Source: a virus
Virus record (IMG/VR): IMGVR_UViG_3300009514_000435
Span: 1 to 64,000 of that record
Length of the DNA: 64,000 nt
Strand: one strand, 5' to 3'
The notes below the pieces were generated by a model, which saw only the letters and a list, made by a program, of their open reading frames with translations, had not been told where the DNA came from and searched no databases. Of the stretch, positions 1-64,000 are shown one piece after another (position 1 is the first letter of the stretch; each line of letters starts with the position of its first letter). Position numbers and translations under genes: made by a program.

Positions 1-97
1 ATTCTAGACTTTCTTCTGCATCATCAATAAAAGCAAAGTCGGCTACCGTTTTCAGACCTTCCCGTTCAGAGTTAAGAACTACCATGTATTTTTTCAT
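1..97 (-). CDS. Hypothetical protein, 3' part outside window
   Basis: The reading frame opens with an ATG at 97 directly after the stop codon of the preceding gene (TAA then ATG), and 32 codons are visible (MKKYMVVLNSEREGLKTV...) before the left edge. The tight junction suggests coupled translation with the gene at 98-421. The visible part shows a short beta-strand-like start and an acidic stretch. I do not recognise a family, and the true length is unknown. Confidence 0.5.
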   Translation of the reverse strand, partial: MKKYMVVLNSEREGLKTVADFAFIDDAEESLE

Positions 98-421
98 TTA
101 TATTCCCCCGACAAGTGTTATTGCGTTATATTCTTTCCAAGACAATTCGGCTTCGGCTAATCTCACTTTGGATTCTTCCCAAGCGGTATACTTTTCATCA
201 AAACTATCATATGCAAACGACATCGCTTCATCTACTTCTTTAGAAGCCTTAACAACAGCGACTCTTTTACTGACCACATAATCCCAAAGTATTGATTTCG
301 TGTCTTTCATTGTATCTCCTTTAAACCTTGAGTTCTTCTTTAGAAGTATTGTTGGTGTTTTCGGTTGAGCAACCGAAAGTGATGGGGGTGATGTAAGTGA
401 GGGTGGGGTTGTTAAACTCAT
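98..421 (-). CDS. Small hypothetical protein with Pro/Ser-rich N-terminus; two possible starts
   Basis: From the ATG at 421 the product is 107 residues. It has a Pro/Ser/Thr-rich start (MSLTTPPSLTSPPSLSV) followed by a helical charged part (from MKDTKSILWDYV). Two starts in the same frame have strong ribosome binding sites: AAAGGAG before the ATG at 421 and AAAGGAG before the ATG at 310, the latter giving 70 residues. Either the two are alternative starts of one gene, or the upstream part is a leader that fused to an older 70-residue gene. No family recognised. Confidence 0.6.
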   Translation of the reverse strand: MSLTTPPSLTSPPSLSVAQPKTPTILLKKNSRFKGDTMKDTKSILWDYVVSKRVAVVKASKEVDEAMSFAYDSFDEKYTAWEESKVRLAEAELSWKEYNAITLVGGI

Positions 422-434
422 TTTTATTTCTCCT

Positions 435-593
435 TTATGTCTCCAGTGAACGCTGACATGACCTAAGTGTGGGGTAATATTCCCCCGATGTACCATTTTT
501 GGTTTTATACTTAAACCCGTTTTCGTCTTGCTGAATCTTCCCGACAACCTTACCATCCAATTTAACAGTGACTTCGTAAACATAAGTAATCAT
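435..593 (-). CDS. Small hypothetical protein, 52 aa
   Basis: The start is placed at the ATG at 593 (MITYVYEVTVKLDG), which follows AAGGAG at good spacing. An in-frame ATG at 626 would add eleven residues encoded by the ribosome binding site itself. The predicted fold is a short beta hairpin (VTVKLDGKVVGKI) followed by a polar segment with one Cys near the end. It lies between the terminator at 677-715 and the gene at 98-421. Function unknown. Confidence 0.6.
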   Translation of the reverse strand: MITYVYEVTVKLDGKVVGKIQQDENGFKYKTKNGTSGEYYPTLRSCQRSLET

Positions 594-676
594 TCCTCTT
601 TCTCCTTTTTGAATTACCTTAACCATCTACTTTTAATATAGCATTATAAATCTCACATAACAAGTCTGAAACGAAT

Positions 677-715
677 AAAAAAACGGCCAATTTTATTCAA
701 AAAGGCCGTTTTTGT
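677..715 (-). terminator. Rho-independent terminator
   Basis: A ten-base inverted repeat (AAAAACGGCC at 679-688 and GGCCGTTTTT at 704-713) with a 15-base loop follows the stop of the gene at 737. On the minus strand the second arm ends in a run of T. It closes the block of putative injected-protein genes. The A and T tracts on both sides could let it act in both directions. Confidence 0.85.
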
Positions 716-736
716 GTATAATTTTTGGTATTAATA

Positions 737-1378
737 CTATGGGGTGTATTTTTCTCTGATCTTTTTGGCGATAGTTGAAGCTAAAAAAGGAATTGTTTTA
801 ACAACTTCCATTATATGTTTTGTTGAATAAGTTTCTTTATTCTCATGTCTTTTTTTCCAAATATCTTTCCCGAATTTTTTGTTCTTAGGAAAGGGATGTA
901 GATTATAATCATTTTTTGTAGCCCTTTCCCAAATTCCTTGCCATAAAAAATCAGGAGAACTAGAATGTATTCTTACTTCAGAATTATTAATCATTTTTCT
1001 AACACCATCCACTTGTTCTTTTTTGGGTAATTGAGCAAAATTGTTTTTGGTTCCTAGATATTTATCAGCATTAAAAAAAGCTATCTCTATCGTATATTGT
1101 TTAGAACTTGTACTATTTCCTTTTTTAGTAACCGCACTGTTTGGTGATTCAAATGTAGGTTGCACTTTGTATTCCAAAGTCAGTTTATTTTTTGTCCATC
1201 TGATGTCTTTAAAGAAAGAACCCGAATCGCCTTCGTTTTTTCTTTGCTTAAAAAAGAATTTGTTTCGATTAGATGGCAGACTTTTATCCAATTCCTTTAA
1301 GGTAATAGCTTCAAACAACAATGAGAAATCATTGATGAATGCCTGAAGGTTTCCTTTGTATTGGTCTTTAAATCTCAT
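737..1378 (-). CDS. Hypothetical protein, possible internal head protein
   Basis: 213 residues, last gene before the terminator at 677-715. The N-terminus MRFKDQYKGN resembles the MRFK.FYL.E tag of the neighbouring proteins but lacks the (L/I)xE cleavage signature, so membership in the packaged set is uncertain. The rest is basic and hydrophilic. A Trp-containing segment near residues 140-160 (PDFLWQGIWERATKND) looks like the surface motif SSPxFLWxG common in small phage proteins. No enzyme motif seen. Confidence 0.7.
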   Translation of the reverse strand: MRFKDQYKGNLQAFINDFSLLFEAITLKELDKSLPSNRNKFFFKQRKNEGDSGSFFKDIRWTKNKLTLEYKVQPTFESPNSAVTKKGNSTSSKQYTIEIAFFNADKYLGTKNNFAQLPKKEQVDGVRKMINNSEVRIHSSSPDFLWQGIWERATKNDYNLHPFPKNKKFGKDIWKKRHENKETYSTKHIMEVVKTIPFLASTIAKKIREKYTP

Positions 1379-1379
1379 G

Positions 1380-1778
1380 TTATGATATATATGTGTTTAA
1401 TTCGTATTTACCAGAAGGCATTTTGTAAATGTTTACAATCAATCGGTTTTTGTTGGCTTCTTTACCATCTTTAACTAATTCTAATTTCATCATTTCCATT
1501 TTCTCTGTTTTTGGAGAACCATAGAAACCGCCTGTCCATTCTTCCGAACCACCTGCCAATGCCGTAATACCTAAAGGTTTTAATCCTTTCATAATGGCTC
1601 TGGAAACATCGGCTACGGTGTTGTAATATTCATTAGATTTAAAAGAATTAGAATATTTATTTTTATCTGATCGGGATATAGCAATAGTGCCTTCTACATC
1701 AATAACTTTACCTGTACCCATTGGAGACATCATACCTTCGTTTAATTCTTCACTTTTTAACCATTCTCTAAGTTTCAT
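1380..1778 (-). CDS. Hypothetical protein with putative capsid-targeting leader
   Basis: 132 residues. The N-terminus MKLREWLKSEELNEG contains a short amphipathic helix ending in LNE before G, which fits the (L/I)xE cleavage rule of the T4 prohead protease gp21. The body after the leader is about 118 residues of mixed alpha/beta character with a Gly-rich turn (ITALAGGSEEWTGGFYGS). The gene sits one base from the next and eight bases after the 2H phosphoesterase gene. Packaging into the head is inferred from the leader and context. Confidence 0.7.
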   Translation of the reverse strand: MKLREWLKSEELNEGMMSPMGTGKVIDVEGTIAISRSDKNKYSNSFKSNEYYNTVADVSRAIMKGLKPLGITALAGGSEEWTGGFYGSPKTEKMEMMKLELVKDGKEANKNRLIVNIYKMPSGKYELNTYIS

Positions 1779-1786
1779 ATTGTTAC

Positions 1787-2314
1787 CTATAATTTTATGT
1801 AATATTCTTCATCATGTTTGTTTGTGAAATAAACCTTTTCAACCATATCAACTACACCGTTGAACTTACTATTATTTATAAGGTGATCCCCTTTTCCCTT
1901 CTTAACATAAGCTAATGTAACATGGGGGTGATATTTAGGGAACGTATCTACAGTTTCCATATTATCCGAAATAATTTTATTCATTTCTCTTAGCTTTGGG
2001 CTTTCCACATCAATTTTAAGCACATCATATTCTTTGGCTTCAAATTTGGTGACATCTTTTAACTTGAAATTGACAGTACCGAATCCACCTATTAAAGATT
2101 CCACACCATCAGGAGCTTCTTCGGTAATGCCGTATTTCACAGTTACATGGGTTTTCTCTGGCCACCCGCCATCACCTTCTTCGGTGAACAAATCTTCATT
2201 CTTGATATTCGCTTTGGCGAATGACTCTATTTTCTTTGCCAGACTTGGCGATAAATTTAACATAGCACAAGAATAGCTATGAGCTTCTTCTAAATAAAAT
2301 TGCTTAAATCTCAT
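1787..2314 (-). CDS. 2H phosphoesterase with capsid-targeting-like leader
   Basis: 175 residues. Two HxT motifs, H56-V-T58 in EKTHVTVKYG and H131-V-T133 in HPHVTLAYV, lie 75 residues apart, the hallmark of the 2H phosphoesterase/RNA ligase T-like superfamily, whose members hydrolyse 2'-5' or cyclic phosphodiester bonds. The protein opens with MRFKQFYLEE followed by A, matching in form the T4 internal-protein leader with an LEE cleavage site, so it is probably packaged and injected. T4 Acb1, a 2H enzyme, destroys cyclic nucleotide signals of CBASS immunity, so a similar anti-defence role is possible. RNA end repair or NAD/ADP-ribose chemistry are alternatives. It overlaps the metalloprotease gene by 11 bases. 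Confidence 0.85.
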   Translation of the reverse strand: MRFKQFYLEEAHSYSCAMLNLSPSLAKKIESFAKANIKNEDLFTEEGDGGWPEKTHVTVKYGITEEAPDGVESLIGGFGTVNFKLKDVTKFEAKEYDVLKIDVESPKLREMNKIISDNMETVDTFPKYHPHVTLAYVKKGKGDHLINNSKFNGVVDMVEKVYFTNKHDEEYYIKL

Positions 2315-3530
2315 AAGGCGACACCCTCTTTACCATTTCTTTCACTTTCGGGAAAACAGCTTTAGAACCATAAACAGTGTACATTGAAAACGCTTCACAC
2401 CATGCTTCTTCTGAGTTTGTATGAGCATACCCAGTGATAGGAGTGGAATGAACTCTTATCTTAGTTTCCCCACCATTATCAATATACTCTTTTAAACTAT
2501 CAAAAGACCAAACAGTATCTATAAGTTGTTTGTACATATTCATATTGAGAATACCTTCTATCTGCAAATACATAATTGGGTCTTTTTTCTTAATCTCTTT
2601 ATTCATAAAAGGCGATTTATCTTTACCGCCACTATATTTTCTATAGACTTCTCTCAAATCCAACTCACCAAAGTTACCAGATATAAACATACTCCACTGT
2701 TTTTGTTTTTGTTTGGTTAAAACAGTTCGATATATATGATGTCCCATTTCATGGACTAAGACTTGGGCGGTTGCTCTAGGATTCTGTTTAAAAACATTTG
2801 AGTAAAGAATAAGTTTCGCATTTCTTCCTCTCCCATCATACCTACCACCATCATCCAAAGTGACTTTTGATGTAATGTCTACTACAATAGGAACCTGTTG
2901 CATATGTTTTTTAAATGGGGTTTTATTAGCAATCTCTAATGTTTTCGTTAAACTCTGAATGGTTTCTTTAGGGGTGTGAAAACCTTTTCTTCCTGATTTC
3001 AAAATAACCTTATACCCTCTGATGTTCAATTGTTCTGTTTTTTCTTCATCTACATTTAATTCTTTTTCTTTCCAATCCTTCAACCACTTGATAAATTCAT
3101 CTAATGTTGCCCAAGCCACTCTGGAAGTTCTTCTGATTCTACCTTCCCATTTTTTTAGTTTATCGGAAAAATCATAAAACCTAGCTTCTTTAGTCCAATA
3201 ATCATCTGCCAATTCAATAGGAACTCTAAATTGTATATACAAAGCCCACAAATCTTTTCTTAATCGTTTATCCCAGTATTCGTGGTCGGATTCTGATAAA
3301 TCTTTATTCCATTTTAAAGCATCCAACGCATGATAAATTTCCCTTGAATAATTCTCAAAACTTTCTGCCCAGTTTTCGACATACTTCCCCCATTTATGAG
3401 CAGTATCATAATTTTCTAGGGCTTTAGGATTCTTAGCATTTTTCATTAAAGTCAAAAAGTCTTTTCTAAGGCTTTTAACCTTAGATGTATTCAACTTCCC
3501 TTCCGTTAAATAGAATTTCTTAAATCTCAT
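2304..3530 (-). CDS. Zincin metalloprotease with capsid-targeting-like leader
   Basis: 408 residues. H260-E261-M-G-H264 (VLVHEMGHH) is a HExxH zinc site, and the segment NSEEAWCEAF at about 373-381 supplies a likely third ligand glutamate in the gluzincin manner. Residues 1-10 are MRFKKFYLTE, followed by G, a leader like the T4 capsid-targeting sequence with LTE as cleavage site. Residues 20-160 are helical and very rich in Trp, Lys and Asp (for example RIRRTSRVAWATLDEF). The protein probably travels in the head and acts in the infected cell, or matures something in the prohead. The ATG overlaps the stop of the 33-residue gene before it, with GGAAAGGG as ribosome binding site. Confidence 0.85.
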   Translation of the reverse strand: MRFKKFYLTEGKLNTSKVKSLRKDFLTLMKNAKNPKALENYDTAHKWGKYVENWAESFENYSREIYHALDALKWNKDLSESDHEYWDKRLRKDLWALYIQFRVPIELADDYWTKEARFYDFSDKLKKWEGRIRRTSRVAWATLDEFIKWLKDWKEKELNVDEEKTEQLNIRGYKVILKSGRKGFHTPKETIQSLTKTLEIANKTPFKKHMQQVPIVVDITSKVTLDDGGRYDGRGRNAKLILYSNVFKQNPRATAQVLVHEMGHHIYRTVLTKQKQKQWSMFISGNFGELDLREVYRKYSGGKDKSPFMNKEIKKKDPIMYLQIEGILNMNMYKQLIDTVWSFDSLKEYIDNGGETKIRVHSTPITGYAHTNSEEAWCEAFSMYTVYGSKAVFPKVKEMVKRVSPYEI

Positions 3531-3628
3531 TTCCCTTTCCTCAACTGTTTCAGGGGAGAATCCGTATACATGATTTTATAGAACAAAAACAGAACCAAGA
3601 AACCCATTAGAATTACAAGGTTTCTCAT
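3527..3628 (-). CDS. Small single-span membrane protein, 33 aa
   Basis: The ATG at 3628 overlaps the stop of the upstream gene (TAATG), and the TGA overlaps the ATG of the metalloprotease (ATGA), so the frame is locked into a chain of coupled genes. The product starts MRNLVILMGFLVLFLFYKIM, one hydrophobic span, and ends with a basic tail (LKQLRKGK). It lacks the packaging-type leader of its neighbours. It might help the injected proteins cross or anchor at the membrane, but that is only a guess from position. Confidence 0.65.
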   Translation of the reverse strand: MRNLVILMGFLVLFLFYKIMYTDSPLKQLRKGK

Positions 3629-3951
3629 TACCCAATTACCCATGCCTTTTTAATTCTTTCCCAATTTCCCGATTTCACATAAATTTTGGCTTTCTCTTTG
3701 GTTAACACATTGGTAGCAAACTCATTGAAATTAATATCGCCTTTTGTTTTCGGTCTAGTGTGGTCTTTAGCTAACAATTCTTCAAGGAATTTCTGCATAG
3801 AACCCACATTTGCAGGATCATCATTCAACTTGATATAATGCCTCTGGTTTGTTTCTGTGTTGAGTAAAGACCACCTCTTAGCGGTTTTCTTAATTTCAAA
3901 TATGCTCCACTTATTTCGGCCTTCTGTTAGGTAAAACTCTTTAAATTTCAT
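3628..3951 (-). CDS. Hypothetical protein with capsid-targeting-like leader
   Basis: 107 residues, beginning MKFKEFYLTE followed by G, nearly identical to the metalloprotease leader and with an LTE cleavage signature. The mature part (about 97 residues) is basic and Trp/Lys-rich, with a beta stretch (SIFEIKKTAKRWSLLNTE) that could bind nucleic acid. It overlaps the genes on both sides (four bases upstream, TAATG downstream). The leader implies packaging in the head. The function after injection is unknown. Confidence 0.75.
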   Translation of the reverse strand: MKFKEFYLTEGRNKWSIFEIKKTAKRWSLLNTETNQRHYIKLNDDPANVGSMQKFLEELLAKDHTRPKTKGDINFNEFATNVLTKEKAKIYVKSGNWERIKKAWVIG

Positions 3952-4382
3952 ACCGCCCCCGACATTCCACTACTTACAGATAGAGCTTGTCTAGCCACCA
4001 TCTTATCCAGATTCTTGTCAAAAAATTTCCCTCTTTTGTCTTTTTCTTTTTCTTCTTCATCATTTTCACCAACCAATAAAGCTGTAGGTAAACTTTGCCA
4101 GAACACTTTGGGCAGCATTCCTTTAAGTTTTCGTCTTAAATTGGGTTTTAAGTTTAAAAAATCTCTTTTAAAAATGCTCACAAAACCTAAATTTCCTGTC
4201 AGATTATCAGATATTTCCTTCTCTTTGCCTTTATTTTTTTTAAAAACGTTGGGCAATATTTTAGTCAACCACCCCTTATGATCTAGTTCGCTTTTGAAGT
4301 CAATATAATTCCCTTTAGTGTACTCCACATGGGGAGTTTCTTCGAGAAACTTTTCTATAATATAAAATTCTTTAAACTTCAT
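3948..4382 (-). CDS. Hypothetical protein with capsid-targeting-like leader
   Basis: 144 residues with N-terminus MKFKEFYIIE followed by K. IIE fits the (L/I)xE rule, though Lys in the next position is less usual than Gly or Ala. The body is strongly basic with many Lys/Arg clusters (NVFKKNKGKEKEIS, RRKLKGMLPKVFW) and ends with a hydrophobic small-residue stretch (RQALSVSSGMSGAV). The basic nature fits a protein packed with DNA. A TATAAATA box lies 46 bases upstream of its ATG inside the preceding gene. Confidence 0.75.
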   Translation of the reverse strand: MKFKEFYIIEKFLEETPHVEYTKGNYIDFKSELDHKGWLTKILPNVFKKNKGKEKEISDNLTGNLGFVSIFKRDFLNLKPNLRRKLKGMLPKVFWQSLPTALLVGENDEEEKEKDKRGKFFDKNLDKMVARQALSVSSGMSGAV

Positions 4383-4759
4383 TCTAATTCCTTATAAAAC
4401 AAAGAGATTGGCATATTAAATTCTAAAATATTTATATTTCCATCCTTTTCTAATAAACGAACAATAACTCCTGTTTCATCTTTGGGGAGCCATCTAGTAC
4501 CTGCTAAGTCTTTGACAAACGTGTTATCTTCTCTTCTAAATAAAAAAAGAGGAATCCCTTGAAACTCCCCTTTAGTTGCTATGTATATCAAATCGGCATG
4601 ATGTTGTTTTCTTATGTTATCGTTTAGCTCAAAAGCTATGTTTTTTAACTTTTTGGTATCATCTGCCAAATTAATAACTTTATTGTTTTTAGTATTAACT
4701 GCCCGATATTTCAAAAGTGTACGAACAAAACCCGCAATTACTGGAAAAGACTGTTCCAT
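4379..4759 (-). CDS. Hypothetical protein, 126 aa
   Basis: 126 residues without the leader seen in its neighbours. It overlaps the next gene by four bases (ATGA). It reads as a compact alpha/beta protein with alternating hydrophobic strands (GIPLFLFRRED, TGVIVRLLEKDG, INILEFNMPI). There is no strong ribosome binding site before the ATG, so translation is probably coupled to the upstream gene, whose stop lies eight bases away. No family recognised. Confidence 0.7.
   Translation of the reverse strand: MEQSFPVIAGFVRTLLKYRAVNTKNNKVINLADDTKKLKNIAFELNDNIRKQHHADLIYIATKGEFQGIPLFLFRREDNTFVKDLAGTRWLPKDETGVIVRLLEKDGNINILEFNMPISLFYKELE
4429..4436 (-). promoter_or_regulatory. Late promoter TATAAATA
   Basis: Exact T4 late octamer on the minus strand, 46 bases before the ATG of the gene ending at 3948. 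It lies inside the coding region of the previous gene, so a chance match in AT-rich DNA is possible. Confidence 0.5.
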
Positions 4760-4767
4760 TTGATTAT

Positions 4768-5160
4768 CTATTTCTTTCGTTTGAAGCCGAATATCTGTCG
4801 CTTCAGATTAGATATTTTCCTTTTAATTAGAATTTGTGCCTTTTTTGCTTTTCTTTTAATAGCACCCAACTTTTGGCTTTTCTTTTTCTGCCTGATTTCA
4901 TCAGGAGCCATTTTCTGTACAGTTGGTCTGCCACCATCAGGATCGGGAATTACTTTATGATTTGGGATTTCCGTTGTCCATCTTTTCTTTTTCTTTCCAT
5001 TCCTGATTACTATTTTCTTGACAAGTCTTTGGAATCCTTCTTCCATATTGTCATTTTCATCAATGTCAAAATCTTCTTCAGTGTATACTGCGAAGGCATC
5101 TTCTTCTAATTCGTCTTCAGAATCATTATTTTCGTTGTAATATTGTTTAAAAGCTGTCAT
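4768..5160 (-). CDS. Acidic/basic two-part protein, possible prohead core component
   Basis: 130 residues. Residues 1-45 are very acidic (NNDSEDELEEDAFAVYTEED). The C-terminal half is very basic with a Lys/Arg-rich helix (LGAIKRKAKKAQILIKRK). Small proteins with this acidic-to-basic plan, the central pattern G(K)xxxRxT and a C-terminal R/K helix are common near the prohead genes of T4-type phages, where T4 has core proteins gp67 and gp68. The first residues, MTAFKQYYNEN, resemble the packaging leaders of its neighbours without a clear cleavage site. It has its own late promoter at 5185-5192. Confidence 0.65.
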   Translation of the reverse strand: MTAFKQYYNENNDSEDELEEDAFAVYTEEDFDIDENDNMEEGFQRLVKKIVIRNGKKKKRWTTEIPNHKVIPDPDGGRPTVQKMAPDEIRQKKKSQKLGAIKRKAKKAQILIKRKISNLKRQIFGFKRKK

Positions 5161-5184
5161 ATTAATTTCCTTACTAGTTACCAG

Positions 5185-5192
5185 TATTTATA
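5185..5192 (-). promoter_or_regulatory. Late promoter TATAAATA
   Basis: Exact T4 late octamer, 24 bases before the ATG at 5160, located at the stop of the preceding small gene. Confidence 0.8.
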
Positions 5193-5324
5193 TTAATAAT
5201 CTTCTTTCCAACGATGTTCGCTGAAATCTAGTTCTTGGGGTTCATCATCATAATCATTAATATTCGTATCAAAAGCGTTTTCTTCGGTATCAACTGATAA
5301 TTCGTTTTCTTCTCTGGGATACAT
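5193..5324 (-). CDS. Very acidic small protein, 43 aa
   Basis: The ATG at 5324 overlaps the stop of regA (TAATG) and is preceded by GGAGGT within the regA end, so translation looks coupled. The 43-residue product (MYPREENELSVDTEENAF...) has about a third acidic residues and a single Trp near the end. T4 gp67, the internal prohead core protein, is likewise a tiny acidic protein next to gp68, but no alignable similarity can be claimed here. Confidence 0.65.
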   Translation of the reverse strand: MYPREENELSVDTEENAFDTNINDYDDEPQELDFSEHRWKEDY

Positions 5325-5719
5325 TATTCTGTTACCTCCGTACCTATTATGTTAAATTTGTGCGATATGCTCCAATATTTCTTTTCTTGAAACGGTAAGA
5401 CATAAACAAATTCATTGTGAGGTTCAATATCTTGTTCATCAACTAGTTCGATTAATCCCCAGTTTTTCATACAAAAAATAATTGAATTTTTTCTTTCTAA
5501 ATCTTTTTCACTGATATTATTGTACCCATTTGGTCTTGTTAAAAGGAACATTTCTTTGAAATGTACTATATAAAATTCTTCAAAATTTTGATATAGATAA
5601 CATGATGGGTAAAGGATATTTTTCTTTTTATTAGCTATCCCTATTCTAGTTAAGGTTTCTTTTACAACCTTTAAATCTGCTTTTGGTATGACTTGAACCA
5701 AATTCTTAATTTCACTCAT
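5324..5719 (-). CDS. regA: RegA translational repressor
   Basis: 131 residues. The segment VKETLTRIGIANKKKNILYP followed by SCYLYQ and YIVHFKEMFLL, then SIIFCMKNWGLIELV, follows the T4 RegA pattern (KETLTRMGIANNKDKVLYQS, YYIVHFKEM, DWGLIEIV). T4 RegA is a 122-residue RNA-binding protein that occludes the start regions of many early mRNAs. In T4 it sits in the replication gene cluster. Here it is among late structural and internal-protein genes, with its own TATAAATA box 42 bases upstream. That suggests late expression, perhaps to shut down early translation. Confidence 0.92.
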   Translation of the reverse strand: MSEIKNLVQVIPKADLKVVKETLTRIGIANKKKNILYPSCYLYQNFEEFYIVHFKEMFLLTRPNGYNNISEKDLERKNSIIFCMKNWGLIELVDEQDIEPHNEFVYVLPFQEKKYWSISHKFNIIGTEVTE

Positions 5720-5761
5720 AATCTTTCACTCACATTAATTAAATTAACAAATATATACAGA

Positions 5762-5769
5762 TATTTATA
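5762..5769 (-). promoter_or_regulatory. Late promoter TATAAATA
   Basis: Exact T4 late octamer 42 bases before the regA ATG, overlapping the last codons of the lipoprotein gene. Confidence 0.7.
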
Positions 5770-6073
5770 AAACCATACCTTTCAAAATTTTCCTTCCTGA
5801 GTCGGCAGGAATTTGTAAAACGGTATCTGGATTGTTAGGATCTGTCTGAAAAAACAAAGTATCTAATGTATGTGAATTATATATTTCTACCCCATATCCT
5901 TCTTTATATTTTCCGTTGCTTTTCAGTTGCGGAACCACCACATGATACAATTTATTAATTTTGATGTATAATGTATCTGTTCCACAGAGTTTATTCTTGG
6001 TAACTTTTATTCCATTACAAGAAAGAATAGTCACAACAAGAATAGCTAAAAATAGCCTTTTTAAATTCTTCAT
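5765..6073 (-). CDS. Small phage-encoded lipoprotein
   Basis: 102 residues. A basic start (MKNLKRLF) is followed by a hydrophobic core and the lipobox ILSC, with the Cys at residue 19 as the lipidation site, then NG. The mature part of about 83 residues is polar, with one further Cys and the pattern DTLYIKINKLYHVVV. A phage lipoprotein exported to the host envelope typically alters the cell surface, for instance by superinfection exclusion. Its place in a late operon means it would be made late. AAGGGGG precedes the ATG. Confidence 0.75.
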   Translation of the reverse strand: MKNLKRLFLAILVVTILSCNGIKVTKNKLCGTDTLYIKINKLYHVVVPQLKSNGKYKEGYGVEIYNSHTLDTLFFQTDPNNPDTVLQIPADSGRKILKGMVL

Positions 6074-6084
6074 GTTTTACCCCC

Positions 6085-6618
6085 TTAGTTATTTCTAATA
6101 GTATCTGGCCTTACAACATCCCAAGTATCATATGCAAAAGTGCAAGTATATGTTAGTTGTTCTGAGTTACCAAAATTGAGTTGTAATGAACTCAAATTTA
6201 TTAAGTAACAGTTATTGAAAGAAAACCTTGGGCCAGAACGGTTTTCATTATCATTATAGGTTAAGAAAATAGTATTGATATGGCTTTCCCCTAATGAATT
6301 ATCCCCATCGGTGGGCTTTCCACACCTAACCTCTCGCATCCATTCATAAAATGTTGCGTAATTCTCAACATCTTCATCCACAAAAAAATCTATGATAAGG
6401 GGAGTAAGGTCGTTATTTGCTTGGGATGAAGGTTGATTTACTTGTGCTCCGAAAAAAGCAGACTTAACTACTTCTAAATTATAATCAGGCATAGATAAAG
6501 ATTTAACATAATTGTCAAATACCGCCATTGGTGGTTTGTCTATTCTACCAGAATAAAACGGCATATTTGAAAACACGACTTTAAACTTATCCGAATTGGC
6601 ATTATTAACTACACTCAT
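6085..6618 (-). CDS. Tail-tube-fold protein (gp19-like)
   Basis: 177 residues. It has the layout of T4 gp19-type tube proteins: an opening strand (DKFKVVFSNMPFYSG), a middle segment with a D-rich loop and helix (DEDVENYATFYEWMRE), and a closing pair of strands ending LTYTCTFAYDTWDVV, similar to the LDYW ending of gp19. It is one of three such proteins here (others at 43390 and 44085). It may form a special tube ring or tube terminator, or be a paralogue used elsewhere in the tail. Late promoter at 6640-6647. Confidence 0.7.
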   Translation of the reverse strand: MSVVNNANSDKFKVVFSNMPFYSGRIDKPPMAVFDNYVKSLSMPDYNLEVVKSAFFGAQVNQPSSQANNDLTPLIIDFFVDEDVENYATFYEWMREVRCGKPTDGDNSLGESHINTIFLTYNDNENRSGPRFSFNNCYLINLSSLQLNFGNSEQLTYTCTFAYDTWDVVRPDTIRNN

Positions 6619-6639
6619 TAAACACTCCTTATATTGAAG

Positions 6640-6647
6640 TATTTATA
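6640..6647 (-). promoter_or_regulatory. Late promoter TATAAATA
   Basis: Exact T4 late octamer 21 bases before the ATG at 6618. It marks the switch from the sugar cluster back to virion genes. Confidence 0.85.
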
Positions 6648-7476
6648 TAATCCCGCTAATATACTCTCGAATGTCGCCTTTTGGGTTATAATTCAAATCT
6701 TTTTTACTTTCGCTTATATCGGAAACAACAACATCATCTTCACCTTCTCTTGCAGGAATAAACTGTATTACATTCCTAAACATCTTGGCGATCTCAAGAA
6801 TAGAATAACTTTTACCTGAAGCTAGGTTGTATGTTTTTCCTTTTGGGTCTTTCGACATCAAGATAAGACCTTCTACTATATCATCCACATGAACAAAATC
6901 TCTCTTTTGTTCACCTGTTCCAGTTACAGTCAACGGTTGACCTGTTCTGGTCTGTCTTTCAAATATCCCAATTACTGTTGCAAAATCACCTTGTTCTATC
7001 TGCCGATTACCATATACATTGAAAAATCTGGCTATGGATATAGGCAAATTGTAGATATTTCGGTACATTTTGCAAACTTCCTCTCCTGCCCATTTAGAGA
7101 ACGAATAAGGACTTAAAAATTCCCCTTCATAAAAAGAACAAGAACCCGCATAAACCAGTTTTGCACCTCTATCTACGGCTATCTGACATATTTTAGAAGT
7201 TCCTTGTATATTCACTGCGGTTGTTCGTTCTGGGTTCTTCAGACTAGGCTGAATCCTAGAAACCCCCGCCAGATGAAAAACTACATCCAATTCCTCTGGA
7301 ACATTCCAATCATCCGATAAAATATCATTGACCTGATAATCCACACCCTCTATCATGTTCTCATAATAACCTGTTGACATATCATCAATCACTGTTACAG
7401 AATGGTCTTCTGATAACAACCTCTCCACTAGATTGGAGCCAATAAAGCCCATTCCACCAGTTACTAGAATATTCAT
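6643..7476 (-). CDS. NAD-dependent sugar epimerase/dehydratase (extended SDR)
   Basis: 277 residues from the ATG at 7476 (MNILVTGGMGFIGSNLVERL), which overlaps the upstream stop in ATGA. The Rossmann motif GGMGFIG and the later pattern YSFSKWAGEE, containing the catalytic YxxxK, mark an extended short-chain dehydrogenase like GalE or related nucleotide-sugar 4-epimerases and dehydratases. FFNVYG and the HVDDIV stretch are also typical. Which nucleotide sugar it acts on cannot be told. It is the last gene of the sugar cluster. Confidence 0.88.
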   Translation of the reverse strand: MNILVTGGMGFIGSNLVERLLSEDHSVTVIDDMSTGYYENMIEGVDYQVNDILSDDWNVPEELDVVFHLAGVSRIQPSLKNPERTTAVNIQGTSKICQIAVDRGAKLVYAGSCSFYEGEFLSPYSFSKWAGEEVCKMYRNIYNLPISIARFFNVYGNRQIEQGDFATVIGIFERQTRTGQPLTVTGTGEQKRDFVHVDDIVEGLILMSKDPKGKTYNLASGKSYSILEIAKMFRNVIQFIPAREGEDDVVVSDISESKKDLNYNPKGDIREYISGII

Positions 7477-8558
7477 GGGTACATCCAATTTTCATCATTG
7501 ACTACTATTTCGGCCAAATCTTTTTTCTCTTTAAATTTCTTTTTTTTGAACTTCTCTTCCATGAATTTTCGATACTTATTAAACCTTTTTTCATTATTAT
7601 CCATAATTTCGGTGGAAAGTAAGATATCGTGAAACAGGTGATATGTATTTACCTTTTCATTATTCAGTTCTTTGTATTTACAGATATATTGGATTCTAAA
7701 ATTAAATTCAGCATCTTCCAAACCATATCCAACATAATCGGTATTGTAACCTCTAACTTTTTGAAAAGATTTCAAATGAATTAAACCATTCCCAGGAGCA
7801 ATACCAAAAGGTGTTCTCGAAATATCTGGATTAATTTTGAAAAAGAGTGCATAATCATTGAAATTGTCTGAATAGAAATTCCTGCCCAAATTATAATTGT
7901 TAAAAACAACCCGCACTGGTTTTTTAAACGAAACTTGTTTTTTCATTTCGTCTACATAAGTCGAAGGATAAATTAAATCAATATCTGATAATAAAAAATA
8001 AGGAGTAGTTATCATTAAATTCACACCCAAATTAATGGTCAAGGGTTTATTGTAGGTTTCTAGAAATGTAGGTCTGTGTTGATAACTAATATTACACAGA
8101 TTTTTAATAGCATCATAGATACATTCGGTTGAAGTGTTACATACACAGATATTGACTTTCTGGTTTCTTATGCTTTTAATTGAAGCAATTAGCCTCTCCA
8201 AAGCACCTTGTCTGCTTTTGCCTTCAAAGTGAAACGGGAATAACATATCAAACTTAGAAGAATGATTATCCCAATATTTCTCTTTTTTTTCTTCTATAAC
8301 TTTTTTCACATCGTAAAATTTATCCCCATAAATTTTCCGTTCCGTTGATAAAGTGTGAATGACTTTTTCATAATGTCTTAACTTTTTATTCTTAGCCTCA
8401 AGTTCTTCAACCATAGATGGTGGTATGTTCCACAACTCCTGTGGATACTTTTCAGCTATGCCATCTGGAATAACATAATACTTTCCATTACAAGGAATTC
8501 GCTTCCCTATTTCTGTAATGAAAAGGTCTATCGGTTTCTTGTTAAGAACTACTGCCAT
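7473..8558 (-). CDS. GT-A glycosyltransferase (galactosyltransferase-like C-terminal domain)
   Basis: 361 residues. The middle carries a DxD-type metal site (LLSDIDLIYPS), and the segment APGNGLIHLKSFQKVRGY followed by GYGLEDAEFNFRI matches the family of bacterial chondroitin-polymerase and galactosyltransferase-like enzymes, in which NG...F...RG(Y/F)(N/D) and the EDxE/EDxD acids bind the acceptor. The first 90 residues form a separate region with a coiled coil (VEELEAKNKKLRHYEKVI), and the C-terminus is Lys-rich. It should transfer a sugar from a nucleotide donor to a glycan, in the cytoplasm. It overlaps its neighbours. Confidence 0.8.
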   Translation of the reverse strand: MAVVLNKKPIDLFITEIGKRIPCNGKYYVIPDGIAEKYPQELWNIPPSMVEELEAKNKKLRHYEKVIHTLSTERKIYGDKFYDVKKVIEEKKEKYWDNHSSKFDMLFPFHFEGKSRQGALERLIASIKSIRNQKVNICVCNTSTECIYDAIKNLCNISYQHRPTFLETYNKPLTINLGVNLMITTPYFLLSDIDLIYPSTYVDEMKKQVSFKKPVRVVFNNYNLGRNFYSDNFNDYALFFKINPDISRTPFGIAPGNGLIHLKSFQKVRGYNTDYVGYGLEDAEFNFRIQYICKYKELNNEKVNTYHLFHDILLSTEIMDNNEKRFNKYRKFMEEKFKKKKFKEKKDLAEIVVNDENWMYP

Positions 8559-9732
8559 TGATTACTCCGTTAATTAATTCACAGATAAACTCAATATCTT
8601 CTTTCGCCATCAACTGATGATTCGGAACATATAAACCGTACTTGTCTATCTTATTAGCAAAGGGTAAATATGTTTCATGTTTTAGTTTCCCTTTCAGGAA
8701 AGGTTGAAATTCCATTGAGCCACAAATCAAAGGTCTTACTTCTACATTGTTATCCACCAGTGCTTCGCTTATTTCGTTTGCCTTCGGGTGTATAATGGGG
8801 TATGCGAAATTGGAAACAATATCAAAATCATAATCGTTTTTCTTTTTCCAATAATCATTTACAATCAATTTATCATATAATCGGAAATTAGCATCCCTAA
8901 CCGCACAAGTCCTATTCAATTTAGTCATTTGTCTCAATCCAATATAAGCCTGTAGGTCTGTCGCTCTAAGGTTAAACCCTGCATAATAAAAAGAATACAA
9001 TGATTTAAACTCTGAAATATTATGTTCAGTTCTTAACCGTTTCTGTTCGTCTGTATCCACATCCCGATCCCATCCATGACTTCTTATCATTTTAAGAACA
9101 TTATAAAGTTCCTTATCATCAGTACAAACCATTCCACCTTCAATAGTAGACATATGATGTCCGAAATAAAAAGAAAAAGTGCTCATTAATCCAAATGTGC
9201 CTGTTTTCTTTCCAACATAAGTCGAACCAACAGATTCGCATGAATCTTCTAAAACGGTAACACCATATTCATCACACATACTATGAATATCTATCATTTC
9301 ACAAGGGAACCCCAACACCTGTACTAATAGCAATGCTGATACATCTGGATGTTCTTTTAATATCTCTCCCAAACTACCTACACTTATACCCAAGGTTTCT
9401 TTGTCACTATCACACAGGATAGGTTCAAAACCTAATTGGATTAAGGGAGCCACAGTGGTAGCCCAAGATACCGCAGGAACTATTATTTTATTGCTTTTGA
9501 GTTTCCCAAGTAATTTGTAAGCATAGACCATTAATAAATTAGCCGAACTTCCTGAATTGACATAAACGGAATATTTACATCCTGTCCAATCAGACCATTC
9601 TTGTTCAAACTTCTCTGTCTGTTTACCTTTTGTTAATCGGGGTTTTGTTTTTAGCCACTTTATTAGATGTTTAATGTCATTTTCATCAATAGTATCTTCA
9701 ACCAACTTGATGGCTTTTCTTGTATTCTTCAA
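8542..9732 (-). CDS. DegT/AHBA-family enzyme with His at the PLP lysine position, ColD-like 3-dehydratase
   Basis: 396 residues from a TTG start. Typical DegT/DnrJ/EryC1 aminotransferase features are VNSGSSANLL (residues 58-67), PAVSWATTVAPL, EDSCES and STFSFYFGHHMSTIEGGMV. At the position where aminotransferases carry the PLP-binding Lys this protein has His192. That replacement is the mark of ColD and of CDP-4-keto-6-deoxyglucose 3-dehydrases, which remove the C3 hydroxyl. With a Fcl/ColC-like reductase upstream, the product may be a GDP-3,6-dideoxyhexose such as colitose. No GDP-mannose dehydratase is seen here, so the substrate would come from the host or another locus. Confidence 0.85.
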   Translation of the reverse strand: MKNTRKAIKLVEDTIDENDIKHLIKWLKTKPRLTKGKQTEKFEQEWSDWTGCKYSVYVNSGSSANLLMVYAYKLLGKLKSNKIIVPAVSWATTVAPLIQLGFEPILCDSDKETLGISVGSLGEILKEHPDVSALLLVQVLGFPCEMIDIHSMCDEYGVTVLEDSCESVGSTYVGKKTGTFGLMSTFSFYFGHHMSTIEGGMVCTDDKELYNVLKMIRSHGWDRDVDTDEQKRLRTEHNISEFKSLYSFYYAGFNLRATDLQAYIGLRQMTKLNRTCAVRDANFRLYDKLIVNDYWKKKNDYDFDIVSNFAYPIIHPKANEISEALVDNNVEVRPLICGSMEFQPFLKGKLKHETYLPFANKIDKYGLYVPNHQLMAKEDIEFICELINGVINGSSS

Positions 9733-10633
9733 TTGTTTTCACCAACCCTGTTTCGATTTCAATTTTTGCTTTCCAACCTAAATTATTTATACGGCTCACA
9801 TCTAAACATTTTTTCATCATACCATCTGGTTTTTCAGTATTGAATTTAAACTCACCATCATATCCAACTAAATATTTGATTAAATAAGCCAATTTCCTGA
9901 TAGATAAATCTTCGCCTGTTCCTATATTTAAAAAAGTCTCACTTGATTTAACATTATTCATTGACCATATCATACCATCGATCAAATCGTCTATATACAG
10001 AAACTCCCTACTCTGATTTCCTGAACCCCAAACTTCGACTTCTTTTACACCATCCCTATGGGCATCACAAATCTTTTTCACTAATGCGGATAGAACATGA
10101 CTTGTTTCTAAATCATAATGATCACCTTCTCCGTATAGGTTACAAGGCATAAGGGAAACGAAATCAGTATCAAATTCTTTATTCGCATACTCGCACAACT
10201 TCAACCCTGCTATCTTAGCCAAAGCATACCCTTCATTAGTAGGCTCCAAAGGTGCTTCTAACAAATATTCCTCTTTCAATGGTTGTTTATAATCCTTCGG
10301 ATAGATACAACTTGAGCCTAAAAAAAGAACCTTTTTCACTCCTGTCTTAACACAAGCGTTAATAATATTATTCTGCATTACCAGATTATCATGTAAGAAT
10401 TTATAAGGATTATCCATATTAGCCTTAATACCCCCCACCACCGCAGAACAGACAAATACAAAGTCAAACCCATAACTTATTGCACCCATTGTGTTGTGTT
10501 GGTGTAAAAGATCTATTTCTTTTCTATCAAATGTATGGACATTAGTATATCCATCATCTTTCAGCTTCTTCAGTAAAACACCACCCACAAACCCAGTATG
10601 TCCTGTCACTAATATTGAACTATTCTTATACAT
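9698..10633 (-). CDS. GDP-L-fucose/GDP-colitose synthase-like epimerase-reductase
   Basis: 311 residues. Contains VTGHTGFVGGVLLKKL (Rossmann GxxGxxG), VGGIKANMDNPYKFLHDNL, LGSSCIYPK and EGYALAKIAGLKLCEYA (YxxxK). These are hallmarks of GDP-fucose synthase Fcl, which epimerises C3/C5 of GDP-4-keto-6-deoxymannose and reduces C4. The related ColC performs the same chemistry after ColD. As the ColD-like gene follows and overlaps by 35 bases, a ColC role is plausible. The cluster also holds a fucosyltransferase-type GT10, which would suit a plain Fcl role. Confidence 0.9.
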   Translation of the reverse strand: MYKNSSILVTGHTGFVGGVLLKKLKDDGYTNVHTFDRKEIDLLHQHNTMGAISYGFDFVFVCSAVVGGIKANMDNPYKFLHDNLVMQNNIINACVKTGVKKVLFLGSSCIYPKDYKQPLKEEYLLEAPLEPTNEGYALAKIAGLKLCEYANKEFDTDFVSLMPCNLYGEGDHYDLETSHVLSALVKKICDAHRDGVKEVEVWGSGNQSREFLYIDDLIDGMIWSMNNVKSSETFLNIGTGEDLSIRKLAYLIKYLVGYDGEFKFNTEKPDGMMKKCLDVSRINNLGWKAKIEIETGLVKTIEEYKKSHQVG

Positions 10634-10634
10634 A

Positions 10635-11312
10635 TTAACCTACATATTTAAAAACACTATCAGGGTTACCATGAGTAATCAATTTATATCCTATACATAA
10701 TAACATGTCATTGACTTCAGAAAAAGTAGAAGCGTTTTGAAAAAAATCAGTCACGCCATCTATCTCTACATTAATCAGTTTAGGTCTAATATCCCCAAAA
10801 CCGCTTATGATTTCTTTAACAACACCTTCAACATCCATATGTAAAACATCTATTTCTGTGATATTATTCTCATTACAAAACCTCTCAATAGTAATACATG
10901 GAACACTTATCGGTTTCTTTGAATATTTCAAATGTGTAAATTGGTTTTCAGCCTTTTTAGTCGCTTTCAATAATGAACCTGCTGGTGCTGAACTGGTAGT
11001 CACTTGAGTTCCATTATATTCGGGTCGTATACACTCATAATATTCGACTTCACCTACTTTTTTAAACACAGCATAATTAAAAATATTTATTCCATGTTTT
11101 TCTAAAGGTTTAATCTTATTGTAAATTGTAGGGTTTGCCTCAAAAGAATACACTTCAGCATCAGGGAAATTCCTTTTAAAGATAATACTATCACCACAGT
11201 CAAAACATCCTACATCGAATATAACTTTCGGGTTCTTTCCCAGATGACTATGAATAACATCCGTTCCAATAGAACCCGAATAAAACTTATGGCCATCTAA
11301 TTCAAAATACAT
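10635..11312 (-). CDS. FkbM-family methyltransferase
   Basis: 225 residues. The S-adenosylmethionine site is seen in PKVIFDVGCFDCGDSIIF (residues 28-45), followed by VYSFEANPTIYNKIK. The acidic/hydrophobic motif IDVLHMDVEGVVKEII is characteristic of the FkbM family, which O-methylates sugars and other secondary metabolites. It starts with the ATG at 11312, overlapping the stop of the nonulosonate synthase gene by one base. In this cluster it probably caps a sugar hydroxyl. Confidence 0.88.
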   Translation of the reverse strand: MYFELDGHKFYSGSIGTDVIHSHLGKNPKVIFDVGCFDCGDSIIFKRNFPDAEVYSFEANPTIYNKIKPLEKHGINIFNYAVFKKVGEVEYYECIRPEYNGTQVTTSSAPAGSLLKATKKAENQFTHLKYSKKPISVPCITIERFCNENNITEIDVLHMDVEGVVKEIISGFGDIRPKLINVEIDGVTDFFQNASTFSEVNDMLLCIGYKLITHGNPDSVFKYVG

Positions 11313-12151
11313 TATATTTTTCTCAATTTGGCTTTCACTGGAATTTCGCTATTTTCCACTTTAAGTTTACCATCACCCATACCCGCTTCAAATGCTTCAA
11401 TGAAATCTCTAATTTTTAAAACCCCTGCGGTTTCAATTGAAGCAGATTGATCACTACCATACATAGTTCTATCTGTTGTAATATGATATTCAATCATTTC
11501 AGCACCCATAACTTGAGCCTGAAGAATATAAGCAATACCAGACGAATGATTAGAAAACCCTATTGAGTGATGATCTTCAAATAACATCTGTAAAGTTTCG
11601 ATCTTTTTCATATTCATTTCTTCTGGTGGAGTTGGGTAACTTGAAACACAAGATAGAATATACGCAGGATCTACATAATTTAAACATTTAAAAATTTCTT
11701 CTTCAGTACTCATACCCACAGCAACAACGACTTTCGTATAAGTATCTTCTACGGCTTTATCAATAGCTTCTAATAATTCAATATTAGTAACCATTGCGGA
11801 AGCAACTTTGATATACTCAGGTTTATATTGCATTAAAAAATCAACAGACTTCACATCCCAAGGAGAACCAAACCAACCAATACCTTTCTGTTTACAGTAA
11901 GCATCAATTTTATCAAATTGTTCTTTACCAAATTCCAGACCGTTTTTCTGTTCTCTATTTGTAGTTCCAAAAGGAGATTCTCTTGGAGCATCTAATTCCT
12001 CTTTGGTATACACATCTTCAACAGTTCTTTTTTGAAATTTTACAAATTTACAACCACCAGAAATTGCCAAATCAATTAATTTTTTTGCTTGTTCAAGAGA
12101 ACCATTATGGTTAATCCCTATCTCACCAACTAATATTGTTTTCATTTTCAA
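11312..12151 (-). CDS. neuB: NeuB-type nonulosonate (sialic acid-like) synthase without SAF domain
   Basis: 279 residues. VGEIGINHNGSLEQAKKLID, CKFVKFQKRTVEDVY, GWFGSPWDVKSVDFL and IKVASAMVTN follow the NeuB TIM barrel, which condenses phosphoenolpyruvate with an N-acyl hexosamine to a nine-carbon acid. Known NeuB proteins are near 340 residues and end with an antifreeze-like SAF domain that helps bind substrate in the dimer. Here the protein ends at VKAKLRKI, so that domain is absent. The CMP transferase at 19588-20295 would activate the product. Confidence 0.9.
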   Translation of the reverse strand: MKMKTILVGEIGINHNGSLEQAKKLIDLAISGGCKFVKFQKRTVEDVYTKEELDAPRESPFGTTNREQKNGLEFGKEQFDKIDAYCKQKGIGWFGSPWDVKSVDFLMQYKPEYIKVASAMVTNIELLEAIDKAVEDTYTKVVVAVGMSTEEEIFKCLNYVDPAYILSCVSSYPTPPEEMNMKKIETLQMLFEDHHSIGFSNHSSGIAYILQAQVMGAEMIEYHITTDRTMYGSDQSASIETAGVLKIRDFIEAFEAGMGDGKLKVENSEIPVKAKLRKI

Positions 12152-12828
12152 TTCTCCTTATACCTTATTAAATATTTATTAAATAAATCTGAATGTTTTT
12201 CAATTATTTTATCATCCCATTCTTTAAAATCTATTCCAGAATTAATCGAATGATAACGCAAATGTTCCCCTTTAGTGGAACTACCCTTTTGAGTGTTTAA
12301 ATCATATGATTCAACAGATATCTTTTTATAGAAATCGTATTTATCCATAAAAAAATTTAAGTTTTTTTCTTTTAAGTTTAAAAACTTTACACATTTCAAT
12401 AATTCTTTTTTTGGATTCATGATTAAATCTTCATAGTAAATTAATAGTTTTTTATCTCTAGGCCATTTGTGATATTCATTAATGTTTTCCATATAATTAT
12501 AAGGAGATTTATTTTGTCCTAAAATTACATCATTGTAATCTTGTTTCTGTTTAATAACGCATTCCTTATAATTTCTCAATAATAAAATAAGTTTTGACTT
12601 ATTGTAAACATCCTTATTAGTAGCAACCTTGCCATATATACGATCTTTTTCATATAAAGAATGTTCTTTTCTCAATATATAGTCACCAGAAACATTGATA
12701 TGTTTTCTTATTTCTTTTATATAATCATTATCAGGATATGTTGGTCTATGAGAAATGTTTTCTATACAAAACCTCAACCAACTGTTTGCACATCTAGGGT
12801 AGGATAACAATATACAACATTTGTTCAT
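12148..12828 (-). CDS. Sulfotransferase
   Basis: 226 residues. Starts MNKCCILLSYPRCANSWLRF; the PRCANSW segment (residues 11-17) is the 5'-phosphosulfate-binding loop of PAPS-dependent sulfotransferases, and KLILLLRNYKECVI provides the 3'-phosphate-binding RNxxE segment. The middle has YYEDLIMNPKKEL, the common (Y/F)EDL...P segment. It would move sulfate from PAPS to a glycan hydroxyl. It is a paralogue of the gene at 13144-13812, the two separated only by a cupin gene. Confidence 0.82.
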   Translation of the reverse strand: MNKCCILLSYPRCANSWLRFCIENISHRPTYPDNDYIKEIRKHINVSGDYILRKEHSLYEKDRIYGKVATNKDVYNKSKLILLLRNYKECVIKQKQDYNDVILGQNKSPYNYMENINEYHKWPRDKKLLIYYEDLIMNPKKELLKCVKFLNLKEKNLNFFMDKYDFYKKISVESYDLNTQKGSSTKGEHLRYHSINSGIDFKEWDDKIIEKHSDLFNKYLIRYKEN

Positions 12829-13157
12829 TCTACTTTTCCACTTTCTTCGGTACGGTATGAATCTTCTTCCATATGTGTTGTGGATATTTCGTAAATCACA
12901 CTATCTTCTAAGCCTGTAAACCTGTGTTTAGTATTTGGAAATATACGAACCTGTTCACCTTCAGACATTTCAAAGGAACCAATATCTTCAGTTTCCATTT
13001 TAACTTTACCTGAATGTAAAATAAACGTTTCATCTTTTATTTTATGAGAATGCATACTACACCTGTATCCCTTATTCAAGTGTAGTTTTTTAAAACAATA
13101 TAATTCATTGTTTACAATCCATTCTTCTTTACCCCAAACCTTTTCAACTATTTCCAT
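12825..13157 (-). CDS. Cupin-fold sugar enzyme/binding protein
   Basis: 110 residues. The cupin motifs are visible as CSMHSHKIKDETFILHSGKV (first) and PNTKHRFTG (second), giving a metal site of His residues and Glu. Small cupins of this kind in glycan clusters resemble the C-terminal half of mannose-6-phosphate isomerase/guanylyltransferase or single-domain sugar isomerases. It lies between two sulfotransferase genes and overlaps both. A role in isomerising a sugar phosphate or handling a nonulosonate precursor is inferred only. Confidence 0.8.
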   Translation of the reverse strand: MEIVEKVWGKEEWIVNNELYCFKKLHLNKGYRCSMHSHKIKDETFILHSGKVKMETEDIGSFEMSEGEQVRIFPNTKHRFTGLEDSVIYEISTTHMEEDSYRTEESGKVE

Positions 13158-13812
13158 CTTTTAATTCATCCCCTAATACTTTATTTATTTGTTTTTCAAA
13201 AAGTGTAGACAAGTGATTATTGTAAAAATGAACTCTATGTAAAATATGCTTTTCATATTCTTCTCTAAATTGTTCTTTTTTACTATCATAATTTTCAGAT
13301 ATATTTATTATCTTTTTATCATATGTAGTTCTCGATTTAATAAATTCTTTAGATACTTTTCCTATTTTATCAAATCTCTCTTTATCAAAAACCTCGCCAA
13401 AATGATTACATATCTTAGAAAACTCTTCATGTGGAGTTTCTAGCATATTTTCATATGTTATGATCGTTTTTTTCTTTGTAAAATCTTCATTATACATCCA
13501 TTTTAATATGTTATCACAATATTGTTTTATTAATCCATCAATCTTATTCATATTTTTCAAATCAAATTTATAATAACACATTGATGAATAGATAACATCA
13601 AATGGATTTCTGTATAAATAAATAACATCATATAGTTTATAACTTAAATCCATATCATGTACATGATTACATTTAAAATATTTTGCATTTCTAAATTGAA
13701 ATTCGTTTTTATCTTTATTTTTAAAATAAATCTCAATTAAAGACCTAATCCAATGGCTCCCACACCTTGGAAAACTTACAAGGTGTGGATAATTCGGATC
13801 ATCTATTTTCAT
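13144..13812 (-). CDS. Sulfotransferase
   Basis: 222 residues. LVSFPRCGSHWIRSLIEIYF carries the PRCGSHW loop (residues 15-21) that binds the 5'-phosphosulfate of PAPS, and DVIYLYRNPFDVIYSS is the RNPxDxxxS segment that binds the 3'-phosphate, both clear marks of the sulfotransferase family. TYENMLETPHEEF follows the usual (Y/F)E(D/N)LxxxP segment. The C-terminal third is Lys/Asn-rich and less conserved. With the second sulfotransferase at 12148 it indicates a sulfated sugar product. Confidence 0.85.
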   Translation of the reverse strand: MKIDDPNYPHLVSFPRCGSHWIRSLIEIYFKNKDKNEFQFRNAKYFKCNHVHDMDLSYKLYDVIYLYRNPFDVIYSSMCYYKFDLKNMNKIDGLIKQYCDNILKWMYNEDFTKKKTIITYENMLETPHEEFSKICNHFGEVFDKERFDKIGKVSKEFIKSRTTYDKKIINISENYDSKKEQFREEYEKHILHRVHFYNNHLSTLFEKQINKVLGDELKDGNS

Positions 13813-13814
13813 TT

Positions 13815-14114
13815 CTATTCTCCAATATGGTGCATATCAAAAGCATGAACAGCTTTATCATCAATTATCATATCATAAAAAGGTTTACCTAATTCCAAGC
13901 TATCATACTTACATCCCCATTTATTTAGTTGTTCAACAGTCAAGGCAGTCCAATCTATTTTCGTTGTTGTACCTCTAGCTGTCCAATAGATTATATGATG
14001 ACCTTCATCATATAAAGAATTTATCTTGTCGATATTATTTTGAATAGGTTCCGCTTCTTCGTATTTATCGCCCGTATTACAAATAGTTCCATCAATGTCA
14101 ACTCTTATTATCAT
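13815..14114 (-). CDS. HAD-like phosphatase
   Basis: 99 residues. RVDIDGTICNTG holds the DxDGT nucleophile/acid pair of HAD phosphatases, IIYWTARG supplies the conserved Thr of motif II, and DMIIDDKA provides the acidic motif at the end. The small size without a cap domain matches capsule-biosynthesis-type HAD proteins that act on sugar phosphates or hold a nucleotidyl-sugar intermediate. A 4-base overlap links it to the radical SAM gene. Confidence 0.87.
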   Translation of the reverse strand: MIIRVDIDGTICNTGDKYEEAEPIQNNIDKINSLYDEGHHIIYWTARGTTTKIDWTALTVEQLNKWGCKYDSLELGKPFYDMIIDDKAVHAFDMHHIGE

Positions 14115-15799
14115 TCAGACATCTCCAATATTTTTTCAATGTTATCTGTATCAATATGTTCTCTTGCTTGTAAGAAATTATCCATAGACATGGCTCCAAA
14201 ATTCAAAGGCACTCCATCTTTATTGTGCAGAACCTTAGTGGCATCGTCCAACTCTAAAACATAAGCATGGAAGGATTCATTACATACTGGTTCACCATTT
14301 GGTTCATAAGTGATATTAAAATTCTTGGTTAGCATTTCTCTGGAAATAGGGTCTTTGAACATGGCCGTCCCTGGGTAAGCGGTAACGGTAAACATCTTTC
14401 GATTTACACTATCAAAAGCCTGTTTATATTCAGGTGTTCCCTTCATCAGACCTTCTGTCATAAACTGTTGTTGCCAAACTATGAAAGCTACACTGGTTTT
14501 CAGGTCAGCCAATGTTTCTTTCGGGTAACTCATAATCCAAGTACAGTTCGCATGGATACCGACATCCCTACAATTCCTAATCCCGTTAAACATTGTAGTT
14601 GGAAATTGGTATGTGTTTCCGTTCACCTTTGTCGGTGTGTATCCGTTCTTTAAAATAAAACCACCTTTGTTCATTCTAGTCAGGGTGTTTTTAGAAGCCG
14701 ATTCCGCCCCAAATCCAATGTAGATACAACCAGATTTAGACATGGCCTTCACTCTTTCATCAGCTTCATCTAATCTAGTATGGGTTCCCCACCTGATCGA
14801 ATCTCTGTCAAAACCATAATCGGAGAATACTTCTACCATCTTATTTATCCTTGGAACACTTACCGCAAAATTATCATCTGGAAACCCGATAAAATCCACT
14901 TTATATCTGTCCACATAATCTCTCATTTGCTTGGCAATGTGTTCAGGCGACCTAATACCGTAATTCCTTTCCCCCTGTGCTCCCCTATAACAGAAAGCAC
15001 AAGCATAAGGACATCCCCTACTGCTCACTGTGGTCAAACTTCTATCCATTGTGAAAGAAGTACAAGAACTATTATTAGCCTTCCCTCCCCACACTGGTAT
15101 TGAAATATAATCTTCAAGTACATTGTGACCATACGGATCTGACTCTAATAAATCCCACGAAGCATATGGAAGGGTGTCTAGGTTTTTGGGTCTACTTCCA
15201 CCGTAAATAAATCTTTCCTTTCCAAGATACTCCCCTATTCTATAGGGACTAAGTTTGCTTGACAATTTCGCTAAATGTTTATCTTCTTCTTTAAGCACCA
15301 TAGCATCTTTGGCAATCGAGATTATGACATCATCACCTTCGGAATGAGCAACACCATCTAATTCAGGAATCCAGTTAAACAAACCCTTTTTAATCTCAGT
15401 AGCCAGACCACCACCAGTTACCAAAAATGCCCTTGGTTGATGGGCCTTTACAATTTCAGCAACATTTTCTTGCCATCTTAAAGTCGTTATCATACCCGAA
15501 AAGGCAATTAAATCTTGATCCCCTTTCTGGTTAATATGTTTCATGAACATTTCTTCGGCTTCTGCAAAAGAAATAAGTCGGTAACCACCTTCAGGTTTCG
15601 GAAACCTATAACCGTTCAAATCTATAATATGAACAGTGGCTCCGTATCTTCTCAAAATTGAAGCTAGAATTGCTGGCCCTTCTGGTGGAGTATTTGGCAT
15701 AGCCGATTCTCTCAAAGGCATATTGATAAAGGTCACATTTAGACCTCTAAATTCGTTTATACCGATTTCGCCATTTAACTCTGATGGATGTTTTACCAA
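14111..15799 (-). CDS. B12-binding-domain radical SAM enzyme
   Basis: 562 residues. The N-terminal part (about 20-190) looks like the cobalamin-binding Rossmann domain (VTFINMPLRES, ILASILRRYGATVHIID, AFLVTGGGLAT). The radical SAM iron-sulfur site is SSRGCPYACAFCYRG (about residues 263-277), giving CxxxCxxC. GFGAES and the later TIM-barrel strands follow. Enzymes of this class methylate or rearrange unactivated carbons, including sugars and phospho-containing compounds. Substrate unknown. In this cluster a C-methyl or otherwise unusual sugar is the natural guess. Confidence 0.88.
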   Translation of the reverse strand: MVKHPSELNGEIGINEFRGLNVTFINMPLRESAMPNTPPEGPAILASILRRYGATVHIIDLNGYRFPKPEGGYRLISFAEAEEMFMKHINQKGDQDLIAFSGMITTLRWQENVAEIVKAHQPRAFLVTGGGLATEIKKGLFNWIPELDGVAHSEGDDVIISIAKDAMVLKEEDKHLAKLSSKLSPYRIGEYLGKERFIYGGSRPKNLDTLPYASWDLLESDPYGHNVLEDYISIPVWGGKANNSSCTSFTMDRSLTTVSSRGCPYACAFCYRGAQGERNYGIRSPEHIAKQMRDYVDRYKVDFIGFPDDNFAVSVPRINKMVEVFSDYGFDRDSIRWGTHTRLDEADERVKAMSKSGCIYIGFGAESASKNTLTRMNKGGFILKNGYTPTKVNGNTYQFPTTMFNGIRNCRDVGIHANCTWIMSYPKETLADLKTSVAFIVWQQQFMTEGLMKGTPEYKQAFDSVNRKMFTVTAYPGTAMFKDPISREMLTKNFNITYEPNGEPVCNESFHAYVLELDDATKVLHNKDGVPLNFGAMSMDNFLQAREHIDTDNIEKILEMSE

Positions 15800-16617
15800 A
15801 CCGTTTTCCCTCCATCTATAATCATATTTTCGCCTGTCATGTATGAACTAGCTTCAGAAGCTAAGAACATGATAGCACCCTTGTATTCGTCTTTATGGGC
15901 CATTCTACCCATAGGTATGATATTAGTCAGCTTTTCCACAAAGTCCTCTGGTTGGTGATTAAAAATGCCTGTAGGACTCAAACAATTGACTCTTATATTC
16001 TTTTGAGCATAATACACCGCCAGATACTTTGTCATACCGATTACTGCCCATTTTCCTGCCGAATATGTGATAGGTTTCACATTCTGTTGTTCATCGGGAA
16101 CACCCTCTTTTCGATAAATTCTCTGGTCAGGAGCAATAACCCCCAAATCAGAAGAAATGTTGATAACCACACCACCGCCCGTTTTTAACATTTCATTGCA
16201 AACTACTTGAGACACCAAAAAAGTTCCATTAATAATGGCATCTGTTCCTTCTTTCCAATATTCTTCTGTCATGGTTTCAAATCGGGCTTCATTTAGCAAC
16301 CCGCCATCTGCCTTAACCTTTGGGTCTTTTCCCGCATTGTTAATCAGAATATCTATAGGTTCTATCCCCCTAATCCTTGATACCACTTCTTGTATAGAAT
16401 TTTTATCAGTAACATCCATGTGTAAAGCTCTTACACAAGTGTAACCGTACTTTTCATTAAGGCTTTTTGCATTAGCCTGTGCTCTATCCAAATGATGATC
16501 AACCAGATGAACTTCCCCACCCTGCTCAATAATAGCTTCTGCGTGTTTGGGTGCTAGAAATCCCCCGCCACCTGTAATTAAAGCGGTCTTTCCTGTTAAA
16601 TCAAAAATATTTTTCAT
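15793..16617 (-). CDS. Short-chain dehydrogenase/reductase
   Basis: 274 residues. LTGKTALITGGGGFLAPKHA shows the TGxxxGxG NAD(P) loop, ILINNAGKDP the NNAG strand, NISSDLGVI the catalytic Ser and ITYSAGKWAVIG the YxxxK pair. FLASEASSYMTGENMIIDGG is the usual classical SDR ending. A dehydrogenase of this type beside a sugar isomerase and NeuB could oxidise a sugar acid or sugar phosphate. Coupled to its neighbours by overlaps of 4 and 7 bases. Confidence 0.9.
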   Translation of the reverse strand: MKNIFDLTGKTALITGGGGFLAPKHAEAIIEQGGEVHLVDHHLDRAQANAKSLNEKYGYTCVRALHMDVTDKNSIQEVVSRIRGIEPIDILINNAGKDPKVKADGGLLNEARFETMTEEYWKEGTDAIINGTFLVSQVVCNEMLKTGGGVVINISSDLGVIAPDQRIYRKEGVPDEQQNVKPITYSAGKWAVIGMTKYLAVYYAQKNIRVNCLSPTGIFNHQPEDFVEKLTNIIPMGRMAHKDEYKGAIMFLASEASSYMTGENMIIDGGKTVW

Positions 16618-17408
16618 TTCAAGTTTTCTCCAAAATGTTTATCGTGTAGTTCTTCAACAAATATCTTATCGGTTACTGCTCTTTCATATTCATACCCCGT
16701 ATAGGATCTGCTCGTTTGTAATGTCCAAAGACCATCATATGCTCTTTCACCTAAAGCCTGAAATATTTCCTCAAATGGAGTATCCCCCGTTCCTAAAGGT
16801 ACATTTTGTAAAGATTTACTGTCCTTATCCTTAATGTGAACATTGTCTATCCTATCGTGGAAGGCTTCAATAAAATCAGTATGGTCTATCCCTGCCACAT
16901 TGGTATTCCCTGTATCATAAGTGACTTTAGCATGGGGCAATTTATCTAAAACCTCTTTTAGATGTTCAATGGTACAGTCGGTTTCTATGCTAAATGTTAT
17001 ACCATTCTGCATGATACTATAATATTCACAATCTTGTAATATTTTAATAAAATGTGCTCTTTTTCCATCATCATCAATATTAGATTCCTCTAGTATAGGG
17101 AAGGTTATTCTATGAATGTCGTGTGAAATTACTTTCGGTAATACTTTGTATAAAATATGCTGAACCTGTTGATATGAAGCACCTGTAATATTATCCAAAC
17201 CCACCGAACTTATTCTCAAGTCAGATAAATCACAATAGAAAAAAGGATTACTTCGGAAATAATTATTGTTAATTATCCACTCGAAATGTTCAAACCCCAA
17301 ACTTTCCATTAATGGGATTTCTTTCTCCCATTCAACAAAAGGAAACTCCTGAATCAAGCCATTAATAGGCTTTAATAATCTACCTTGAAGTATGCCTAAA
17401 TTTTTCAT
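16614..17408 (-). CDS. Sugar phosphate isomerase/epimerase (xylose-isomerase-like TIM barrel)
   Basis: 264 residues. MKNLGILQGRLLKP, then FEHFEWIINNN, FSIETDC, VTYDTGNTNVAG and IDNVHIKDKD are typical of the AP-endonuclease-2/xylose-isomerase-like TIM barrel, with metal-binding E, D, H and E residues spread over strands. Such enzymes interconvert keto and aldo sugars or epimerise them. With SDR, NeuB and the cytidylyltransferase nearby it could prepare the hexose precursor of the nonulosonate. It overlaps both neighbours by four bases. Confidence 0.82.
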   Translation of the reverse strand: MKNLGILQGRLLKPINGLIQEFPFVEWEKEIPLMESLGFEHFEWIINNNYFRSNPFFYCDLSDLRISSVGLDNITGASYQQVQHILYKVLPKVISHDIHRITFPILEESNIDDDGKRAHFIKILQDCEYYSIMQNGITFSIETDCTIEHLKEVLDKLPHAKVTYDTGNTNVAGIDHTDFIEAFHDRIDNVHIKDKDSKSLQNVPLGTGDTPFEEIFQALGERAYDGLWTLQTSRSYTGYEYERAVTDKIFVEELHDKHFGENLK

Positions 17409-18049
17409 TTTGTTGCCGTTCCTAAAACCATTAATTCAATCGACCACCGTATAAACTCATTTTCAAACCTTTTCAAATTAGGCTTTAAAAATATCCTTAG
17501 TATCTTACTGAATATTTCAAGATATTTATATTTCCAAATTACAGGCAGTTGAGTGAATAACTCTACCTGCACATTTTTAAAACCATGTATCTTCAACAAA
17601 TCATTCATTGAAGTTATAGTGTAAGGTTGAACATGAGTATAATCTTCATAAAAAACATTCTGTTGGGTTATCCAATCGGGAACCAGTATTATCAATCGGC
17701 CACCCTTCTTTAAAACTCTTTTACATTCGCTTAAAAAGTGTTCTGGTTTGTGGATGTGTTCTATTACCGATTTAGAAAACACTACATTAAAACTATTATT
17801 CGGATAAGGGAAATCACTAGTTTCTAAGTCCTTTATTCTTCTGGTATACTTCCAAAATTTCTCTCTATCAATTCCTTGAACATGAAATCCCTTTTTCTTA
17901 AAAGCATCAGCAAAAACGCCTGAACCACATCCCACATCCAAAAATTTTTGATTATGTTTGAGATTATATTTCTTCATAATGTGTTCACAAAATTTATCTG
18001 GATAGGTCGTTGGTTTTCTTTCCCCATATACCGTTTTTAAGTAGCTCAT
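17405..18049 (-). CDS. SAM-dependent methyltransferase (class I)
   Basis: 214 residues. QKFLDVGCGSGVFADAFKKK carries motif I (DVGCGSG), VQGIDRE is the acidic strand end, and FNVVFSKSVIEHIHKPEHFL with LKKGGRLIILVPDW are motifs of the Methyltransf_11/UbiE-like group. In sugar clusters such proteins methylate hydroxyl or amino groups of sugars. The specific acceptor cannot be told. Confidence 0.85.
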   Translation of the reverse strand: MSYLKTVYGERKPTTYPDKFCEHIMKKYNLKHNQKFLDVGCGSGVFADAFKKKGFHVQGIDREKFWKYTRRIKDLETSDFPYPNNSFNVVFSKSVIEHIHKPEHFLSECKRVLKKGGRLIILVPDWITQQNVFYEDYTHVQPYTITSMNDLLKIHGFKNVQVELFTQLPVIWKYKYLEIFSKILRIFLKPNLKRFENEFIRWSIELMVLGTATK

Positions 18050-18423
18050 AATTTTTCCACCAATTCTAAAATAAAACCAAGGGGATCGGCCATAAAAGCA
18101 ACTTTATGTTTTTTATCTTCAGAAAGCATAGGATGAACTAAAAAACGCTGTAACCCTAATTTCATAACAACTTCATTCAAATTCTCTACTTGTAAAGCAA
18201 CATGACAATCAGAGGGTGTATGGTTCTCCCTATCTTCACCTACAAATTCCAAAACTTCTCCGTTTGGTGTTTTCATTTTAATCACATCAATAATTCCAAA
18301 GAAAGGCCATTTTTCTACTTTACCATAAAAAACCTCAAAACCCAATTTCTTATAAAATTCTACTTCCATTCGCATGTCTTTTTTGTTGAGATAAAATCCA
18401 GTATGTCTAATTCGTGTTATCAT
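18046..18423 (-). CDS. VOC-family (glyoxalase-like) protein
   Basis: 125 residues. ITRIRHTGFYLNKKDMRMEV followed by FYKKLGFEVFYG, LEFVGEDREN and ADPLGFILELVEKL gives the paired beta-alpha-beta-beta-beta units of the vicinal oxygen chelate fold with His8 and terminal Glu as likely metal ligands. VOC members isomerise or lyse small ketones, and some epimerise. In this operon it may act on an unstable keto-sugar. The function is inferred from fold only. Confidence 0.8.
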   Translation of the reverse strand: MITRIRHTGFYLNKKDMRMEVEFYKKLGFEVFYGKVEKWPFFGIIDVIKMKTPNGEVLEFVGEDRENHTPSDCHVALQVENLNEVVMKLGLQRFLVHPMLSEDKKHKVAFMADPLGFILELVEKL

Positions 18424-19591
18424 TTATTTCCCTTTTTAATATCTCCAAACCTTTCTTCAAATGATATTCTGTGATCGTTAAAGGTGGAGCCAACTTAATA
18501 GACTCTATTCCAGTATGAACCACTAGCAACCCGCTTTCCATGCACGAATGACATACCTTAGAAGCCAGTTCTTTATCTTTAAAAACAATACCTGCGACTA
18601 AACCTTTAACATTAATCTCTGTAATGTGTTCTCTGTATGTGTGAAATATCTCTGTTATGTTGAAAATAAAAATAAACTCCTTATTTTTTAATTCCCGTTT
18701 ATCCAGTTTTTCCAACTCATTTAAAACCGCCAATCCAGAAGCACAACACAAAGGGTTAGCTGAATGGGTACTACTCATATCACCGACTTCTGGAATATCC
18801 ATGATTTCCTTTCGACCCAACACACTAGATAAAGGTAACCCTCCCCCAATAGCTTTCCCTATACACACTAGATCAGGGGTAACCTGATAATGTTGATAGC
18901 CGAACAATTTTCCTGTTCTCCAAAACCCTGCCTGTATATCATCAAAAGTCACACAAGCTCCAATAGCATGAGCATAAGCACACAAATCTTGTACATAGTT
19001 TTTAGGTAAGAATTTAGCAGACCACCCTTGGTATGTTTCAATCATAAAACCCGCAACCAAACTAGGTTCAACATTCAGCTTTTTCATTTCCCCAAAAAAG
19101 TTTGAGTTTTCTGTAGGAAAAGGTAAATTCAAAAAATCTTCATGTTCATAGAATCCAGTACCCTTCATCAAATCAGCACACATTGTTCTACCATGCATTG
19201 CCCCTTTAAAGGATATTATTTTCTTTCTCCCTGTTTTCATTCTCATTAATCTCACTGCTGTTTCTGTCGCTTCGGTTCCTGATGAAAGAAGGAAGGCTTT
19301 CTCACAAAAAGGTGGAGTTATCTCTATCAACTTTTTAAGAAACTGTAATCTCAATTTGTGTGGGTATGTGTAAGAGTGTAACAACTGTTTATCCAATGCT
19401 TTCTTTATAGCCACCCTCACTTTCTTATTAGCATGGCCGACATTCATCACAAATATGGTAGAAGTAAAATCAATATACTTCTTTCCTTTCATATCTGTTA
19501 CAATGTCATTCTTAGCACACTTCCATTCCACAGGCAACATTGAGTGCATAGACTTTGGTTCTAATTCTTTTAGTTTCTCCTGTATGCTCAT
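18407..19591 (-). CDS. Class III aminotransferase, PLP-dependent
   Basis: 394 residues. FLLSSGTEATETAVRLMR, ISFKGAMHGRT, VTFDDIQAGFWRTGKLFGYQ and PDLVCIGKAIGGGLPLSSVL are class III signatures (ornithine/GABA/glutamate-semialdehyde type); the Lys in CIGKAIGGG is the PLP-binding residue. The family moves an amino group to an aldehyde or keto carbon. Next to the CMP transferase it may aminate a sugar acid or aldehyde. It overlaps the VOC gene by 17 bases. Confidence 0.9.
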   Translation of the reverse strand: MSIQEKLKELEPKSMHSMLPVEWKCAKNDIVTDMKGKKYIDFTSTIFVMNVGHANKKVRVAIKKALDKQLLHSYTYPHKLRLQFLKKLIEITPPFCEKAFLLSSGTEATETAVRLMRMKTGRKKIISFKGAMHGRTMCADLMKGTGFYEHEDFLNLPFPTENSNFFGEMKKLNVEPSLVAGFMIETYQGWSAKFLPKNYVQDLCAYAHAIGACVTFDDIQAGFWRTGKLFGYQHYQVTPDLVCIGKAIGGGLPLSSVLGRKEIMDIPEVGDMSSTHSANPLCCASGLAVLNELEKLDKRELKNKEFIFIFNITEIFHTYREHITEINVKGLVAGIVFKDKELASKVCHSCMESGLLVVHTGIESIKLAPPLTITEYHLKKGLEILKREINDNTN

Positions 19592-20295
19592 TTTTTAGTC
19601 ACCAAATACTGTAAATAATCAAATTCTTCTTGGCTATCTATCTCAATAGCTTTCTCTGTCTTGTAGCCCAATACTTTGTCACCATAAGTTGTTTTGGTTT
19701 CTATGATATTACGAACAGTCACAATATCAATATAACCGTTTGGGGCATAGCATTTCTTAAACTGTTCTTTCGGAATATTAGCATTTTCATTATCATTACC
19801 CATGTACGGTTCGATGTAAACACTAGGCAAATCACATAACATTTTCATCCTATACATCTTTTCTGGTGGCTCTGGTAAAACATGAAAAGACCTTAACGAA
19901 TGATGAGCACCGTCAACCAAATATTTAAAAAACATCTCAAGAGCACTGTTTAAAACATGAGTTTTTCTCAAGGGAGTAGTGGGCCTTAGTAATACAATTA
20001 TATCATCAATATCCATCTTCAATGTATAGATAGCGTGTAACAAATAATCAATATCTTTTGCTTTGTCTGTACAACAAAAAGGCGGTCTTAATAACGTCTC
20101 TACTTTAGATGAAACAGACTTCGCTATATCACAATATTCCACTTTATCGGTGGTCACAATAACCTTGCCTATGTGTAAACATTCTAAAGCGGATTCTATC
20201 GAATATTGCAAGACAGGCTTACCGCCTAGCAACCTAATATTCTTGTCTTTTACACTCTTAGACCCACTTCTAGCAGGGATTATACCGTAAATCAC
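19588..20295 (-). CDS. neuA: Acylneuraminate cytidylyltransferase-like (CMP-nonulosonate synthetase)
   Basis: 235 residues from a GTG start that overlaps the upstream stop (GTGA). IPARSGSKSVKDKNIRLLGG is the nucleotide-binding signature of NeuA/KdsB-type CTP:sugar-acid transferases, and VIVTTDKVEYCDIA with LLRPTTPLRK follow the family. It activates the NeuB product to a CMP-sugar. The pair NeuB (11312) and NeuA (here) makes the nonulosonate reading strong, although the identity of the acid (neuraminic, legionaminic or other) is open. Confidence 0.9.
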   Translation of the reverse strand: MIYGIIPARSGSKSVKDKNIRLLGGKPVLQYSIESALECLHIGKVIVTTDKVEYCDIAKSVSSKVETLLRPPFCCTDKAKDIDYLLHAIYTLKMDIDDIIVLLRPTTPLRKTHVLNSALEMFFKYLVDGAHHSLRSFHVLPEPPEKMYRMKMLCDLPSVYIEPYMGNDNENANIPKEQFKKCYAPNGYIDIVTVRNIIETKTTYGDKVLGYKTEKAIEIDSQEEFDYLQYLVTKK

Positions 20296-21020
20296 AGTTT
20301 CATTTCTCCTTTTTCTAGTTCATCAAAAAACGCTCTCTTGTTCAGATTTATTATCCTTTGGTTTTTCATTTTAGCTGATTCGTTTATTACTTTTAAATCT
20401 TTTAAAATACGTTCAAGATAATTATTCAGTTCCCCTTTACTGGGTATTCTAAGTTTAGCTTTACTTTCAGCATACCCTTGTGTATAATCTAAATCCAATC
20501 CTGTCACATATATCGGGTCACATCCCAACAAAACAGCAAATGCTAACATATGTACTGAAACGGTATCCCCTGAACCATAATGTTCTTTAAAAGAAGAATA
20601 TCTCTGTAATTCTTCTTGAATGGTAAGTCTTTCTAAAATACGACCACAACACCTTACTCCACTCCCACAATCTTTTTGTAAAAAATGTCTTTGATCGTAA
20701 GGCAAAAAATCACAAGTGATATGTTCATCTATCCAACGTCTGGGTGTTAAATCTACCGAATCGGCATAAACAATTGTAGTGTTCCACCGATTAACTCTAG
20801 AACAATTCTTCAACATAGTTTCTATATTATTTGCATACACCACATAATCTGGTATGATATTATGAAAATTATCCCAATCATTACAGTCAATTAACACCAC
20901 ATTTTTCTGTCGGTATTCTTCCATTTTAGGCAAATGTGTATTCAGACTAGGGCCATGAGCTATAACTAGACAAGGGTGGTTCTTATGAGAACCTTCAATA
21001 TCAGAAAAACTTAATTTCAT
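20292..21020 (-). CDS. DUF115/MAF-like protein
   Basis: 242 residues. HPCLVIAHGPSLNTHLP has the GPSL loop, and CDPIYVTGLDLDYTQGYA the GxD strand of the DUF115 family, which includes the MptE-type pyrophosphokinase fold and the MAF proteins that attach nonulosonates such as pseudaminic and legionaminic acid to flagellin. A link to CMP-nonulosonate transfer would fit the NeuA gene next to it. It contains a Cys pair (VRCCGR) that may be structural. Confidence 0.65.
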   Translation of the reverse strand: MKLSFSDIEGSHKNHPCLVIAHGPSLNTHLPKMEEYRQKNVVLIDCNDWDNFHNIIPDYVVYANNIETMLKNCSRVNRWNTTIVYADSVDLTPRRWIDEHITCDFLPYDQRHFLQKDCGSGVRCCGRILERLTIQEELQRYSSFKEHYGSGDTVSVHMLAFAVLLGCDPIYVTGLDLDYTQGYAESKAKLRIPSKGELNNYLERILKDLKVINESAKMKNQRIINLNKRAFFDELEKGEMKL

Positions 21021-21823
21021 AATTCTATAAGATTGTAATCTTTTTCAAAAGTAGCATTATCATTTTTGATTTTATAAAAATCATTTTTGTCTATAACATA
21101 CCCTTGTAAAAATTTACTGTTTAGTTCTTCTAAAGAGAAGTCTTTATTATTAGAATGTCTATTATATCCCGTTTGGGTAAGGTTATTTGCTATATTGATT
21201 GTTTTAGAATTTTCCAGACAAAGCATATAGTGTTTAAAATTTACCCTATTTAAATTTAACACCCCTTCCATATCATTAACATTTCCACCTTGAATCTTAT
21301 ACATCTGTTCCATCAGGAATCCAGTTCTATAAATGTGGGAATTAATACAAGCAGGATAATACCAATCAGTTCGACCATCACCCTTTGTCCAATCCCATTT
21401 ATACACTTCACCTTTTTTTTCTAGTTCTGGAATATCACATTTTAAATCTGCCGTATAACAATAATCACCAATGTTCTTTCCCATTCTCAATGAAGCACAG
21501 TGTATTTCTTCTGTGTAATTATCCAACAAAGGTTTAACGGAATCCTTTCTAATTACAATTTCATCATCAACCATTGTCATAATATATTCAGTCTTAGAAA
21601 AGTTTATTTCACTTCTAATATCTTCGATTAAATTACTTTCTGGAACCCAACTAAATTGAGGATATTTCCCGAACAACTTCATATATCCATCCATATATTT
21701 TTCTGTAGTTGTCTTACAAACAATAGTAACCCGATTAGCTTCACTGAAATTATCAATGATACTAGTCAGAAGCAAATCTAACTGACAAGCCCTATCTTTT
21801 GAAAATATCAATATATCAATCAT
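21017..21823 (-). CDS. Glycosyltransferase-like protein (GT-A fold)
   Basis: 268 residues. MIDILIFSKDRACQLDLLLT and EYIMTMVDDEIVIRKDSV show the start strand and a DDE metal-binding site of a GT-A fold; similar proteins are annotated as family 2-like glycosyltransferases. The C-terminal half is polar with many Asn. Donor and acceptor are unknown. It overlaps the fucosyltransferase-type gene by eight bases. Confidence 0.7.
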   Translation of the reverse strand: MIDILIFSKDRACQLDLLLTSIIDNFSEANRVTIVCKTTTEKYMDGYMKLFGKYPQFSWVPESNLIEDIRSEINFSKTEYIMTMVDDEIVIRKDSVKPLLDNYTEEIHCASLRMGKNIGDYCYTADLKCDIPELEKKGEVYKWDWTKGDGRTDWYYPACINSHIYRTGFLMEQMYKIQGGNVNDMEGVLNLNRVNFKHYMLCLENSKTINIANNLTQTGYNRHSNNKDFSLEELNSKFLQGYVIDKNDFYKIKNDNATFEKDYNLIEL

Positions 21824-22631
21824 TGTCTAATATCCCTCTCAATTCTTCAATGCTTCCAATATTGTTTTCCTTAATCCATTCAAAGGCTTTTTCAGTCATA
21901 GATTCAAATTCATCTTTAGTCATGTTCACCAGATGTTCTTCTAGTGCAGAATCAGATGGAAATTTTCTATAATCCACATACAGTTCTGGGGGTATTCTTT
22001 CTTCGATGTTATAGCAACCATAATAAACAGGAACAGTTTTCGCCTTAAAGCAATCTGTAATCTTCTCTGTCACATAATCCCAACTCCATAATTCATGGTA
22101 AGCATTTTCAAAACACAAGTTAAACTTATACTCATTCAATTTCTTCAATTTAGCCAGACTAGACGGGTAAGTTTCCTTTTCTTCAGATCCGATAACCCCC
22201 TTGTAATGTTCTTCCAGATAGGGGATTTTCCCATAGGTGTGTTTTGTCAGTTTCTTAAAACTTTCAAACACCTCAATTCTTTTTCCAACCAAATCAAAAT
22301 CAACGACCTTTTGGGAAAATCTACATATCAAACAGATACCATTTATCCTATCTTCAAACGGGATAAAAGTTTCCAAGTTACTATAATTATCGAACAAGGG
22401 GAAATTGGGTAACAGGATAGATTCGATATCCATATTCTGGTATTCTTTGTGGAGCTTACTGTTCCAAGTATAAACTTTCTTGTACTGCTTCACATTTTCC
22501 ATGTAATAGTTACTAGGTATGATATTGGCTGTTTCTAGTTGAAGTAAAGAGGTTTCTTTGCTTCTTCTATCTGGGGTATCCTGAAAACAAATCTTAGGAT
22601 ATTCTACAACGGTTTTAAGATATTCTGACAT
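21816..22631 (-). CDS. GT10 family fucosyltransferase-like protein
   Basis: 271 residues. The C-terminal half carries FNLCFENAYHELWSWDYVTE then KITDCFKAKTVPVYYG, which is the GT10 core motif (FxFxFEN...YVTEK...VPVxxG) of alpha-1,3/1,4-fucosyltransferases that bind GDP-fucose. In this phage the donor may be GDP-fucose or a GDP-dideoxyhexose made with the Fcl/ColC-like and ColD-like proteins. No membrane segment, so cytoplasmic. Confidence 0.85.
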   Translation of the reverse strand: MSEYLKTVVEYPKICFQDTPDRRSKETSLLQLETANIIPSNYYMENVKQYKKVYTWNSKLHKEYQNMDIESILLPNFPLFDNYSNLETFIPFEDRINGICLICRFSQKVVDFDLVGKRIEVFESFKKLTKHTYGKIPYLEEHYKGVIGSEEKETYPSSLAKLKKLNEYKFNLCFENAYHELWSWDYVTEKITDCFKAKTVPVYYGCYNIEERIPPELYVDYRKFPSDSALEEHLVNMTKDEFESMTEKAFEWIKENNIGSIEELRGILDND

Positions 22632-23362
22632 TATAATTCCTTATAAGTTTCTCTATTTCGGCTAATATTCGCACACACTTCCGATTTCTGCCAGTTGACT
22701 TTAAACTCATTCAAATCGGTTTCAACATTATAAACATAATTAACATCATCGGTAAATTTACTGTGGGTATCTCCTGCCATTTCTAACATAGGCCACATAA
22801 AAGCCAAGTCGCCTGCCATTGGAATAAAATCTCCATTATCATCTTTCAGATGTTCAACTTTGATTTTACGAAATAGCCAAGCCTTCCAAGTTCTCATATG
22901 AGTAGTGGTGTATGATTTGGTTTGTCTTTGCCCCGCTATACCAGTTATTGGAGGTTTAGCAAAACCGTTTTTGTATTTACCCTCGCCTTCAAAATAAACG
23001 AATTGGCCATAAGTAATCCAAGTCTTTTTATCTTCGTAATAACTTTCAATTCTGGTCAAAGTTTCTTCGTCTGGTAACCAATCATCGCCATCCAGTGTAA
23101 TACAAATATCTTCATTATCTATTTCAGGCCTGTCCATCACCTGTTTATAATTACCCGTCTGCCATTGTTTCTCTGTATTCTCTATGATTTCAAATCTATC
23201 ATCATTCTGTATGTTTTCTCTAGCCACCTGTATAGAAGAATCTGTAGGCAAATCTGCGGTAATATAACACTTCCAGTTTTTGTTGTTCTGGTTCTTTAAA
23301 CTCTGGATAGTCATTCCAATATACCGTTCCGAATTATAAAGAGTGGTAAGGATTCTAATCAT
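22631..23362 (-). CDS. Family 2 glycosyltransferase
   Basis: 243 residues from the ATG at 23362, which overlaps the upstream TGA. MIRILTTLYNSERYIGMTIQ followed by SLKNQNNKNWKCYI is the GT2 opening, and ICITLDGDDWLPDEETL contains the DGDD metal site. GDFIPMAGDLAFMWPMLE marks the catalytic-base region. It transfers a nucleotide-linked sugar to a growing glycan. An in-frame GTG/ATG a few codons upstream is possible, but the ATGA overlap favours the chosen start. Confidence 0.88.
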   Translation of the reverse strand: MIRILTTLYNSERYIGMTIQSLKNQNNKNWKCYITADLPTDSSIQVARENIQNDDRFEIIENTEKQWQTGNYKQVMDRPEIDNEDICITLDGDDWLPDEETLTRIESYYEDKKTWITYGQFVYFEGEGKYKNGFAKPPITGIAGQRQTKSYTTTHMRTWKAWLFRKIKVEHLKDDNGDFIPMAGDLAFMWPMLEMAGDTHSKFTDDVNYVYNVETDLNEFKVNWQKSEVCANISRNRETYKEL

Positions 23363-24147
23363 CTTTCTAATTCCTTCATCCATGAATCGAATATTTCATC
23401 ATTGGATAGGTTCAACTCAAAGTTATCTTTAATGGCTTCTGTACCATGAAAATTCACACCTGTCATTTCACACTCTTTTGGAATGTAACTCCAAGTCTCA
23501 CTCACAGAAGAAAGGTAAACATCTGATACCTGTTCATACATTTCTTGCTTATTATCAATGTGTCCTCTATGAACAAATCTATTAGGAAAGGCTCTGACTA
23601 TCTGGTTGAAATAAACTTGGTCTGAAATGTTACCAAATAAATATATCTGTTTCATTCCATCTTCTATAGCTCTTTTCACTGAAATATATGTCTGCTTATT
23701 TCTATCAACCGAACCAATTATACCTGCCACTTTGTCAGGTTTACTGGTAATTGGCTTTAGTTCATCTATCACATTTGGTAGAATAAAAGAAGGATGATCC
23801 ACTTCATGCCATTCTTTTTGTGGTCTTGATACAAAATGAATTTTATCATAAATATGGTATATAAAACTTTTAATAGGTCTTACATCCTTTTCATGGCAAG
23901 AATATATTAACTTGCCTTTTATTGGGGGTTTGGAATCCCAGTTTGGGTTCCAAAAGTGGAGAATTAAATCATCTGATTCTTCTAAATTTAAATCCGAAAT
24001 TAAGCCCGATTTACACTTATCTAAATGCCAAGAATGAGCACCATAAAAAGTACAGTCTACATTCTTGGAGTTAAATAAATTTGTTAGGTTTAAGAAAGCG
24101 ACTGTGGAGCCACCACAATTTGACCAACCAGATACAATTTTAATCAT
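23359..24147 (-). CDS. Glycosyltransferase-like protein (GT-B, GT4-like)
   Basis: 262 residues. IVSGWSNCGGSTVAFLNL has the Gly-rich N-terminal loop of a GT-B fold, and the C-terminal half shows AGIIGSVDRNKQTYISVKRA, IYLFGN and MYEQVSDVYLSSVSETWSY, corresponding to the GT4 nucleotide-binding domain with the ExxxxxE segment partly conserved. It is shorter than standard GT4 enzymes (about 350-400). It is the first gene of the sugar cluster in the direction of transcription. Confidence 0.72.
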   Translation of the reverse strand: MIKIVSGWSNCGGSTVAFLNLTNLFNSKNVDCTFYGAHSWHLDKCKSGLISDLNLEESDDLILHFWNPNWDSKPPIKGKLIYSCHEKDVRPIKSFIYHIYDKIHFVSRPQKEWHEVDHPSFILPNVIDELKPITSKPDKVAGIIGSVDRNKQTYISVKRAIEDGMKQIYLFGNISDQVYFNQIVRAFPNRFVHRGHIDNKQEMYEQVSDVYLSSVSETWSYIPKECEMTGVNFHGTEAIKDNFELNLSNDEIFDSWMKELER

Positions 24148-24224
24148 AATAAACTACCTTCAATGTTTATAACATATCTTCTTATAAGCTAAATTTTTCT
24201 ATTTTTTGGACTTTTCTTGGCTTT

Positions 24225-24752
24225 TTATGTTCCAGTTGGAGTAGGATTAGCAACAGGCAAAGAGTCTTTTTTCAATAAGTCAAAAAGAATCGCTAATTCA
24301 TCTCTCAAATCCATTTCTTTCGGAACAACCTCGAAAGGAATCTCCAACAAATCTACTTCTATTTCTTCTTCTAAAAGTTCATTGACATGATTTACCTGTG
24401 ATTGATAATCTTCTAATTCAAATTTATTGATTTCATAGAAATTTTGTGATTCTTTTTTGTAATCCTCTCTCTTGTCTTCTAATATTTTATATTGATTTGC
24501 AGAAAACATTATAGGTTTATCGTTTTCATCCTTCTCAACATATTTTAACAAAATATCCAATTCTTGTTGTTGTAACTGTTGAATACGTTCTGTAGCGAAA
24601 GAAATCTTTCTCATTTCATCTATCTCTTGAATAATTGTGATTAATCTTTTTTCATTAATCAATATATATAACCCAAAGGTTTTATCTTTTTGTCCTTTGA
24701 TTTTATTCAATGTTTTGTATAAATCTAACAATCTTTTTCTTTTAAATTTCAT
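24225..24752 (-). CDS. Coiled-coil phage protein of a widespread unknown family
   Basis: 175 residues from the ATG at 24752, which follows GGAG at eight bases; an upstream in-frame TTG is part of that ribosome binding site. The body is helical and charged (KFKRKRLLDLYKTLNKIKG, then an acidic LLEEEIEVDLLEIPFEV). The pattern 'RxxLLxLxxxLNxxKG ... YVEKDENxKPI' is common in small phage proteins resembling DUF1617 that accompany tail genes, function unknown. Late promoter at 24781. Confidence 0.72.
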   Translation of the reverse strand: MKFKRKRLLDLYKTLNKIKGQKDKTFGLYILINEKRLITIIQEIDEMRKISFATERIQQLQQQELDILLKYVEKDENDKPIMFSANQYKILEDKREDYKKESQNFYEINKFELEDYQSQVNHVNELLEEEIEVDLLEIPFEVVPKEMDLRDELAILFDLLKKDSLPVANPTPTGT

Positions 24753-24780
24753 TTTCAATACTCCTTTCAATGTTTATTTT

Positions 24781-24788
24781 TATTTATA
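24781..24788 (-). promoter_or_regulatory. Late promoter TATAAATA
   Basis: Exact T4 late octamer 28 bases before the ATG at 24752, immediately before the stop of the large fibre gene. It could also read on into the sugar cluster, because no terminator is seen between 24225 and 24147. Confidence 0.8.
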
Positions 24789-27398
24789 TTATGGGTCAAT
24801 TGGGTAAGTCAATATCATAGGAAAACCTATTTCTTTATTACCAGACCAACCAGTTGGTACATAATCGGAACCATCCCATCTTTCAAATTTAATGACACCT
24901 TCATCTACTCTAAATACAGAAGATTCAATAGGACTGCCTGCATTATAAAGGCCTGCACATGGTATATACGCATTATCCATAATTGAAGTAGCAGAAAGTT
25001 CGGCAGGTAAGCCTGATATTCCATGTTGACTTGTTCCTGAATGTGTTACCGTACCTGTACTTGGTACTCTTATTGAAACAATATTTCCAATTCTAGTATA
25101 AGTACAATTAACACTTACAGGGCCAGACGAATACCTTATATATCCAGTAAAAGTACCAGATGTATAGGTATCGAGTATAGGTTCACTGGCTCCAAATTTA
25201 AGACCATTAATAAATCTTACAGTAGAACCGCCTAAACTTATTAATGAGTTTGCAGAATTTAATCCAATATCAATACTTGTTGAAGAATCTAAAGTGATTG
25301 AACCGTATGCAGAAAGTTCCAACGAACCTACACTCGCACCGTTTTTACTTATGTAAGCAGAATCGTTCCCACTAGTACCAAAATAGATATAATCACCATT
25401 TGTAGTTGTCCACCCGTTACCAGGGAACGAAAGTTGACCACCGTTATTCAATTCAACATTATCATTAAAAACAGCAGAATTACTAAAAGTAACAGTATCA
25501 CTAAAAGTAACAGTATCAAGGAAAAAAGTATTTCCTTCAAATCTTAAAGTATCATCTGCCTTTATTCTTAAATTACCAACATTTCCTGTATCGTTCCCCG
25601 CACTAATTATCATTTCATTGTCATCAGAATTTGAACGAAAATCCATGTGCATTGTATTATTGAGATCATCTTTAGCATGGAACCTCCACCCTGCTCCAAC
25701 ACCACCGAAACCAGTGTAAACTCCACTATCATCACCTAAATATGATTGTACAGCACTTGTAGAATCTATATAAAGATTATCGGTTGCTGAAAGCAATAAA
25801 GAATCCAAATCATCTGATTTTTGTTCCAATACACCCACACCTGAAGTTTCATCCCTGATAACAGTGCCACCACCATCCATGTATAATTTCTTAGCAATAT
25901 AAATATTACCTTGTGCGTTTAAGTATAACCCACCTTGATCTGCGGATAAAGATAAACCATTAGTATCCGAAACCCAATGGTTTTCAAGTACACCCATATT
26001 GGATATAAAACTTCCATTATTTGGCCCGATCATCCTCAATTGAGGATATATTCTAACATATCCAGATGCACTGCCATGTAATCTCAAGTTTATAGTTGCG
26101 GATAATGTTAAATCCAAACTTGAACCTACTTCTTCTATATGTCCGTATCGTACACCATTTTCATTGTTAAAATAAACAAAATCATTCCAAAAATGAGTAG
26201 TAGCACTGACATGTACATCATCACCTTTAAAATTAACAGTGTTAATATCAACATCACCAACTGAAGCACTTAATGTTAAAGTCCCTGTACCTTCGTTCAC
26301 ATTAACATGTAACCCATCAGAAGAAGCTGATAAATCTGTTTGCCCATCTGTTCCGCTTGTTCCTTGTAATCTCAATTGAGCTTTAGAAGTATCACCAACA
26401 GTAAGTCTAGCTTCTATTGGTGTGGGTTCTCCCATATCGCTTTCAAATATGATAACATTATCAGACGTATTTAACCCAAAAGCAGATGTAGAATCTGACC
26501 AATTAGATATAACCAAATTAGTTAAATTGGTCACAGAAGAATCTCTCGCAAAAGCTAGTTGCATTACACCTTCCCAAATTAAACCCTGTCCGTTGTTTGA
26601 AGATATTTCTTTAGTCTGGGTTCCTTCAAAAGAACCCACACTGAAAGGAACAGGTGCAACAGATGTATTCTCTGTACCATTTGCATTCATAGCTTGAGCA
26701 TATAAAACTATTTTATTAAATCTAAAATCGCCATGTACTGTTGTGAGTCTAGTTGTGTATCTACCGACATCTAAATTAGAACCTGCGGAAGTTACTTTTG
26801 AAAAACCATCCACTTTGTATAATAAATCTCTAGCATTACTATTGGTAAAAACAACAGGAGGCACTTCGGGAACTTGTGCAATATCTGTACCTGTAAAACC
26901 ACCCACACCATCTGAAGTTATCGTTGAAGCTGAAAGAATAACCGAATCAATAGCAGATACACCATTTAATAGGGTAGCTCTGGAAGCCAGTGCTTGGGAA
27001 GAACCAGAAATAGAAAAAGAATCAAACCCAACAGAACTTGTATAACCATAACTATTATTTGCACCAAAAGCACTAGAATAAACAGAATTTTGACCCGTTA
27101 ATTGCCATACATCGGCTGATGTTACACCATAAATAGTAGACATCCCTAAAGGGTTATAAAATTTCTGACCTTCTAATGTAGTATGAACAAAATCTGTAGC
27201 AGAAGTAGTGGCTGATAGTGGATATACGTTTGTTCCCAACCCATCTGTTGTTTCTTGTGTAAGGGTGTGATTTGCTTCATCTATTCTAGGATCATAGATA
27301 GGCAAGAAATATTTTAAAGCAAAATAAGAGCCGAAAGAAGCATTATGAATCGCATTTATACCTTCGTCTAATATTACGGATGTTTTTGCCAACGCCAT
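24789..27398 (-). CDS. Large tail fibre protein
   Basis: 869 residues, Ser/Thr/Asn/Gly-rich with short repeating beta strands and many Ser-Ala pairs (LSATTSATDF, LSADQGG, LSATDN). Segments such as DTVTFSDTVTFSNSAVFNDN have the periodic look of beta-helical fibre shafts. The last 150 residues (from about 715) form a more globular tip with Cys and aromatic residues, a likely receptor-binding end. The start resembles virion attachment domains. The neighbouring fibre, glycosyltransferase and baseplate genes support the assignment. Own late promoter at 27437. Confidence 0.78.
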   Translation of the reverse strand: MALAKTSVILDEGINAIHNASFGSYFALKYFLPIYDPRIDEANHTLTQETTDGLGTNVYPLSATTSATDFVHTTLEGQKFYNPLGMSTIYGVTSADVWQLTGQNSVYSSAFGANNSYGYTSSVGFDSFSISGSSQALASRATLLNGVSAIDSVILSASTITSDGVGGFTGTDIAQVPEVPPVVFTNSNARDLLYKVDGFSKVTSAGSNLDVGRYTTRLTTVHGDFRFNKIVLYAQAMNANGTENTSVAPVPFSVGSFEGTQTKEISSNNGQGLIWEGVMQLAFARDSSVTNLTNLVISNWSDSTSAFGLNTSDNVIIFESDMGEPTPIEARLTVGDTSKAQLRLQGTSGTDGQTDLSASSDGLHVNVNEGTGTLTLSASVGDVDINTVNFKGDDVHVSATTHFWNDFVYFNNENGVRYGHIEEVGSSLDLTLSATINLRLHGSASGYVRIYPQLRMIGPNNGSFISNMGVLENHWVSDTNGLSLSADQGGLYLNAQGNIYIAKKLYMDGGGTVIRDETSGVGVLEQKSDDLDSLLLSATDNLYIDSTSAVQSYLGDDSGVYTGFGGVGAGWRFHAKDDLNNTMHMDFRSNSDDNEMIISAGNDTGNVGNLRIKADDTLRFEGNTFFLDTVTFSDTVTFSNSAVFNDNVELNNGGQLSFPGNGWTTTNGDYIYFGTSGNDSAYISKNGASVGSLELSAYGSITLDSSTSIDIGLNSANSLISLGGSTVRFINGLKFGASEPILDTYTSGTFTGYIRYSSGPVSVNCTYTRIGNIVSIRVPSTGTVTHSGTSQHGISGLPAELSATSIMDNAYIPCAGLYNAGSPIESSVFRVDEGVIKFERWDGSDYVPTGWSGNKEIGFPMILTYPIDP

Positions 27399-27436
27399 TG
27401 ATTTACCTCAATATTTTAAAATTTTCATATATTAAC

Positions 27437-27444
27437 TATTTATA
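27437..27444 (-). promoter_or_regulatory. Late promoter TATAAATA
   Basis: Exact T4 late octamer 38 bases before the ATG of the 869-residue fibre gene, in an intergenic gap. Confidence 0.85.
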
Positions 27445-27500
27445 ACACTAATGAGTCTCGAACATTTTAACTATTTCGTATGATTCTGGGCCTGATTATC

Positions 27501-27923
27501 TCAATTCAGTTTAAAGTTAAGTCGTTTATCCGAAAACTCAAATGTAGTTATTTGGGGCAGTTTACTTTTCATTTTTTTTATAAAAAATGACTTATAATTA
27601 TAACCCAACCAACCTATAAAAACATCACTATTATTCATCGGCAAAACCTGAGCCACTGTTATGAAATTATTTCCTTTTTGATAATCAGCACCCACCGCAA
27701 TATTATGTTCTTCCAAAAAAGAAAGAACAGTATAATGATAAACCTCTCCATCCCACACATATAGATCGGGTTCTTCGGAAGAAGTCAATCCAAACCTAAT
27801 AGACTTTGTTGACGATTCTACTAATATTTTATTAATCATTCTAGTGGATGGATTTTTGAATATCATAATTTCTTTCCAACTTCTACCATCAAGAAAATTT
27901 ATCTTTGTTGAAAACGTTTGCAT
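27501..27923 (-). CDS. Hypothetical protein, 140 aa
   Basis: 140 residues from the ATG at 27923, which overlaps the stop of the glycosyltransferase gene (TAATG); an in-frame ATG 18 bases earlier is less likely. Mixed alpha/beta with Trp and Tyr (IGWLGYNYKSFFIKKMKSK) and no recognisable motif. Coupling to the glycosyltransferase between two fibre genes hints at a partner role in fibre modification or a fibre chaperone. No evidence beyond position. Confidence 0.65.
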   Translation of the reverse strand: MQTFSTKINFLDGRSWKEIMIFKNPSTRMINKILVESSTKSIRFGLTSSEEPDLYVWDGEVYHYTVLSFLEEHNIAVGADYQKGNNFITVAQVLPMNNSDVFIGWLGYNYKSFFIKKMKSKLPQITTFEFSDKRLNFKLN

Positions 27924-28567
27924 TATTTCAACCAATCCCATTCAAATTCTTTTTTCATTCTATCATTATGTTCTAATTTAATATCAAAATCACACACAAC
28001 TCGAAAACCTTGTTTTCTGGCTTTAGTACAAAAGTAAATATCTTCCCCTAAAATATTCTTACTTTTATTTATAGGATTAAAAAAGAAAGGTTCATATTTT
28101 AATTTTTCAAAAACCTTTCTTTTAATTAGCATAAAGCCTGTTCCTGAACTTCCAACTTCTCTTATCCCTGTAGCGGTTGATTTAAACTGCCCTATAAAGT
28201 TTCCATCTTCATCATTCATGTATGTTTGATACATATCAGAACCATGTTGTTTATAAGGAGCCACTGTAATATCGGAATTTATTTCTAATAACCTAATGAT
28301 ATCATCTATATCACCAATTATATCTGAATCCAGAAAAAAGAAATAATTAAAAGGTAAAATTTCTCCCGTACCATCATCAATTAAATGATTCCTTCCTGAG
28401 AAAATTTGTGTTGCATGGCGAGGTTCTACATGAAATTCATAATCCTTATATTGATACACAAGAAGTTTTTTTATTTCTTTCCCTTTTCTTGCTAATGTTC
28501 TTAAAAGTTGACCTGCATCTGTTACAAACTCATGGTAGAAAGGAATACATATCCTTACTGTTTTCAT
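27923..28567 (-). CDS. GT-A glycosyltransferase located between fibre genes
   Basis: 214 residues. VRICIPFYHEFVTDAG is the GT-A opening strand, NYFFFLDSDIIGDIDDIIRL has the DSD metal site, and GSSGTGFMLIKRKVFEKL plus GEDIYFCTKARKQGFRV is the conserved acceptor region with the ED pair. It closely follows patterns of glycosyltransferases found in other phages and in anaerobic bacteria. Placed between the 484- and 869-residue fibre genes, it is a candidate for glycosylating fibre subunits, apart from the main sugar cluster. Confidence 0.85.
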   Translation of the reverse strand: MKTVRICIPFYHEFVTDAGQLLRTLARKGKEIKKLLVYQYKDYEFHVEPRHATQIFSGRNHLIDDGTGEILPFNYFFFLDSDIIGDIDDIIRLLEINSDITVAPYKQHGSDMYQTYMNDEDGNFIGQFKSTATGIREVGSSGTGFMLIKRKVFEKLKYEPFFFNPINKSKNILGEDIYFCTKARKQGFRVVCDFDIKLEHNDRMKKEFEWDWLK

Positions 28568-28594
28568 ATTTCAATTCTCCGTTAAACATAATTG

Positions 28595-30049
28595 TTATGT
28601 TGGTCTTTTCATAACTACACCATCGGGCAATGTAGCATGATTTTTGGTAACCCATAACCCATCACTGGAAGATATAACAGCAGAAGTGGCTCCTTCTGAT
28701 AACCCAACTAACTGTATATTATCATTATCAGTCACCTCTAAAACAATTCCACCATCATCTCCATGTGCTTTTAACCTTATTGTTCCTGTGTTGCTTCCAG
28801 AAGTACCTGCACTTATTTGTACAAAAGAACCATCTAAAGGAACAGTTAAATATATACTACCTTCGGCTCTAGCAGACACATTAAAAGTAGAATTTATTAA
28901 TATATCGTTTTGAGAATCCATACTTATATCATTATTTGAATATAATAATATACCATATTCTGCACTTGTGCCTGTTGCTGATAAACCAATTGGGCCTATA
29001 CCAGACACACTAAAAAAACCATTATTAGGTGTAACGGTATCTAAAGCACCGTATTGAAAAATAAAATCATTTAAATACGCTTCAAAAGAACTATTCGCAT
29101 TTTTCTTTAAATGGTTAATTTTAAATGGGCCTTCGTTAAAATTATAGTATCCTGCTGAAACAGTTAAACCGCCCGTAACATCAGTAATTAATTCACTACC
29201 ATCAGTAAACATTCTCCCTAAAAAAGAACCCACTTGGTTTGATTTGAATATTAAACCATCATCATCATTACCTGTTCCATTAAACATAGTTAAAGAATTA
29301 CCACTAGTGATATGAGAACCACCAATTGTGACATTACCGCTAAAATAAGTTGTAGTTGCAGATAGTTGTATATTTGTTGAAGATGAAGTCTCCAATTCGT
29401 TTGTGGTTCCATTCCACATAATGAAAGAATTTTGTTGATCACCAAAAGCAACTTTAGTGTCATCTCCCATACTTATTACACCAGCAGAAGTAACTTGAAA
29501 TCTTTCTAAACCATCTGTTATAAATCTGATTCTACCTGTAGTTGTACTCCACGTTCCAAGTGTCATTTCTGATGAATCATGGTTCCAACTTAAAATAGAA
29601 GCAAAATTTTCAGCAGATGAACCAAAAGCTATCCATTGATTATAATTTCTATGTCCTATAATAGAAATACCCTGATCCCATTCTTGTGTGCTTTCAAATA
29701 CCGCTAAATTAACATCATTATCAGGATCAGTTATAACACTATTTGGCCCAGATAAAACATGTAATCTTGTGATTGGAGGTGGCCCCGAATCTCCAGAAAT
29801 AATTAAAGTAGAATCTTTAACAATTACCCCATCGACAAATTCTTTCAATCCCGATGCAGATTGATCACCAGACAATAACATCTGATTAGTATCATCAGAA
29901 TAAAGCAAATAACCGCCACCACTTAATAACCTGTGAACCTGTTTACCCGAATCTGTGGCTATGCCTTTTTGACCAAGACGAAGACCGCCTGCTAATAATT
30001 GGGCTTCCGTCTTATGTACCCTTTGTACATCTGCACTAGTTATTGTCAT
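28595..30049 (-). CDS. Tail fibre / virion structural protein
   Basis: 484 residues. The N-terminus (VQRVHKTEAQLLAGGLRLGQ then KGIATDSGKQVHRLLSGG) resembles the collar segment 'LR.G..G.A.DT...R' seen at the start of many phage fibres and head-tail attachment domains. The rest is beta-rich and Asn/Ser/Gly-rich with Ser-Ala pairs, like the 869-residue fibre. It has its own late promoter at 30071. Likely a tail fibre or baseplate-attached spike. Confidence 0.75.
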   Translation of the reverse strand: MTITSADVQRVHKTEAQLLAGGLRLGQKGIATDSGKQVHRLLSGGGYLLYSDDTNQMLLSGDQSASGLKEFVDGVIVKDSTLIISGDSGPPPITRLHVLSGPNSVITDPDNDVNLAVFESTQEWDQGISIIGHRNYNQWIAFGSSAENFASILSWNHDSSEMTLGTWSTTTGRIRFITDGLERFQVTSAGVISMGDDTKVAFGDQQNSFIMWNGTTNELETSSSTNIQLSATTTYFSGNVTIGGSHITSGNSLTMFNGTGNDDDGLIFKSNQVGSFLGRMFTDGSELITDVTGGLTVSAGYYNFNEGPFKINHLKKNANSSFEAYLNDFIFQYGALDTVTPNNGFFSVSGIGPIGLSATGTSAEYGILLYSNNDISMDSQNDILINSTFNVSARAEGSIYLTVPLDGSFVQISAGTSGSNTGTIRLKAHGDDGGIVLEVTDNDNIQLVGLSEGATSAVISSSDGLWVTKNHATLPDGVVMKRPT

Positions 30050-30070
30050 TCTAAAACTCCTATTTATTAA

Positions 30071-30078
30071 TATTTATA
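30071..30078 (-). promoter_or_regulatory. Late promoter TATAAATA
   Basis: Exact T4 late octamer 21 bases before the ATG at 30049, just after the upstream stop. Confidence 0.85.
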
Positions 30079-31152
30079 TTAAGGCCCATCTTCGATATAC
30101 AAGTCACTAGCACTACCCGTTTCTTCAATAATATCAGGCATGGAACCACTTTCTTCTATTAAATCAAGAATTTCAGGAACTTCAGGATAAGAACCATTAA
30201 ACGGCCATATCGCCTTTGTGGTGTGATAAGAATCCATTCTCACATAAACCGTTTCTAGTTCAAGATTAAAAATTATCTGTAACGTATCGAAAACATCATT
30301 AATCGGTCTAATAACTTCTACGGCTCTAAGAATATTGTCAAGATCGTTCAACCAAGAAGCAGGTGTTCTGTTTGCATCGATCCTGATAACAAAATGAGGG
30401 GTTGGAAAATAATTATCAGGAAAATCAGATACCCCAGAAGTTAATCCATTTGGATCTTCTTCCAACCAAAAGGTAGGATCGTTTCCGTATCCTCCGCTTG
30501 TAGGGTGATTAGCGTTTGATGACAATTCATCAGAAGTCCATCTATAAACCAAGTCGCCCACTAAACCAAAAGAGTAAAACAACACTTTTACTGCATTTCT
30601 AGTTGATTTGATTTGATACCAGTTGGGGAGATTTGACACTACAAATCGAAGATATTGATTGGTGTATTCATCGTTTACTGTCGCACTAGTCAAATCGTTA
30701 ATATTATTTCTATGGACATCAATATTATATCCCATAAAGTTAGCAATTCTCTGAATAAACTCTATATCCACCAAATTCGGATCTTTTAATTCTGCAATTC
30801 GTCTTGCTTTTTCTAAAATCGAAATAGTATGAGCAGGATCAGTTATTTCTTCAGTAGCCGAAACAGTACCATAACCGTTTGGATTAGCCGAAGTTACGAT
30901 ATTCCCTGCGGAAGTCGTTTGATATTTGAAATAAGTCTTTTCACCATCAGCATCCGTAGTCCAGTTATCTAAAGTTCCAGTAGCCGATATTTCGTTATAA
31001 TAAAGCTCATTTAAAAAATCTTCAAACAAGCCTACAAAATCACCAACTTCTGATTGTTCCAGATGGTCTGGAAGAAATTGTTTTAAATTGATCTCCTTCC
31101 CTTCTGGTTGTCGTAAAGATGAATTTGTGTTTAAATCTGGATCATGTGGCAT
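30079..31152 (-). CDS. Baseplate wedge protein, gp7/gpI-like
   Basis: 357 residues, directly following the gp6-type gene. The helical middle (ISILEKARRIAELKDPNLVD followed by IEFIQRIANFMGYNID) and the segment YLRFVVSNLPNWYQIKSTRN plus AVKVLFYSFGLV resemble tail protein I of P2 and the wedge proteins that pair with gpJ/gp6 in contractile baseplates. The acidic C-terminus (EILDLIEESGSMPDIIEET) is unusual. In T4 the equivalent partner of gp6 is gp7, which is far longer. Confidence 0.68.
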   Translation of the reverse strand: MPHDPDLNTNSSLRQPEGKEINLKQFLPDHLEQSEVGDFVGLFEDFLNELYYNEISATGTLDNWTTDADGEKTYFKYQTTSAGNIVTSANPNGYGTVSATEEITDPAHTISILEKARRIAELKDPNLVDIEFIQRIANFMGYNIDVHRNNINDLTSATVNDEYTNQYLRFVVSNLPNWYQIKSTRNAVKVLFYSFGLVGDLVYRWTSDELSSNANHPTSGGYGNDPTFWLEEDPNGLTSGVSDFPDNYFPTPHFVIRIDANRTPASWLNDLDNILRAVEVIRPINDVFDTLQIIFNLELETVYVRMDSYHTTKAIWPFNGSYPEVPEILDLIEESGSMPDIIEETGSASDLYIEDGP

Positions 31153-31169
31153 TCTTGTTCAACCTTTTA

Positions 31170-33602
31170 TTATGAAGAAAACAGATAACTCAAATCAATT
31201 TCAATTTGAGCTATTTCGTTATTTAAAGAATAATTCGTAATATTCCCTTCCGAATCTATCATGGATGTTCTAATAGCTCCCGCTAAATCATTATGTAATT
31301 TAAATGTGAAATTTTTAAAAAATTGTGTTTCTTCCCATGAATTTGCACCAGTATCAACCACACCTGCGGTTGATACTCCATCATAAATATTCTTCATTAA
31401 AGTCTGATAAAAAGTCTTTTCGTTTATTTTTGTAACCACATAATGAGTCTTATCTTCAAATTGATAAGGACTTGAAGAAGAACTAGTATAAGGGTTATTC
31501 CAAATACCTTCTGGTGTCGTTCCTGATGTGTTTAATGTTACCGCACTGGTCACTGATTGTTCATATATACCAAGTAAGGCTGAAGTAGACATAGAAACAG
31601 TATCTCTTGATCTAGCATAACCCGCATTTGTTAAATAATCATAAATCTGTGTATTAACCACACCTTCCAATAATGATTGATTAGAAACATCTGTCGTTGA
31701 AGCAATATCTTGGTCGGCACTCAAAGTTGAAATTAAACGTTCAGGCACAATAGGCTCAAAATATACATTTGAATCTACAACTTCTGTTTCCGTTTGAATG
31801 ATATCAGTAATATTAGATTTATCTATTCTCACATTGAAGTCGGCTATTTCATCTAAATATTCGTAAATTTTATTATTAACCGTTTTAGAAACCGCACTTC
31901 TATCTTCTAGTTTTCCAATAGTAACCCTTCCCTTGAGTTTAAATTTTTGTACAATAGGGGTTATGTAAATATGTTTCACTGTCATTTGTGCTTTGGAATC
32001 CAGTTTATCATACATTTCTGTGATAGGATGTTCAGGGTTTAATGTTCTAAAATCATTAACTCTTTTTACTTCTGGTTGTGGTAATTCTTTTACCAACACA
32101 TTGAAATAAGCCTGTTCTGGATACCCATCAGCCGAAACAACACCTGCGGATGTTTCATTTACCGTTGAAAAATCACTTTCTTCTTCTAAGAAGGCTTGAT
32201 GTAATTCCGTATCATTTAAATTTCTAGCAGGTTGATCAATTGGGAATTTATACATAGAACCCAATGGACTAAAAAATGCTATATTGAAAAATCTGAAATT
32301 CGCCAATTGATTTCTACCTGTCACTTCTTCTTGTTCACCCCAAGCTAATGCATTTTTAATTTCTCCACCAGTAGAACCGATTGTTTGTGTTTTCAAAAAA
32401 GCCACATAATCTGCTTTGGTTACCAACCTGTCTAAAGAGAAAAACAATTTAGGAGCATTTAATCTGATAGAATCTATAGACTCTAAATCCGAACCGTTTA
32501 CAATGTTCTTAGTAAATTTAAATGAAATATTACTAGTAAGGTCAACATCATCACTATTTTTAAAGGTATTCGGAGAAACAACATCTACACCAATCACTCC
32601 TGTTTGGTTTGCTATCTTACCTTCTGTTTGGAAATACTGAAGGAATATTTTTTGATCTGCCGTATCTATCCCTTTGGTTGCAAAAATATCATCACCAAAT
32701 AAAATATTAATTCCCTCTTGTGGATTAGTTTGAATAAGTGCTCTTTTAGGAATAACAGAATTATCGGGGTTTAGAACAGAAGGATTAATTAATGTTTTTC
32801 TATCAATTGTATATAAAGTATTAAAGGCATCAGTTTGGTTAAGACCAATACCCAATTTTGTTAAATTTTCTGATAAATTCACATCACCTGTTACCTTATT
32901 ATAAGCAACATCTTCACTACCATAATAATTACTGAATTTGGGATCATCAATCTTATAAGATTGAAACAAATCTCCTACTTGACTATTAAGAGCACCTTGT
33001 ATTGTTGCAACTTCTATTGAACCTTGCATAATTTCTATATCTAACAATAAACTTGGGTCAATGTTTCCGTTGACATCCACTAATACATCTTCATCACTAG
33101 CCGAAGTCTTAACAGCATATTGAATAATTTTTTCGTAATCAGGATTCCCTACTTGAGCACTATCAGCACTTGTGAACGTGTATGTATAAGAATTTTTTAA
33201 TATGAATGGCAAACCTAAAGCAGTATAAGCTGTATTATGTTTTTGAAAGGTGATTGTACTACCTGTTGCAATAGAAGGCAGTGGGCCTTTTAAAATAATA
33301 CTAATTGCGGATTCTGCGGGTATCGGCCTTCTTGGAACATAACCTAAAATTTTAGATAAAGCGATAACCGAACTTTTTAGTCTAGCAGTATCGAAATAGT
33401 TTTCTTCCGCTACTCTCTCTATGTAATAGTTTGTTAAATCTGTCGTTCCTGCAAACAAATCTAAAATAGTTTGAGAAATCGCTGAATCTCTAAAGTTTTC
33501 AAACCTTGGGTCACGATTTACATAATTTTGGATTTGACTTCTAATAGTATCATAATCCAATGATGTAAAATTAAGTGGGTTTTTCTTTTTTTTGTTTGCC
33601 AT
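31170..33602 (-). CDS. 6: Baseplate wedge protein gp6 (gpJ family)
   Basis: 810 residues. The opening (LNFTSLDYDTIRSQIQNYVN then ISQTILDLFAGTTDLTNYYI) is the conserved start of T4 gp6, and 'RRPIPAES...I' and the Baseplate_J segments (QTNPQEGINILFGDD, RLNAPKLFFSLDRLVTKADY) follow. gp6 dimers link neighbouring wedges and form the inner baseplate ring. T4 gp6 is 660 residues, and the extra length here is in Ser/Thr/Ala-rich insertions. Own promoter at 33626. Confidence 0.92.
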   Translation of the reverse strand: MANKKKKNPLNFTSLDYDTIRSQIQNYVNRDPRFENFRDSAISQTILDLFAGTTDLTNYYIERVAEENYFDTARLKSSVIALSKILGYVPRRPIPAESAISIILKGPLPSIATGSTITFQKHNTAYTALGLPFILKNSYTYTFTSADSAQVGNPDYEKIIQYAVKTSASDEDVLVDVNGNIDPSLLLDIEIMQGSIEVATIQGALNSQVGDLFQSYKIDDPKFSNYYGSEDVAYNKVTGDVNLSENLTKLGIGLNQTDAFNTLYTIDRKTLINPSVLNPDNSVIPKRALIQTNPQEGINILFGDDIFATKGIDTADQKIFLQYFQTEGKIANQTGVIGVDVVSPNTFKNSDDVDLTSNISFKFTKNIVNGSDLESIDSIRLNAPKLFFSLDRLVTKADYVAFLKTQTIGSTGGEIKNALAWGEQEEVTGRNQLANFRFFNIAFFSPLGSMYKFPIDQPARNLNDTELHQAFLEEESDFSTVNETSAGVVSADGYPEQAYFNVLVKELPQPEVKRVNDFRTLNPEHPITEMYDKLDSKAQMTVKHIYITPIVQKFKLKGRVTIGKLEDRSAVSKTVNNKIYEYLDEIADFNVRIDKSNITDIIQTETEVVDSNVYFEPIVPERLISTLSADQDIASTTDVSNQSLLEGVVNTQIYDYLTNAGYARSRDTVSMSTSALLGIYEQSVTSAVTLNTSGTTPEGIWNNPYTSSSSSPYQFEDKTHYVVTKINEKTFYQTLMKNIYDGVSTAGVVDTGANSWEETQFFKNFTFKLHNDLAGAIRTSMIDSEGNITNYSLNNEIAQIEIDLSYLFSS

Positions 33603-33625
33603 TCATATTTCCTTAAATTTGTAAG

Positions 33626-33633
33626 TATTTATA
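33626..33633 (-). promoter_or_regulatory. Late promoter TATAAATA
   Basis: Exact T4 late octamer 23 bases before the gp6 ATG, just after the upstream stop. Confidence 0.85.
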
Positions 33634-33639
33634 AAAAAA

Positions 33640-34458
33640 TTAAAACTTCAAAATATCATCAATTCCGACACCTTCACTATCAAATTTCGGATTCGCAAGT
33701 CTGTTTCGTAAGTTATTTATTCTAGCCCTTAAATCTGATTCTTTATCTAAGACCGACTGTATCAATTCATCCGCTTTGACACCCCAACCCGTTCCTTGTC
33801 TGGAAATCAATAACTTATTAGAAAAATCTACTTGAGCGTTAATGGAAGACTCAACAAAGTTACAAGTCGCAAACCCGCAATCCAGATACTTATCTAGACC
33901 TTCCATTTGTTTCAGAAAAGGAGTTATCGCATTAAAATATTTTTGTATAGCTTCATCTATTTTATTTATCCCTAATTGTTCTAACAGATCATCTAATTCA
34001 TCTTGAATCTCACTTAAATAATCATCAATGAAACCATCCAAAATCCCCTTTAACGTGAGTTTACACACATAAGTTTCCCATAGATCAAAATCCCCATTCC
34101 TGATAGCATTTCTAATTGATAAAGGAATCCCTTGTACAAAAACTGGATCATCCCCATTTTCTGGAAAAAGAGAAAGGAAAATAGCTTTACAAGCAAAGGC
34201 AACTCTACAAAAATCCCTACCACCTAGCGGTTCGTTTGGGTCTATTTTGGCTAATTTAAATAACGATAATACTAGTTCTTCTAATATTATTAATCTACCT
34301 TCTACAAAAGCCAAAACTACCGCTTCTATTCTCTTGATAGTGGCCTTTAAAATTCTCAATGCTAATATCGGTGCAAATAACCCCGAATTAAGTACCGCCA
34401 ACAAAGCATCAAATTCCCTTTGTGCCATTTGGCAAAATAATAGTTCTGGCCCTGCCAT
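33640..34458 (-). CDS. Helical hypothetical structural protein
   Basis: 272 residues, mostly alpha-helical, with a Cys-containing core (FCRVAFACKAIFLSLF; LDCGFATCNF) and long amphipathic helices (ISEIQ/LDDLLEQLGINKIDE-type). AAGGAG precedes the ATG. It lies upstream of gp6 in the baseplate operon and has its own late promoter, so a baseplate or tail role is likely. No T4 counterpart recognised. Confidence 0.68.
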   Translation of the reverse strand: MAGPELLFCQMAQREFDALLAVLNSGLFAPILALRILKATIKRIEAVVLAFVEGRLIILEELVLSLFKLAKIDPNEPLGGRDFCRVAFACKAIFLSLFPENGDDPVFVQGIPLSIRNAIRNGDFDLWETYVCKLTLKGILDGFIDDYLSEIQDELDDLLEQLGINKIDEAIQKYFNAITPFLKQMEGLDKYLDCGFATCNFVESSINAQVDFSNKLLISRQGTGWGVKADELIQSVLDKESDLRARINNLRNRLANPKFDSEGVGIDDILKF

Positions 34459-34495
34459 TTATTAAACTCCTTTTCAAGTTTTGTCATTATATATG

Positions 34496-34503
34496 TATTT
34501 ATA
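34496..34503 (-). promoter_or_regulatory. Late promoter TATAAATA (minus strand)
   Basis: Exact T4 late octamer 37 bases before the ATG at 34458. It restarts late transcription after the interruption by the plus-strand lipoprotein gene and is divergent to that gene's promoter. Confidence 0.85.
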
Positions 34504-34549
34504 AAACAGATAGATAGAGGTTTTGGGGAAAAAATGGTATTTTTAAGGG

Positions 34550-34602
34550 TTGACACCTGAGATTTAAAATAATACATTAGATTTGTAATCTATACCAAGG
34601 AG
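34550..34602 (+). promoter_or_regulatory. Host-type promoter and RBS of the plus-strand lipoprotein gene
   Basis: TTGACA at 34550-34555, a 17-base gap and TACATT at 34573-34578 form a sigma70-like promoter. The overlapping TAGATTTG at 34578-34585 also fits the TAnnTTTG -7 element of Bacteroidota, with a TTG further upstream, although the gap is a little long for that. AAGGAG at 34597-34602 precedes the ATG by six bases. No late octamer faces this direction, so the gene is probably read by host RNA polymerase. Confidence 0.65.
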
Positions 34603-34608
34603 AAAAAT

Positions 34609-35607
34609 ATGAAATTTTTAATGTCACTTTTGTTTGTGATTTGTATGGTTGGTTGTATTACAAACAATGATGTAGTTAAAAACCGACAAAGCGATACCAC
34701 GTTTATAACAGAAATAGATACGGTTTATGTCTCATATGTAGAAAAAGACACAATCCAAGACACTTTACTGGTAACCAGTACGGACACTTTTAATATTTCC
34801 GATTCCTTGGTATTCTTTGATTCTATCAAAACTGTGGACACCTTATATGTGAATAAGATTATTACCAATTATGACACGTTGATCATTCTAGACACCATCA
34901 GAACCATTGATTCTATCATATCTAGTGATAGTATAATCGACTCTGTGTTATACACAGATACCCTAATCGAAACAGACACCGTTGTATCAGTCGATACTCT
35001 TATTGAACATGATACTATTATTACTGTAATCGTGATGAACGATACCTCTAATTTTTTCATAGATAAAAGAAATTTTAAGGCATATAGATTCGTAACAATA
35101 GGTAGCCAGAATTGGATGGCAGAAAATTTAAACTATGAACCAAATACGGGATTTTCTTGGTGTTTAAATGATGATATAGATATGTGTAGTCAAAAAGGAA
35201 GACTTTATACATGGGAAACTGCTATAGATAATGGGCATGGAAATGGAAAGGATATTTGCCCTGATAATTGGCATTTACCTACAGATGAAGAGTGGAAAAC
35301 CTTAGAAATGGAATTAGGCATGACTCAAACCCAAGCCGACACTTGGGGTTGGAGAAACACAGAGTATGGAAAAAAATTATTAGATGAAAATCTAGGGGGA
35401 ACAGATGATTACTTGTTTACTGCTATAGTTTCTGGTTATCGGACTAGTTTAGAAGCCTTTAATTCTAATGGAATACAATGGTGGGTTTCAAACTCTTATA
35501 ACGAAATCGAAGCTCATATCAGAGGAATTCCTGTCGCACAAGGAGATATTGTTAGAGGAAAAATTTACAAAAGTTCTGGTCTACCTGTTCGGTGTGTTCG
35601 GAATTAA
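34609..35607 (+). CDS. FISUMP-domain lipoprotein, only plus-strand gene
   Basis: 332 residues. The signal peptide MKFLMSLLFVICMVGC has a lipobox ending at Cys16. Residues 30-145 are a Thr/Asp/Ile-rich stalk with many DT(V/L/I) steps (DTLLVTSTDTFNISDSLVFF), a likely extended spacer. The C-terminal part has the Fibrobacter succinogenes major (FISUMP) domain: IGSQNWMAENLNYEP, GRLYTWETA, CPDNWHLPTDEEWKTLE and GLPVRCVRN. Such domains are found on surface lipoproteins of Fibrobacterota and Bacteroidota. On the opposite strand with a host-type promoter it looks like a moron acquired from the host. Confidence 0.88.
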   Translation: MKFLMSLLFVICMVGCITNNDVVKNRQSDTTFITEIDTVYVSYVEKDTIQDTLLVTSTDTFNISDSLVFFDSIKTVDTLYVNKIITNYDTLIILDTIRTIDSIISSDSIIDSVLYTDTLIETDTVVSVDTLIEHDTIITVIVMNDTSNFFIDKRNFKAYRFVTIGSQNWMAENLNYEPNTGFSWCLNDDIDMCSQKGRLYTWETAIDNGHGNGKDICPDNWHLPTDEEWKTLEMELGMTQTQADTWGWRNTEYGKKLLDENLGGTDDYLFTAIVSGYRTSLEAFNSNGIQWWVSNSYNEIEAHIRGIPVAQGDIVRGKIYKSSGLPVRCVRN

Positions 35608-36035
35608 CCACTTTCTTTTTTAACAACGTCAATCGGTTTCACCTTCTCTAAAGGAGCATAAACCGTTTTAATAATCGGACTCAGTATTTCTATTTCTAAT
35701 TCTAGTTTCATATCTAATTCTCCCCCAAAGCCTACTGTGGTTGATATAACAGGTATCCCTGATGTTTGAGACTCACCATCCACTAGTGCGGTAGCCAAGT
35801 CTGTATTAGCTGATGTGACTCCCATAGGCCCATCTGCCGAAAGATTAAAAATGGTATTAGGTGAAGCCGAAACATCAACCGCACTGGTTGTGTCAACATA
35901 AAATCCGCAATCATGTAATACCGCATTTCCAGAGTTGGCCGTTAATTGTGTTGCCCCACTTGTGATATTTGCGTGTTTTACAAACGCACTAGTGCTTGAA
36001 TCATAAACAATATAATAACAGTCAACAAGTGCCAT
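35604..36035 (-). CDS. Structural protein, unknown
   Basis: 143 residues, overlapping the upstream stop in TAATG and overlapping the end of the convergent lipoprotein gene by four bases. Beta-rich, Ser/Ala/Thr-rich (TTSAVDVSASPNTIFNLSA), with a C-terminal strand region (LDMKLELEIEILSPI). It resembles a small fibre-like or baseplate accessory protein. No family recognised. Confidence 0.65.
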   Translation of the reverse strand: MALVDCYYIVYDSSTSAFVKHANITSGATQLTANSGNAVLHDCGFYVDTTSAVDVSASPNTIFNLSADGPMGVTSANTDLATALVDGESQTSGIPVISTTVGFGGELDMKLELEIEILSPIIKTVYAPLEKVKPIDVVKKESG

Positions 36036-36658
36036 TAGTTATACACCAAAACCCCTGTGGTTATCCCCGTTGCAGGAGAAACTATTACCCCATTGGTTGG
36101 AATAGGGGGAACCACATTAACATTCAAACCCTGTTGTATGTATTTAGCAATCAAATCCCAATACTTTTCTTTATCTGGTGGCTTGGAACCCATTACTTCT
36201 AATTCGGCAGGAGTTCCAAAACTCGCCATTGATGGAAACAGAATAGGAACCATCGGAATATCTAACCCAGGAATAACCGATACAAAAGAAGTGGGTAGTG
36301 ATTTAAAACTAGCCTGAACCGTACCAGTAAGCATTAAAGCTATCGCCTGAAATATTCTCTGAATCCCCCCATTAGGTAAACCATTTTTAACCAATGTTTT
36401 AAATGTGCTCAGATATGAATCCTTGGAACCTAAAATAACAGAATGAACAGTTGTTACTCCTATCAACGGATCAGGGTTAGGTGGTTTGTTGTGAGTGCCT
36501 ACTGTAATTCCAGTAAAAGAATAATCTTCGTTTAAATAGTCATATAAGCCATTCATAACGGCTTCAAGTCCTGCATCAGCATTAGCTTCGAAATCTTCTT
36601 GGACATACTGTACAGCTTCTAATTCTTTGATTATTCTATCTTTTAATAAAACGGACAT
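36035..36658 (-). CDS. Baseplate-region structural protein, unknown
   Basis: 207 residues between the spike gene and the 143-residue gene, overlapping the latter by one base. A helical start (LLKDRIIKELEAVQYVQEDF) is followed by a Pro/Gly-rich, hydrophobic middle (VSVIPGLDIPMVPILFPSMA). The end is beta-rich. In many T4-like baseplate operons a protein of about this size follows the spike. No counterpart identified. Confidence 0.65.
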   Translation of the reverse strand: MSVLLKDRIIKELEAVQYVQEDFEANADAGLEAVMNGLYDYLNEDYSFTGITVGTHNKPPNPDPLIGVTTVHSVILGSKDSYLSTFKTLVKNGLPNGGIQRIFQAIALMLTGTVQASFKSLPTSFVSVIPGLDIPMVPILFPSMASFGTPAELEVMGSKPPDKEKYWDLIAKYIQQGLNVNVVPPIPTNGVIVSPATGITTGVLVYN

Positions 36659-36675
36659 ATAAACTCATTTTCAAA

Positions 36676-37422
36676 TTACGGTTGAACATTTGCCGAACCT
36701 GGGGTTTGTGGAAATTGTTTTCCGATAGAATGTGGAGCACCTGTAACTAGACAAGCAGGTAGATTATTAATAGGTTGAGTTGCACCTGCACCACCGAACT
36801 TGAGTAACCCTGTTGTAGATTCTATTGTAATATCTCCCTCTGATTTCAAAGACACATCCCCTTTTACTGTAATATCTAGTTTCCCTTCTTCGACTTCCGA
36901 ACCAGTTGAATCTATCTTCAAATTACCCTTACCATCAAAATTCACTAGCAACCCGCTTGCATGGCGGTATTCTGTTTCCAGAGTCACAGTATTGATTCTG
37001 ACATAATCCCCTTTATCTGTTTCAAACATAATTAAGGTATTAGGATAATCTTCTTGGATATCCTGTGGTATTTGTGAAGTGTTCACTACCTTACTAGTGT
37101 AAACGGGGGCATATAAATCATCATTATCGAAATACACCCGAACTAGAGTATCAACAGGGGGCACTACAAAAGAACCCACCTTAGAACCCACAAAACCATG
37201 TTCAGGGGAAGCCCAAGGCAAATCTTCTACCTTAATAGTATCATTATCAAACACACCAAAAACTCTTATTCTACATCTACCTATTTTGTCTGGATCATTA
37301 TTATCCACCACAATACCAGTATGCATTTGTAATCGACTTTTAGCATGGTTACTTATAAACTCTCTTAATAATTCAGGTATTTCTTTTTCTATATTAACCT
37401 TATACTTTTCATCCATCTTCAA
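36676..37422 (-). CDS. 5: Baseplate central spike, gp5/gpV-like OB-fold protein
   Basis: 248 residues. The OB-fold appears in GIVVDNNDPDKIGRCRIRVF, LPWASPEHGFVGSKVG and PPVDTLVRVYFDNDDLY, the gpV/gp5 N-terminal signature. A strand-rich tail (VKGDVSLKSEGDITIES) forms the start of a triple beta-helix, followed by the end GGAGATQPINNLPACLVTG. There is no lysozyme domain as in T4 gp5, so cell wall digestion would need another protein. The tip ends in a Pro/Gly/Asn-rich tail rather than a typical long needle. Confidence 0.85.
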   Translation of the reverse strand: MKMDEKYKVNIEKEIPELLREFISNHAKSRLQMHTGIVVDNNDPDKIGRCRIRVFGVFDNDTIKVEDLPWASPEHGFVGSKVGSFVVPPVDTLVRVYFDNDDLYAPVYTSKVVNTSQIPQDIQEDYPNTLIMFETDKGDYVRINTVTLETEYRHASGLLVNFDGKGNLKIDSTGSEVEEGKLDITVKGDVSLKSEGDITIESTTGLLKFGGAGATQPINNLPACLVTGAPHSIGKQFPQTPGSANVQP

Positions 37423-37843
37423 TCTCCATTTTCTTTTTTATCTCAATAGCACAACTTTTACAAAGGGTTAAAAGGTAATTTCGGATTTTAACCGATTCTC
37501 CCGCCTTGCCACAATTTTCACAAACAGAACCAGATAAATCTTCCATCTTGTGAATGGTTTCATAAATGGCTTTTTCTTTCTTATGATTAGTTGTTCTAAC
37601 ATAAATTCTTAACAGACCAAATTTCTGTTTAACCTGTATTACATTTAATTGATATTTATCACCTACAATTTTCTCCAATTCTTCAAGGGTTGAATACACC
37701 AAATCGTACCAACCGTTCCCATGTTCAAATCCAAAGCACATTAAACTTTCAGCAGGGTCAACACATCTTCCTTCAGGAAAGAAGTTTTTAAACCTTGCAA
37801 ATAATTGTTCTTCTTTGTCCATATCCATTATTAAGCACCGCAT
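37409..37843 (-). CDS. Zinc-ribbon-containing hypothetical protein in the hub operon
   Basis: 144 residues. The C-terminal CENCGKAGES...LLTLCKSCA has two CxxC pairs about 20 residues apart, a zinc-ribbon. The middle (FGFEHGNGWYDLVYSTLEEL and VKQKFGLLRIYVRT) matches a small family seen in phages and prophages with 'CGDGW..L...L...V...KEKFG.LR.Y' and an unknown role. It lies between the hub and spike genes, overlapping the spike gene by 14 bases. Function unknown; it could regulate or assist assembly. Confidence 0.7.
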   Translation of the reverse strand: MRCLIMDMDKEEQLFARFKNFFPEGRCVDPAESLMCFGFEHGNGWYDLVYSTLEELEKIVGDKYQLNVIQVKQKFGLLRIYVRTTNHKKEKAIYETIHKMEDLSGSVCENCGKAGESVKIRNYLLTLCKSCAIEIKKKMEIEDG

Positions 37844-37851
37844 TATTTATC

Positions 37852-39219
37852 CTAAAGAGAAGGAAAATTCGTTAAAATTTTACTAAACAATTTAGCTGAA
37901 GCAACAGGCTCAGAGCTATTTCTACTTTCAAATTCTTTTTTGTACCCTTTAATATCCATTCCGTTTCGGAACAAAACCAATCGGGTTTCATAAATTGAAT
38001 CTTTTTTCGCATTATGAATGATCCCGCCCACCAAATATTTACCAGAATGAACTTCATTCATGTTTGATTCGATAGGTAGTAAAGAAGGCAATTCTACGTT
38101 TACCAAATCAAAAAGTTTTATATCATCATTTGGTCTAGTCCAAAGCATTAAGTAGGAACTAAAAAAATTATCTCTTAGATATTTATTTTGTGTCATGGCC
38201 AAATAATAATTTTCATGCACATTAGAATTATCTTGTTTTCCATAATCTATATGTCTTACAATAGTTTCTTTTTCTAGAACAGATTTTTCCTTCAATGAAT
38301 GAATAGTAAGGGGATGTTCATCTGTTGTTATTTTTCTATTAACTTGAGAAGTCAGATCGTAATAACTGAACTCCATCCCATAAGCGGATTTCTTATTAAC
38401 AGAACCGCCCATATTTTTAAAATCCCAGTTATAGAAATAATAAACATTACCATCTTCATCTTTTTCATCTTCCAAATCTTCTTCCACTTCTTCGTCTTTT
38501 TGTTGTTGACTTGTGAGTGTTCCCGATTTGATATTAAACTTAAAAGTCTTTAATTCTTGTTCTTTTTCCAGTTCTTTTTTTAAAGAAGTATAAACCATTT
38601 TTCCTTTTCGTTCTGTGTATATAAAAGGGGTATCATTATCATTGATGTACGCTCTTTCTAATAGATGTTTTAAAAAATCATAATTAGATTGATCCATTTG
38701 TATCCAATTCATTTCATCTTTAGGTGTAACTCTTGATTCAAATACCAATCCTTCAAAACCTTCAGATTTTGTCTGAGAAATGATTTCTTCAATCACTTCT
38801 TGGGAATTTTTAGAACTATATATTTTTCTCTTAATAGGATAAATCATTTCAGGTGCTTTTAACAAAGCGGTTAAAATAATTAAAGATTGTTGTTGTTTCC
38901 CTGGAGCACTGTTTTTAATTTGCCAATCTTGTAGTATAAACGTAGACTTAATCGGCGGTTCTTCTGAAGCAAAGTTGTTAATCTCTATTTCAATTTCATC
39001 ATTATCTTGCAACGGAAGTTGATCTGTAAATCTACCGTTATCTGATAAATACAATTCTAATCTTGGTAATTGATCAAATACCCATTCTCTGATAACCACA
39101 TTAACTATAGAATTAAGAACAACATCTGAGCCATTTATAGCACACTTAAAAACAAAAGAAACGTCTGCATTTTCATTTTGTTCATTTAGTTTGGTTATTG
39201 AACTCTGTTCTGTTGCCAT
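37852..39219 (-). CDS. 27: Baseplate hub protein, gp27/gpD-like
   Basis: 455 residues. FEGLVFESRVTPKDEMNWIQ, then DQSNYDFLKHLLERAYINDN and FIYTERKGKMVYTSL follow the tail-hub pattern (Y.FL..L...G in gp27 and VgrG hubs). The C-terminal strand set includes SGKYLVGGIIHNAKKDSIYE then TRLVLFRNGM. An acidic insertion (QKDEEVEEDLEDEKDED) splits the middle. The protein forms the trimeric hub on which the gp5-like spike is mounted, and is adjacent in the operon. Confidence 0.8.
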   Translation of the reverse strand: MATEQSSITKLNEQNENADVSFVFKCAINGSDVVLNSIVNVVIREWVFDQLPRLELYLSDNGRFTDQLPLQDNDEIEIEINNFASEEPPIKSTFILQDWQIKNSAPGKQQQSLIILTALLKAPEMIYPIKRKIYSSKNSQEVIEEIISQTKSEGFEGLVFESRVTPKDEMNWIQMDQSNYDFLKHLLERAYINDNDTPFIYTERKGKMVYTSLKKELEKEQELKTFKFNIKSGTLTSQQQKDEEVEEDLEDEKDEDGNVYYFYNWDFKNMGGSVNKKSAYGMEFSYYDLTSQVNRKITTDEHPLTIHSLKEKSVLEKETIVRHIDYGKQDNSNVHENYYLAMTQNKYLRDNFFSSYLMLWTRPNDDIKLFDLVNVELPSLLPIESNMNEVHSGKYLVGGIIHNAKKDSIYETRLVLFRNGMDIKGYKKEFESRNSSEPVASAKLFSKILTNFPSL

Positions 39220-39220
39220 G

Positions 39221-39547
39221 TTATTTATCTAATTTTCTTCTAGTTTTAATGTAAAATTCATCTATATCTGCAATCGCAGGAATTTGAATACTCTGACCTT
39301 CTGACATATCATTATACAGATCATCAATATTGTTCACCTTGGCGATAATCCACCAATAGTCTATTTTACCTAAAACTCTAAGACTAACTAAATCTAATCT
39401 TCCAATATGTTCCCTGCGAATAGTGAAATAAGTTTTAGGTCTTTTGAATTTGAAATCATTAAACCCGTTACTCTTTAAATCATTTTCAGTGATATTGTCT
39501 ATCTCATTTTGATTATAAAAATTTGTTCTGTTAAATTTTCCTGCCAT
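39221..39547 (-). CDS. LysM-like baseplate protein, gp53-like
   Basis: 108 residues. DLVSLRVLGKIDYWWIIAKV followed by NNIDDLYNDMSEGQSIQIPA has the (Y)WxIxxxNxIxDP...GxxIxIP pattern of LysM-like domains; T4 gp53 carries such a domain at its C-terminus and joins wedges to hub. Here it is a small stand-alone form, located between the tube-cap-like and hub genes. Two bases separate it from the hub gene. Confidence 0.72.
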   Translation of the reverse strand: MAGKFNRTNFYNQNEIDNITENDLKSNGFNDFKFKRPKTYFTIRREHIGRLDLVSLRVLGKIDYWWIIAKVNNIDDLYNDMSEGQSIQIPAIADIDEFYIKTRRKLDK

Positions 39548-39554
39548 AATAATC

Positions 39555-40376
39555 CTATTTTAAATCAGTCGGTTTAAAATCTGGTGGTATATCTGATGCG
39601 GGTGTAGAAAGACTTTGCCCATTAATAGTTATATTTGTAGTAGGATTAGTGAAAATAGTATCAACACCATAAGTACCCCCATTTCTAGTAAGGGATTGAA
39701 GTGATAAAAGATTCACTTTAAAATCACCATACAACGGCCCAGTATGTGTTAATTCCTTAGAATAAGTAACATCAAGACTTTCTATCACCATTCCTCTACA
39801 TGTGAAAAAATTACCTATTGTCAATGTAAGTGTTCGGCTACCACTTGCAAATTTTTCTAATCTATTATATACACTGGAACCTGCTTCTGTTATTTTTTTT
39901 TCATCAGCTCCCACATCGACTACATCCGAAACCACACCACCAGCCAAATCAGCAGATTTATCAATAGCATTAACAATAGCACCTTTACTAAAAGAATTAG
40001 GAACCATCAGATACGACAACGCTTTAGAAGCATTGAGAACTTTATTTCCACCCCCAAATCCCCCTGTCTCGCTTTCTTCATGTTCCCATACTCTAAACTC
40101 AACAGGCATTTGTAAATTACTTCCACCTTGATAATACTTCTGAGAAAATAAACCAGTTGTCAAACTAGCATCCCCTGTTTTTTGAAGCAACTCTGCCCCA
40201 GGAACTAGTCCAGTAAATAAATCTGCCCATTTTGCTTGTAATTGAAAAGCAAAACCCGATTTCATTTGTCCACTTACAATTGCTTTTGAAGCAGGATCGC
40301 TTATAGTCACCTTATAAAAACTAGCATTCGTTTGTTTCCCTTTTTTTGTAATAAATGTTCTTTCTACTATTGGCAT
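39555..40376 (-). CDS. Baseplate tail-tube cap-like protein (gp48/gp54 type)
   Basis: 273 residues. The last half has a tube-like fold with TIGNFFTCRGMVIESLDVTY then SKELTHTGPLYGDFKVNLLS, similar to gp48/gp54 and phage tail proteins that cap the hub and start the tube. The central segment (SKALSYLMVPNSFSKGAIVN) is helical. It is the first gene after the tape measure. The gp48/gp54 identity is inferred from place and fold pattern. Confidence 0.65.
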   Translation of the reverse strand: MPIVERTFITKKGKQTNASFYKVTISDPASKAIVSGQMKSGFAFQLQAKWADLFTGLVPGAELLQKTGDASLTTGLFSQKYYQGGSNLQMPVEFRVWEHEESETGGFGGGNKVLNASKALSYLMVPNSFSKGAIVNAIDKSADLAGGVVSDVVDVGADEKKITEAGSSVYNRLEKFASGSRTLTLTIGNFFTCRGMVIESLDVTYSKELTHTGPLYGDFKVNLLSLQSLTRNGGTYGVDTIFTNPTTNITINGQSLSTPASDIPPDFKPTDLK

Positions 40377-40386
40377 ATCTTACCCC

Positions 40387-42303
40387 TTACACAATCCTTA
40401 TTTCTGGTGTTTTTATGTTATCCACATTTCCACCTTTAGTGGCGGTAGCAATCTTCTTAGCCAATACATCTGAGAATTGATTGACCATGAAATTCATCAT
40501 TATTTCCTGTCTTTGCAGTGGAGACATATCTTCTCCTAATATGATTCCACCGCCTTGTTTCACATCCTTAACTTCCTTTATCTGTGCTCCTTTTTCTTTC
40601 GCTTTAGATTTGGAAATTTCGGGAGTTTCATTATCTGAAAACAGACCTTTTATAAAGGAAACCACTTTCCCTGCTCCCGTTTTCAGAATACTTAATACAT
40701 TACCTATACCATCAACAATCTTCATCACAAAACCTTTCAAACCGCTTATTACCTTTTTGCCTAATCCAGATATAGCATCCATAGCATTTGACAATAATCC
40801 TTCTCCTTCTCCGTTATCTGTAGAAGAAAACATACTTTTAATCCCATCCCAAATGCTAGAAACCAGACTACCTGCCCAACCAAACACTGTTGAGTATATT
40901 TCTCCATAAAAAGAAAGAACTTTTAAACCACCCGAAAAAAGAGTTTTAATACCACCCCATATGCTAGAAACCAAACTACTTGTCCAATTGGCGGTTGTCA
41001 CTAAAATATCTTCAACGAAATCTACTGAAGAACTGAAAAAGGATTTGATACCACCCCATATACTAGAAACCAATCTGCTTGCCCATTCAGTGATAACACC
41101 AAATGATTCCAACGGACTAGTAAAAATATTAACAATAAAATCAAAGACTCCTTTTATTCTGTGTGACCATTTTTTAGCACCACCCAATAGACCAAAAGTC
41201 AAACCATTAAATATACTACCAATGATAGCTGAAATTCTTTCAACTACGGTTACATTTTCACCTTCTTTTTTATCAAAAAAAGTACCTGCTCTGAAAAACC
41301 CCATAATACCATCAACAACAGTCATAACCGCCATTACAACTTGACCTATCCCTGGGATGAATTTTAAAGCCTTTCCAACGATACCGCCAATCTTTGTAAC
41401 CACACCAAAGGCTTTTCCAAATTGTCCGAAAAAATTACCTATTAATTTCCCTATATGTAAAGCAGGTTTAAAGAATGTTTTAACCTTCTTGACTATACTG
41501 CCAACAAAACCGAATATAGCTCGAACCGCTTTTGCTACTATGTTAAAAACACCTTTAACAATCGTGATATATCCTTTTATTGGATTAAAAACATTTACAA
41601 TAGAACCTATGATTTTAACTATGCCTTTACCTATAGATAAAAACTTACCAAAGAACCCCATTATACCACCACCTTTCAAGGCAAGTTTAGTGCCTTTAAC
41701 GAAAGAATCAACCGTACCTTTTATTCTAGCTACCCATCTTGTAAAGAAATGTGCATAAATTTCAAGAGATATTCTAAAATTTCTAAAACCTTTTGTAATT
41801 TTTCCGATAACACCACCACCCAATTTCCAGTTCCTTACCATGTTCTTAAAAAATCTAAGAAAGCTAATCTGAACACCTCTAAGCCATCTTCCAAATTTCG
41901 TTTTCTTGAAACTGGCAAACAAACTCAAAGCCCATGTTCGGAGTGTTTTTCCTAATAGCTGAACTCCTTTGGTGAACATTTTGACACCATTTATAAGGAG
42001 CTTACCTGACCTAATTAAAAGTCCCGTAAATACTAACAATAAGAATTTAATCAAACCTGTTTTTGTAGTAGGTTTGGTGTTATTCTTAATATCTTTAAGT
42101 AATTTTTGAGTTTGTCTTTGAGTTTTAATAATGGCTCTTTCTTTGGTTCTATTAAAACTCTTTTTACCTTGCGACACCAAAGATTTCATATGCCTACTGA
42201 TACTAGTAAGCAACTGCCTTCTCTGTAATTCTGGTTTTGTTTCTTTTACCGCTTTATCTGTTGAAGTAAATAAAGATGGTAATCCTGCTTCGCCTATTGC
42301 CAT
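40387..42303 (-). CDS. Tail tape measure protein
   Basis: 638 residues of helical, hydrophobic, Lys/Gly/Phe-rich sequence with few Cys. Near residues 82-104 (LIKFLLLVFTGLLIRSGKLL) is a membrane-like helix. Around 405-495 the motif W(A/T)(S/G)xLVSSIW(G/D)GIKS(F/M)FS appears three times. The gene follows the frameshift gene pair and starts in TAATG overlap with it. Place, helical nature and hydrophobic spans fit a tape measure that sets tail length and enters the cell during injection. T4 gp29 is similar in size. Confidence 0.82.
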   Translation of the reverse strand: MAIGEAGLPSLFTSTDKAVKETKPELQRRQLLTSISRHMKSLVSQGKKSFNRTKERAIIKTQRQTQKLLKDIKNNTKPTTKTGLIKFLLLVFTGLLIRSGKLLINGVKMFTKGVQLLGKTLRTWALSLFASFKKTKFGRWLRGVQISFLRFFKNMVRNWKLGGGVIGKITKGFRNFRISLEIYAHFFTRWVARIKGTVDSFVKGTKLALKGGGIMGFFGKFLSIGKGIVKIIGSIVNVFNPIKGYITIVKGVFNIVAKAVRAIFGFVGSIVKKVKTFFKPALHIGKLIGNFFGQFGKAFGVVTKIGGIVGKALKFIPGIGQVVMAVMTVVDGIMGFFRAGTFFDKKEGENVTVVERISAIIGSIFNGLTFGLLGGAKKWSHRIKGVFDFIVNIFTSPLESFGVITEWASRLVSSIWGGIKSFFSSSVDFVEDILVTTANWTSSLVSSIWGGIKTLFSGGLKVLSFYGEIYSTVFGWAGSLVSSIWDGIKSMFSSTDNGEGEGLLSNAMDAISGLGKKVISGLKGFVMKIVDGIGNVLSILKTGAGKVVSFIKGLFSDNETPEISKSKAKEKGAQIKEVKDVKQGGGIILGEDMSPLQRQEIMMNFMVNQFSDVLAKKIATATKGGNVDNIKTPEIRIV

Positions 42304-42495
42304 TATGTTATATCCCTAAGTTGATTAGATAAATTAGAATCGTTATCTCCTGATTCATTCAATCTTTCTTTCATTTTTTCATAGTGCCAATACACCTCAC
42401 CAAAATCCATCTGATTATTGACTTGGTATCTCATATACCAAGCCATATCATTTTCCATCAACAATAAATCACTATATTCGTGCAGTGGGAAAAAA
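42303..42495 (-). CDS. Second frame of the tail-assembly protein, likely expressed by frameshift
   Basis: An open frame of up to 84 codons (from 42557) overlaps the end of the gene at 42472 in another frame. The part downstream of the T-run (LHEYSDLLLMENDMAWYMRY... then QMDFGEVYWHYEKMKERLNE) ends in TAATG at the tape measure start. There is no ribosome binding site for an internal start. Overlapping open frames before the tape measure are typical of the tail-assembly chaperone pair made by programmed frameshifting (lambda G/GT, Mu). The join would give a product of about 345 residues. The frameshift is inference. Confidence 0.6.
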
Positions 42496-43341
42496 GAAAT
42501 CGGGGCGAAAAGGTAGCATCGTATCAGATGCCACCCCACACTTGTTACATTTAACATTGATAGTTGGCTCTAACCCTACACTTATGCTTTCCACATAAGA
42601 CTCCAAATGAGCATAGTCGGGTACAGACATCTCTGTTGTTAAATATTGATACTTGCCAATGGTTCCCATTTTCTCACCATTAATCGTTTTAATCATTCTA
42701 CATATATTTATGATATCATCATCAAAAGACATCATGGAAGTTTTATTCTTCCTTAAAAAATCCTCAGTGGCCATTTCATCTTCAACTGTGAGATATTTAA
42801 ACATAAAAGAATGTTTCCCACTTGGAGAAGTATATGAAGTTTTTATTTTTTCAACATCTAATTCTTCCAATTCTTTGATTTTTAATTTATTCAACTCAAA
42901 AGTAAATTCTGAAAGTTCATTACATTTTCCACATTCAAACTTTACATCATAACCCGATTCTGGGTAGGTTTTGGCTCTTAACCAGAACATGATGAACATC
43001 TTATCAGAAGCATAAATGTCTTTAATATCGATCCCAACAATAGCTTTGCTTAATATGTCGTTGATAATATCATTGGCCGTTTCTTCATTCATGTTGGCCA
43101 ACATTTTAACCTCACCCACCTTCATAGGTCTACCTTTAATTACGGTTCCTTCAGGGTATAATAACATACTTGTAGGGAAACCTGTAATTTTTTCATAACC
43201 CATTTCATCTGGAACTTGGGCTTGTTGTGGTGTGGGACTAGGATTCTGCGGTTCGGCCTTTTTAACTGGTGCTTTCTTCTTTACGGTATCTTTCGCAACT
43301 GGATTTTCAGGTGCGTTTGGATCGTATTCTTGCATTTTCAT
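42472..43341 (-). CDS. Tail/baseplate assembly protein with zinc-ribbon, gp26-like
   Basis: 289 residues. An acidic/Pro-rich start (KKKAPVKKAEPQNPSPTPQQ) is followed by a domain with FPTSMLLYPEGTVIKGRPMK and a two-part zinc site (FECGKCNELSEF and KCNKCGVASD). The end is PFRPDFFFPTARI. It is placed immediately before the tape measure and ends in a second open frame, as expected for a tail assembly chaperone; in T4 the gene 26 protein lies in the hub set with a similar zinc motif. The identity with gp26 is a guess. Confidence 0.65.
   Translation of the reverse strand: MKMQEYDPNAPENPVAKDTVKKKAPVKKAEPQNPSPTPQQAQVPDEMGYEKITGFPTSMLLYPEGTVIKGRPMKVGEVKMLANMNEETANDIINDILSKAIVGIDIKDIYASDKMFIMFWLRAKTYPESGYDVKFECGKCNELSEFTFELNKLKIKELEELDVEKIKTSYTSPSGKHSFMFKYLTVEDEMATEDFLRKNKTSMMSFDDDIINICRMIKTINGEKMGTIGKYQYLTTEMSVPDYAHLESYVESISVGLEPTINVKCNKCGVASDTMLPFRPDFFFPTARI
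42486..42499 (-). promoter_or_regulatory. Candidate programmed frameshift site
   Basis: Minus-strand sequence TTTCTTTTTTCCCA. In the zero frame the codons are TTC TTT TTT CCC ACT. A P-site TTT tRNA can slip by -2 onto another TTT, or a Pro tRNA on CCC can move +1 to CCA; both enter the second frame (CCA CTG or CTG), which reaches the tape measure. The zero-frame stop TAG lies only 14 bases downstream. Confidence 0.45.
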
Positions 43342-43375
43342 TGATTATACTCCTTTTCAATTTCAATATTTTAAT

Positions 43376-43383
43376 TATTTATA
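43376..43383 (-). promoter_or_regulatory. Late promoter TATAAATA
   Basis: Exact T4 late octamer 34 bases before the ATG of the tail-assembly gene at 43341. Confidence 0.8.
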
Positions 43384-43389
43384 TTCCTG

Positions 43390-44001
43390 TTATACTCCTT
43401 TTCTATTCACAACCGATTGGTTTATGTAAAAATCATTATGGTCACTTCCGAATGTAATTGAGAATTTTTGCCCTGCGGGTTGAGAATAATCGAAAGTTAG
43501 AGGGGTTGACCTTAAAAAATACGAATCAGGAAAATGATATCTGTAAATTACATCATTTTTCTCATTATATGATTCGATAATAATAGTTCCAATATTTGAA
43601 AACTGTTTAGGGTAATATAAACCGTTCCCATCAACGATTCTAGTTTGACACCAACGAACAAATCTAGACATAGTACCATAGGCATCATCTTCAAAAAGAA
43701 TCGAAAATTCAAAGCCTTCGTGTTTTAGAACAGGGAATGATTGTTTAAAAATACCTTGCGAAATGGTTTCTTTTTCAAAAGCCCAATTCGGAAGAGTTAC
43801 ATTGACCACCAAGAATTGGTCAATCTCAGGCATTCTCCCTGCTCTTGCTTTCATATCCCTTAAAATTTCTTGTTGAGTGCTGGTTTTAGCATATTTATTG
43901 GCAACTGATACGTTTTCTTCAATTGTAACAGTAAACTTATCTATTCTCTGAATAGATTTCTTTCTAAAGTTCTTTTCAAATATTTGTCTATCCAATGGCA
44001 T
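43390..44001 (-). CDS. Tail-tube-fold protein, second copy
   Basis: 203 residues from the ATG at 44001, preceded by GGAGG at five bases; an upstream TTG is part of the ribosome binding site. An N-terminal helical part (IFEKNFRKKSIQRIDKFTVT) precedes the beta region: LVVNVTLPNWAFEKETIS, FEFSILFEDDAYGTMSRFVR, then PLTFDYSQPAGQKFSITFGS. This fits the tube fold of gp19/gp54 relatives, and its place directly after gp19 suits a tube-initiator or tube-tip protein. Promoter 44022; the terminator at 44029 precedes it. Confidence 0.7.
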   Translation of the reverse strand: MPLDRQIFEKNFRKKSIQRIDKFTVTIEENVSVANKYAKTSTQQEILRDMKARAGRMPEIDQFLVVNVTLPNWAFEKETISQGIFKQSFPVLKHEGFEFSILFEDDAYGTMSRFVRWCQTRIVDGNGLYYPKQFSNIGTIIIESYNEKNDVIYRYHFPDSYFLRSTPLTFDYSQPAGQKFSITFGSDHNDFYINQSVVNRKGV

Positions 44002-44021
44002 AAAAACCTCCAATTCAAAAG

Positions 44022-44029
44022 TATTTATA
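44022..44029 (-). promoter_or_regulatory. Late promoter TATAAATA
   Basis: Exact T4 late octamer 20 bases before the ATG at 44001, placed directly at the end of the T-run of the upstream terminator. Confidence 0.85.
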
Positions 44030-44060
44030 AAAAAAAAGGAAAGGGTAATATACCCCTTCC
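44029..44060 (-). terminator. Rho-independent terminator after gp19
   Basis: Minus-strand GGAAGGGGT, loop, ACCCTTTCC (44038-44060) followed by nine T residues. It follows the gp19 stop at 44085 and runs into the next late promoter, so gp19 can be expressed separately from the next gene. Confidence 0.85.
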
Positions 44061-44084
44061 TTCCTTAACTATTGTTTAGTTTTA

Positions 44085-44615
44085 TTATCTTTGTAACCAA
44101 TAATCAAACTGGAAAGTCACATCATATTTCACACTGTCATTTGCAGTATAATCTAATGTCGCATCCCCCACCGAAGTAGGCCATGCTTGGTAAAAAACCA
44201 CATCTTTCTCAAATTTTGTCTGATCACTTTTATACATTTTAAGAACAATATTCTTAATGTAGTCCTGTTTAGTAGGCACTTTTTGACCACCCGCAGTTGG
44301 TGAAGCAGGATCGTAATCGTGAATAAGTTGCATCCATGAATGTAATGCGGTATGCACTTTCTGATCTTCAAATTCTTCCAACTGAACGGCAAATGTTCCA
44401 GTATATTCTGTTCTTCCTGCAAAAAATTGTTTTGTTCCCATGAAAAAAGATTCTATAGGTGTAATTGTTCTACCAGGGATAACAACATTTCTGGCTCTTA
44501 CTATCATGTCATCTTCATCTAAATCTTCGATAGAAGGGATGATAAGTTCCCACATATATTGCTTTTGGATGTCAGGAAGATTCTTTAGTCTACCCGCTAC
44601 TGTAAAATTAGCCAT
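44085..44615 (-). CDS. 19: Tail tube protein gp19
   Basis: 176 residues. KQYMWELIIPSIEDLDEDDM, RARNVVIPGRTITPIESFFM and FAVQLEEFEDQKVHTALHSW followed by VTFQFDYWLQR match the T4 gp19 layout, including the loop 'F.C...LPG..I..I.V.F.N' and the closing LDYW strand. It follows the sheath in the operon as in T4 (18-19), with one extra gene between. Isolated by its own promoter (44643) and terminator (44029), as expected for a highly made virion protein. Confidence 0.9.
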   Translation of the reverse strand: MANFTVAGRLKNLPDIQKQYMWELIIPSIEDLDEDDMIVRARNVVIPGRTITPIESFFMGTKQFFAGRTEYTGTFAVQLEEFEDQKVHTALHSWMQLIHDYDPASPTAGGQKVPTKQDYIKNIVLKMYKSDQTKFEKDVVFYQAWPTSVGDATLDYTANDSVKYDVTFQFDYWLQR

Positions 44616-44642
44616 GTTTTTTCTCCTTTAAGGTCTTTCTTT

Positions 44643-44650
44643 TATTTATA
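44643..44650 (-). promoter_or_regulatory. Late promoter TATAAATA
   Basis: Exact T4 late octamer 27 bases before the gp19 ATG at 44615. Confidence 0.88.
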
Positions 44651-44669
44651 CTTTTAAAGCGTTTTTCTA

Positions 44670-45341
44670 TTACTTTACAAGTTTCCATGTGAACTCAACG
44701 ATCTTGTCAATAGGCATTGATAAGAATCGTTTCCTCTGATCTAATGACAAAGCACCATGAACAGTTAAAATGGCATTGGCCGTAGTCATATCAACTATTC
44801 TGCCACCTATTTTATCATACTGCTTATTCTTTATTATCTCTTTCAATTTCTTTAAAACATCAAGCCCTTCATTGATGTATTCTTCATTTTCTTCTAATTT
44901 TTTAATTTCATTGACAGAATATCCGACAGATTTCAAAAATTTTCTAGCTTCATCTTTAGACATACCACCCGCAACATTAACACCCGCATCAGACATTTTT
45001 AAAGTAGATTTAGCTATCTTTAATTGGTGTTTTTGCGGAACCGTTAATGTTTTCTTAGCTTCATTTAAATACTCCAAATCTTCATACCCCTCTTTAATGT
45101 TTTCTTGGAATCCTTTTGTTTTCCAAGCCACATCTGTCAATCTTCCGAAAGGCATACTGGCCATTATTTTCTTTTTTTCTTTTGGAAGCATATCATACGC
45201 ATCCATAATTGCTCTTGCGGTTTTAACATCCATGTCATAATCGCCAACCTTTTGCATATCTGCATCAGATTTCATTTCAGCAATCTTCCTGATATCTCTA
45301 ATCAAGGAACCTTCTTCTATATAGTAGTTTGAAAATCTCAT
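44670..45341 (-). CDS. Putative injected internal protein with capsid-targeting-like leader
   Basis: 223 residues. N-terminus MRFSNYYIEE followed by G fits the tag of the proteins at 1787-4382. IEE, LNE|A (at AKKTL) and INE|G (at GLDVL) are three potential (L/I)xE cleavage sites, so the chain could be cut into pieces. A motif 'D..TA.AI........(K/R)(K/R)..SMP......WK' occurs twice: DVKTARAIMDAYDMLPKEKK and DMTTANAILTVHGALSLDQR. The middle stretch KKTLTVPQKHQLKIAKSTLK is basic. It sits between sheath and tube genes, away from the other tagged proteins. Confidence 0.72.
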   Translation of the reverse strand: MRFSNYYIEEGSLIRDIRKIAEMKSDADMQKVGDYDMDVKTARAIMDAYDMLPKEKKKIMASMPFGRLTDVAWKTKGFQENIKEGYEDLEYLNEAKKTLTVPQKHQLKIAKSTLKMSDAGVNVAGGMSKDEARKFLKSVGYSVNEIKKLEENEEYINEGLDVLKKLKEIIKNKQYDKIGGRIVDMTTANAILTVHGALSLDQRKRFLSMPIDKIVEFTWKLVK

Positions 45342-45351
45342 AAAATACCCT

Positions 45352-45679
45352 CTATATGTATTTATAATTCATAAACCTATTTGATGAAGATTTTAATCTA
45401 TAATTAATAGTTTGATGTTTAATACCTGTTCGTGTTTCTGCTTCATAAGTATTTTTATAAAAAACTTCACCTATTTTAAAAGGTTTTTTACTTAATGTTT
45501 TAGAAATATCAAAGAAATTTCAAGGAAAAAACAATCCTTTTTATATTTTCTTTACCATATTTCTTAACAGCCTGTTTAATTAATTTTCCAGATCCTAAAT
45601 ACCCATCATTAGCACTAGTATTGTGTTTACCAACATATATTTTATTGTTAATTAAATTTGTAGTTTTATAAATTATCAT
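45352..45679 (-). pseudogene. Broken GIY-YIG homing endonuclease
   Basis: From the ATG at 45679 the frame reads MIIYKTTNLINNKIYVGKHN, the GIY-YIG opening, then GYLGSGKLIKQAVKKYGKEN, and stops at 45503. In the next frame the sequence continues as SKKPFKIGEVFYKNTYEAET and TINYRLKSSSNRF, the NUMOD1-like DNA-binding end, to a stop at 45352. The central linker and catalytic residues between are missing, so the gene has lost an internal piece and its frame. It fills the only stretch over 300 bases without an intact gene. Located directly after the sheath gene. Confidence 0.82.
45359..45366 (-). promoter_or_regulatory. Late promoter TATAAATA
   Basis: Exact T4 late octamer 17 bases before the ATG at 45341, inside the end of the endonuclease remnant. 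Confidence 0.82.
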
Positions 45680-45687
45680 AATAACGA

Positions 45688-45716
45688 TATAAGGGATAAC
45701 CGAAGTTATCCCTTAT
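45688..45716 (-). terminator. UUCG-loop terminator after the sheath gene
   Basis: ATAAGGGATAAC TTCG GTTATCCCTTAT on the minus strand (12-base stem with a UUCG tetraloop), followed by an AT-rich tail, eleven bases after the sheath stop. T4 late terminators often use this loop. It protects the downstream endonuclease remnant from sheath transcription. Confidence 0.92.
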
Positions 45717-45727
45717 TCTCAGTTTTA

Positions 45728-47518
45728 TTAAGCTGAAATTTCAGCGAGATTGACACCACTTCTGGTGATGATCATCTGCAATCTGATGAACTCAATAGCT
45801 CTAACTGGTGTAACATAGACATCCACATTCAGAAGATTGTTGTCTTTATCTTGCGGAGAGTTGTTGGTATCATCTACTTTTACCAAGTAGTTTTCCATTC
45901 CTCCACCTGCTCTTACCGTACTCAAGAAGTTATCAATTACTGTGAAAACTCTTAATCTTACAGATTCGTTATTAGGTTCAAAGATGAAAGGCATTAAATC
46001 TGGTTCGATAGAATTTTCTACGAATAAAAGCATTCTTCTTACCGCAATTTCTGAAAGTGCAGATTTCTTTCTTTGGGCAGTTTTTTGACCCCAAACAGTA
46101 CTTCCTTGTCCTTTAATGAACATAATAGGGTTAATGTTATTAGCATACAGATTTCCAAGATTTGCTTTATTATAGATAACATTTTGACCTAATACTGGTA
46201 AAACACCTCTATTAATACCCGCAGGGGCAAACCATGTTTCCGCAATTCTATCAGTTCTTGCCATAATAACCCCACCGTAGATTGAGTTAGGAATGAATAC
46301 TTTTTTATCGTTGAATGAATCAAAAATCAAAGACCATCCAGTATATTTTGCCATATAGGATGGAGCAGGAAATGATTGTGCATTCGCCAAATCAATGATA
46401 GTTTGAGCATCCAAATCGGTATTATATCCAACTTGAGTTGTTCCGATAGAATCTCTTCTATTATTTACAACACCTGCGATGGCATTCGCTACAGTGTTAG
46501 AGTTAGAAGTATCTGCCCAAGTATTGATTAAAATATTGAACTCAACTTTTTCTCTATCATTGTAGAAGTTTTCTAATCCGTTCACTACTCTACCTGCAAG
46601 TACATCAGAAGAAGAATCAACTCCACTTACTAATGGTGTAACAGATACAGTTGGTGTAGCCACAGTTGCCAAATTTCCTGTTTCTTCTGGTCTTTGACCT
46701 GCTGTCATAAGGTTATTCACATAAATGTATTGTGATCTTCCGTTAATAACTTCTTCGATATTTAACTGAGAACCATTAGGAGCCAGTAAATCACCCGCAG
46801 TTCCAAGGAAAGTTTCTTCAGCTTCCGCAGGGAAAGAGTCATTTGTAGATTCTCTAACATATACATCTACTCTGAAAACTTTTTTCCATTTAGCATCAGA
46901 AGCACTTGATGGTGTTCCATCTGCTTCAGTGTCATCGTAATCCCAAGCCCACTCAACAGAGTTAGCACTTGATTCTGTACTATAACTTGCACAAGTTGTT
47001 ATAACAACACCCACATTATTTCCATATGTGCCAGGTCCGATTGAAGCCACCAATAATGAAGCATTTGAACCATCCGCAGATGTTCCTGTAAACGTATCAA
47101 TATCATTGTTAATTGTATTTGTATTGGCATCTATTGATGAATAAGCAGATGTACTATCCGCTAGAATAGTTACTGAACCTACTGCACTTGTGGCACTTGT
47201 TCCACCTTCTTGTGGAGAAAAAAGGTTCGCATATTGTTCATCACCATTCGTTACTCTTGTATAATAAAGAGATTCTGATTCTTGAAGAAATTCCAATGCA
47301 CCATATATCCCATAATCCGCAGTTGAAGCAGAAGGAACGGAAGGTGTACCGAACTTTTCAATGAATTTTTTATCTGTAGTTATCAGTTCTCTTGAGTTTA
47401 CTCTGCCTTGACTTGCACCACCAATGATTACCCCTGTTGATGTTCCCGCAGGAGAAATTACCTCTGAAATATCTTTTTCAGACCTTTGGATTCCTGGTGT
47501 TCTAAAACTTACGGCCAT
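45728..47518 (-). CDS. 18: Tail sheath protein gp18
   Basis: 596 residues. SFRTPGIQRSEKDISEVISP is the conserved opening of contractile sheaths, and the C-terminal part (VRRMLLFVENSIEPDLMPFI, FEPNNESVRLRVFTVIDNFL, AIEFIRLQMIITRSG) carries the domain that interlocks sheath rings in T4 gp18. The gene is flanked by a strong terminator and its own promoter, 81 bases upstream, consistent with high late expression. An HNH endonuclease gene lies upstream and an endonuclease remnant downstream. Confidence 0.93.
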   Translation of the reverse strand: MAVSFRTPGIQRSEKDISEVISPAGTSTGVIIGGASQGRVNSRELITTDKKFIEKFGTPSVPSASTADYGIYGALEFLQESESLYYTRVTNGDEQYANLFSPQEGGTSATSAVGSVTILADSTSAYSSIDANTNTINNDIDTFTGTSADGSNASLLVASIGPGTYGNNVGVVITTCASYSTESSANSVEWAWDYDDTEADGTPSSASDAKWKKVFRVDVYVRESTNDSFPAEAEETFLGTAGDLLAPNGSQLNIEEVINGRSQYIYVNNLMTAGQRPEETGNLATVATPTVSVTPLVSGVDSSSDVLAGRVVNGLENFYNDREKVEFNILINTWADTSNSNTVANAIAGVVNNRRDSIGTTQVGYNTDLDAQTIIDLANAQSFPAPSYMAKYTGWSLIFDSFNDKKVFIPNSIYGGVIMARTDRIAETWFAPAGINRGVLPVLGQNVIYNKANLGNLYANNINPIMFIKGQGSTVWGQKTAQRKKSALSEIAVRRMLLFVENSIEPDLMPFIFEPNNESVRLRVFTVIDNFLSTVRAGGGMENYLVKVDDTNNSPQDKDNNLLNVDVYVTPVRAIEFIRLQMIITRSGVNLAEISA

Positions 47519-47599
47519 AATTTTATACTCCTATGTATAACTTTTTTGTAAATAAACAACATTCACTCACATTATTATCAAATTTTTCTTATATATTAG

Positions 47600-47607
47600 T
47601 ATTTATA
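47600..47607 (-). promoter_or_regulatory. Late promoter TATAAATA
   Basis: Exact T4 late octamer 81 bases before the sheath ATG at 47518, between the HNH gene stop and the sheath gene, giving an untranslated leader of about 70 bases. Confidence 0.85.
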
Positions 47608-47633
47608 AAATCAATGAATTATTAATTATCGAC

Positions 47634-48332
47634 TTACATTGAATAAATTCGGCCTAAACAGTGTAAAGTTTCTTCTTGAAAATGTTCCTCTGGGTATTGA
47701 TAAGTTGGAAAGGTTTCTAGGTTAAGTCTGCGAAAAATCGTTTTCTCTGAAATACCCAAAATCTTACTTGCCGATACTTGGGAAGCATATTTAACACCAT
47801 CTATAAAAATACTTTTATGAGTTTTAGTTGTCTTTAATACCGATTTGGTAATAGGTTCCCCTGTATTTTTATCGACATACATCCAATCTTTGAATTTTTC
47901 AGACATAGAAATAACTCTACTATGAATAGTATTTCCTGAAATATTCAAAATTCGAGTAGCTTCCGCTTGGCTGAAATAGATATCCCCATTGATAATAATA
48001 GGTCGGTTATTCGGATTCTTATCGCTTTTCATAAAATCAGAAAATTTCTTCCTTTGTCTTTCAAATTCTCTAGCAGAAAATTTCAAGCATTCTTGCCTAT
48101 ATCCCATTACCATAATTCTATGGGCCAACTCGATATATCTGTTTTCGGGGTATATTTTGTGTAACAAGTGATGAGCCAAATAATGCTCTTTGGCTGTTAA
48201 ATAAACCATATTTTCGGGTTCATTAGAACCGCCTATGCTTCTTGGAATTATGTGATGATTCTCTTTGTAGCCTTTTAATTTTCGATTTAAGCCACTATCA
48301 ATGAGCAATTGGTATTGTTTTCTGTAATCCAT
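47634..48332 (-). CDS. HNH homing endonuclease with NUMOD1 repeats
   Basis: 232 residues from the ATG at 48332 with GGGGGT five bases upstream; a second in-frame ATG at 48344 is inside the ribosome binding site. GYKENHHIIPRSIGGSNEPE with NMVYLTAKEHYLAHHLL is the HNH site (HHIIP, N, H). The C-terminal half has two NUMOD1-type repeats: EATRILNISGNTIHSR and SASKILGISEKTIFRRL. It sits as a free-standing insertion between terminase gp17 and sheath gp18, the kind of site used by T4-phage homing endonucleases. Confidence 0.9.
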   Translation of the reverse strand: MDYRKQYQLLIDSGLNRKLKGYKENHHIIPRSIGGSNEPENMVYLTAKEHYLAHHLLHKIYPENRYIELAHRIMVMGYRQECLKFSAREFERQRKKFSDFMKSDKNPNNRPIIINGDIYFSQAEATRILNISGNTIHSRVISMSEKFKDWMYVDKNTGEPITKSVLKTTKTHKSIFIDGVKYASQVSASKILGISEKTIFRRLNLETFPTYQYPEEHFQEETLHCLGRIYSM

Positions 48333-48358
48333 AAAAACCCCCATTCAACTTATGGAAA

Positions 48359-48366
48359 TATTTATA
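48359..48366 (-). promoter_or_regulatory. Late promoter TATAAATA
   Basis: Exact T4 late octamer 26 bases before the ATG of the HNH gene at 48332, touching the stop of the terminase gene. So the inserted endonuclease has its own late promoter. Confidence 0.85.
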
Positions 48367-48367
48367 T

Positions 48368-49996
48368 CTACAGGTAAGGATTATTATTTCGCTCCAATCC
48401 TTCATCATAACCCCAACCATCTTCTAACTCGACTTCATCAATACCATTTCCATCATTATCAAAGAATATGGGTTTATCATCATTTTGTTCCTCAATAGAC
48501 AACCGAAATTTGGGATCAATAACCTTAACATTACCATTTCTACCATCAAAAAAGATGGTAGTTAAGAAATACACTCCCCACAGAAGAGAGGTCACACAAT
48601 CATCATTTGACCCTCTAGGAGCCTTAAAAACGTCTGGTCTAACTTCTTCATATCTGGAAAGTTCATATAATGTGTTCCTTTCACAGATTTCTAGCCACCC
48701 GTTGTCCATATACCGTTTTAATAACACATTTGCTGATAATTTGGAAGCTCTGGTAGAACGGATTCCAATACCTTTTTTGTCACAATTCAGAATTTTATCG
48801 TATTCGTACTGATACCAGATCAATTTAGCCACTTCACCGCCTACATCATTGTTTTCCACCATCATATATGCTCCATTATAGAACTCTGAGACAGAAATAC
48901 AGATTTCGGCAAAGTCTTGAGTTTCCACTGTATTGAAGCGATACATAGCCACCTGCTTTATTTCATGCTCATGGACTATTTTAAGCACCTGTATAACACT
49001 ATAATCCTTTCCTGTACCCTTCGCACTGTCAATTCCTAAAATGTACTGTTGGCCCTCTATAGGCCTTTCAAAGATATGTAAATTAAACCCCATTTTCTGC
49101 TCGATTGGGTCAAGTGGTTTTATCCTTTCTAGAATCTCAGGGTCAATTAGGGTATTCGATGAACCAAGGAACTTACAGTCATATTCTTGAGCAAAATGCT
49201 GAATTCCTTTATCTCTGATAATACCTTCTTTCCATTTCTTATTCCTTCCTTCAACTTCATCCCAGTTAATCTTAATAGGCAAGAAATTTGAAGTCTTATC
49301 AGGATCTAGCTCGATAGCTCCCCTCCAAATATGGTAAAAATGGTTCATCCCTTTTGGAGTCGATACTATTACCATTTTAGCGTTTTTAGAAGACGAAATA
49401 GTAGGGTAAACAGAGTCCATAAATTCGTCTGCTATGTTATCAGGAACGTGAGCAAATTCATCCATGTAAAGCAAGGCAACGGATTCGCCTCTAAAGGCAG
49501 TAGAAGCAGTAGAACCTGCCATGATAATGTTTCCATTTTCAAAGCCGATTGTGTTTTTATTCCATCCACCATTCTCTTCACTAATACCCTGTTGCATCCA
49601 CAAGGGGATTTGTTTGATGGCTAGTTTAATTCTTCTTAAAATCTCTTTGGCTGTCTTTTCATTATTCGCCAATACTGCAACCTTTTTATCTTCTTGAAAT
49701 AGAACATAATGAGTCAAGTAAATAGTAGATACTGTGGTTTTTCCAATCTGTCTTGAGGACAACATTGCGATATGTTGTTTGTTTTCATCTGGCGGGTCAA
49801 CAAATGCTTTTAAAATTCTTCTTTGGTATTCTCTCAACTTAATTGTATGTTTACCATCATCAATACTTACAATCGTAAAATACTTTTCGGCAAAATAGAG
49901 AATATCTTCTTTACAACGAATGTACTCTTCCATTCGTTTTGCAGTCATGTTGATCTTTTCGCCAAGACCTCTTAAAGATGGATCTTTTAAATACAT
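48368..49996 (-). CDS. 17: Terminase large subunit gp17
   Basis: 542 residues. The ATPase shows Walker A SSRQIGKTT (residues 80-88) and Walker B ALLYMDE (174-180) with catalytic Glu. The nuclease domain opens at YILGIDSAKGTGKDYSVIQV with Asp323 as first metal ligand, and MMVENNDVG supplies further acids. Order and length fit T4 gp17 (610). It cuts and pumps DNA into proheads together with gp16 (51377). Ends with the acidic stretch EVELEDGWGYDEG. Confidence 0.95.
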   Translation of the reverse strand: MYLKDPSLRGLGEKINMTAKRMEEYIRCKEDILYFAEKYFTIVSIDDGKHTIKLREYQRRILKAFVDPPDENKQHIAMLSSRQIGKTTVSTIYLTHYVLFQEDKKVAVLANNEKTAKEILRRIKLAIKQIPLWMQQGISEENGGWNKNTIGFENGNIIMAGSTASTAFRGESVALLYMDEFAHVPDNIADEFMDSVYPTISSSKNAKMVIVSTPKGMNHFYHIWRGAIELDPDKTSNFLPIKINWDEVEGRNKKWKEGIIRDKGIQHFAQEYDCKFLGSSNTLIDPEILERIKPLDPIEQKMGFNLHIFERPIEGQQYILGIDSAKGTGKDYSVIQVLKIVHEHEIKQVAMYRFNTVETQDFAEICISVSEFYNGAYMMVENNDVGGEVAKLIWYQYEYDKILNCDKKGIGIRSTRASKLSANVLLKRYMDNGWLEICERNTLYELSRYEEVRPDVFKAPRGSNDDCVTSLLWGVYFLTTIFFDGRNGNVKVIDPKFRLSIEEQNDDKPIFFDNDGNGIDEVELEDGWGYDEGLERNNNPYL

Positions 49997-50002
49997 ATTT
50001 TT

Positions 50003-50791
50003 TTATTTCAAATAATCACGAAATCTCAAAGCAAATTCTTCATTTTTATTTTTCCTGTTTTTCTTAGCCTTCATATCTGGTTTAGCTTTTTTCTTAGGCT
50101 TTTTTGCTGATGCTTTCGTGATTTTAGGTTTTTCTTCCTTCTTTGGTTCGACTTTAGGTTTTTCTTCCTTCTTTGGTTCCTTTTTCTTGAGAACAGGTTT
50201 AACTTTCGTAGATTTCTCTACATTTTTCTTCTGTTCTTTTTCAGACTTTTTAGTTTCAGCTTCCTTTTCTTTTTTTTCAGCATCTTCTTTTGCTTTTCTA
50301 TTTTTAAATGCAGTGGCGACAGAACCACCAACATCCTTTGCGGTAGACACACCCACATCAACAGTCGAAGCAAGTTCTTTATCTGCGGATCTTAAACCAG
50401 CTTTTGCTACATTTGTTCCTTTTTCTTTAGCTTTAGAAAGAAACGCCTTTAATCCAGAACCAACCGCTTTAGCCGTTGAACCACCTTTACCTTTCTTTTT
50501 TTCTGCTTTCGACTTTGTTTTAGGTTCGTCTTTTTTAGCAGGTTTATCATCACTTTTTGAGGGTTCACCATCATTCGGTTTACTACTCTTAGTAACCATA
50601 CCTAAACCCTGTTTCTGTTCATCACTCAAAAACCCTTCTTTGTTAAGATGAGCTAAAAGACCTTGAGCGTATTTTTTTTCTGAAGGAGAAACATCAGGAT
50701 CGGAAATTACTTTTTTAAGTTGAGCTTTTGTACTTTTAACCCATGCTTCATTTTCTTCCATTGGTTTTTTTAAATATTCCTTATAGCTCAT
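50003..50791 (-). CDS. Lys/Glu-rich low-complexity protein next to the terminase
   Basis: 262 residues with very high Lys content. Residues 1-90 are mixed (MSYKEYLKKPMEENEAWVKS, SPSEKKYAQGLLAHLNKEG), the middle (VGSGLKAFLSKAKEKGTNVA) is Ala/Gly/Lys, and from about 165 on there are repeats such as KKEEKPKVEPKKEEKPKITK. It ends EEFALRFRDYLK. The start MSYKEYLKKPMEE resembles the packaging leaders but lacks a clean (L/I)xE site. It may be a DNA-coating internal protein. Overlaps the next gene by four bases. Confidence 0.65.
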   Translation of the reverse strand: MSYKEYLKKPMEENEAWVKSTKAQLKKVISDPDVSPSEKKYAQGLLAHLNKEGFLSDEQKQGLGMVTKSSKPNDGEPSKSDDKPAKKDEPKTKSKAEKKKGKGGSTAKAVGSGLKAFLSKAKEKGTNVAKAGLRSADKELASTVDVGVSTAKDVGGSVATAFKNRKAKEDAEKKEKEAETKKSEKEQKKNVEKSTKVKPVLKKKEPKKEEKPKVEPKKEEKPKITKASAKKPKKKAKPDMKAKKNRKNKNEEFALRFRDYLK

Positions 50792-51033
50792 ATTTTATTT
50801 TTCCTCTTAATGGTTTTAATATCTCTAATATCTGTTTTATCAATCATTCCACAATGCAGAAGTTCATTAATCGTTTTTTCATCAAAAGAAGCTATCTTAT
50901 CAAGCAATACCCTTTTCCTTTCTTTAAAAGTCTTGCCTTTCTTGATCTCCCCAATTGGCTCTATCCTTTTCAAAGGTTTTGATGAACCATGTCTTTGGAT
51001 TCCTGCACTTCTGAAACTCGAACCTATTTCCAT
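50788..51033 (-). CDS. Small hypothetical protein with sheath-like N-terminal peptide
   Basis: 81 residues. The N-terminus MEIGSSFRSAGIQRHGSSKP shares FRxxGIQR with the sheath gp18 start (SFRTPGIQRSE), and the rest is basic (IKKGKTFKERKRVLLDKIAS). The peptide could be a shared docking strand, or the protein may be a small tail component. It overlaps both neighbours by 4 and 10 bases. No known T4 counterpart. Confidence 0.65.
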   Translation of the reverse strand: MEIGSSFRSAGIQRHGSSKPLKRIEPIGEIKKGKTFKERKRVLLDKIASFDEKTINELLHCGMIDKTDIRDIKTIKRKNKI

Positions 51034-51377
51034 TCAATACCTCTATTTTTTTGTTTCAATGATTCGTTGAAACAAAAATCATGTAACTTTTCTTTAACTA
51101 ATTGAGTCTTTGCCTTTTTAATATTTATCCTAGTCACCCGACTAAACAATTCCCTAGACACCTTATTATCTCTATGGCCCAACACATCCACCAAGGAGCC
51201 GAAATCTTTTTCCTCTATAATCATTTTCAACTTATTGAACCAATCTTTTTGTTGTTCATAAATTTCTTCCCTTGTAATCTTACCCCAATGTCCTCTATTG
51301 TAATATTTATTAAAGGTTTTCTCGAAAATGTTTTTATGTTGTTCTTCTTTGTAAAATTTTTTAAAACTTAGAGACAT
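51024..51377 (-). CDS. Hypothetical protein, possible internal head protein
   Basis: 117 residues. N-terminus MSLSFKKFYKEEQHK resembles the M(K/R)FK.FYL.E leader, but the residue before EE is Lys, so no (L/I)xE cleavage site. The body is helical and basic (KKAKTQLVKEKLHDFCFNES). It overlaps gp16 by one base. It might be a relative of the packaged proteins that has lost, or never had, the cleavage site. Confidence 0.6.
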   Translation of the reverse strand: MSLSFKKFYKEEQHKNIFEKTFNKYYNRGHWGKITREEIYEQQKDWFNKLKMIIEEKDFGSLVDVLGHRDNKVSRELFSRVTRINIKKAKTQLVKEKLHDFCFNESLKQKNRGIEWK

Positions 51378-51886
51378 TACTGACCCTCTCTTATTCTAAA
51401 TTCTGCTTTTACTCCCTTTAAAGAATTATTTTTCTTTACATTATTGACCATATCCAACAATTCTTTAGAAGATAAATTCAAATTATTAACAGTAGTGTTG
51501 CCATTTGTTTTACTATCCACTTTTTTCATTTTCACTTTCGCATCTAACTTAGCCTTTTCCATACTAATCAACTCTTTTAAAGCTGTTGATTTGGAATTAG
51601 CTAATCCACCCAGAACTTCATACATTCTAGCAGGAGAACCTATTTTAATCTCTTTCTGTAATCCATTCATAGTAACATTGATATTAGAAATCAACGCCTT
51701 TAGTTCTTCGATAATGTAATCTTCTTCATTGAAGTCTAAATCGGTCTTTTCTCTAGTTACCAGTGCTTCAGTCTTAGTCACCAGTTCTTCAGCTTCAACT
51801 ATTTCGCCTTCAAACTCTGTATCTAGACTTTCACTAATATTATCGAATGTCTCATTCGTTTCCGCTTGTTTCTTTTTCTTATCCAT
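51377..51886 (-). CDS. 16: Terminase small subunit gp16
   Basis: 169 residues. An acidic N-terminal part (SLDTEFEGEIVEAEELVTKT) precedes a helical core (ARMYEVLGGLANSKSTALKE followed by LISMEKAKLDAKVKMKK) that lines up with the T4 gp16 segment [26 protein letters not shown]. The tail TTVNNLNLSSKELLDMV follows T4 gp16 (NIQNATVFMGSPTDLMDE). Placed immediately upstream of terminase genes, as in T4. The helical core forms the ring that loads DNA onto gp17. Confidence 0.82.
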   Translation of the reverse strand: MDKKKKQAETNETFDNISESLDTEFEGEIVEAEELVTKTEALVTREKTDLDFNEEDYIIEELKALISNINVTMNGLQKEIKIGSPARMYEVLGGLANSKSTALKELISMEKAKLDAKVKMKKVDSKTNGNTTVNNLNLSSKELLDMVNNVKKNNSLKGVKAEFRIREGQ

Positions 51887-51895
51887 AAGTCACCT

Positions 51896-52156
51896 TTATT
51901 TTTCATCAACAGTATCTCTAAACAAATTGTAATTCTTAATATAATCAGACCCGATACTTCTTTCTTTCTGAGATTTTGAGCCTTCGCCTAAGTCTCTTTC
52001 TATATTTATACCAAAAAAGGATATCTTAGAAGCTGAAATTATAAATATACCCAAACATATCATTACAAATATGAAAGCATACCTTACACTTTTGTACTTT
52101 CCGACTAATCCAAAAAAGCTACCAACTTTCTGTTTTATCTTTTCTTGTGTATTCAT
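51896..52156 (-). CDS. Small membrane protein in the neck-terminase operon
   Basis: 86 residues from the ATG at 52156, preceded by TAAGGA. One clear membrane span (YAFIFVMICLGIFIISAS) near residues 25-45 with a basic N-terminal side (EKIKQKVGSFFGLVGKYKSV) and a polar, acidic C-terminal side. The topology is probably N-in. It is unusual in T4-type neck operons and may be involved in lysis, membrane attachment of assembly, or exclusion. No family recognised. Confidence 0.68.
   Translation of the reverse strand: MNTQEKIKQKVGSFFGLVGKYKSVRYAFIFVMICLGIFIISASKISFFGINIERDLGEGSKSQKERSIGSDYIKNYNLFRDTVDEK
52003..52010 (-). promoter_or_regulatory. Possible late promoter TATAAATA
   Basis: Exact octamer inside the membrane-protein gene, 116 bases before the gp16 ATG at 51886. 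The distance is long but fits a gp16-gp17 transcript separate from the neck genes. It could be a chance match. Confidence 0.45.
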
Positions 52157-52164
52157 TCTATTCC

Positions 52165-52971
52165 TTAACAAGCATCAAAATCTTTATTTACAAACACTTC
52201 AAAATCAACTTGATCAGCACTGTAAGTGTAAGAACTAGTTGGAAATGCTGAAGTTGAGTCCCACCCCGATAATTGTATTTGATTCATAGCGGATAGTCCA
52301 TCATCCACACCGCCCTCTATTAAATTAAGGTTAATATCCTTAATTACAGATTCATCACTAAAACCTCTGTACATATGGGCTTCACAAGTTAAATTCAATG
52401 TTCCATTGACATATCTTCTTACAGTTTCTTCCTGTTCAACCAAAAATTCTTGGGAAATTCCATCCAATCTCACTTTCACATTTCTTTCAATATTTAAAAA
52501 CCGAAATTCTTTAATTCTAATATGTCTAGCAGGGTCAAAATACGGTAAAATCTGTTCCAAAATTTGAGTAAAATGAGAAAGACTCTGCGTTCTGATAGAC
52601 AATTCAAATCCCAAATCATAAGGAACGGGGTTGACATCTGAAATGAACGAATCCACATCCGACAAAGCAGACAACGAATTGTACCACATTCTTGTAACAT
52701 TTGTTCCTTTTGCTCTCTCTCCGTTATATTGAGTACTAATCCAAGACAAAGAAAGTTTCGGGTATTTAGGATAATACTTTTGTCCAGATTCATCTTCTAA
52801 TAATAGTGCTTGATATTTTTCTTTTTCTGCCAACTGAATTGGAACTTTGAGAGTTCTAGCAATAGCACCATTCTCAAAATCGTAAACCTTTATCCCATTA
52901 AATTCGTTCATAAGACCTATAATGATAGCTCTCACTGATTGGGGAATATAATCATCGGGTACTAAAGCCAT
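52165..52971 (-). CDS. 15: Tail completion / sheath stabiliser gp15
   Basis: 268 residues. PYDLGFELSIRTQSLSHFTQ then ILEQILPYFDPARHIRI is close to the T4 gp15 pattern (YELSIFTRYEDDMFQIVEQILPYFQPHFN), and the opening VRAIIIGLMNEFNGIKVYDF with ARTLKVPIQLAEKEKY also follows gp15 (GDLFSNIQIKR...VPITYASKEHF). The hexameric ring caps tube and sheath at the head-proximal end. Same length as T4 gp15 (272). Confidence 0.9.
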   Translation of the reverse strand: MALVPDDYIPQSVRAIIIGLMNEFNGIKVYDFENGAIARTLKVPIQLAEKEKYQALLLEDESGQKYYPKYPKLSLSWISTQYNGERAKGTNVTRMWYNSLSALSDVDSFISDVNPVPYDLGFELSIRTQSLSHFTQILEQILPYFDPARHIRIKEFRFLNIERNVKVRLDGISQEFLVEQEETVRRYVNGTLNLTCEAHMYRGFSDESVIKDINLNLIEGGVDDGLSAMNQIQLSGWDSTSAFPTSSYTYSADQVDFEVFVNKDFDAC

Positions 52972-52981
52972 TTTCTATCTC

Positions 52982-53788
52982 CTAATTCCAAAAATCATCA
53001 CCTATTGGATCTTGATTATCTGTTTCTTCGCCCACACTTGAAGTGTATAAAACATCATCTTTTATAACATCAATATGTTCTGAATCATCTAAAATATCTG
53101 GCTGATCCATTGCACTAGTAATCTCTGACATCGCACCGCTAGTAATGGGTGAGAATGAGAGATTTTGATCTGGCATTATTCTTACAATAAATTTCCATGA
53201 ATGTTTTTTCTGTAAAAACATTTCTTCTTCTTCTTTAACTTCAATTAATTCATAGTAGGTGTTGTTATATTCTGCTCTTATTATATCCCCAACTTTGGGT
53301 TCAATCGCAGGATAAGTAGCAGACACATCCACTGGGTTTGTTACTGGAAATAAAGAAACACCGCTTGTATCATACCGACTAGCCACCGAAAAATGCTTTT
53401 TACTAATGTGCATTTCAAAATTATCCAGTTCTTCTAAACCATATTTTCCATACATATTTTCTTCTTTAGGCAATTCAAAAACCGCCATAATTGGAAACCT
53501 TCTTTCAATTTCCCTGATATCATCTTCACCATATAATTTGTCTGCGGAAGTATCAAAAGCAACCCTATAATACATCATTGGATTACCATGAATATTAAAG
53601 GCTTCTGTCAATAAATTATCATACAGGTTTCTATCAGCATCATACCTTTTATTTAGGTGGAAATTAAAAAATTGGTTAGGCATTGCATTCGCACCCTTCA
53701 AACCCGAAGGTGTGTAATCTGGTATAACACCTAAACCACCTGCTTCTACTGGTGGAATTGATGGTGTTCCTGTTCCTGATGTTGCCAT
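52982..53788 (-). CDS. 14: Neck protein gp14
   Basis: 268 residues. FFNFHLNKRYDADRNLYDNL, LTEAFNIHGNPMMYYRVAFD, LYGEDDIREIERRF and LEELDNFEMHISKKHF follow T4 gp14 (FNNYRTHQTLLDSFIAESIQ, YIPREYVNLDLIFGED, FGIQVQDEVTLSI). The ending DPIGDDFWN parallels the T4 ending SNPFDNDFLD. It forms the second neck ring that joins head to tail. Two TATAAATA boxes stand upstream. Confidence 0.9.
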   Translation of the reverse strand: MATSGTGTPSIPPVEAGGLGVIPDYTPSGLKGANAMPNQFFNFHLNKRYDADRNLYDNLLTEAFNIHGNPMMYYRVAFDTSADKLYGEDDIREIERRFPIMAVFELPKEENMYGKYGLEELDNFEMHISKKHFSVASRYDTSGVSLFPVTNPVDVSATYPAIEPKVGDIIRAEYNNTYYELIEVKEEEEMFLQKKHSWKFIVRIMPDQNLSFSPITSGAMSEITSAMDQPDILDDSEHIDVIKDDVLYTSSVGEETDNQDPIGDDFWN

Positions 53789-53813
53789 ATAAATTACCTT
53801 TTTATCTTTTAAT

Positions 53814-53821
53814 TATTTATA
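53814..53821 (-). promoter_or_regulatory. Late promoter TATAAATA
   Basis: Exact T4 late octamer 25 bases before the gp14 ATG at 53788. A second copy lies upstream at 53861-53868. Confidence 0.82.
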
Positions 53822-56801
53822 AAACGATTTTTCTTGCAAAAGTGGAAGATAAGCCATTTCTATTTATAATATACGGAATCACTATGGTTAAGGAGTTTTC
53901 ATCCGTTCTCAAATCCATCTTCACCTGTTCTTTTATTACCGTCACCCTTTTCTCATATCTTCTGATATCTCTCAAAAGAATACTGACTAATTCTTGTGCA
54001 GAATCCAAGTTTAATTGCTCAAATGTGACCAAAGGGAGAATTGTTCCAAATCTAGGAGAAAACAATTTTTCTCCCCTGATTGTTGATAAAATATTTTCGA
54101 TACTCGCATTGATAGCCTTATCGTTTATTATTTCCCCTTGCGATAAAATGTTTTTATCTAAATCATAAGCATATTCTTCAACTCTTTCGGTTACTAATTG
54201 TGCTTTTATTTTTGCTCTATTGATAGCCAATTGATCTGATTCTATATCACCAACACCTTTAACTATTGGTAATGGAATTATCAAATTTCCACTACCTAAA
54301 GGTTGAACCCTAGCCACACCGCTTACTACTGGAATAGAAATTATTATAGAACCACTACCTAAAGGTTGAACCCTAGCCACACCGCTTACTACTGGAATGT
54401 GAATGTTTAGATTGCCTGTACTTGTTCGACCTATTATACCTTCACCAGATAAAATAGGAGTAGGAATGTTTAGATTGCCTGTACTTGTTCGACCTATTAT
54501 ACCTTCACCAGATAATGTTAGTAAAGGTGTTGTTAATAAACCATTACCGTTAATAGAAACTATTCCAGTTCCCGATAAAGTAGGTAAAGGTGTTGTTAAT
54601 GAACCCGTACCAGAAACTATATTTTCAACAGAAGTGTACAATTCAGAACCAGAAAGTATGTTAGATTGAGTTTGTATCCAACCTATTGTACGATCTCCAC
54701 CAGAAGTCAATCTGATTTCATCAATAGAACCATCCCAAAATTCAAAGGCAGAAACAGCATATGTGTACCTAGCCTTATCGTAAGCTACAGCTAAAGGTAT
54801 GTTAGAATTAGTATCTCCAGAAAATGCACTAGATTGTGTTCCCGATATACCATCTACTAAAGTATATACAACATTATTGCTTCTTAAACCTCCAACATAA
54901 TACCACTTATTTTGTTGAATTGGTGGATCTGGATATGAACCACTTACAGAAACTTTAGAAGTATCGTCTTCAAATACAGTAAAAAATGAACCTTGTCTTT
55001 TTGTTGATTCATTTAATTGTATTTCAAAATTAAAATTAGGAATACTGTTATCTAACCTTTTTTGAAATATCTGATCAATATCAGCCGAAACTTGTATATT
55101 AGGTGTATGTCTTACATATGCTTCCAATAAACTATTATCAGAACCTATTTTTAATGAAGGGGAATCGGGTATATCAAATCCAGAAACATTATTACCAAAT
55201 CCAAACTTAAAATAAGAACCTAAACCGTCATCTGCACAAGTTATAGAACCTGAAGTGTATGTTTCGTAATCAGGTAAGAAAAAACTATCATCTACAGCAT
55301 TGTTACCATTTCTAGTTGAATCTATAAATCCATATTTTCCTTCAGCCGTATCAGACCTTTTCCATATCATATGATGAACCATTGAGAAATTTTCATCCCA
55401 AACATTATATCTTCCAAAAGAAACATCTTCTACTGGTTGTCTTTCGTTTGCCGAAGTGTTATACCAAATATAAAAAGAACCTCCAACACCAGAAGTAACG
55501 GAAGTTTCTACCCAAATTTCAGTAGCACTTGTTGTTTTATCCCAAAAAACAACTTCTAAAGGTAATGAACTGGTTCCTAGCTCATCAGATGTTACTCTTA
55601 AATCCCCCCCATCGTCTTGTGTATTATTCCACATTGTTGTTGTAATAAAACTACTTGGTATTCTAATAGGAACATTTTCTGTTGTTTTTACTGTTGAGGG
55701 GTTTATTATAAACTTTGTTTTATTATTCCAATCATCTGGAAAAACAGAACCTATGTTTTGTACTGATCCCGCAGATACGAAAGAACTTTGGCTGTTTATG
55801 TTTTCATATTGTGCTTTTATTTTACCCGAATTAGAAACAACAGAACCAATTCTCACTTCATCAATAGAACCATCCCATTCTCGATTAGAAAATGGATGAT
55901 TCGCTATTAATAAATTATTAGAAACATTGGATATTGTTCCAGAGGAACTAGCAGAAGACTCTAAGTCTCCGTTAATATAAATCGCAATTGTTGTTCCATC
56001 ATAATTCGCAACCACATAATTAAAACCAGTAGCAGTTAAAGGGTCTGATGTTGAATCTACACTTTCAGAAGTTAAATTATTGCAATAAAATCTTATATTA
56101 TCACTAGTACCCCACTTTGTAAGTCTAAAACCGCCATCACCCTTTGTTACTATACCTGCCCATTCTGGTAAATCACCTGCCGAAATCCAACATTCTATTT
56201 CTAAACTTGTCGTATAGTCGTAATCAGTTTCATTTGGGATATCAACATATGCAGATGTTCCTATTCTAACAAAAGACTGAGCATCACCAATACTTCCATC
56301 TATAGGTACTGCATTTCCATTTGTAAAGATTCCATCATTTCTTGCAGAAGTGGAATCATTCAGAGAAGATGTACCAGAAACTTCTCCCATATGCCAAACA
56401 GATGTATAATCTGTCCATACATTTTCAGAACCAGCCGTAGTTGCACTTGCTTCTGGTTGCCATGTATCACCAACCCCCCACCACATATAAACCGTTTGTG
56501 AGGTTCCTGATAATTCAAAAGTATCTGGTAATTTAACATGAACAACAAAAGCCGAAGTGTCTTGGTTGTATTGTTCTAAATCAATAGGTAAAACACCATT
56601 ACCGTCTGAACCAGAAGTAAATCGAATATCACCACCATTTGGTCTAGCTTTTGTATTGCCTGTAAATATTTCAGTAGACGGAAAACCATTAGAATCTTGA
56701 GTAATAACTGTTTCTAAACCTAATACACCGCCAGTAAACGCAGATGTATTTGGATTAATAACAAACTCTACTTTATGATTCCACCCACTTGGAAATGTCA
56801 T
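53817..56801 (-). CDS. Adhesin-like protein fused to a gp25 baseplate wedge domain (smaller of two)
   Basis: 994 residues. Two DUF2341-LamG modules: residues 1-345 (MTFPSGWNHKVEFVINP; LEIECWISAGDLPEWAGIVT; WDGSIDEVRIGSVV) and about 350-725 (FPDDWNNKTKFIINPS; LEAYVRHTP; WDGSIDEIRLTSGG). Then about six Gly/Pro repeats (STGNLNIPTPILSGEGIIGR) at 727-850. The end (870-994) is a gp25 domain: YAYDLDKNILSQGEIINDKA, SIENILSTIRGEKLFSPRFG, LRDIRRYEKRVTVIKEQ. T4 gp25 is a stand-alone protein of 132 residues in the wedge. The fusion puts a sugar-binding module directly on the baseplate. Confidence 0.85.
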   Translation of the reverse strand: MTFPSGWNHKVEFVINPNTSAFTGGVLGLETVITQDSNGFPSTEIFTGNTKARPNGGDIRFTSGSDGNGVLPIDLEQYNQDTSAFVVHVKLPDTFELSGTSQTVYMWWGVGDTWQPEASATTAGSENVWTDYTSVWHMGEVSGTSSLNDSTSARNDGIFTNGNAVPIDGSIGDAQSFVRIGTSAYVDIPNETDYDYTTSLEIECWISAGDLPEWAGIVTKGDGGFRLTKWGTSDNIRFYCNNLTSESVDSTSDPLTATGFNYVVANYDGTTIAIYINGDLESSASSSGTISNVSNNLLIANHPFSNREWDGSIDEVRIGSVVSNSGKIKAQYENINSQSSFVSAGSVQNIGSVFPDDWNNKTKFIINPSTVKTTENVPIRIPSSFITTTMWNNTQDDGGDLRVTSDELGTSSLPLEVVFWDKTTSATEIWVETSVTSGVGGSFYIWYNTSANERQPVEDVSFGRYNVWDENFSMVHHMIWKRSDTAEGKYGFIDSTRNGNNAVDDSFFLPDYETYTSGSITCADDGLGSYFKFGFGNNVSGFDIPDSPSLKIGSDNSLLEAYVRHTPNIQVSADIDQIFQKRLDNSIPNFNFEIQLNESTKRQGSFFTVFEDDTSKVSVSGSYPDPPIQQNKWYYVGGLRSNNVVYTLVDGISGTQSSAFSGDTNSNIPLAVAYDKARYTYAVSAFEFWDGSIDEIRLTSGGDRTIGWIQTQSNILSGSELYTSVENIVSGTGSLTTPLPTLSGTGIVSINGNGLLTTPLLTLSGEGIIGRTSTGNLNIPTPILSGEGIIGRTSTGNLNIHIPVVSGVARVQPLGSGSIIISIPVVSGVARVQPLGSGNLIIPLPIVKGVGDIESDQLAINRAKIKAQLVTERVEEYAYDLDKNILSQGEIINDKAINASIENILSTIRGEKLFSPRFGTILPLVTFEQLNLDSAQELVSILLRDIRRYEKRVTVIKEQVKMDLRTDENSLTIVIPYIINRNGLSSTFARKIVL
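53861..53868 (-). promoter_or_regulatory. Possible second late promoter TATAAATA
   Basis: Exact octamer 72 bases before the gp14 ATG, inside the end of the gp25 domain coding region. It may be a tandem promoter or coincidence. Confidence 0.45.
54250..54620 (-). repeat. Gly/Pro stalk repeats of the 994-residue adhesin
   Basis: About six repeats of 20-21 codons of the type G(T/S)GxLxxPxPxLSGxGxVxx. Two exact pairs stand out: GEGIIGRTSTGNLNI twice and SGVARVQPLGSGxIII twice. At the DNA level adjacent copies such as the 63-base unit around 54300-54420 are nearly identical, a sign of recent duplication. Confidence 0.85.
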
Positions 56802-56810
56802 CCTTTACCC

Positions 56811-59800
56811 CTATAAAATTATTACTCTGCTAAATGTTACTACTAATCCGCTTCTATTAATTACATACGGCAACACTAAGGTCAAAGAATTATCATCCGT
56901 TCTGATGTCTAATTTTATTTGACTTGTAATTACCGAAATTCTATCTTCCCATAATTCTATCGCTCTTAATAACTGATCCAACAATCTATTAGCTGATTCT
57001 ATATCTAAAGTATCAAAAACAACCAACGGCAAATCTGAACCAAAGAAAGGTGAAAATAATCTTTCCCCTCTTATTGTTGATAAAATATTCTCTATACTTA
57101 TATTTATGGCTTTATCATCAAATATTTCCCCTACAGATAAGGTATTTTTATCAAGATCATAAGCATATGAATCTATTCTCTCTGTTTTCCTTTTAGCATT
57201 AATTAACGCTTGAGTGGTGTCGATGAAATTTTCATTATCTGCAATTCCATTCACTGTAAAAATAGGAAGAACTAATGTTCCTGTACCTGAAATGCTTTGT
57301 ATTACTGTTCCTACACCAAAAAGAGTTGGAACGGGAATCACCAAACCCCCTACACCTGTTCTACCAACCAGACCATCACCAGAAAGAATTGGAATAGGCA
57401 CTGTTAAAGAACCCGTACCATCACTCCCGACAGTTCCTACACCAGAAAGGGTTGGAATAGGTATTACCAGATCACCCGTACCAGTATGTCCAAGTTGACC
57501 TATACCAGAAAGAATTGGAATAGGCACTGTTAAAGAACCCGTACCAGTATGTCCAAGTTGACCTATACCAGAAAGAGTTGGAATAGGCAATGTTAAAGAA
57601 CCTGTACCATCACTCCCGACAGTTCCTACACCAGAAAGAATTGGAACAGGTATTACCAGATCACCTGTACCAGTATGTCCAAGTTGACCTACACCAGAAA
57701 GAATTGGAATAGGTATTACCAAATCACCCGTACCATCACTCCCGACAGTTCCTACACCAGAAAGGGTTGGAATAGGTATTACCAAATCACCCGTACCATC
57801 ACTCCCGACAGTTCCTACACCAGAAAGAGTTGGAATAGGCAATGTTAAAGAACCTGTACCATCACTCCCGACAGTTCCTACACCAGAAAGAATTGGAATA
57901 GGTATTACCAAACCACCTGTACCAGTATGTCCAAGTTGACCTATACCAGAAAGAATTGGAATAGGCACTGTTAAAGAACCCGTACCAGTATGTCCAAGTT
58001 GACCTACACCAGAAAGAGTTGGAACAGGAATCACCAAATCCCCTACACCTGTTCTACCAACCAAACCATCACCAGATAATGTTGGTACTGGAATTGTTAA
58101 AGAACCTGTTCCTGTAGAACCTTCGGACACAGGTTCCCATATGTTTGAACTAGCTAGTCCGTTGTAATAAGTTGCTTTTAACCATTCTAAAGATCTTCCA
58201 GTATTTGAAATCCTAACTTCATCTATTCTACCGTCAAAATTTTCTTCATCAGATGTACTAACACCTATTCTAAACTGATTTCCTGTAGTATCATCGATAG
58301 TAGAACCACTAGAAGCCGTACCGTTTTGTGTACCATTGATATAAGTTGTTATAGTTCCACTTACGAAAGTAAAAGCAACATGATACCAATTACCAACAGA
58401 CATTGAAGCAGATGTATTTGGACAATCATCATAAACACCAGAATCAGTATCCAAATATACACCCAAACAACCATCATCTACATATAACCAATAATTACCT
58501 TTTTCTGCAATATCATTCCAATTTGTAGAATCATAAGATTCAGCATTTATCCACGCTTCTAAAGTTAAATTATTGGTAATATTTAAACTATCGTGATCAT
58601 CAACTTCTATATAAGTGTTTGTAGCACTAATAATTCTACCATCACCAATTTGACTTGCAGATAAATCGGAACTGAAGTTTTCTCCATCATTATTTGCACT
58701 AGTTGAATCTAATAAAGAAGATCCTAAATGTTGTACTAGTTTAAAATTGTCATCCCAAACAGCATCACTACCAGATGTTGCTGTAACATCAGGTTGACTT
58801 ATTGTTGCAGATGTATCGTACCAGATATATAAGTTATTACCACCAGAAGCACTTAAATCAGTCTTAACCCAAAGTTCTAAAGCAGAAGTTGAAGTATCAC
58901 AAGTAACCACTTCAATGGGTACAGGATTGGAACCAGAAGAATCAGTAGTTACCCGTATATCCCCACCGCCATCTTGAACATATTCCCAAAAATCAGAAGC
59001 AGATACTTCACTGTTTGTAATTAGAGAAGGAAAATCTGATAAATTACTATCAACATAAGTTCCAACTGATTCTATATTTACTTTCTTATTCCAATCATCA
59101 GGAAAAACAGAGGTAAACGGTTCAACATTAACAGTTATTTGTAATAATCTATTTAAAGAAGATCCATCAGAATCATATCTATCGTTTAAGGTAGATTCAT
59201 CATCAACCTGTCTTGTAAAACCTTGAATGTTTGACGATCTAGAACCAGAAGTAACTCCGTTAAATCTCATTCTTTGAAAAACGCTGTTTGCAGAATAAAC
59301 TTCAGCATCTGTGTCACCATTAGCGACTGTTGTATATAACCAAGAATCATCTGCCGATGTTGTATTATCTATTGTTTGTATGAAATCAGAAGTAATCTTT
59401 GTATTTGTAGTTGGATCATAAGGTTTAACTTGTTTTACATTATAAATAGAAGTTGCACCTAACCAAAAATCAGCTAAAGAGGCAGTGCAGGTTGCAGATA
59501 CTTCATAAGTTCCACTACTTGAAGGTAATTCAGAATCCAATAAATAATATAAACCTAAATCGTTTGCTCCTTCATCGGCAAACTCAATTAAGTGCATTTC
59601 CACACCATCAAAATAAACATTATAATCAGCAGATGTTGTTGATGTAGCATCTTCTTTTAATATAGAAGCAAATAAAACTCTATTTGGTTGTTCTCCTAAT
59701 TCAAAATCAAAAGATACAGATGTAACGCTACCATCACCAATTAAACCCGAATAATCATGTCTGATTTTAGATATTCTATTAAATTCTATTATAGAAAAAC

Positions 59801-60806
59801 TACCATCAGAATCTGTTCCACCTTCATCCCTTTCCAATGTAACACTAGATGTGCTTAATGAAGAATGGTTAATAGTAACCGCCATTTCTCCAAAATCATC
59901 ATCCGCTTGATTAGCTCCCCAAAAAAACCTTGTCATTGAATGAGAAACACCAACAGTGTAATCTATATTTACATTAGGATCTAATGTATAATCATCAGAA
60001 GTAGAACCACCCGTAAAACTTTGGGCATCAAAATGTTGAACTAAAATATCATCACTTCTAAATTCTATGATTTGAAATGTAGCCGTTAAAGAAACACCAG
60101 TTGCACTTCTCCTTTCCATTGTAAAGGTTTCATTATCAAGAAAATAAGCAGTATATATATCATCACCGTTTACATTGTTTGAGGTTTCGCAACTACCAAC
60201 AATGACAGCTTGAGTATAATCCTTCAAAGGGGTAGCTAGAGTTCTATTTAAATCCCCATCATTGGTAGCAACAATAACATCGTGTTGCTGAACAAAAGCA
60301 TGTTCATTCCAATCTATAACTTGATAGTTTCTTGTTCCAGACCACCCACTACCTGTACTAACTTCTAGTGAAGTTGAAGAATCTAATTTGATTCTAGTCA
60401 TGTCATCTGAACCAAAAGCTCCACCATTATTGTAATAATTAGTTTCAACATGTGTTGCTGAAGTATTAACAGTAGAAATAGTTATAGACGAATCTGTAGA
60501 TTCAAAAGTCCCATGTTGAACTTCAATACCCGATTCGACAGAAAATTCCACAACAGCCCATTCAACTTCTGCCGTTGAATCACTATCATAATTACTAATT
60601 TGAAGATTTGTAGATGAGGTTAAAGTATATTTTATTAAACCAACACCAGGGGCACCAGAACCTGTTTTAACTGTACAAATCAACCAAGCTCTTGAAGAAT
60701 TAACAGGATTAATAGTAACATTAGTGGGATCGGGAGAACCACCACCGCCTGTACTTAATGATACTGTACCGCTTTGTATATTTTTAACTATTGGTATTAA
60801 TGCCAT
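56811..60806 (-). CDS. Adhesin-like protein fused to a gp25 baseplate wedge domain (larger of two)
   Basis: 1331 residues. The N-terminal 560 residues hold about four related beta units whose cores read VEWAVVEFSV, YQVIDWNEHAFVQQH, FQIIEFRSDDILVQHF and FSIIEFNRISKIRH. A DUF2341 module (FPDDWNKKVNIESVGTYVDS) follows near 565-700, and a LamG/ConA-like module (LTLEAWINAESYD; FDGRIDEVRISN) near 700-890. Next come about 13 Gly/Pro repeats of 21 residues (895-1185) and then the gp25 domain (about 1200-1331: SIENILSTIRGERLFSPFFG, AIELWEDRISVITSQIKLDI). The protein should run from the wedge outward, presenting lectin modules for host contact. Confidence 0.85.
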   Translation of the reverse strand: MALIPIVKNIQSGTVSLSTGGGGSPDPTNVTINPVNSSRAWLICTVKTGSGAPGVGLIKYTLTSSTNLQISNYDSDSTAEVEWAVVEFSVESGIEVQHGTFESTDSSITISTVNTSATHVETNYYNNGGAFGSDDMTRIKLDSSTSLEVSTGSGWSGTRNYQVIDWNEHAFVQQHDVIVATNDGDLNRTLATPLKDYTQAVIVGSCETSNNVNGDDIYTAYFLDNETFTMERRSATGVSLTATFQIIEFRSDDILVQHFDAQSFTGGSTSDDYTLDPNVNIDYTVGVSHSMTRFFWGANQADDDFGEMAVTINHSSLSTSSVTLERDEGGTDSDGSFSIIEFNRISKIRHDYSGLIGDGSVTSVSFDFELGEQPNRVLFASILKEDATSTTSADYNVYFDGVEMHLIEFADEGANDLGLYYLLDSELPSSSGTYEVSATCTASLADFWLGATSIYNVKQVKPYDPTTNTKITSDFIQTIDNTTSADDSWLYTTVANGDTDAEVYSANSVFQRMRFNGVTSGSRSSNIQGFTRQVDDESTLNDRYDSDGSSLNRLLQITVNVEPFTSVFPDDWNKKVNIESVGTYVDSNLSDFPSLITNSEVSASDFWEYVQDGGGDIRVTTDSSGSNPVPIEVVTCDTSTSALELWVKTDLSASGGNNLYIWYDTSATISQPDVTATSGSDAVWDDNFKLVQHLGSSLLDSTSANNDGENFSSDLSASQIGDGRIISATNTYIEVDDHDSLNITNNLTLEAWINAESYDSTNWNDIAEKGNYWLYVDDGCLGVYLDTDSGVYDDCPNTSASMSVGNWYHVAFTFVSGTITTYINGTQNGTASSGSTIDDTTGNQFRIGVSTSDEENFDGRIDEVRISNTGRSLEWLKATYYNGLASSNIWEPVSEGSTGTGSLTIPVPTLSGDGLVGRTGVGDLVIPVPTLSGVGQLGHTGTGSLTVPIPILSGIGQLGHTGTGGLVIPIPILSGVGTVGSDGTGSLTLPIPTLSGVGTVGSDGTGDLVIPIPTLSGVGTVGSDGTGDLVIPIPILSGVGQLGHTGTGDLVIPVPILSGVGTVGSDGTGSLTLPIPTLSGIGQLGHTGTGSLTVPIPILSGIGQLGHTGTGDLVIPIPTLSGVGTVGSDGTGSLTVPIPILSGDGLVGRTGVGGLVIPVPTLFGVGTVIQSISGTGTLVLPIFTVNGIADNENFIDTTQALINAKRKTERIDSYAYDLDKNTLSVGEIFDDKAINISIENILSTIRGERLFSPFFGSDLPLVVFDTLDIESANRLLDQLLRAIELWEDRISVITSQIKLDIRTDDNSLTLVLPYVINRSGLVVTFSRVIIL
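57250..58125 (-). repeat. Gly/Pro stalk tandem repeats of the 1331-residue adhesin
   Basis: About 13 near-perfect 63-base (21-codon) units, for example TGSLTVPIPILSGIGQLGHT. The units differ in a short end block of three kinds (TVGSDG, QLGHTG, LVGRTG) that occur in mixed order, as expected from unequal crossing-over and gene conversion among copies. The last units (LFGVGTVIQSISG, LPIFTVNG) are degenerate. Confidence 0.9.
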
Positions 60807-60810
60807 ATTG

Positions 60811-61407
60811 TTATTCTATTAAAATTTGTACCCTATTTTTAATTTTTAATCTATTGATTCTATCCGTAAAACGATATGATGGTAAAAACCACTCACTTAC
60901 ATAATTCCTGTTTACATTTGTTGTAGCTACCCCGTTTGTAAAAGATAAATTTAATAGAAAATGTTGTTTATCATCCGCAGATGTTCCTATAATATCAACA
61001 TCAAAAACACTTGTAAAATCAGAATCTAAAGTAATACCATCACTATCATATATAGTCCATGTCAACACCGCAGTGTCCTCACCATCGGCAGAAACGGAAC
61101 TAGTATCGGCAGAAACATCTAATTGCTTCCATGTATCATAATCTGAAAAATCCACACCAGATATACCGCTAGTTGGAGTCCACTTTAAAGAAAAAATAGC
61201 ATCTTCTTTAAATATTCTGTTAGTAGCAGAAGTAACTTCATTTCCAAAATTAAGAATAGCATAATCTTCATTTACACCACCATATATTGAAACCATATTC
61301 TTAATAATAGCTTCCGATGTTGGTTGGTTTTTTGTATATATAGTAGAACCTTTTTCAACAATTTCTGCTGATGTCCCTATATTATTTACTGAACCTATTA
61401 TATACAT
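60811..61407 (-). CDS. Virion-associated protein, paralogue of the preceding gene
   Basis: 198 residues from the ATG at 61407 (MYIIGSVNNIGTSAEIVEKG), placed after GGGGGT and two bases past the upstream stop; in-frame codons before it are not needed. It parallels the gene at 61409: both start MYI(I/V)G, share NMVSIYGGVNEDYAIL-like and KWTPTSGISGVDFSDYDTW segments, and end with a region of FLPSYRFTDRINRLKI type. Beta-rich structure. Likely a paralogous pair with a structural role near the neck or fibres. Confidence 0.72.
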   Translation of the reverse strand: MYIIGSVNNIGTSAEIVEKGSTIYTKNQPTSEAIIKNMVSIYGGVNEDYAILNFGNEVTSATNRIFKEDAIFSLKWTPTSGISGVDFSDYDTWKQLDVSADTSSVSADGEDTAVLTWTIYDSDGITLDSDFTSVFDVDIIGTSADDKQHFLLNLSFTNGVATTNVNRNYVSEWFLPSYRFTDRINRLKIKNRVQILIE

Positions 61408-61408
61408 C

Positions 61409-62032
61409 TCATCTACCCCCACCTTGACTTTTTTGTTTTGGTGGATCTGAAAAAACAATCCTAACTTTTAATTTTATTTGTGTATCTACTCTTAACATAT
61501 TTTTTCTATCTGTCCACATTTTATATGGAAATAAGTAAGTACCAGATTCTACTGGTGTGAATGATAATGAACCCACACCAGATGTAAACATTACACTTTC
61601 AGATATTATTTTATTTCTACCTTTTAAATACTCGAAATTAATAGTTGAATTAAAATTAGTATCCACTGCTTGTTTGTTTTTAATTAAAACTTGTAAAGTA
61701 ATATTTGCAGTTTCATTAGGATCTAAAACATATTTATCAGCACTCACACCTATAAAACCCCAATTTTCATATTCAGTAAAATCAATGCCCGAAACATTGT
61801 TTTCAGGTGTCCATTTTAATTTATAAAAAGCATCCCGTTCTATTATCTTTTCATATGTTTCTGATTTTTCATTAATAAAAAAAACAGCATAATCGGTAAC
61901 ATTTCCACCAAATTTTAAAACTGTATTTTTTAAAATAATATCTTCAGACGGATCACCTGTTAAATAATATCCAGATTGATATAAAACTTCATCTTCTTGG
62001 CCTTGTTTATTTTTAACACCAACTATATACAT
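61409..62032 (-). CDS. Virion-associated protein, first of a paralogous pair
   Basis: 207 residues. MYIVGVKNKQGQEDEVLYQS; a middle stretch DAFYKLKWTPENNVSGIDFT followed by EYENWGFIGVSADK; ends ESGTYLFPYKMWTDRKNMLR then VDTQIKLKVRIVF. Its close relative follows at 60811-61407, so the two arose by duplication. They come just before the giant adhesins and may be partners in their assembly. No T4 counterpart found. Confidence 0.72.
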   Translation of the reverse strand: MYIVGVKNKQGQEDEVLYQSGYYLTGDPSEDIILKNTVLKFGGNVTDYAVFFINEKSETYEKIIERDAFYKLKWTPENNVSGIDFTEYENWGFIGVSADKYVLDPNETANITLQVLIKNKQAVDTNFNSTINFEYLKGRNKIISESVMFTSGVGSLSFTPVESGTYLFPYKMWTDRKNMLRVDTQIKLKVRIVFSDPPKQKSQGGGR

Positions 62033-62126
62033 ATTTCAATAATCCCCAATTAATAAAAGCCGATAAAACATTATCAGCTTCATATTTTTCGATTAAATAT
62101 TTTTCGATTAAAAAACTTATTAACAT
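62013..62126 (-). CDS. Short protein, 37 aa, overlapping the next gene
   Basis: ATG at 62126 after AAAGGAG. Product MLISFLIEKYLIEKYEADNV followed by LSAFINWGLLKYV. It contains a repeated LIEKY and is moderately hydrophobic. Its end overlaps the start of the gene at 62032 by 20 bases, so it may serve as a coupled leader. Small, so only moderately certain. Confidence 0.5.
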   Translation of the reverse strand: MLISFLIEKYLIEKYEADNVLSAFINWGLLKYVYSWC

Positions 62127-62160
62127 TTTCTTTCTCCTTTATATCAAGTATTTATGATAT

Positions 62161-62196
62161 AAAAAAGGGCGTTTAACACATTATGATAAACACCCC
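62161..62196 (-). terminator. Rho-independent terminator
   Basis: Minus strand GGGGTGTTTA, an 11-base loop and TAAACGCCC followed by six T (62161-62166). It follows the small gene at 62218 and separates the gp13 block from the genes for the paralogous pair and giant adhesins. Confidence 0.8.
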
Positions 62197-62217
62197 TCAA
62201 TTGTGTTAAAAAGAAAG

Positions 62218-62343
62218 TTAATTGGTCTTTTTTACTTCTTTATTTTCAGCCTTCGCTTCTTTTTTAGTCACCACACCAACTCCTTTAATTTCAACCTTAA
62301 TTATATCACTAAAACTAAGCGGTTTTTTCACTTGATCATTCAT
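62218..62343 (-). CDS. Small basic protein, 41 aa
   Basis: ATG at 62343 with AAAGGAG five to eight bases upstream. Product MNDQVKKPLSFSDIIKVEIK followed by GVGVVTKKEAKAENKEVKKT. It is short, hydrophilic and Lys-rich at the end, and is followed directly by a terminator. No family known. The good ribosome binding site and codon-by-codon fit between the neighbours make it likely to be real. Confidence 0.6.
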   Translation of the reverse strand: MNDQVKKPLSFSDIIKVEIKGVGVVTKKEAKAENKEVKKTN

Positions 62344-62366
62344 AATAAACTCCTTTCATTTAAAGG

Positions 62367-62744
62367 TTAAGATGCTGGTACTGTTACAGTAAGAGAAGTC
62401 ACAGCAACACTATCACCCGTATTGATTGATGTAGTATTGAAATTAATATCTCCACCAGAAGCACTTACTGTTCCTGATAGTACAACTTCATCGTTCCCTG
62501 CTTTGATTCTAAAGGCTCCTGCGGTTCCAGTAGCATTCGCACTAGTATCCGAAGTGATTGAGTTTGCAGTAGATACACCTGTAGAAGAAGAACCAAAAGC
62601 AGTTGCACTAAAAGTCAATTCTGCTAATAATGTTCCGAATCCATCTGTGTAAAAATCCAATTTACCTGTACCCGCAGTGTCGATCATATCAACCAAAGCA
62701 TTGTTTATTGTATCTCTTGCAGATGTTGCTAAAATTAATCCCAT
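62367..62744 (-). CDS. Small virion structural protein
   Basis: 125 residues, Ser/Thr/Ala/Gly-rich and beta-strand-like: MGLILATSARDTINNALVDM, ILDFYTDGFGTLLAELTFS-type strands, a spacer rich in TSxA, and the ending VSASGGDINFNTTSINTGDS then VAVTSLTVTVPAS. Proteins with 'SGTV...GGDI.L....I..GD.V.I.S.T.T.PA' at the end are common as small structural proteins of marine and gut phages. Own late promoter 53 bases upstream. A head or tail decoration role is likely. Confidence 0.72.
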   Translation of the reverse strand: MGLILATSARDTINNALVDMIDTAGTGKLDFYTDGFGTLLAELTFSATAFGSSSTGVSTANSITSDTSANATGTAGAFRIKAGNDEVVLSGTVSASGGDINFNTTSINTGDSVAVTSLTVTVPAS

Positions 62745-62797
62745 AATAGTTTCCTCTTGTTAAATTATCTATTTTTCAAATATCTATGTTACACTTA

Positions 62798-62805
62798 TAT
62801 TTATA
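62798..62805 (-). promoter_or_regulatory. Late promoter TATAAATA
   Basis: Exact T4 late octamer 53 bases before the ATG at 62744, between gp13 and the small structural protein. Confidence 0.8.
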
Positions 62806-62820
62806 ATTCCAAAGTTCAAG

Positions 62821-63579
62821 TTATTCTATAAAATAGATTGGGCCTTCTGATTCTGCTATAATATCATCCATTACCTTCTCTTTTTCAGCCTGTCCATCTT
62901 GTAAAATTCTTGCACCATTCATTGTGGCTCCACTTGGTAAAGTCATAGTGTATTTGTCCAAATTTGTACCCCATTGTATCTTAGCTTCTGCTACAGCCAA
63001 TCTTTTCACCATTCTATGATTGTACAAGTCAGTTGCTTTGTTTTTCTTATAACACAACATAAGACCAACTCCTGTTGTTTTAGGGGTAGGCCAAATTAAT
63101 ATTTCCTGTCGGGCATCCGAAAATTGAGCATGATATTTCAAACCAAAAGTATCTTTAATATCATTCAAATATTGAACGGCAACTTCATAACCCGCCAAAA
63201 CCATTCCCGAATTTTCATTATAAGACCCACCTGGCCCTCCTGGGTATCCTCCTCTAATTACCCAATCTTCATATAATAACATATGTGTTGGGGAAAAAAG
63301 AACATTGATACCATTCGGATCTGAGAATGACAAATCCATATCCAAGACACCCGCTAAATCCAAATTAGATACATCATATGCAGATGTGCCAGATATGACA
63401 GGAAAAGCCAAAACATCTTGATAGTTACCTTCTCCTGTAGATAAGTCCTGAAACACCTGTACGGCATCTTCTATGCATTGTTGAAGCTGATCTGTGGATA
63501 CTTCTACCTGAATTACAGGGTTACCTAGTTTTCGGAGACAATATTGTTCCATCTGTCCAAGTGATGTTATTCTACTCAT
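62821..63579 (-). CDS. 13: Neck protein gp13-like (head completion)
   Basis: 252 residues. SRITSLGQMEQYCLRKLGNP then VIQVEVSTDQLQQCIEDAVQ is the conserved beginning of T4-type gp13 (head-to-tail joining ring) in which a helix binds the portal. The middle (YEDWVIRGGYPGGPGGSYNE) is a loop, then VAVQYLNDIKDTFGLKYHAQ and the end VAEAKIQWGTNLDKYTMTLP. In T4, gp13 comes immediately before gp14; here seven genes, including the giant adhesins, separate them. Confidence 0.85.
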   Translation of the reverse strand: MSRITSLGQMEQYCLRKLGNPVIQVEVSTDQLQQCIEDAVQVFQDLSTGEGNYQDVLAFPVISGTSAYDVSNLDLAGVLDMDLSFSDPNGINVLFSPTHMLLYEDWVIRGGYPGGPGGSYNENSGMVLAGYEVAVQYLNDIKDTFGLKYHAQFSDARQEILIWPTPKTTGVGLMLCYKKNKATDLYNHRMVKRLAVAEAKIQWGTNLDKYTMTLPSGATMNGARILQDGQAEKEKVMDDIIAESEGPIYFIE

Positions 63580-63629
63580 TTTTTCCCCTATAATATATAA
63601 AACGACAAAGCTATACTCTTTTTAGACAA

Positions 63630-63878
63630 TTAATGTTTTTGTTCTAAAAGTAAATTGATATTATCTTGTGGGGTTTCCACTAGTTTTTTATCGGTGTGAG
63701 GGTCGATTTCGGTCAACAATTGAGTTTCCCCGCCATCTGTCCATGTTGTAACACCTTCTGGTAACATCCCTAAACCAACTTCATCCACTTCCAAAATCTG
63801 GAAAGGAGCCATTGTAATTAAACCAGTACCGATTTGAATTTTTGTAGGAATATTATTCGTATTTTTAATTTTAATCAT
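63630..63878 (-). CDS. Small hypothetical protein, 82 aa
   Basis: 82 residues; the ATG overlaps the stop of the tiny gene upstream (ATGA). Strand-rich opening MIKIKNTNNIPTKIQIGTGL followed by ITMAPFQILEVDEV, then polar. Comparable small proteins lie upstream of gp13 in several phages. No function known. Confidence 0.6.
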   Translation of the reverse strand: MIKIKNTNNIPTKIQIGTGLITMAPFQILEVDEVGLGMLPEGVTTWTDGGETQLLTEIDPHTDKKLVETPQDNINLLLEQKH

Positions 63879-63982
63879 AGTTTTTTCCTCTTTTTGCGAA
63901 TCAAAAAATGTCCAACCTGCCAGATGATAAGATTAATATTTTGTATATCATCGGGTTCAAAAGAATAATCAATTTTTCCCAT
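63875..63982 (-). CDS. Very short protein, 35 aa
   Basis: The frame from ATG 63982 reads MGKIDYSFEPDDIQNINLII, then WQVGHFLIRKKRKKL, and ends in ATGA overlap with the next gene. An in-frame stop lies just before the ATG, so it does not continue from outside. AAGG stands close to the ATG (weak ribosome binding site). A hydrophobic middle and a strongly basic end suggest a membrane-facing peptide. Only moderate support. Confidence 0.45.
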   Translation of the reverse strand: MGKIDYSFEPDDIQNINLIIWQVGHFLIRKKRKKL

Positions 63983-64000
63983 AGCCTTGCTTTATTCTAA

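Follow-up and report, generated by a model that had tools for sequence, protein, structure and literature searches.

In T4, the internal proteins IPI, IPII and IPIII and the protein Alt carry a capsid-targeting sequence (Mullaney and Black 1996, as cited in PMC9026906). Mapping of this leader placed targeting at residues 4 and 7 and processing at residues 8 and 10, with the motif L/I-x-E (PMC9026906). Ip genes occur in T-even phages, which together account for at least 10 reported Ips (PMC12373910). In phiKZ and SPN3US, a gp21 relative cleaves many head proteins behind a glutamate, and these are ejected along with the DNA (PMC5694885, PMC9026906), whereas in P1 the N-terminal residues of a single large counter-defence protein, DarB, send it, and also a reporter, to the capsid (PMC9024508). 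Polyvalent proteins, including ART-PolyVal, are predicted early-injected effectors (PMC5512222), and T4 Acb1 (gene 57B) is an anti-CBASS nuclease (PMC9117128).

We analyzed a 64,000-nucleotide stretch (the window) of a contig of a T4-superfamily phage, in which gp22 and gp23 are present. Five window genes had in common a 10-residue MxFxxFYLxE-like leader (Table 1). A DNA pattern for this leader matched the window five times, at the leader spans listed, and gave 0 matches in 100 dinucleotide-preserving shuffles of the window; it was composed after the leaders had been seen, so relatives are the fairer test. The original prediction had named the starts and had taken the leader for a mobile tag on unrelated bodies rather than a duplicated gene. 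All of these starts exist, each being the first start codon of its ORF, mostly with a Shine-Dalgarno sequence. Codon usage varied from copy to copy, and pairwise comparison of the tagged bodies (residue 13 onward) within the window gave no pair below E 0.1; thus, as the original prediction held, these are not copies of one duplicated gene.

Table 1. Tagged genes and late promoters in the window (↓, predicted cleavage site; leader spans in parentheses)
Coordinates	Strand	Feature	Leader	Basis or remark
737..1378	-	213-aa protein	possible, longer: MRFKDQY...SLLFE↓A	sequence; SLLFE↓A at residue 23, cf. capsid protein KLFE↓A
1380..1778	-	132-aa protein	possible, longer: MKLREWLKSEELNE↓G (ELNE↓G)	sequence only
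1787..2314	-	putative 2H phosphoesterase	MRFKQFYLEE↓A (2285-2314)	nearest Acb1/2'-5' RNA ligase-like families; both H-x-T motifs
2304..3530	-	408-aa HEMGHH protein	MRFKKFYLTE↓G (3501-3530)	HExxH motif
3628..3951	-	107-aa protein	MKFKEFYLTE↓G (3922-3951)	leader DNA pattern, orthologue
3948..4382	-	144-aa protein	MKFKEFYIIE↓K (4353-4382)	leader DNA pattern
4429..4436	-	T4-type late promoter TATAAATA		54 bases before start of 3948-4382
4768..5160	-	130-aa protein	degenerate: MTAFKQYYNEN	orthologue
5185..5192	-	T4-type late promoter TATAAATA		32 bases before first gene of tagged cluster
44670..45341	-	223-aa protein	MRFSNYYIEE↓G (45312-45341)	orthologues also tagged
45359..45366	-	T4-type late promoter TATAAATA		25 bases before 44670-45341
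50003..50791	-	262-aa protein	weak: MSYKEYLKKPMEE	orthologue
51024..51377	-	117-aa protein	weak: MSLSFKKFYKEE	orthologues

The product of the gene at 1787 is, judging from profile searches, a putative 2H phosphoesterase nearest to Acb1. Its best Pfam match was Acb1 (E 9.4e-6), at 25.9 bits just under the cut-off of 27, followed by 2_5_RNA_ligase2 (E 3.2e-5). It also matched PHROG 755 (E 3.8e-13), and its profile found Acb1 7t26 as the best PDB entry (E 1e-3) as well as cyclic phosphodiesterases. H56, H131 and T133 were invariant in the alignment, and most homologues aligned only from residue 12-19 onward. The protein encoded at 2304 is a probable metalloprotease by its motif; a 28% identical jumbo-phage homologue kept HEMGHH and had no leader, and the match to SprT-like proteins was weak (E 0.023). 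No close relatives of these two proteins were found in viral contigs. Single-sequence folds had mean pLDDT of 30 and 38, respectively, and these models were not used.

Orthologues gave information on the other tagged genes. The protein at 3628 was 48% identical to one at 164336 in a relative, G003, which has a different leader (MGRFIDTYYE↓GRN versus MKFKEFYLTE↓GRN in the window) and the same E↓GRN junction. Cutting of the 3948 product is less certain because its P1' residue is lysine. The gene at 44670 lies between the sheath and tube genes and encodes two copies of a domain of ~60 residues; its orthologues begin with MRFTNYYLEE↓S in G001 and MKFKQFYLEE↓T in G002, and G002 additionally has a tagged single-domain copy (leader MKFREYLKED). 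No homologues of this protein were found among cultured phages. The original prediction had also listed four weaker starts, of which three gained support from orthologue leaders: the G003 orthologue of the 4768 protein, at 163823, begins with MRNFKEFYLQE↓T (body 50% identical), the 37% identical G002 orthologue of the 50003 protein, at 3922, begins with MTYKNYLNEE, and those of the 51024 protein begin with MSLSFKRFYEEE (G002) and MSRRSFKQFYRQE (G003). The starts at 737 and 1380 are suggestive only.

The leaders fit most of the determinants mapped in T4. All five strong window leaders have L/I at position 8 and E at 10; position 7 is aromatic, position 4 is K or S, and further aromatics occur at 3 and 6. 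Counted back from E, most G003 leaders satisfy both targeting positions, 4 and 7, and the G008 leader MEGFREFLAE↓A, encoded one gene after the gp21-adjacent gene of that relative, fits 4, 7, 8 and 10. P1' was A, G or S in only 19 of the 62 leaders with L/I/V/M/F-x-E, a set of sites biased because the search pattern required E. The expected protease, gp21 (Peptidase_S77), was detected in G003 (E 4e-30) and, at its expected place by gp22, in G008 (E 2e-33), the nearest relative, in which the capsid protein shares 93% identity with that of the window. No gp21 was found on the window's own contig, because this contig stops just upstream of gp22, where gp21 is expected. At the place of FLTE↓A in T4 gp23, the major capsid protein retains LFE↓A or LFE↓G, and the clade's capsid protein is at best ~35% identical to those of cultured phages. 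The G005 contig had no head genes.

Late expression was examined with the TATAAATA motif. Pooled over related contigs, 63 of 95 tagged genes were in units led by this motif versus 379 of 1245 other genes (p 5e-12); for tagged genes in the window alone, p was 0.055, and G008 tagged genes showed no enrichment.

The tag was also sought in relatives. Measured against order-sensitive shuffles that keep the residues, it was over-represented in five related uncultured contigs (z 6.0–12.1), whereas eight cultured phages of the T4 superfamily showed no such excess (z no higher than 2.7). A 202-kb relative had leaders in 30 of 347 genes, with ~4.5 expected. Applied to T4, the same pattern gave seven matches, among them ipII, ipIII, alt, gene 24 and gene 2. 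The G003 DNA ligase (MRIVDILDE) was rejected as a tagged protein because T4 gp30 itself starts with MILKILNE. In our incomplete coverage of the literature, no description of this leader in this clade was found. With a separable module, the gp21 motif, a gp21/gp22/gp23 lineage, preferentially late genes and the recovery of T4 packaged proteins, the proposed likeness to the T4 capsid-targeting sequence is supported, which upholds the original interpretation in part.

Besides the two enzyme-like proteins of the window, tagged cargo in relatives included a CCA-adding enzyme, ART-PolyVal (in one relative behind the leader MRFDEYYLTE↓S), NUDIX, a nucleotidase and NMNAT-like enzymes. By function, the CCA-adding enzyme, a polynucleotide-kinase-like protein and the 2H phosphoesterase group as RNA/tRNA repair, the nucleotidase, NUDIX and NMNAT-like enzymes as nucleotide/NAD handling, and ART-PolyVal as host modification. 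Leaderless homologues were a Maribacter phage 2H protein, the jumbo-phage HExxH protein, and the CCA enzymes of Tunturi_5 and G011. The interrupted CCA genes had no match in Rfam. CCA-adding enzymes and NUDIX proteins are normally intracellular. A tag on many clearly non-virion proteins would speak against packaging, and on this point the evidence is ambiguous: such enzymes are tagged, but the tagged CCA-adding enzyme and NUDIX lie in late units, whereas a CCA enzyme that lacks the tag, in another relative, is outside such units.

The shared N-terminus is very probably a leader of the kind that sends T4 internal proteins to the capsid, and capsid targeting with cleavage by gp21 is the best explanation of these sequence features. 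Points against it are the broad range of P1' residues, the missing aromatic at position 4 of the window leaders, the end of the window's contig before gp21, the lack of late-motif enrichment in G008 and the absence of head genes from the G005 contig. Late in infection, tagged proteins would dock on a gp22-type prohead core via the aromatic leader residues, and cleavage behind the L/I-x-E glutamate by a protease of the gp21 type would follow. The mature bodies would remain in the head beside the DNA, and effector bodies would enter the host with it and act before phage gene expression. The sequence itself shows a mobile leader, late promoters, head genes of the T4 type and a fitting cleavage motif; packaging, cutting and injection we infer from these. 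If injected, the Acb1-like protein would pre-emptively break cyclic-nucleotide signals or RNA ends. The same removable tag stands on many unrelated proteins, including possible counter-defence and repair enzymes; therefore, a ready-made toolkit is probably delivered with the DNA. There is about an even chance that the virion carries a pre-made enzyme set for the first minutes (RNA/tRNA repair, nucleotide/NAD handling, host modification and proteolysis), each member having joined it through acquisition of a single interchangeable leader ~10 residues long.

Alternatively, the leader might dock on the prohead core and be cut, with most tagged proteins serving in the core or scaffold or as structural helpers, in the way of gp67 and gp68. 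These would be degraded or kept in the head, and few or no tagged proteins would be injected effectors. Several small tagged G008 proteins encoded directly between gp21 and gp22, as well as the position and single repeated domain of the 44670 protein, agree with such a role. However, the tagged CCA-adding, NUDIX, NMNAT-like, ART-PolyVal and 2H phosphoesterase proteins have no obvious role in assembly, and the T4 ADP-ribosyltransferase Alt is annotated as injected; as a general account, this is unlikely. Some small tagged proteins may nevertheless be core components, and for some encoded near gp20-gp23 this is more likely than an effector function.

It is quite improbable that the leader directs proteins to a target outside the head (tail, baseplate, host membrane or replication compartment), with no role for cleavage. 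The location of 44670 among tail genes and a P1' not limited to small residues would be compatible with this, but the leaders match most of the T4 targeting determinants and the gp21 motif, the same pattern recovers T4 head-interior proteins, and leader genes flank gp20-gp23 in G008. Proteins of AT-rich genomes often start with MKF or MRF, and similar short N-termini might thus reflect composition, or a translation-initiation signal in the DNA. Indeed, a looser regular expression gave two plain false positives in the window, a glycosyltransferase at 22631 and an internal start at 36035, in line with the ~0.9 expected by chance for 76 genes. The counts refute this explanation, leaving it practically no probability: the excess over shuffled residues is large, codons differ among copies, the leader is kept in orthologues whose bodies diverge, and cultured phages show no enrichment.

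The injected proteins of T4 are a classic case, yet the few with a known function are restriction inhibitors and an ADP-ribosyltransferase. The clade's leader allows packaged candidates to be listed from sequence alone, about 20 or more from a single genome and several of them recognizable enzymes, and with such a list delivery with the DNA becomes a directly testable question. It also points to virions as possible carriers of counter-defences, for example signal-nucleotide cleavage or tRNA repair. If so, Acb1-type counter-signalling and tRNA repair would come ready-made in the particle instead of being produced once infection has begun.

Among described systems, phiKZ and SPN3US resemble this clade in cutting after glutamate by a gp21 relative, which is here predicted from sequence. 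Their propeptides, however, are mostly far longer than 10-20 residues and have no common short leader, and the phiKZ motif is S/A-x-E. P1, which has no separate scaffold, differs in that a repeated leader on many proteins has not been described there. Polyvalent proteins fuse their domains in one giant polypeptide, whereas the clade has separate proteins, each with its own leader. Like T4 Acb1, the 1787 protein falls by profile in the 2H fold family and has the two H-x-T motifs, but it is only ~23% identical to 57B in the alignment, lies below the Pfam cut-off and has a head leader. The T4 internal proteins themselves have the same arrangement: an N-terminal leader of ~10 residues on unrelated proteins, with an aromatic residue at 7, L/I at 8 and E at 10, late genes, gp22, gp23 and a gp21-type protease (seen here in relatives). 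The T4 ipI start, MKTFKEF, is close to the window-type MKFKEFY, whereas the clade consensus is MRFKxFYLxE or MxWKxYLxE and that of T4 is MKTYQEFIAE. The clade differs in being uncultured, in having recognizable enzymes among its cargo, and in scale: the 202-kb relative by itself has a net 20 or more candidates for tagged genes, whereas all T-evens together have yielded at least 10 reported Ips. On this reading, the system is a much expanded form of the T4 internal-protein system.

The phage is, by its gene content, a member of the T4 superfamily, because its 66,496-base contig (G000) encodes homologues of gp15, gp17, gp18, gp22, gp23 and RegA (T4 gene names that we take from annotation or general knowledge) and has the corresponding head gene layout. 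The window covers bases 1-64000 of this contig; nearly all genes lie on the minus strand, and the capsid and scaffold genes are found just beyond the window. The sheath protein reaches no more than about 31% identity with those of cultured phages, and no close cultured member of the clade was found in the collections searched. A sheath search, together with scanning 2.9 million viral contigs for the leader pattern, brought up further relatives, among them G003 (202 kb), whose capsid protein is 69% identical to that of G000, G008 (19 kb, 93%) and G005 (75 kb). The G005 contig carries no head genes; it shares its metagenome sample with a capsid gene 72% identical to G000's.

Five window genes have in common an MxFxxFYLxE-like start. 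Its codons differ between copies and the protein bodies are unrelated. The DNA pattern gave 5 matches in the window versus 0 in 100 shuffles, with the regular expression and gene calls set after the window was inspected; the fair test is provided by relatives and cultured controls. Leader-like starts exceeded the expectation from residue shuffles in G000 (8 of 76 genes, 0.9 expected), G003 (30 of 347, 4.4-4.7 in two runs), G005 (16 of 107, 1.8), G008 (5 of 24, 0.6) and G013 (23 of 435, 5.1). In the same test, T4, Cr30, Mosig, S-RSM4, HTVC008M, phiN3, Melnitz and immuto gave z of at most 2.7. The contig scan returned 7 stretches with 9 matches, 6 of them true starts of genes for unrelated proteins. 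The original prediction of a mobile capsid-targeting leader on unrelated proteins appears right in kind. Among its weaker candidates (named by lowest coordinate), 4768, 50003 and 51024 have orthologues with clearer leaders in related phages, and 737, like 1380, only looks like a longer leader. T4 ipI likewise has a longer leader, MKTFKEFTSTTTPVSTITE/A (a slash marks the presumed cut, here our own reading of the motif). An orthologue of 3628 carries another leader with the same E/GRN junction. As a positive control, T4 gave 7 matches, including, by annotation, ipII, ipIII, alt, gene 24 and gene 2. The last encodes the DNA-end protector, whose start (MAIFQIINE/S) may fit the pattern by chance.

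Coordinates of the features discussed
Feature	Sequence	Position	Strand
Leader genes (first bases)	window	2314, 3530, 3951, 4382, 45341	minus
RegA-like translational repressor	window	5324-5719	minus
Glycan gene block (~17 kb)	window	6643-24147	minus
Fib_succ_major gene	window	34609-35607	plus
Major capsid protein	G000 contig	64183-65382	
gp22-type scaffold	G000 contig	65437-66264	
Interrupted CCA-adding enzyme gene	L143	1712-4104	
Interrupted CCA-adding enzyme gene	L140	1807-4086	
MIFRDYLEIMTRQEMRRAANAGQTNL-like starts	G010 (L158-L163)	38446, 71565, 76906, 77996	
Shared-start genes	immuto_3-5A (MW353176)	103762, 117587, 118588	
2H phosphoesterase fusion	L043 (LR745206)	2989-4305	
Gene 2	T4	76061-76885	

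Among upstream octamers, TATAAATA, the T4 late promoter, showed the strongest enrichment in G000, G003 and G008, just as it does in T4. Units led by it hold 63 of 95 leader genes versus 379 of 1245 other genes (pooled p 5e-12; G003, 1.5e-5; G005, 8e-4; G013, 3e-4; G011, 0.03; G000, 0.055), with no enrichment for the G008 leader genes. Late units contain all three CCA-adding enzymes that bear a leader (in G003, G005 and G013); the untagged G011 enzyme (45% identical) lies outside such units. For an enzyme made late and bearing a head leader, packaging fits better than housekeeping.

Tagged proteins in the window include a 2H phosphoesterase closest to Acb1, an HExxH protein and proteins without an assigned family. 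In relatives, leaders occur on CCA-adding enzymes (E 6e-33 and 2.5e-30), ART-PolyVal (2.9e-25), NUDIX (6e-16), an AAA ATPase (7e-13), a CTP_transf_like protein interpreted as NMNAT-like (8e-8), a polynucleotide-kinase-like protein (named by similarity to the G003 PseT homologue) and, in three phages, a 5'-nucleotidase (named from homologues). Among G003 genes with T4 homologues, only that of nrdC.10 has a leader; the replication genes have none, and the ligase start was rejected as native. Two phages that carry gp21 have their gene for the CCA-adding enzyme interrupted near residue 117 by an ORF that by eye is GIY-YIG-like; Rfam detected no known intron there.

Several other features were also observed. 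The RegA-like gene (42% identical to T4 RegA) is directly upstream of the tagged cluster, and G003 likewise has one beside tagged genes. The glycan block, within the structural region, encodes a NeuB-type synthase (E 4e-56), a cytidylyltransferase (2e-18), a sulfotransferase, and a radical SAM protein. Inspection by eye adds epimerases, aminotransferases and glycosyltransferases, and the block may serve to modify the virion or host surface. A lone plus-strand gene encodes a lipoprotein-like protein whose Fib_succ_major domain (E 1.7e-27) is a possible host clue. In gp21-bearing G010, several proteins encoded next to its CCA enzyme have in common another kind of start, ~25 residues long and resembling MIFRDYLEIMTRQEMRRAANAGQTNL, perhaps a further leader family. 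In the cultured Flavobacterium phage immuto_3-5A, three proteins with differing bodies start like MENFDLKKFLVENKLTxNSxxLxE, which may be a further capsid leader. In an uncultured jumbo phage, a 2H phosphoesterase fused to a DnaQ-type exonuclease (the latter by eye) starts MKLKKYKQFIKE/S, fitting the T4 pattern.

In T4 IPIII, targeting was mapped to residues 4 and 7 and processing to 8 and 10, and gp21 cleaves after L/I-x-E (PMC9026906). Window leaders fit positions 7, 8 and 10; most G003 leaders (WxxYLxE, FxxLLNE) fit the T4 positions counting back from E; and MEGFREFLAE/A, encoded two genes past gp21 in G008, carries F, F, L and E at positions 4, 7, 8 and 10. The gp21-type protease implied by the original prediction is present in G003 and, beside gp22 and gp23, in G008, and the G000 contig stops at its expected place next to gp22. 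The capsid proteins have LFE/A or LFE/G at the place of FLTE/A in T4 gp23. The residue after the presumed cut is A, G or S in just 19 of 62 leaders; therefore, cutting of every leader is not required. By analogy with T4 biology (PMC12373910, PMC9391042, PMC3012670), the tagged proteins would be injected and might have a role in defence. Overall, the sequences point to a large, enzyme-rich variant of the known T4-type packaging system.
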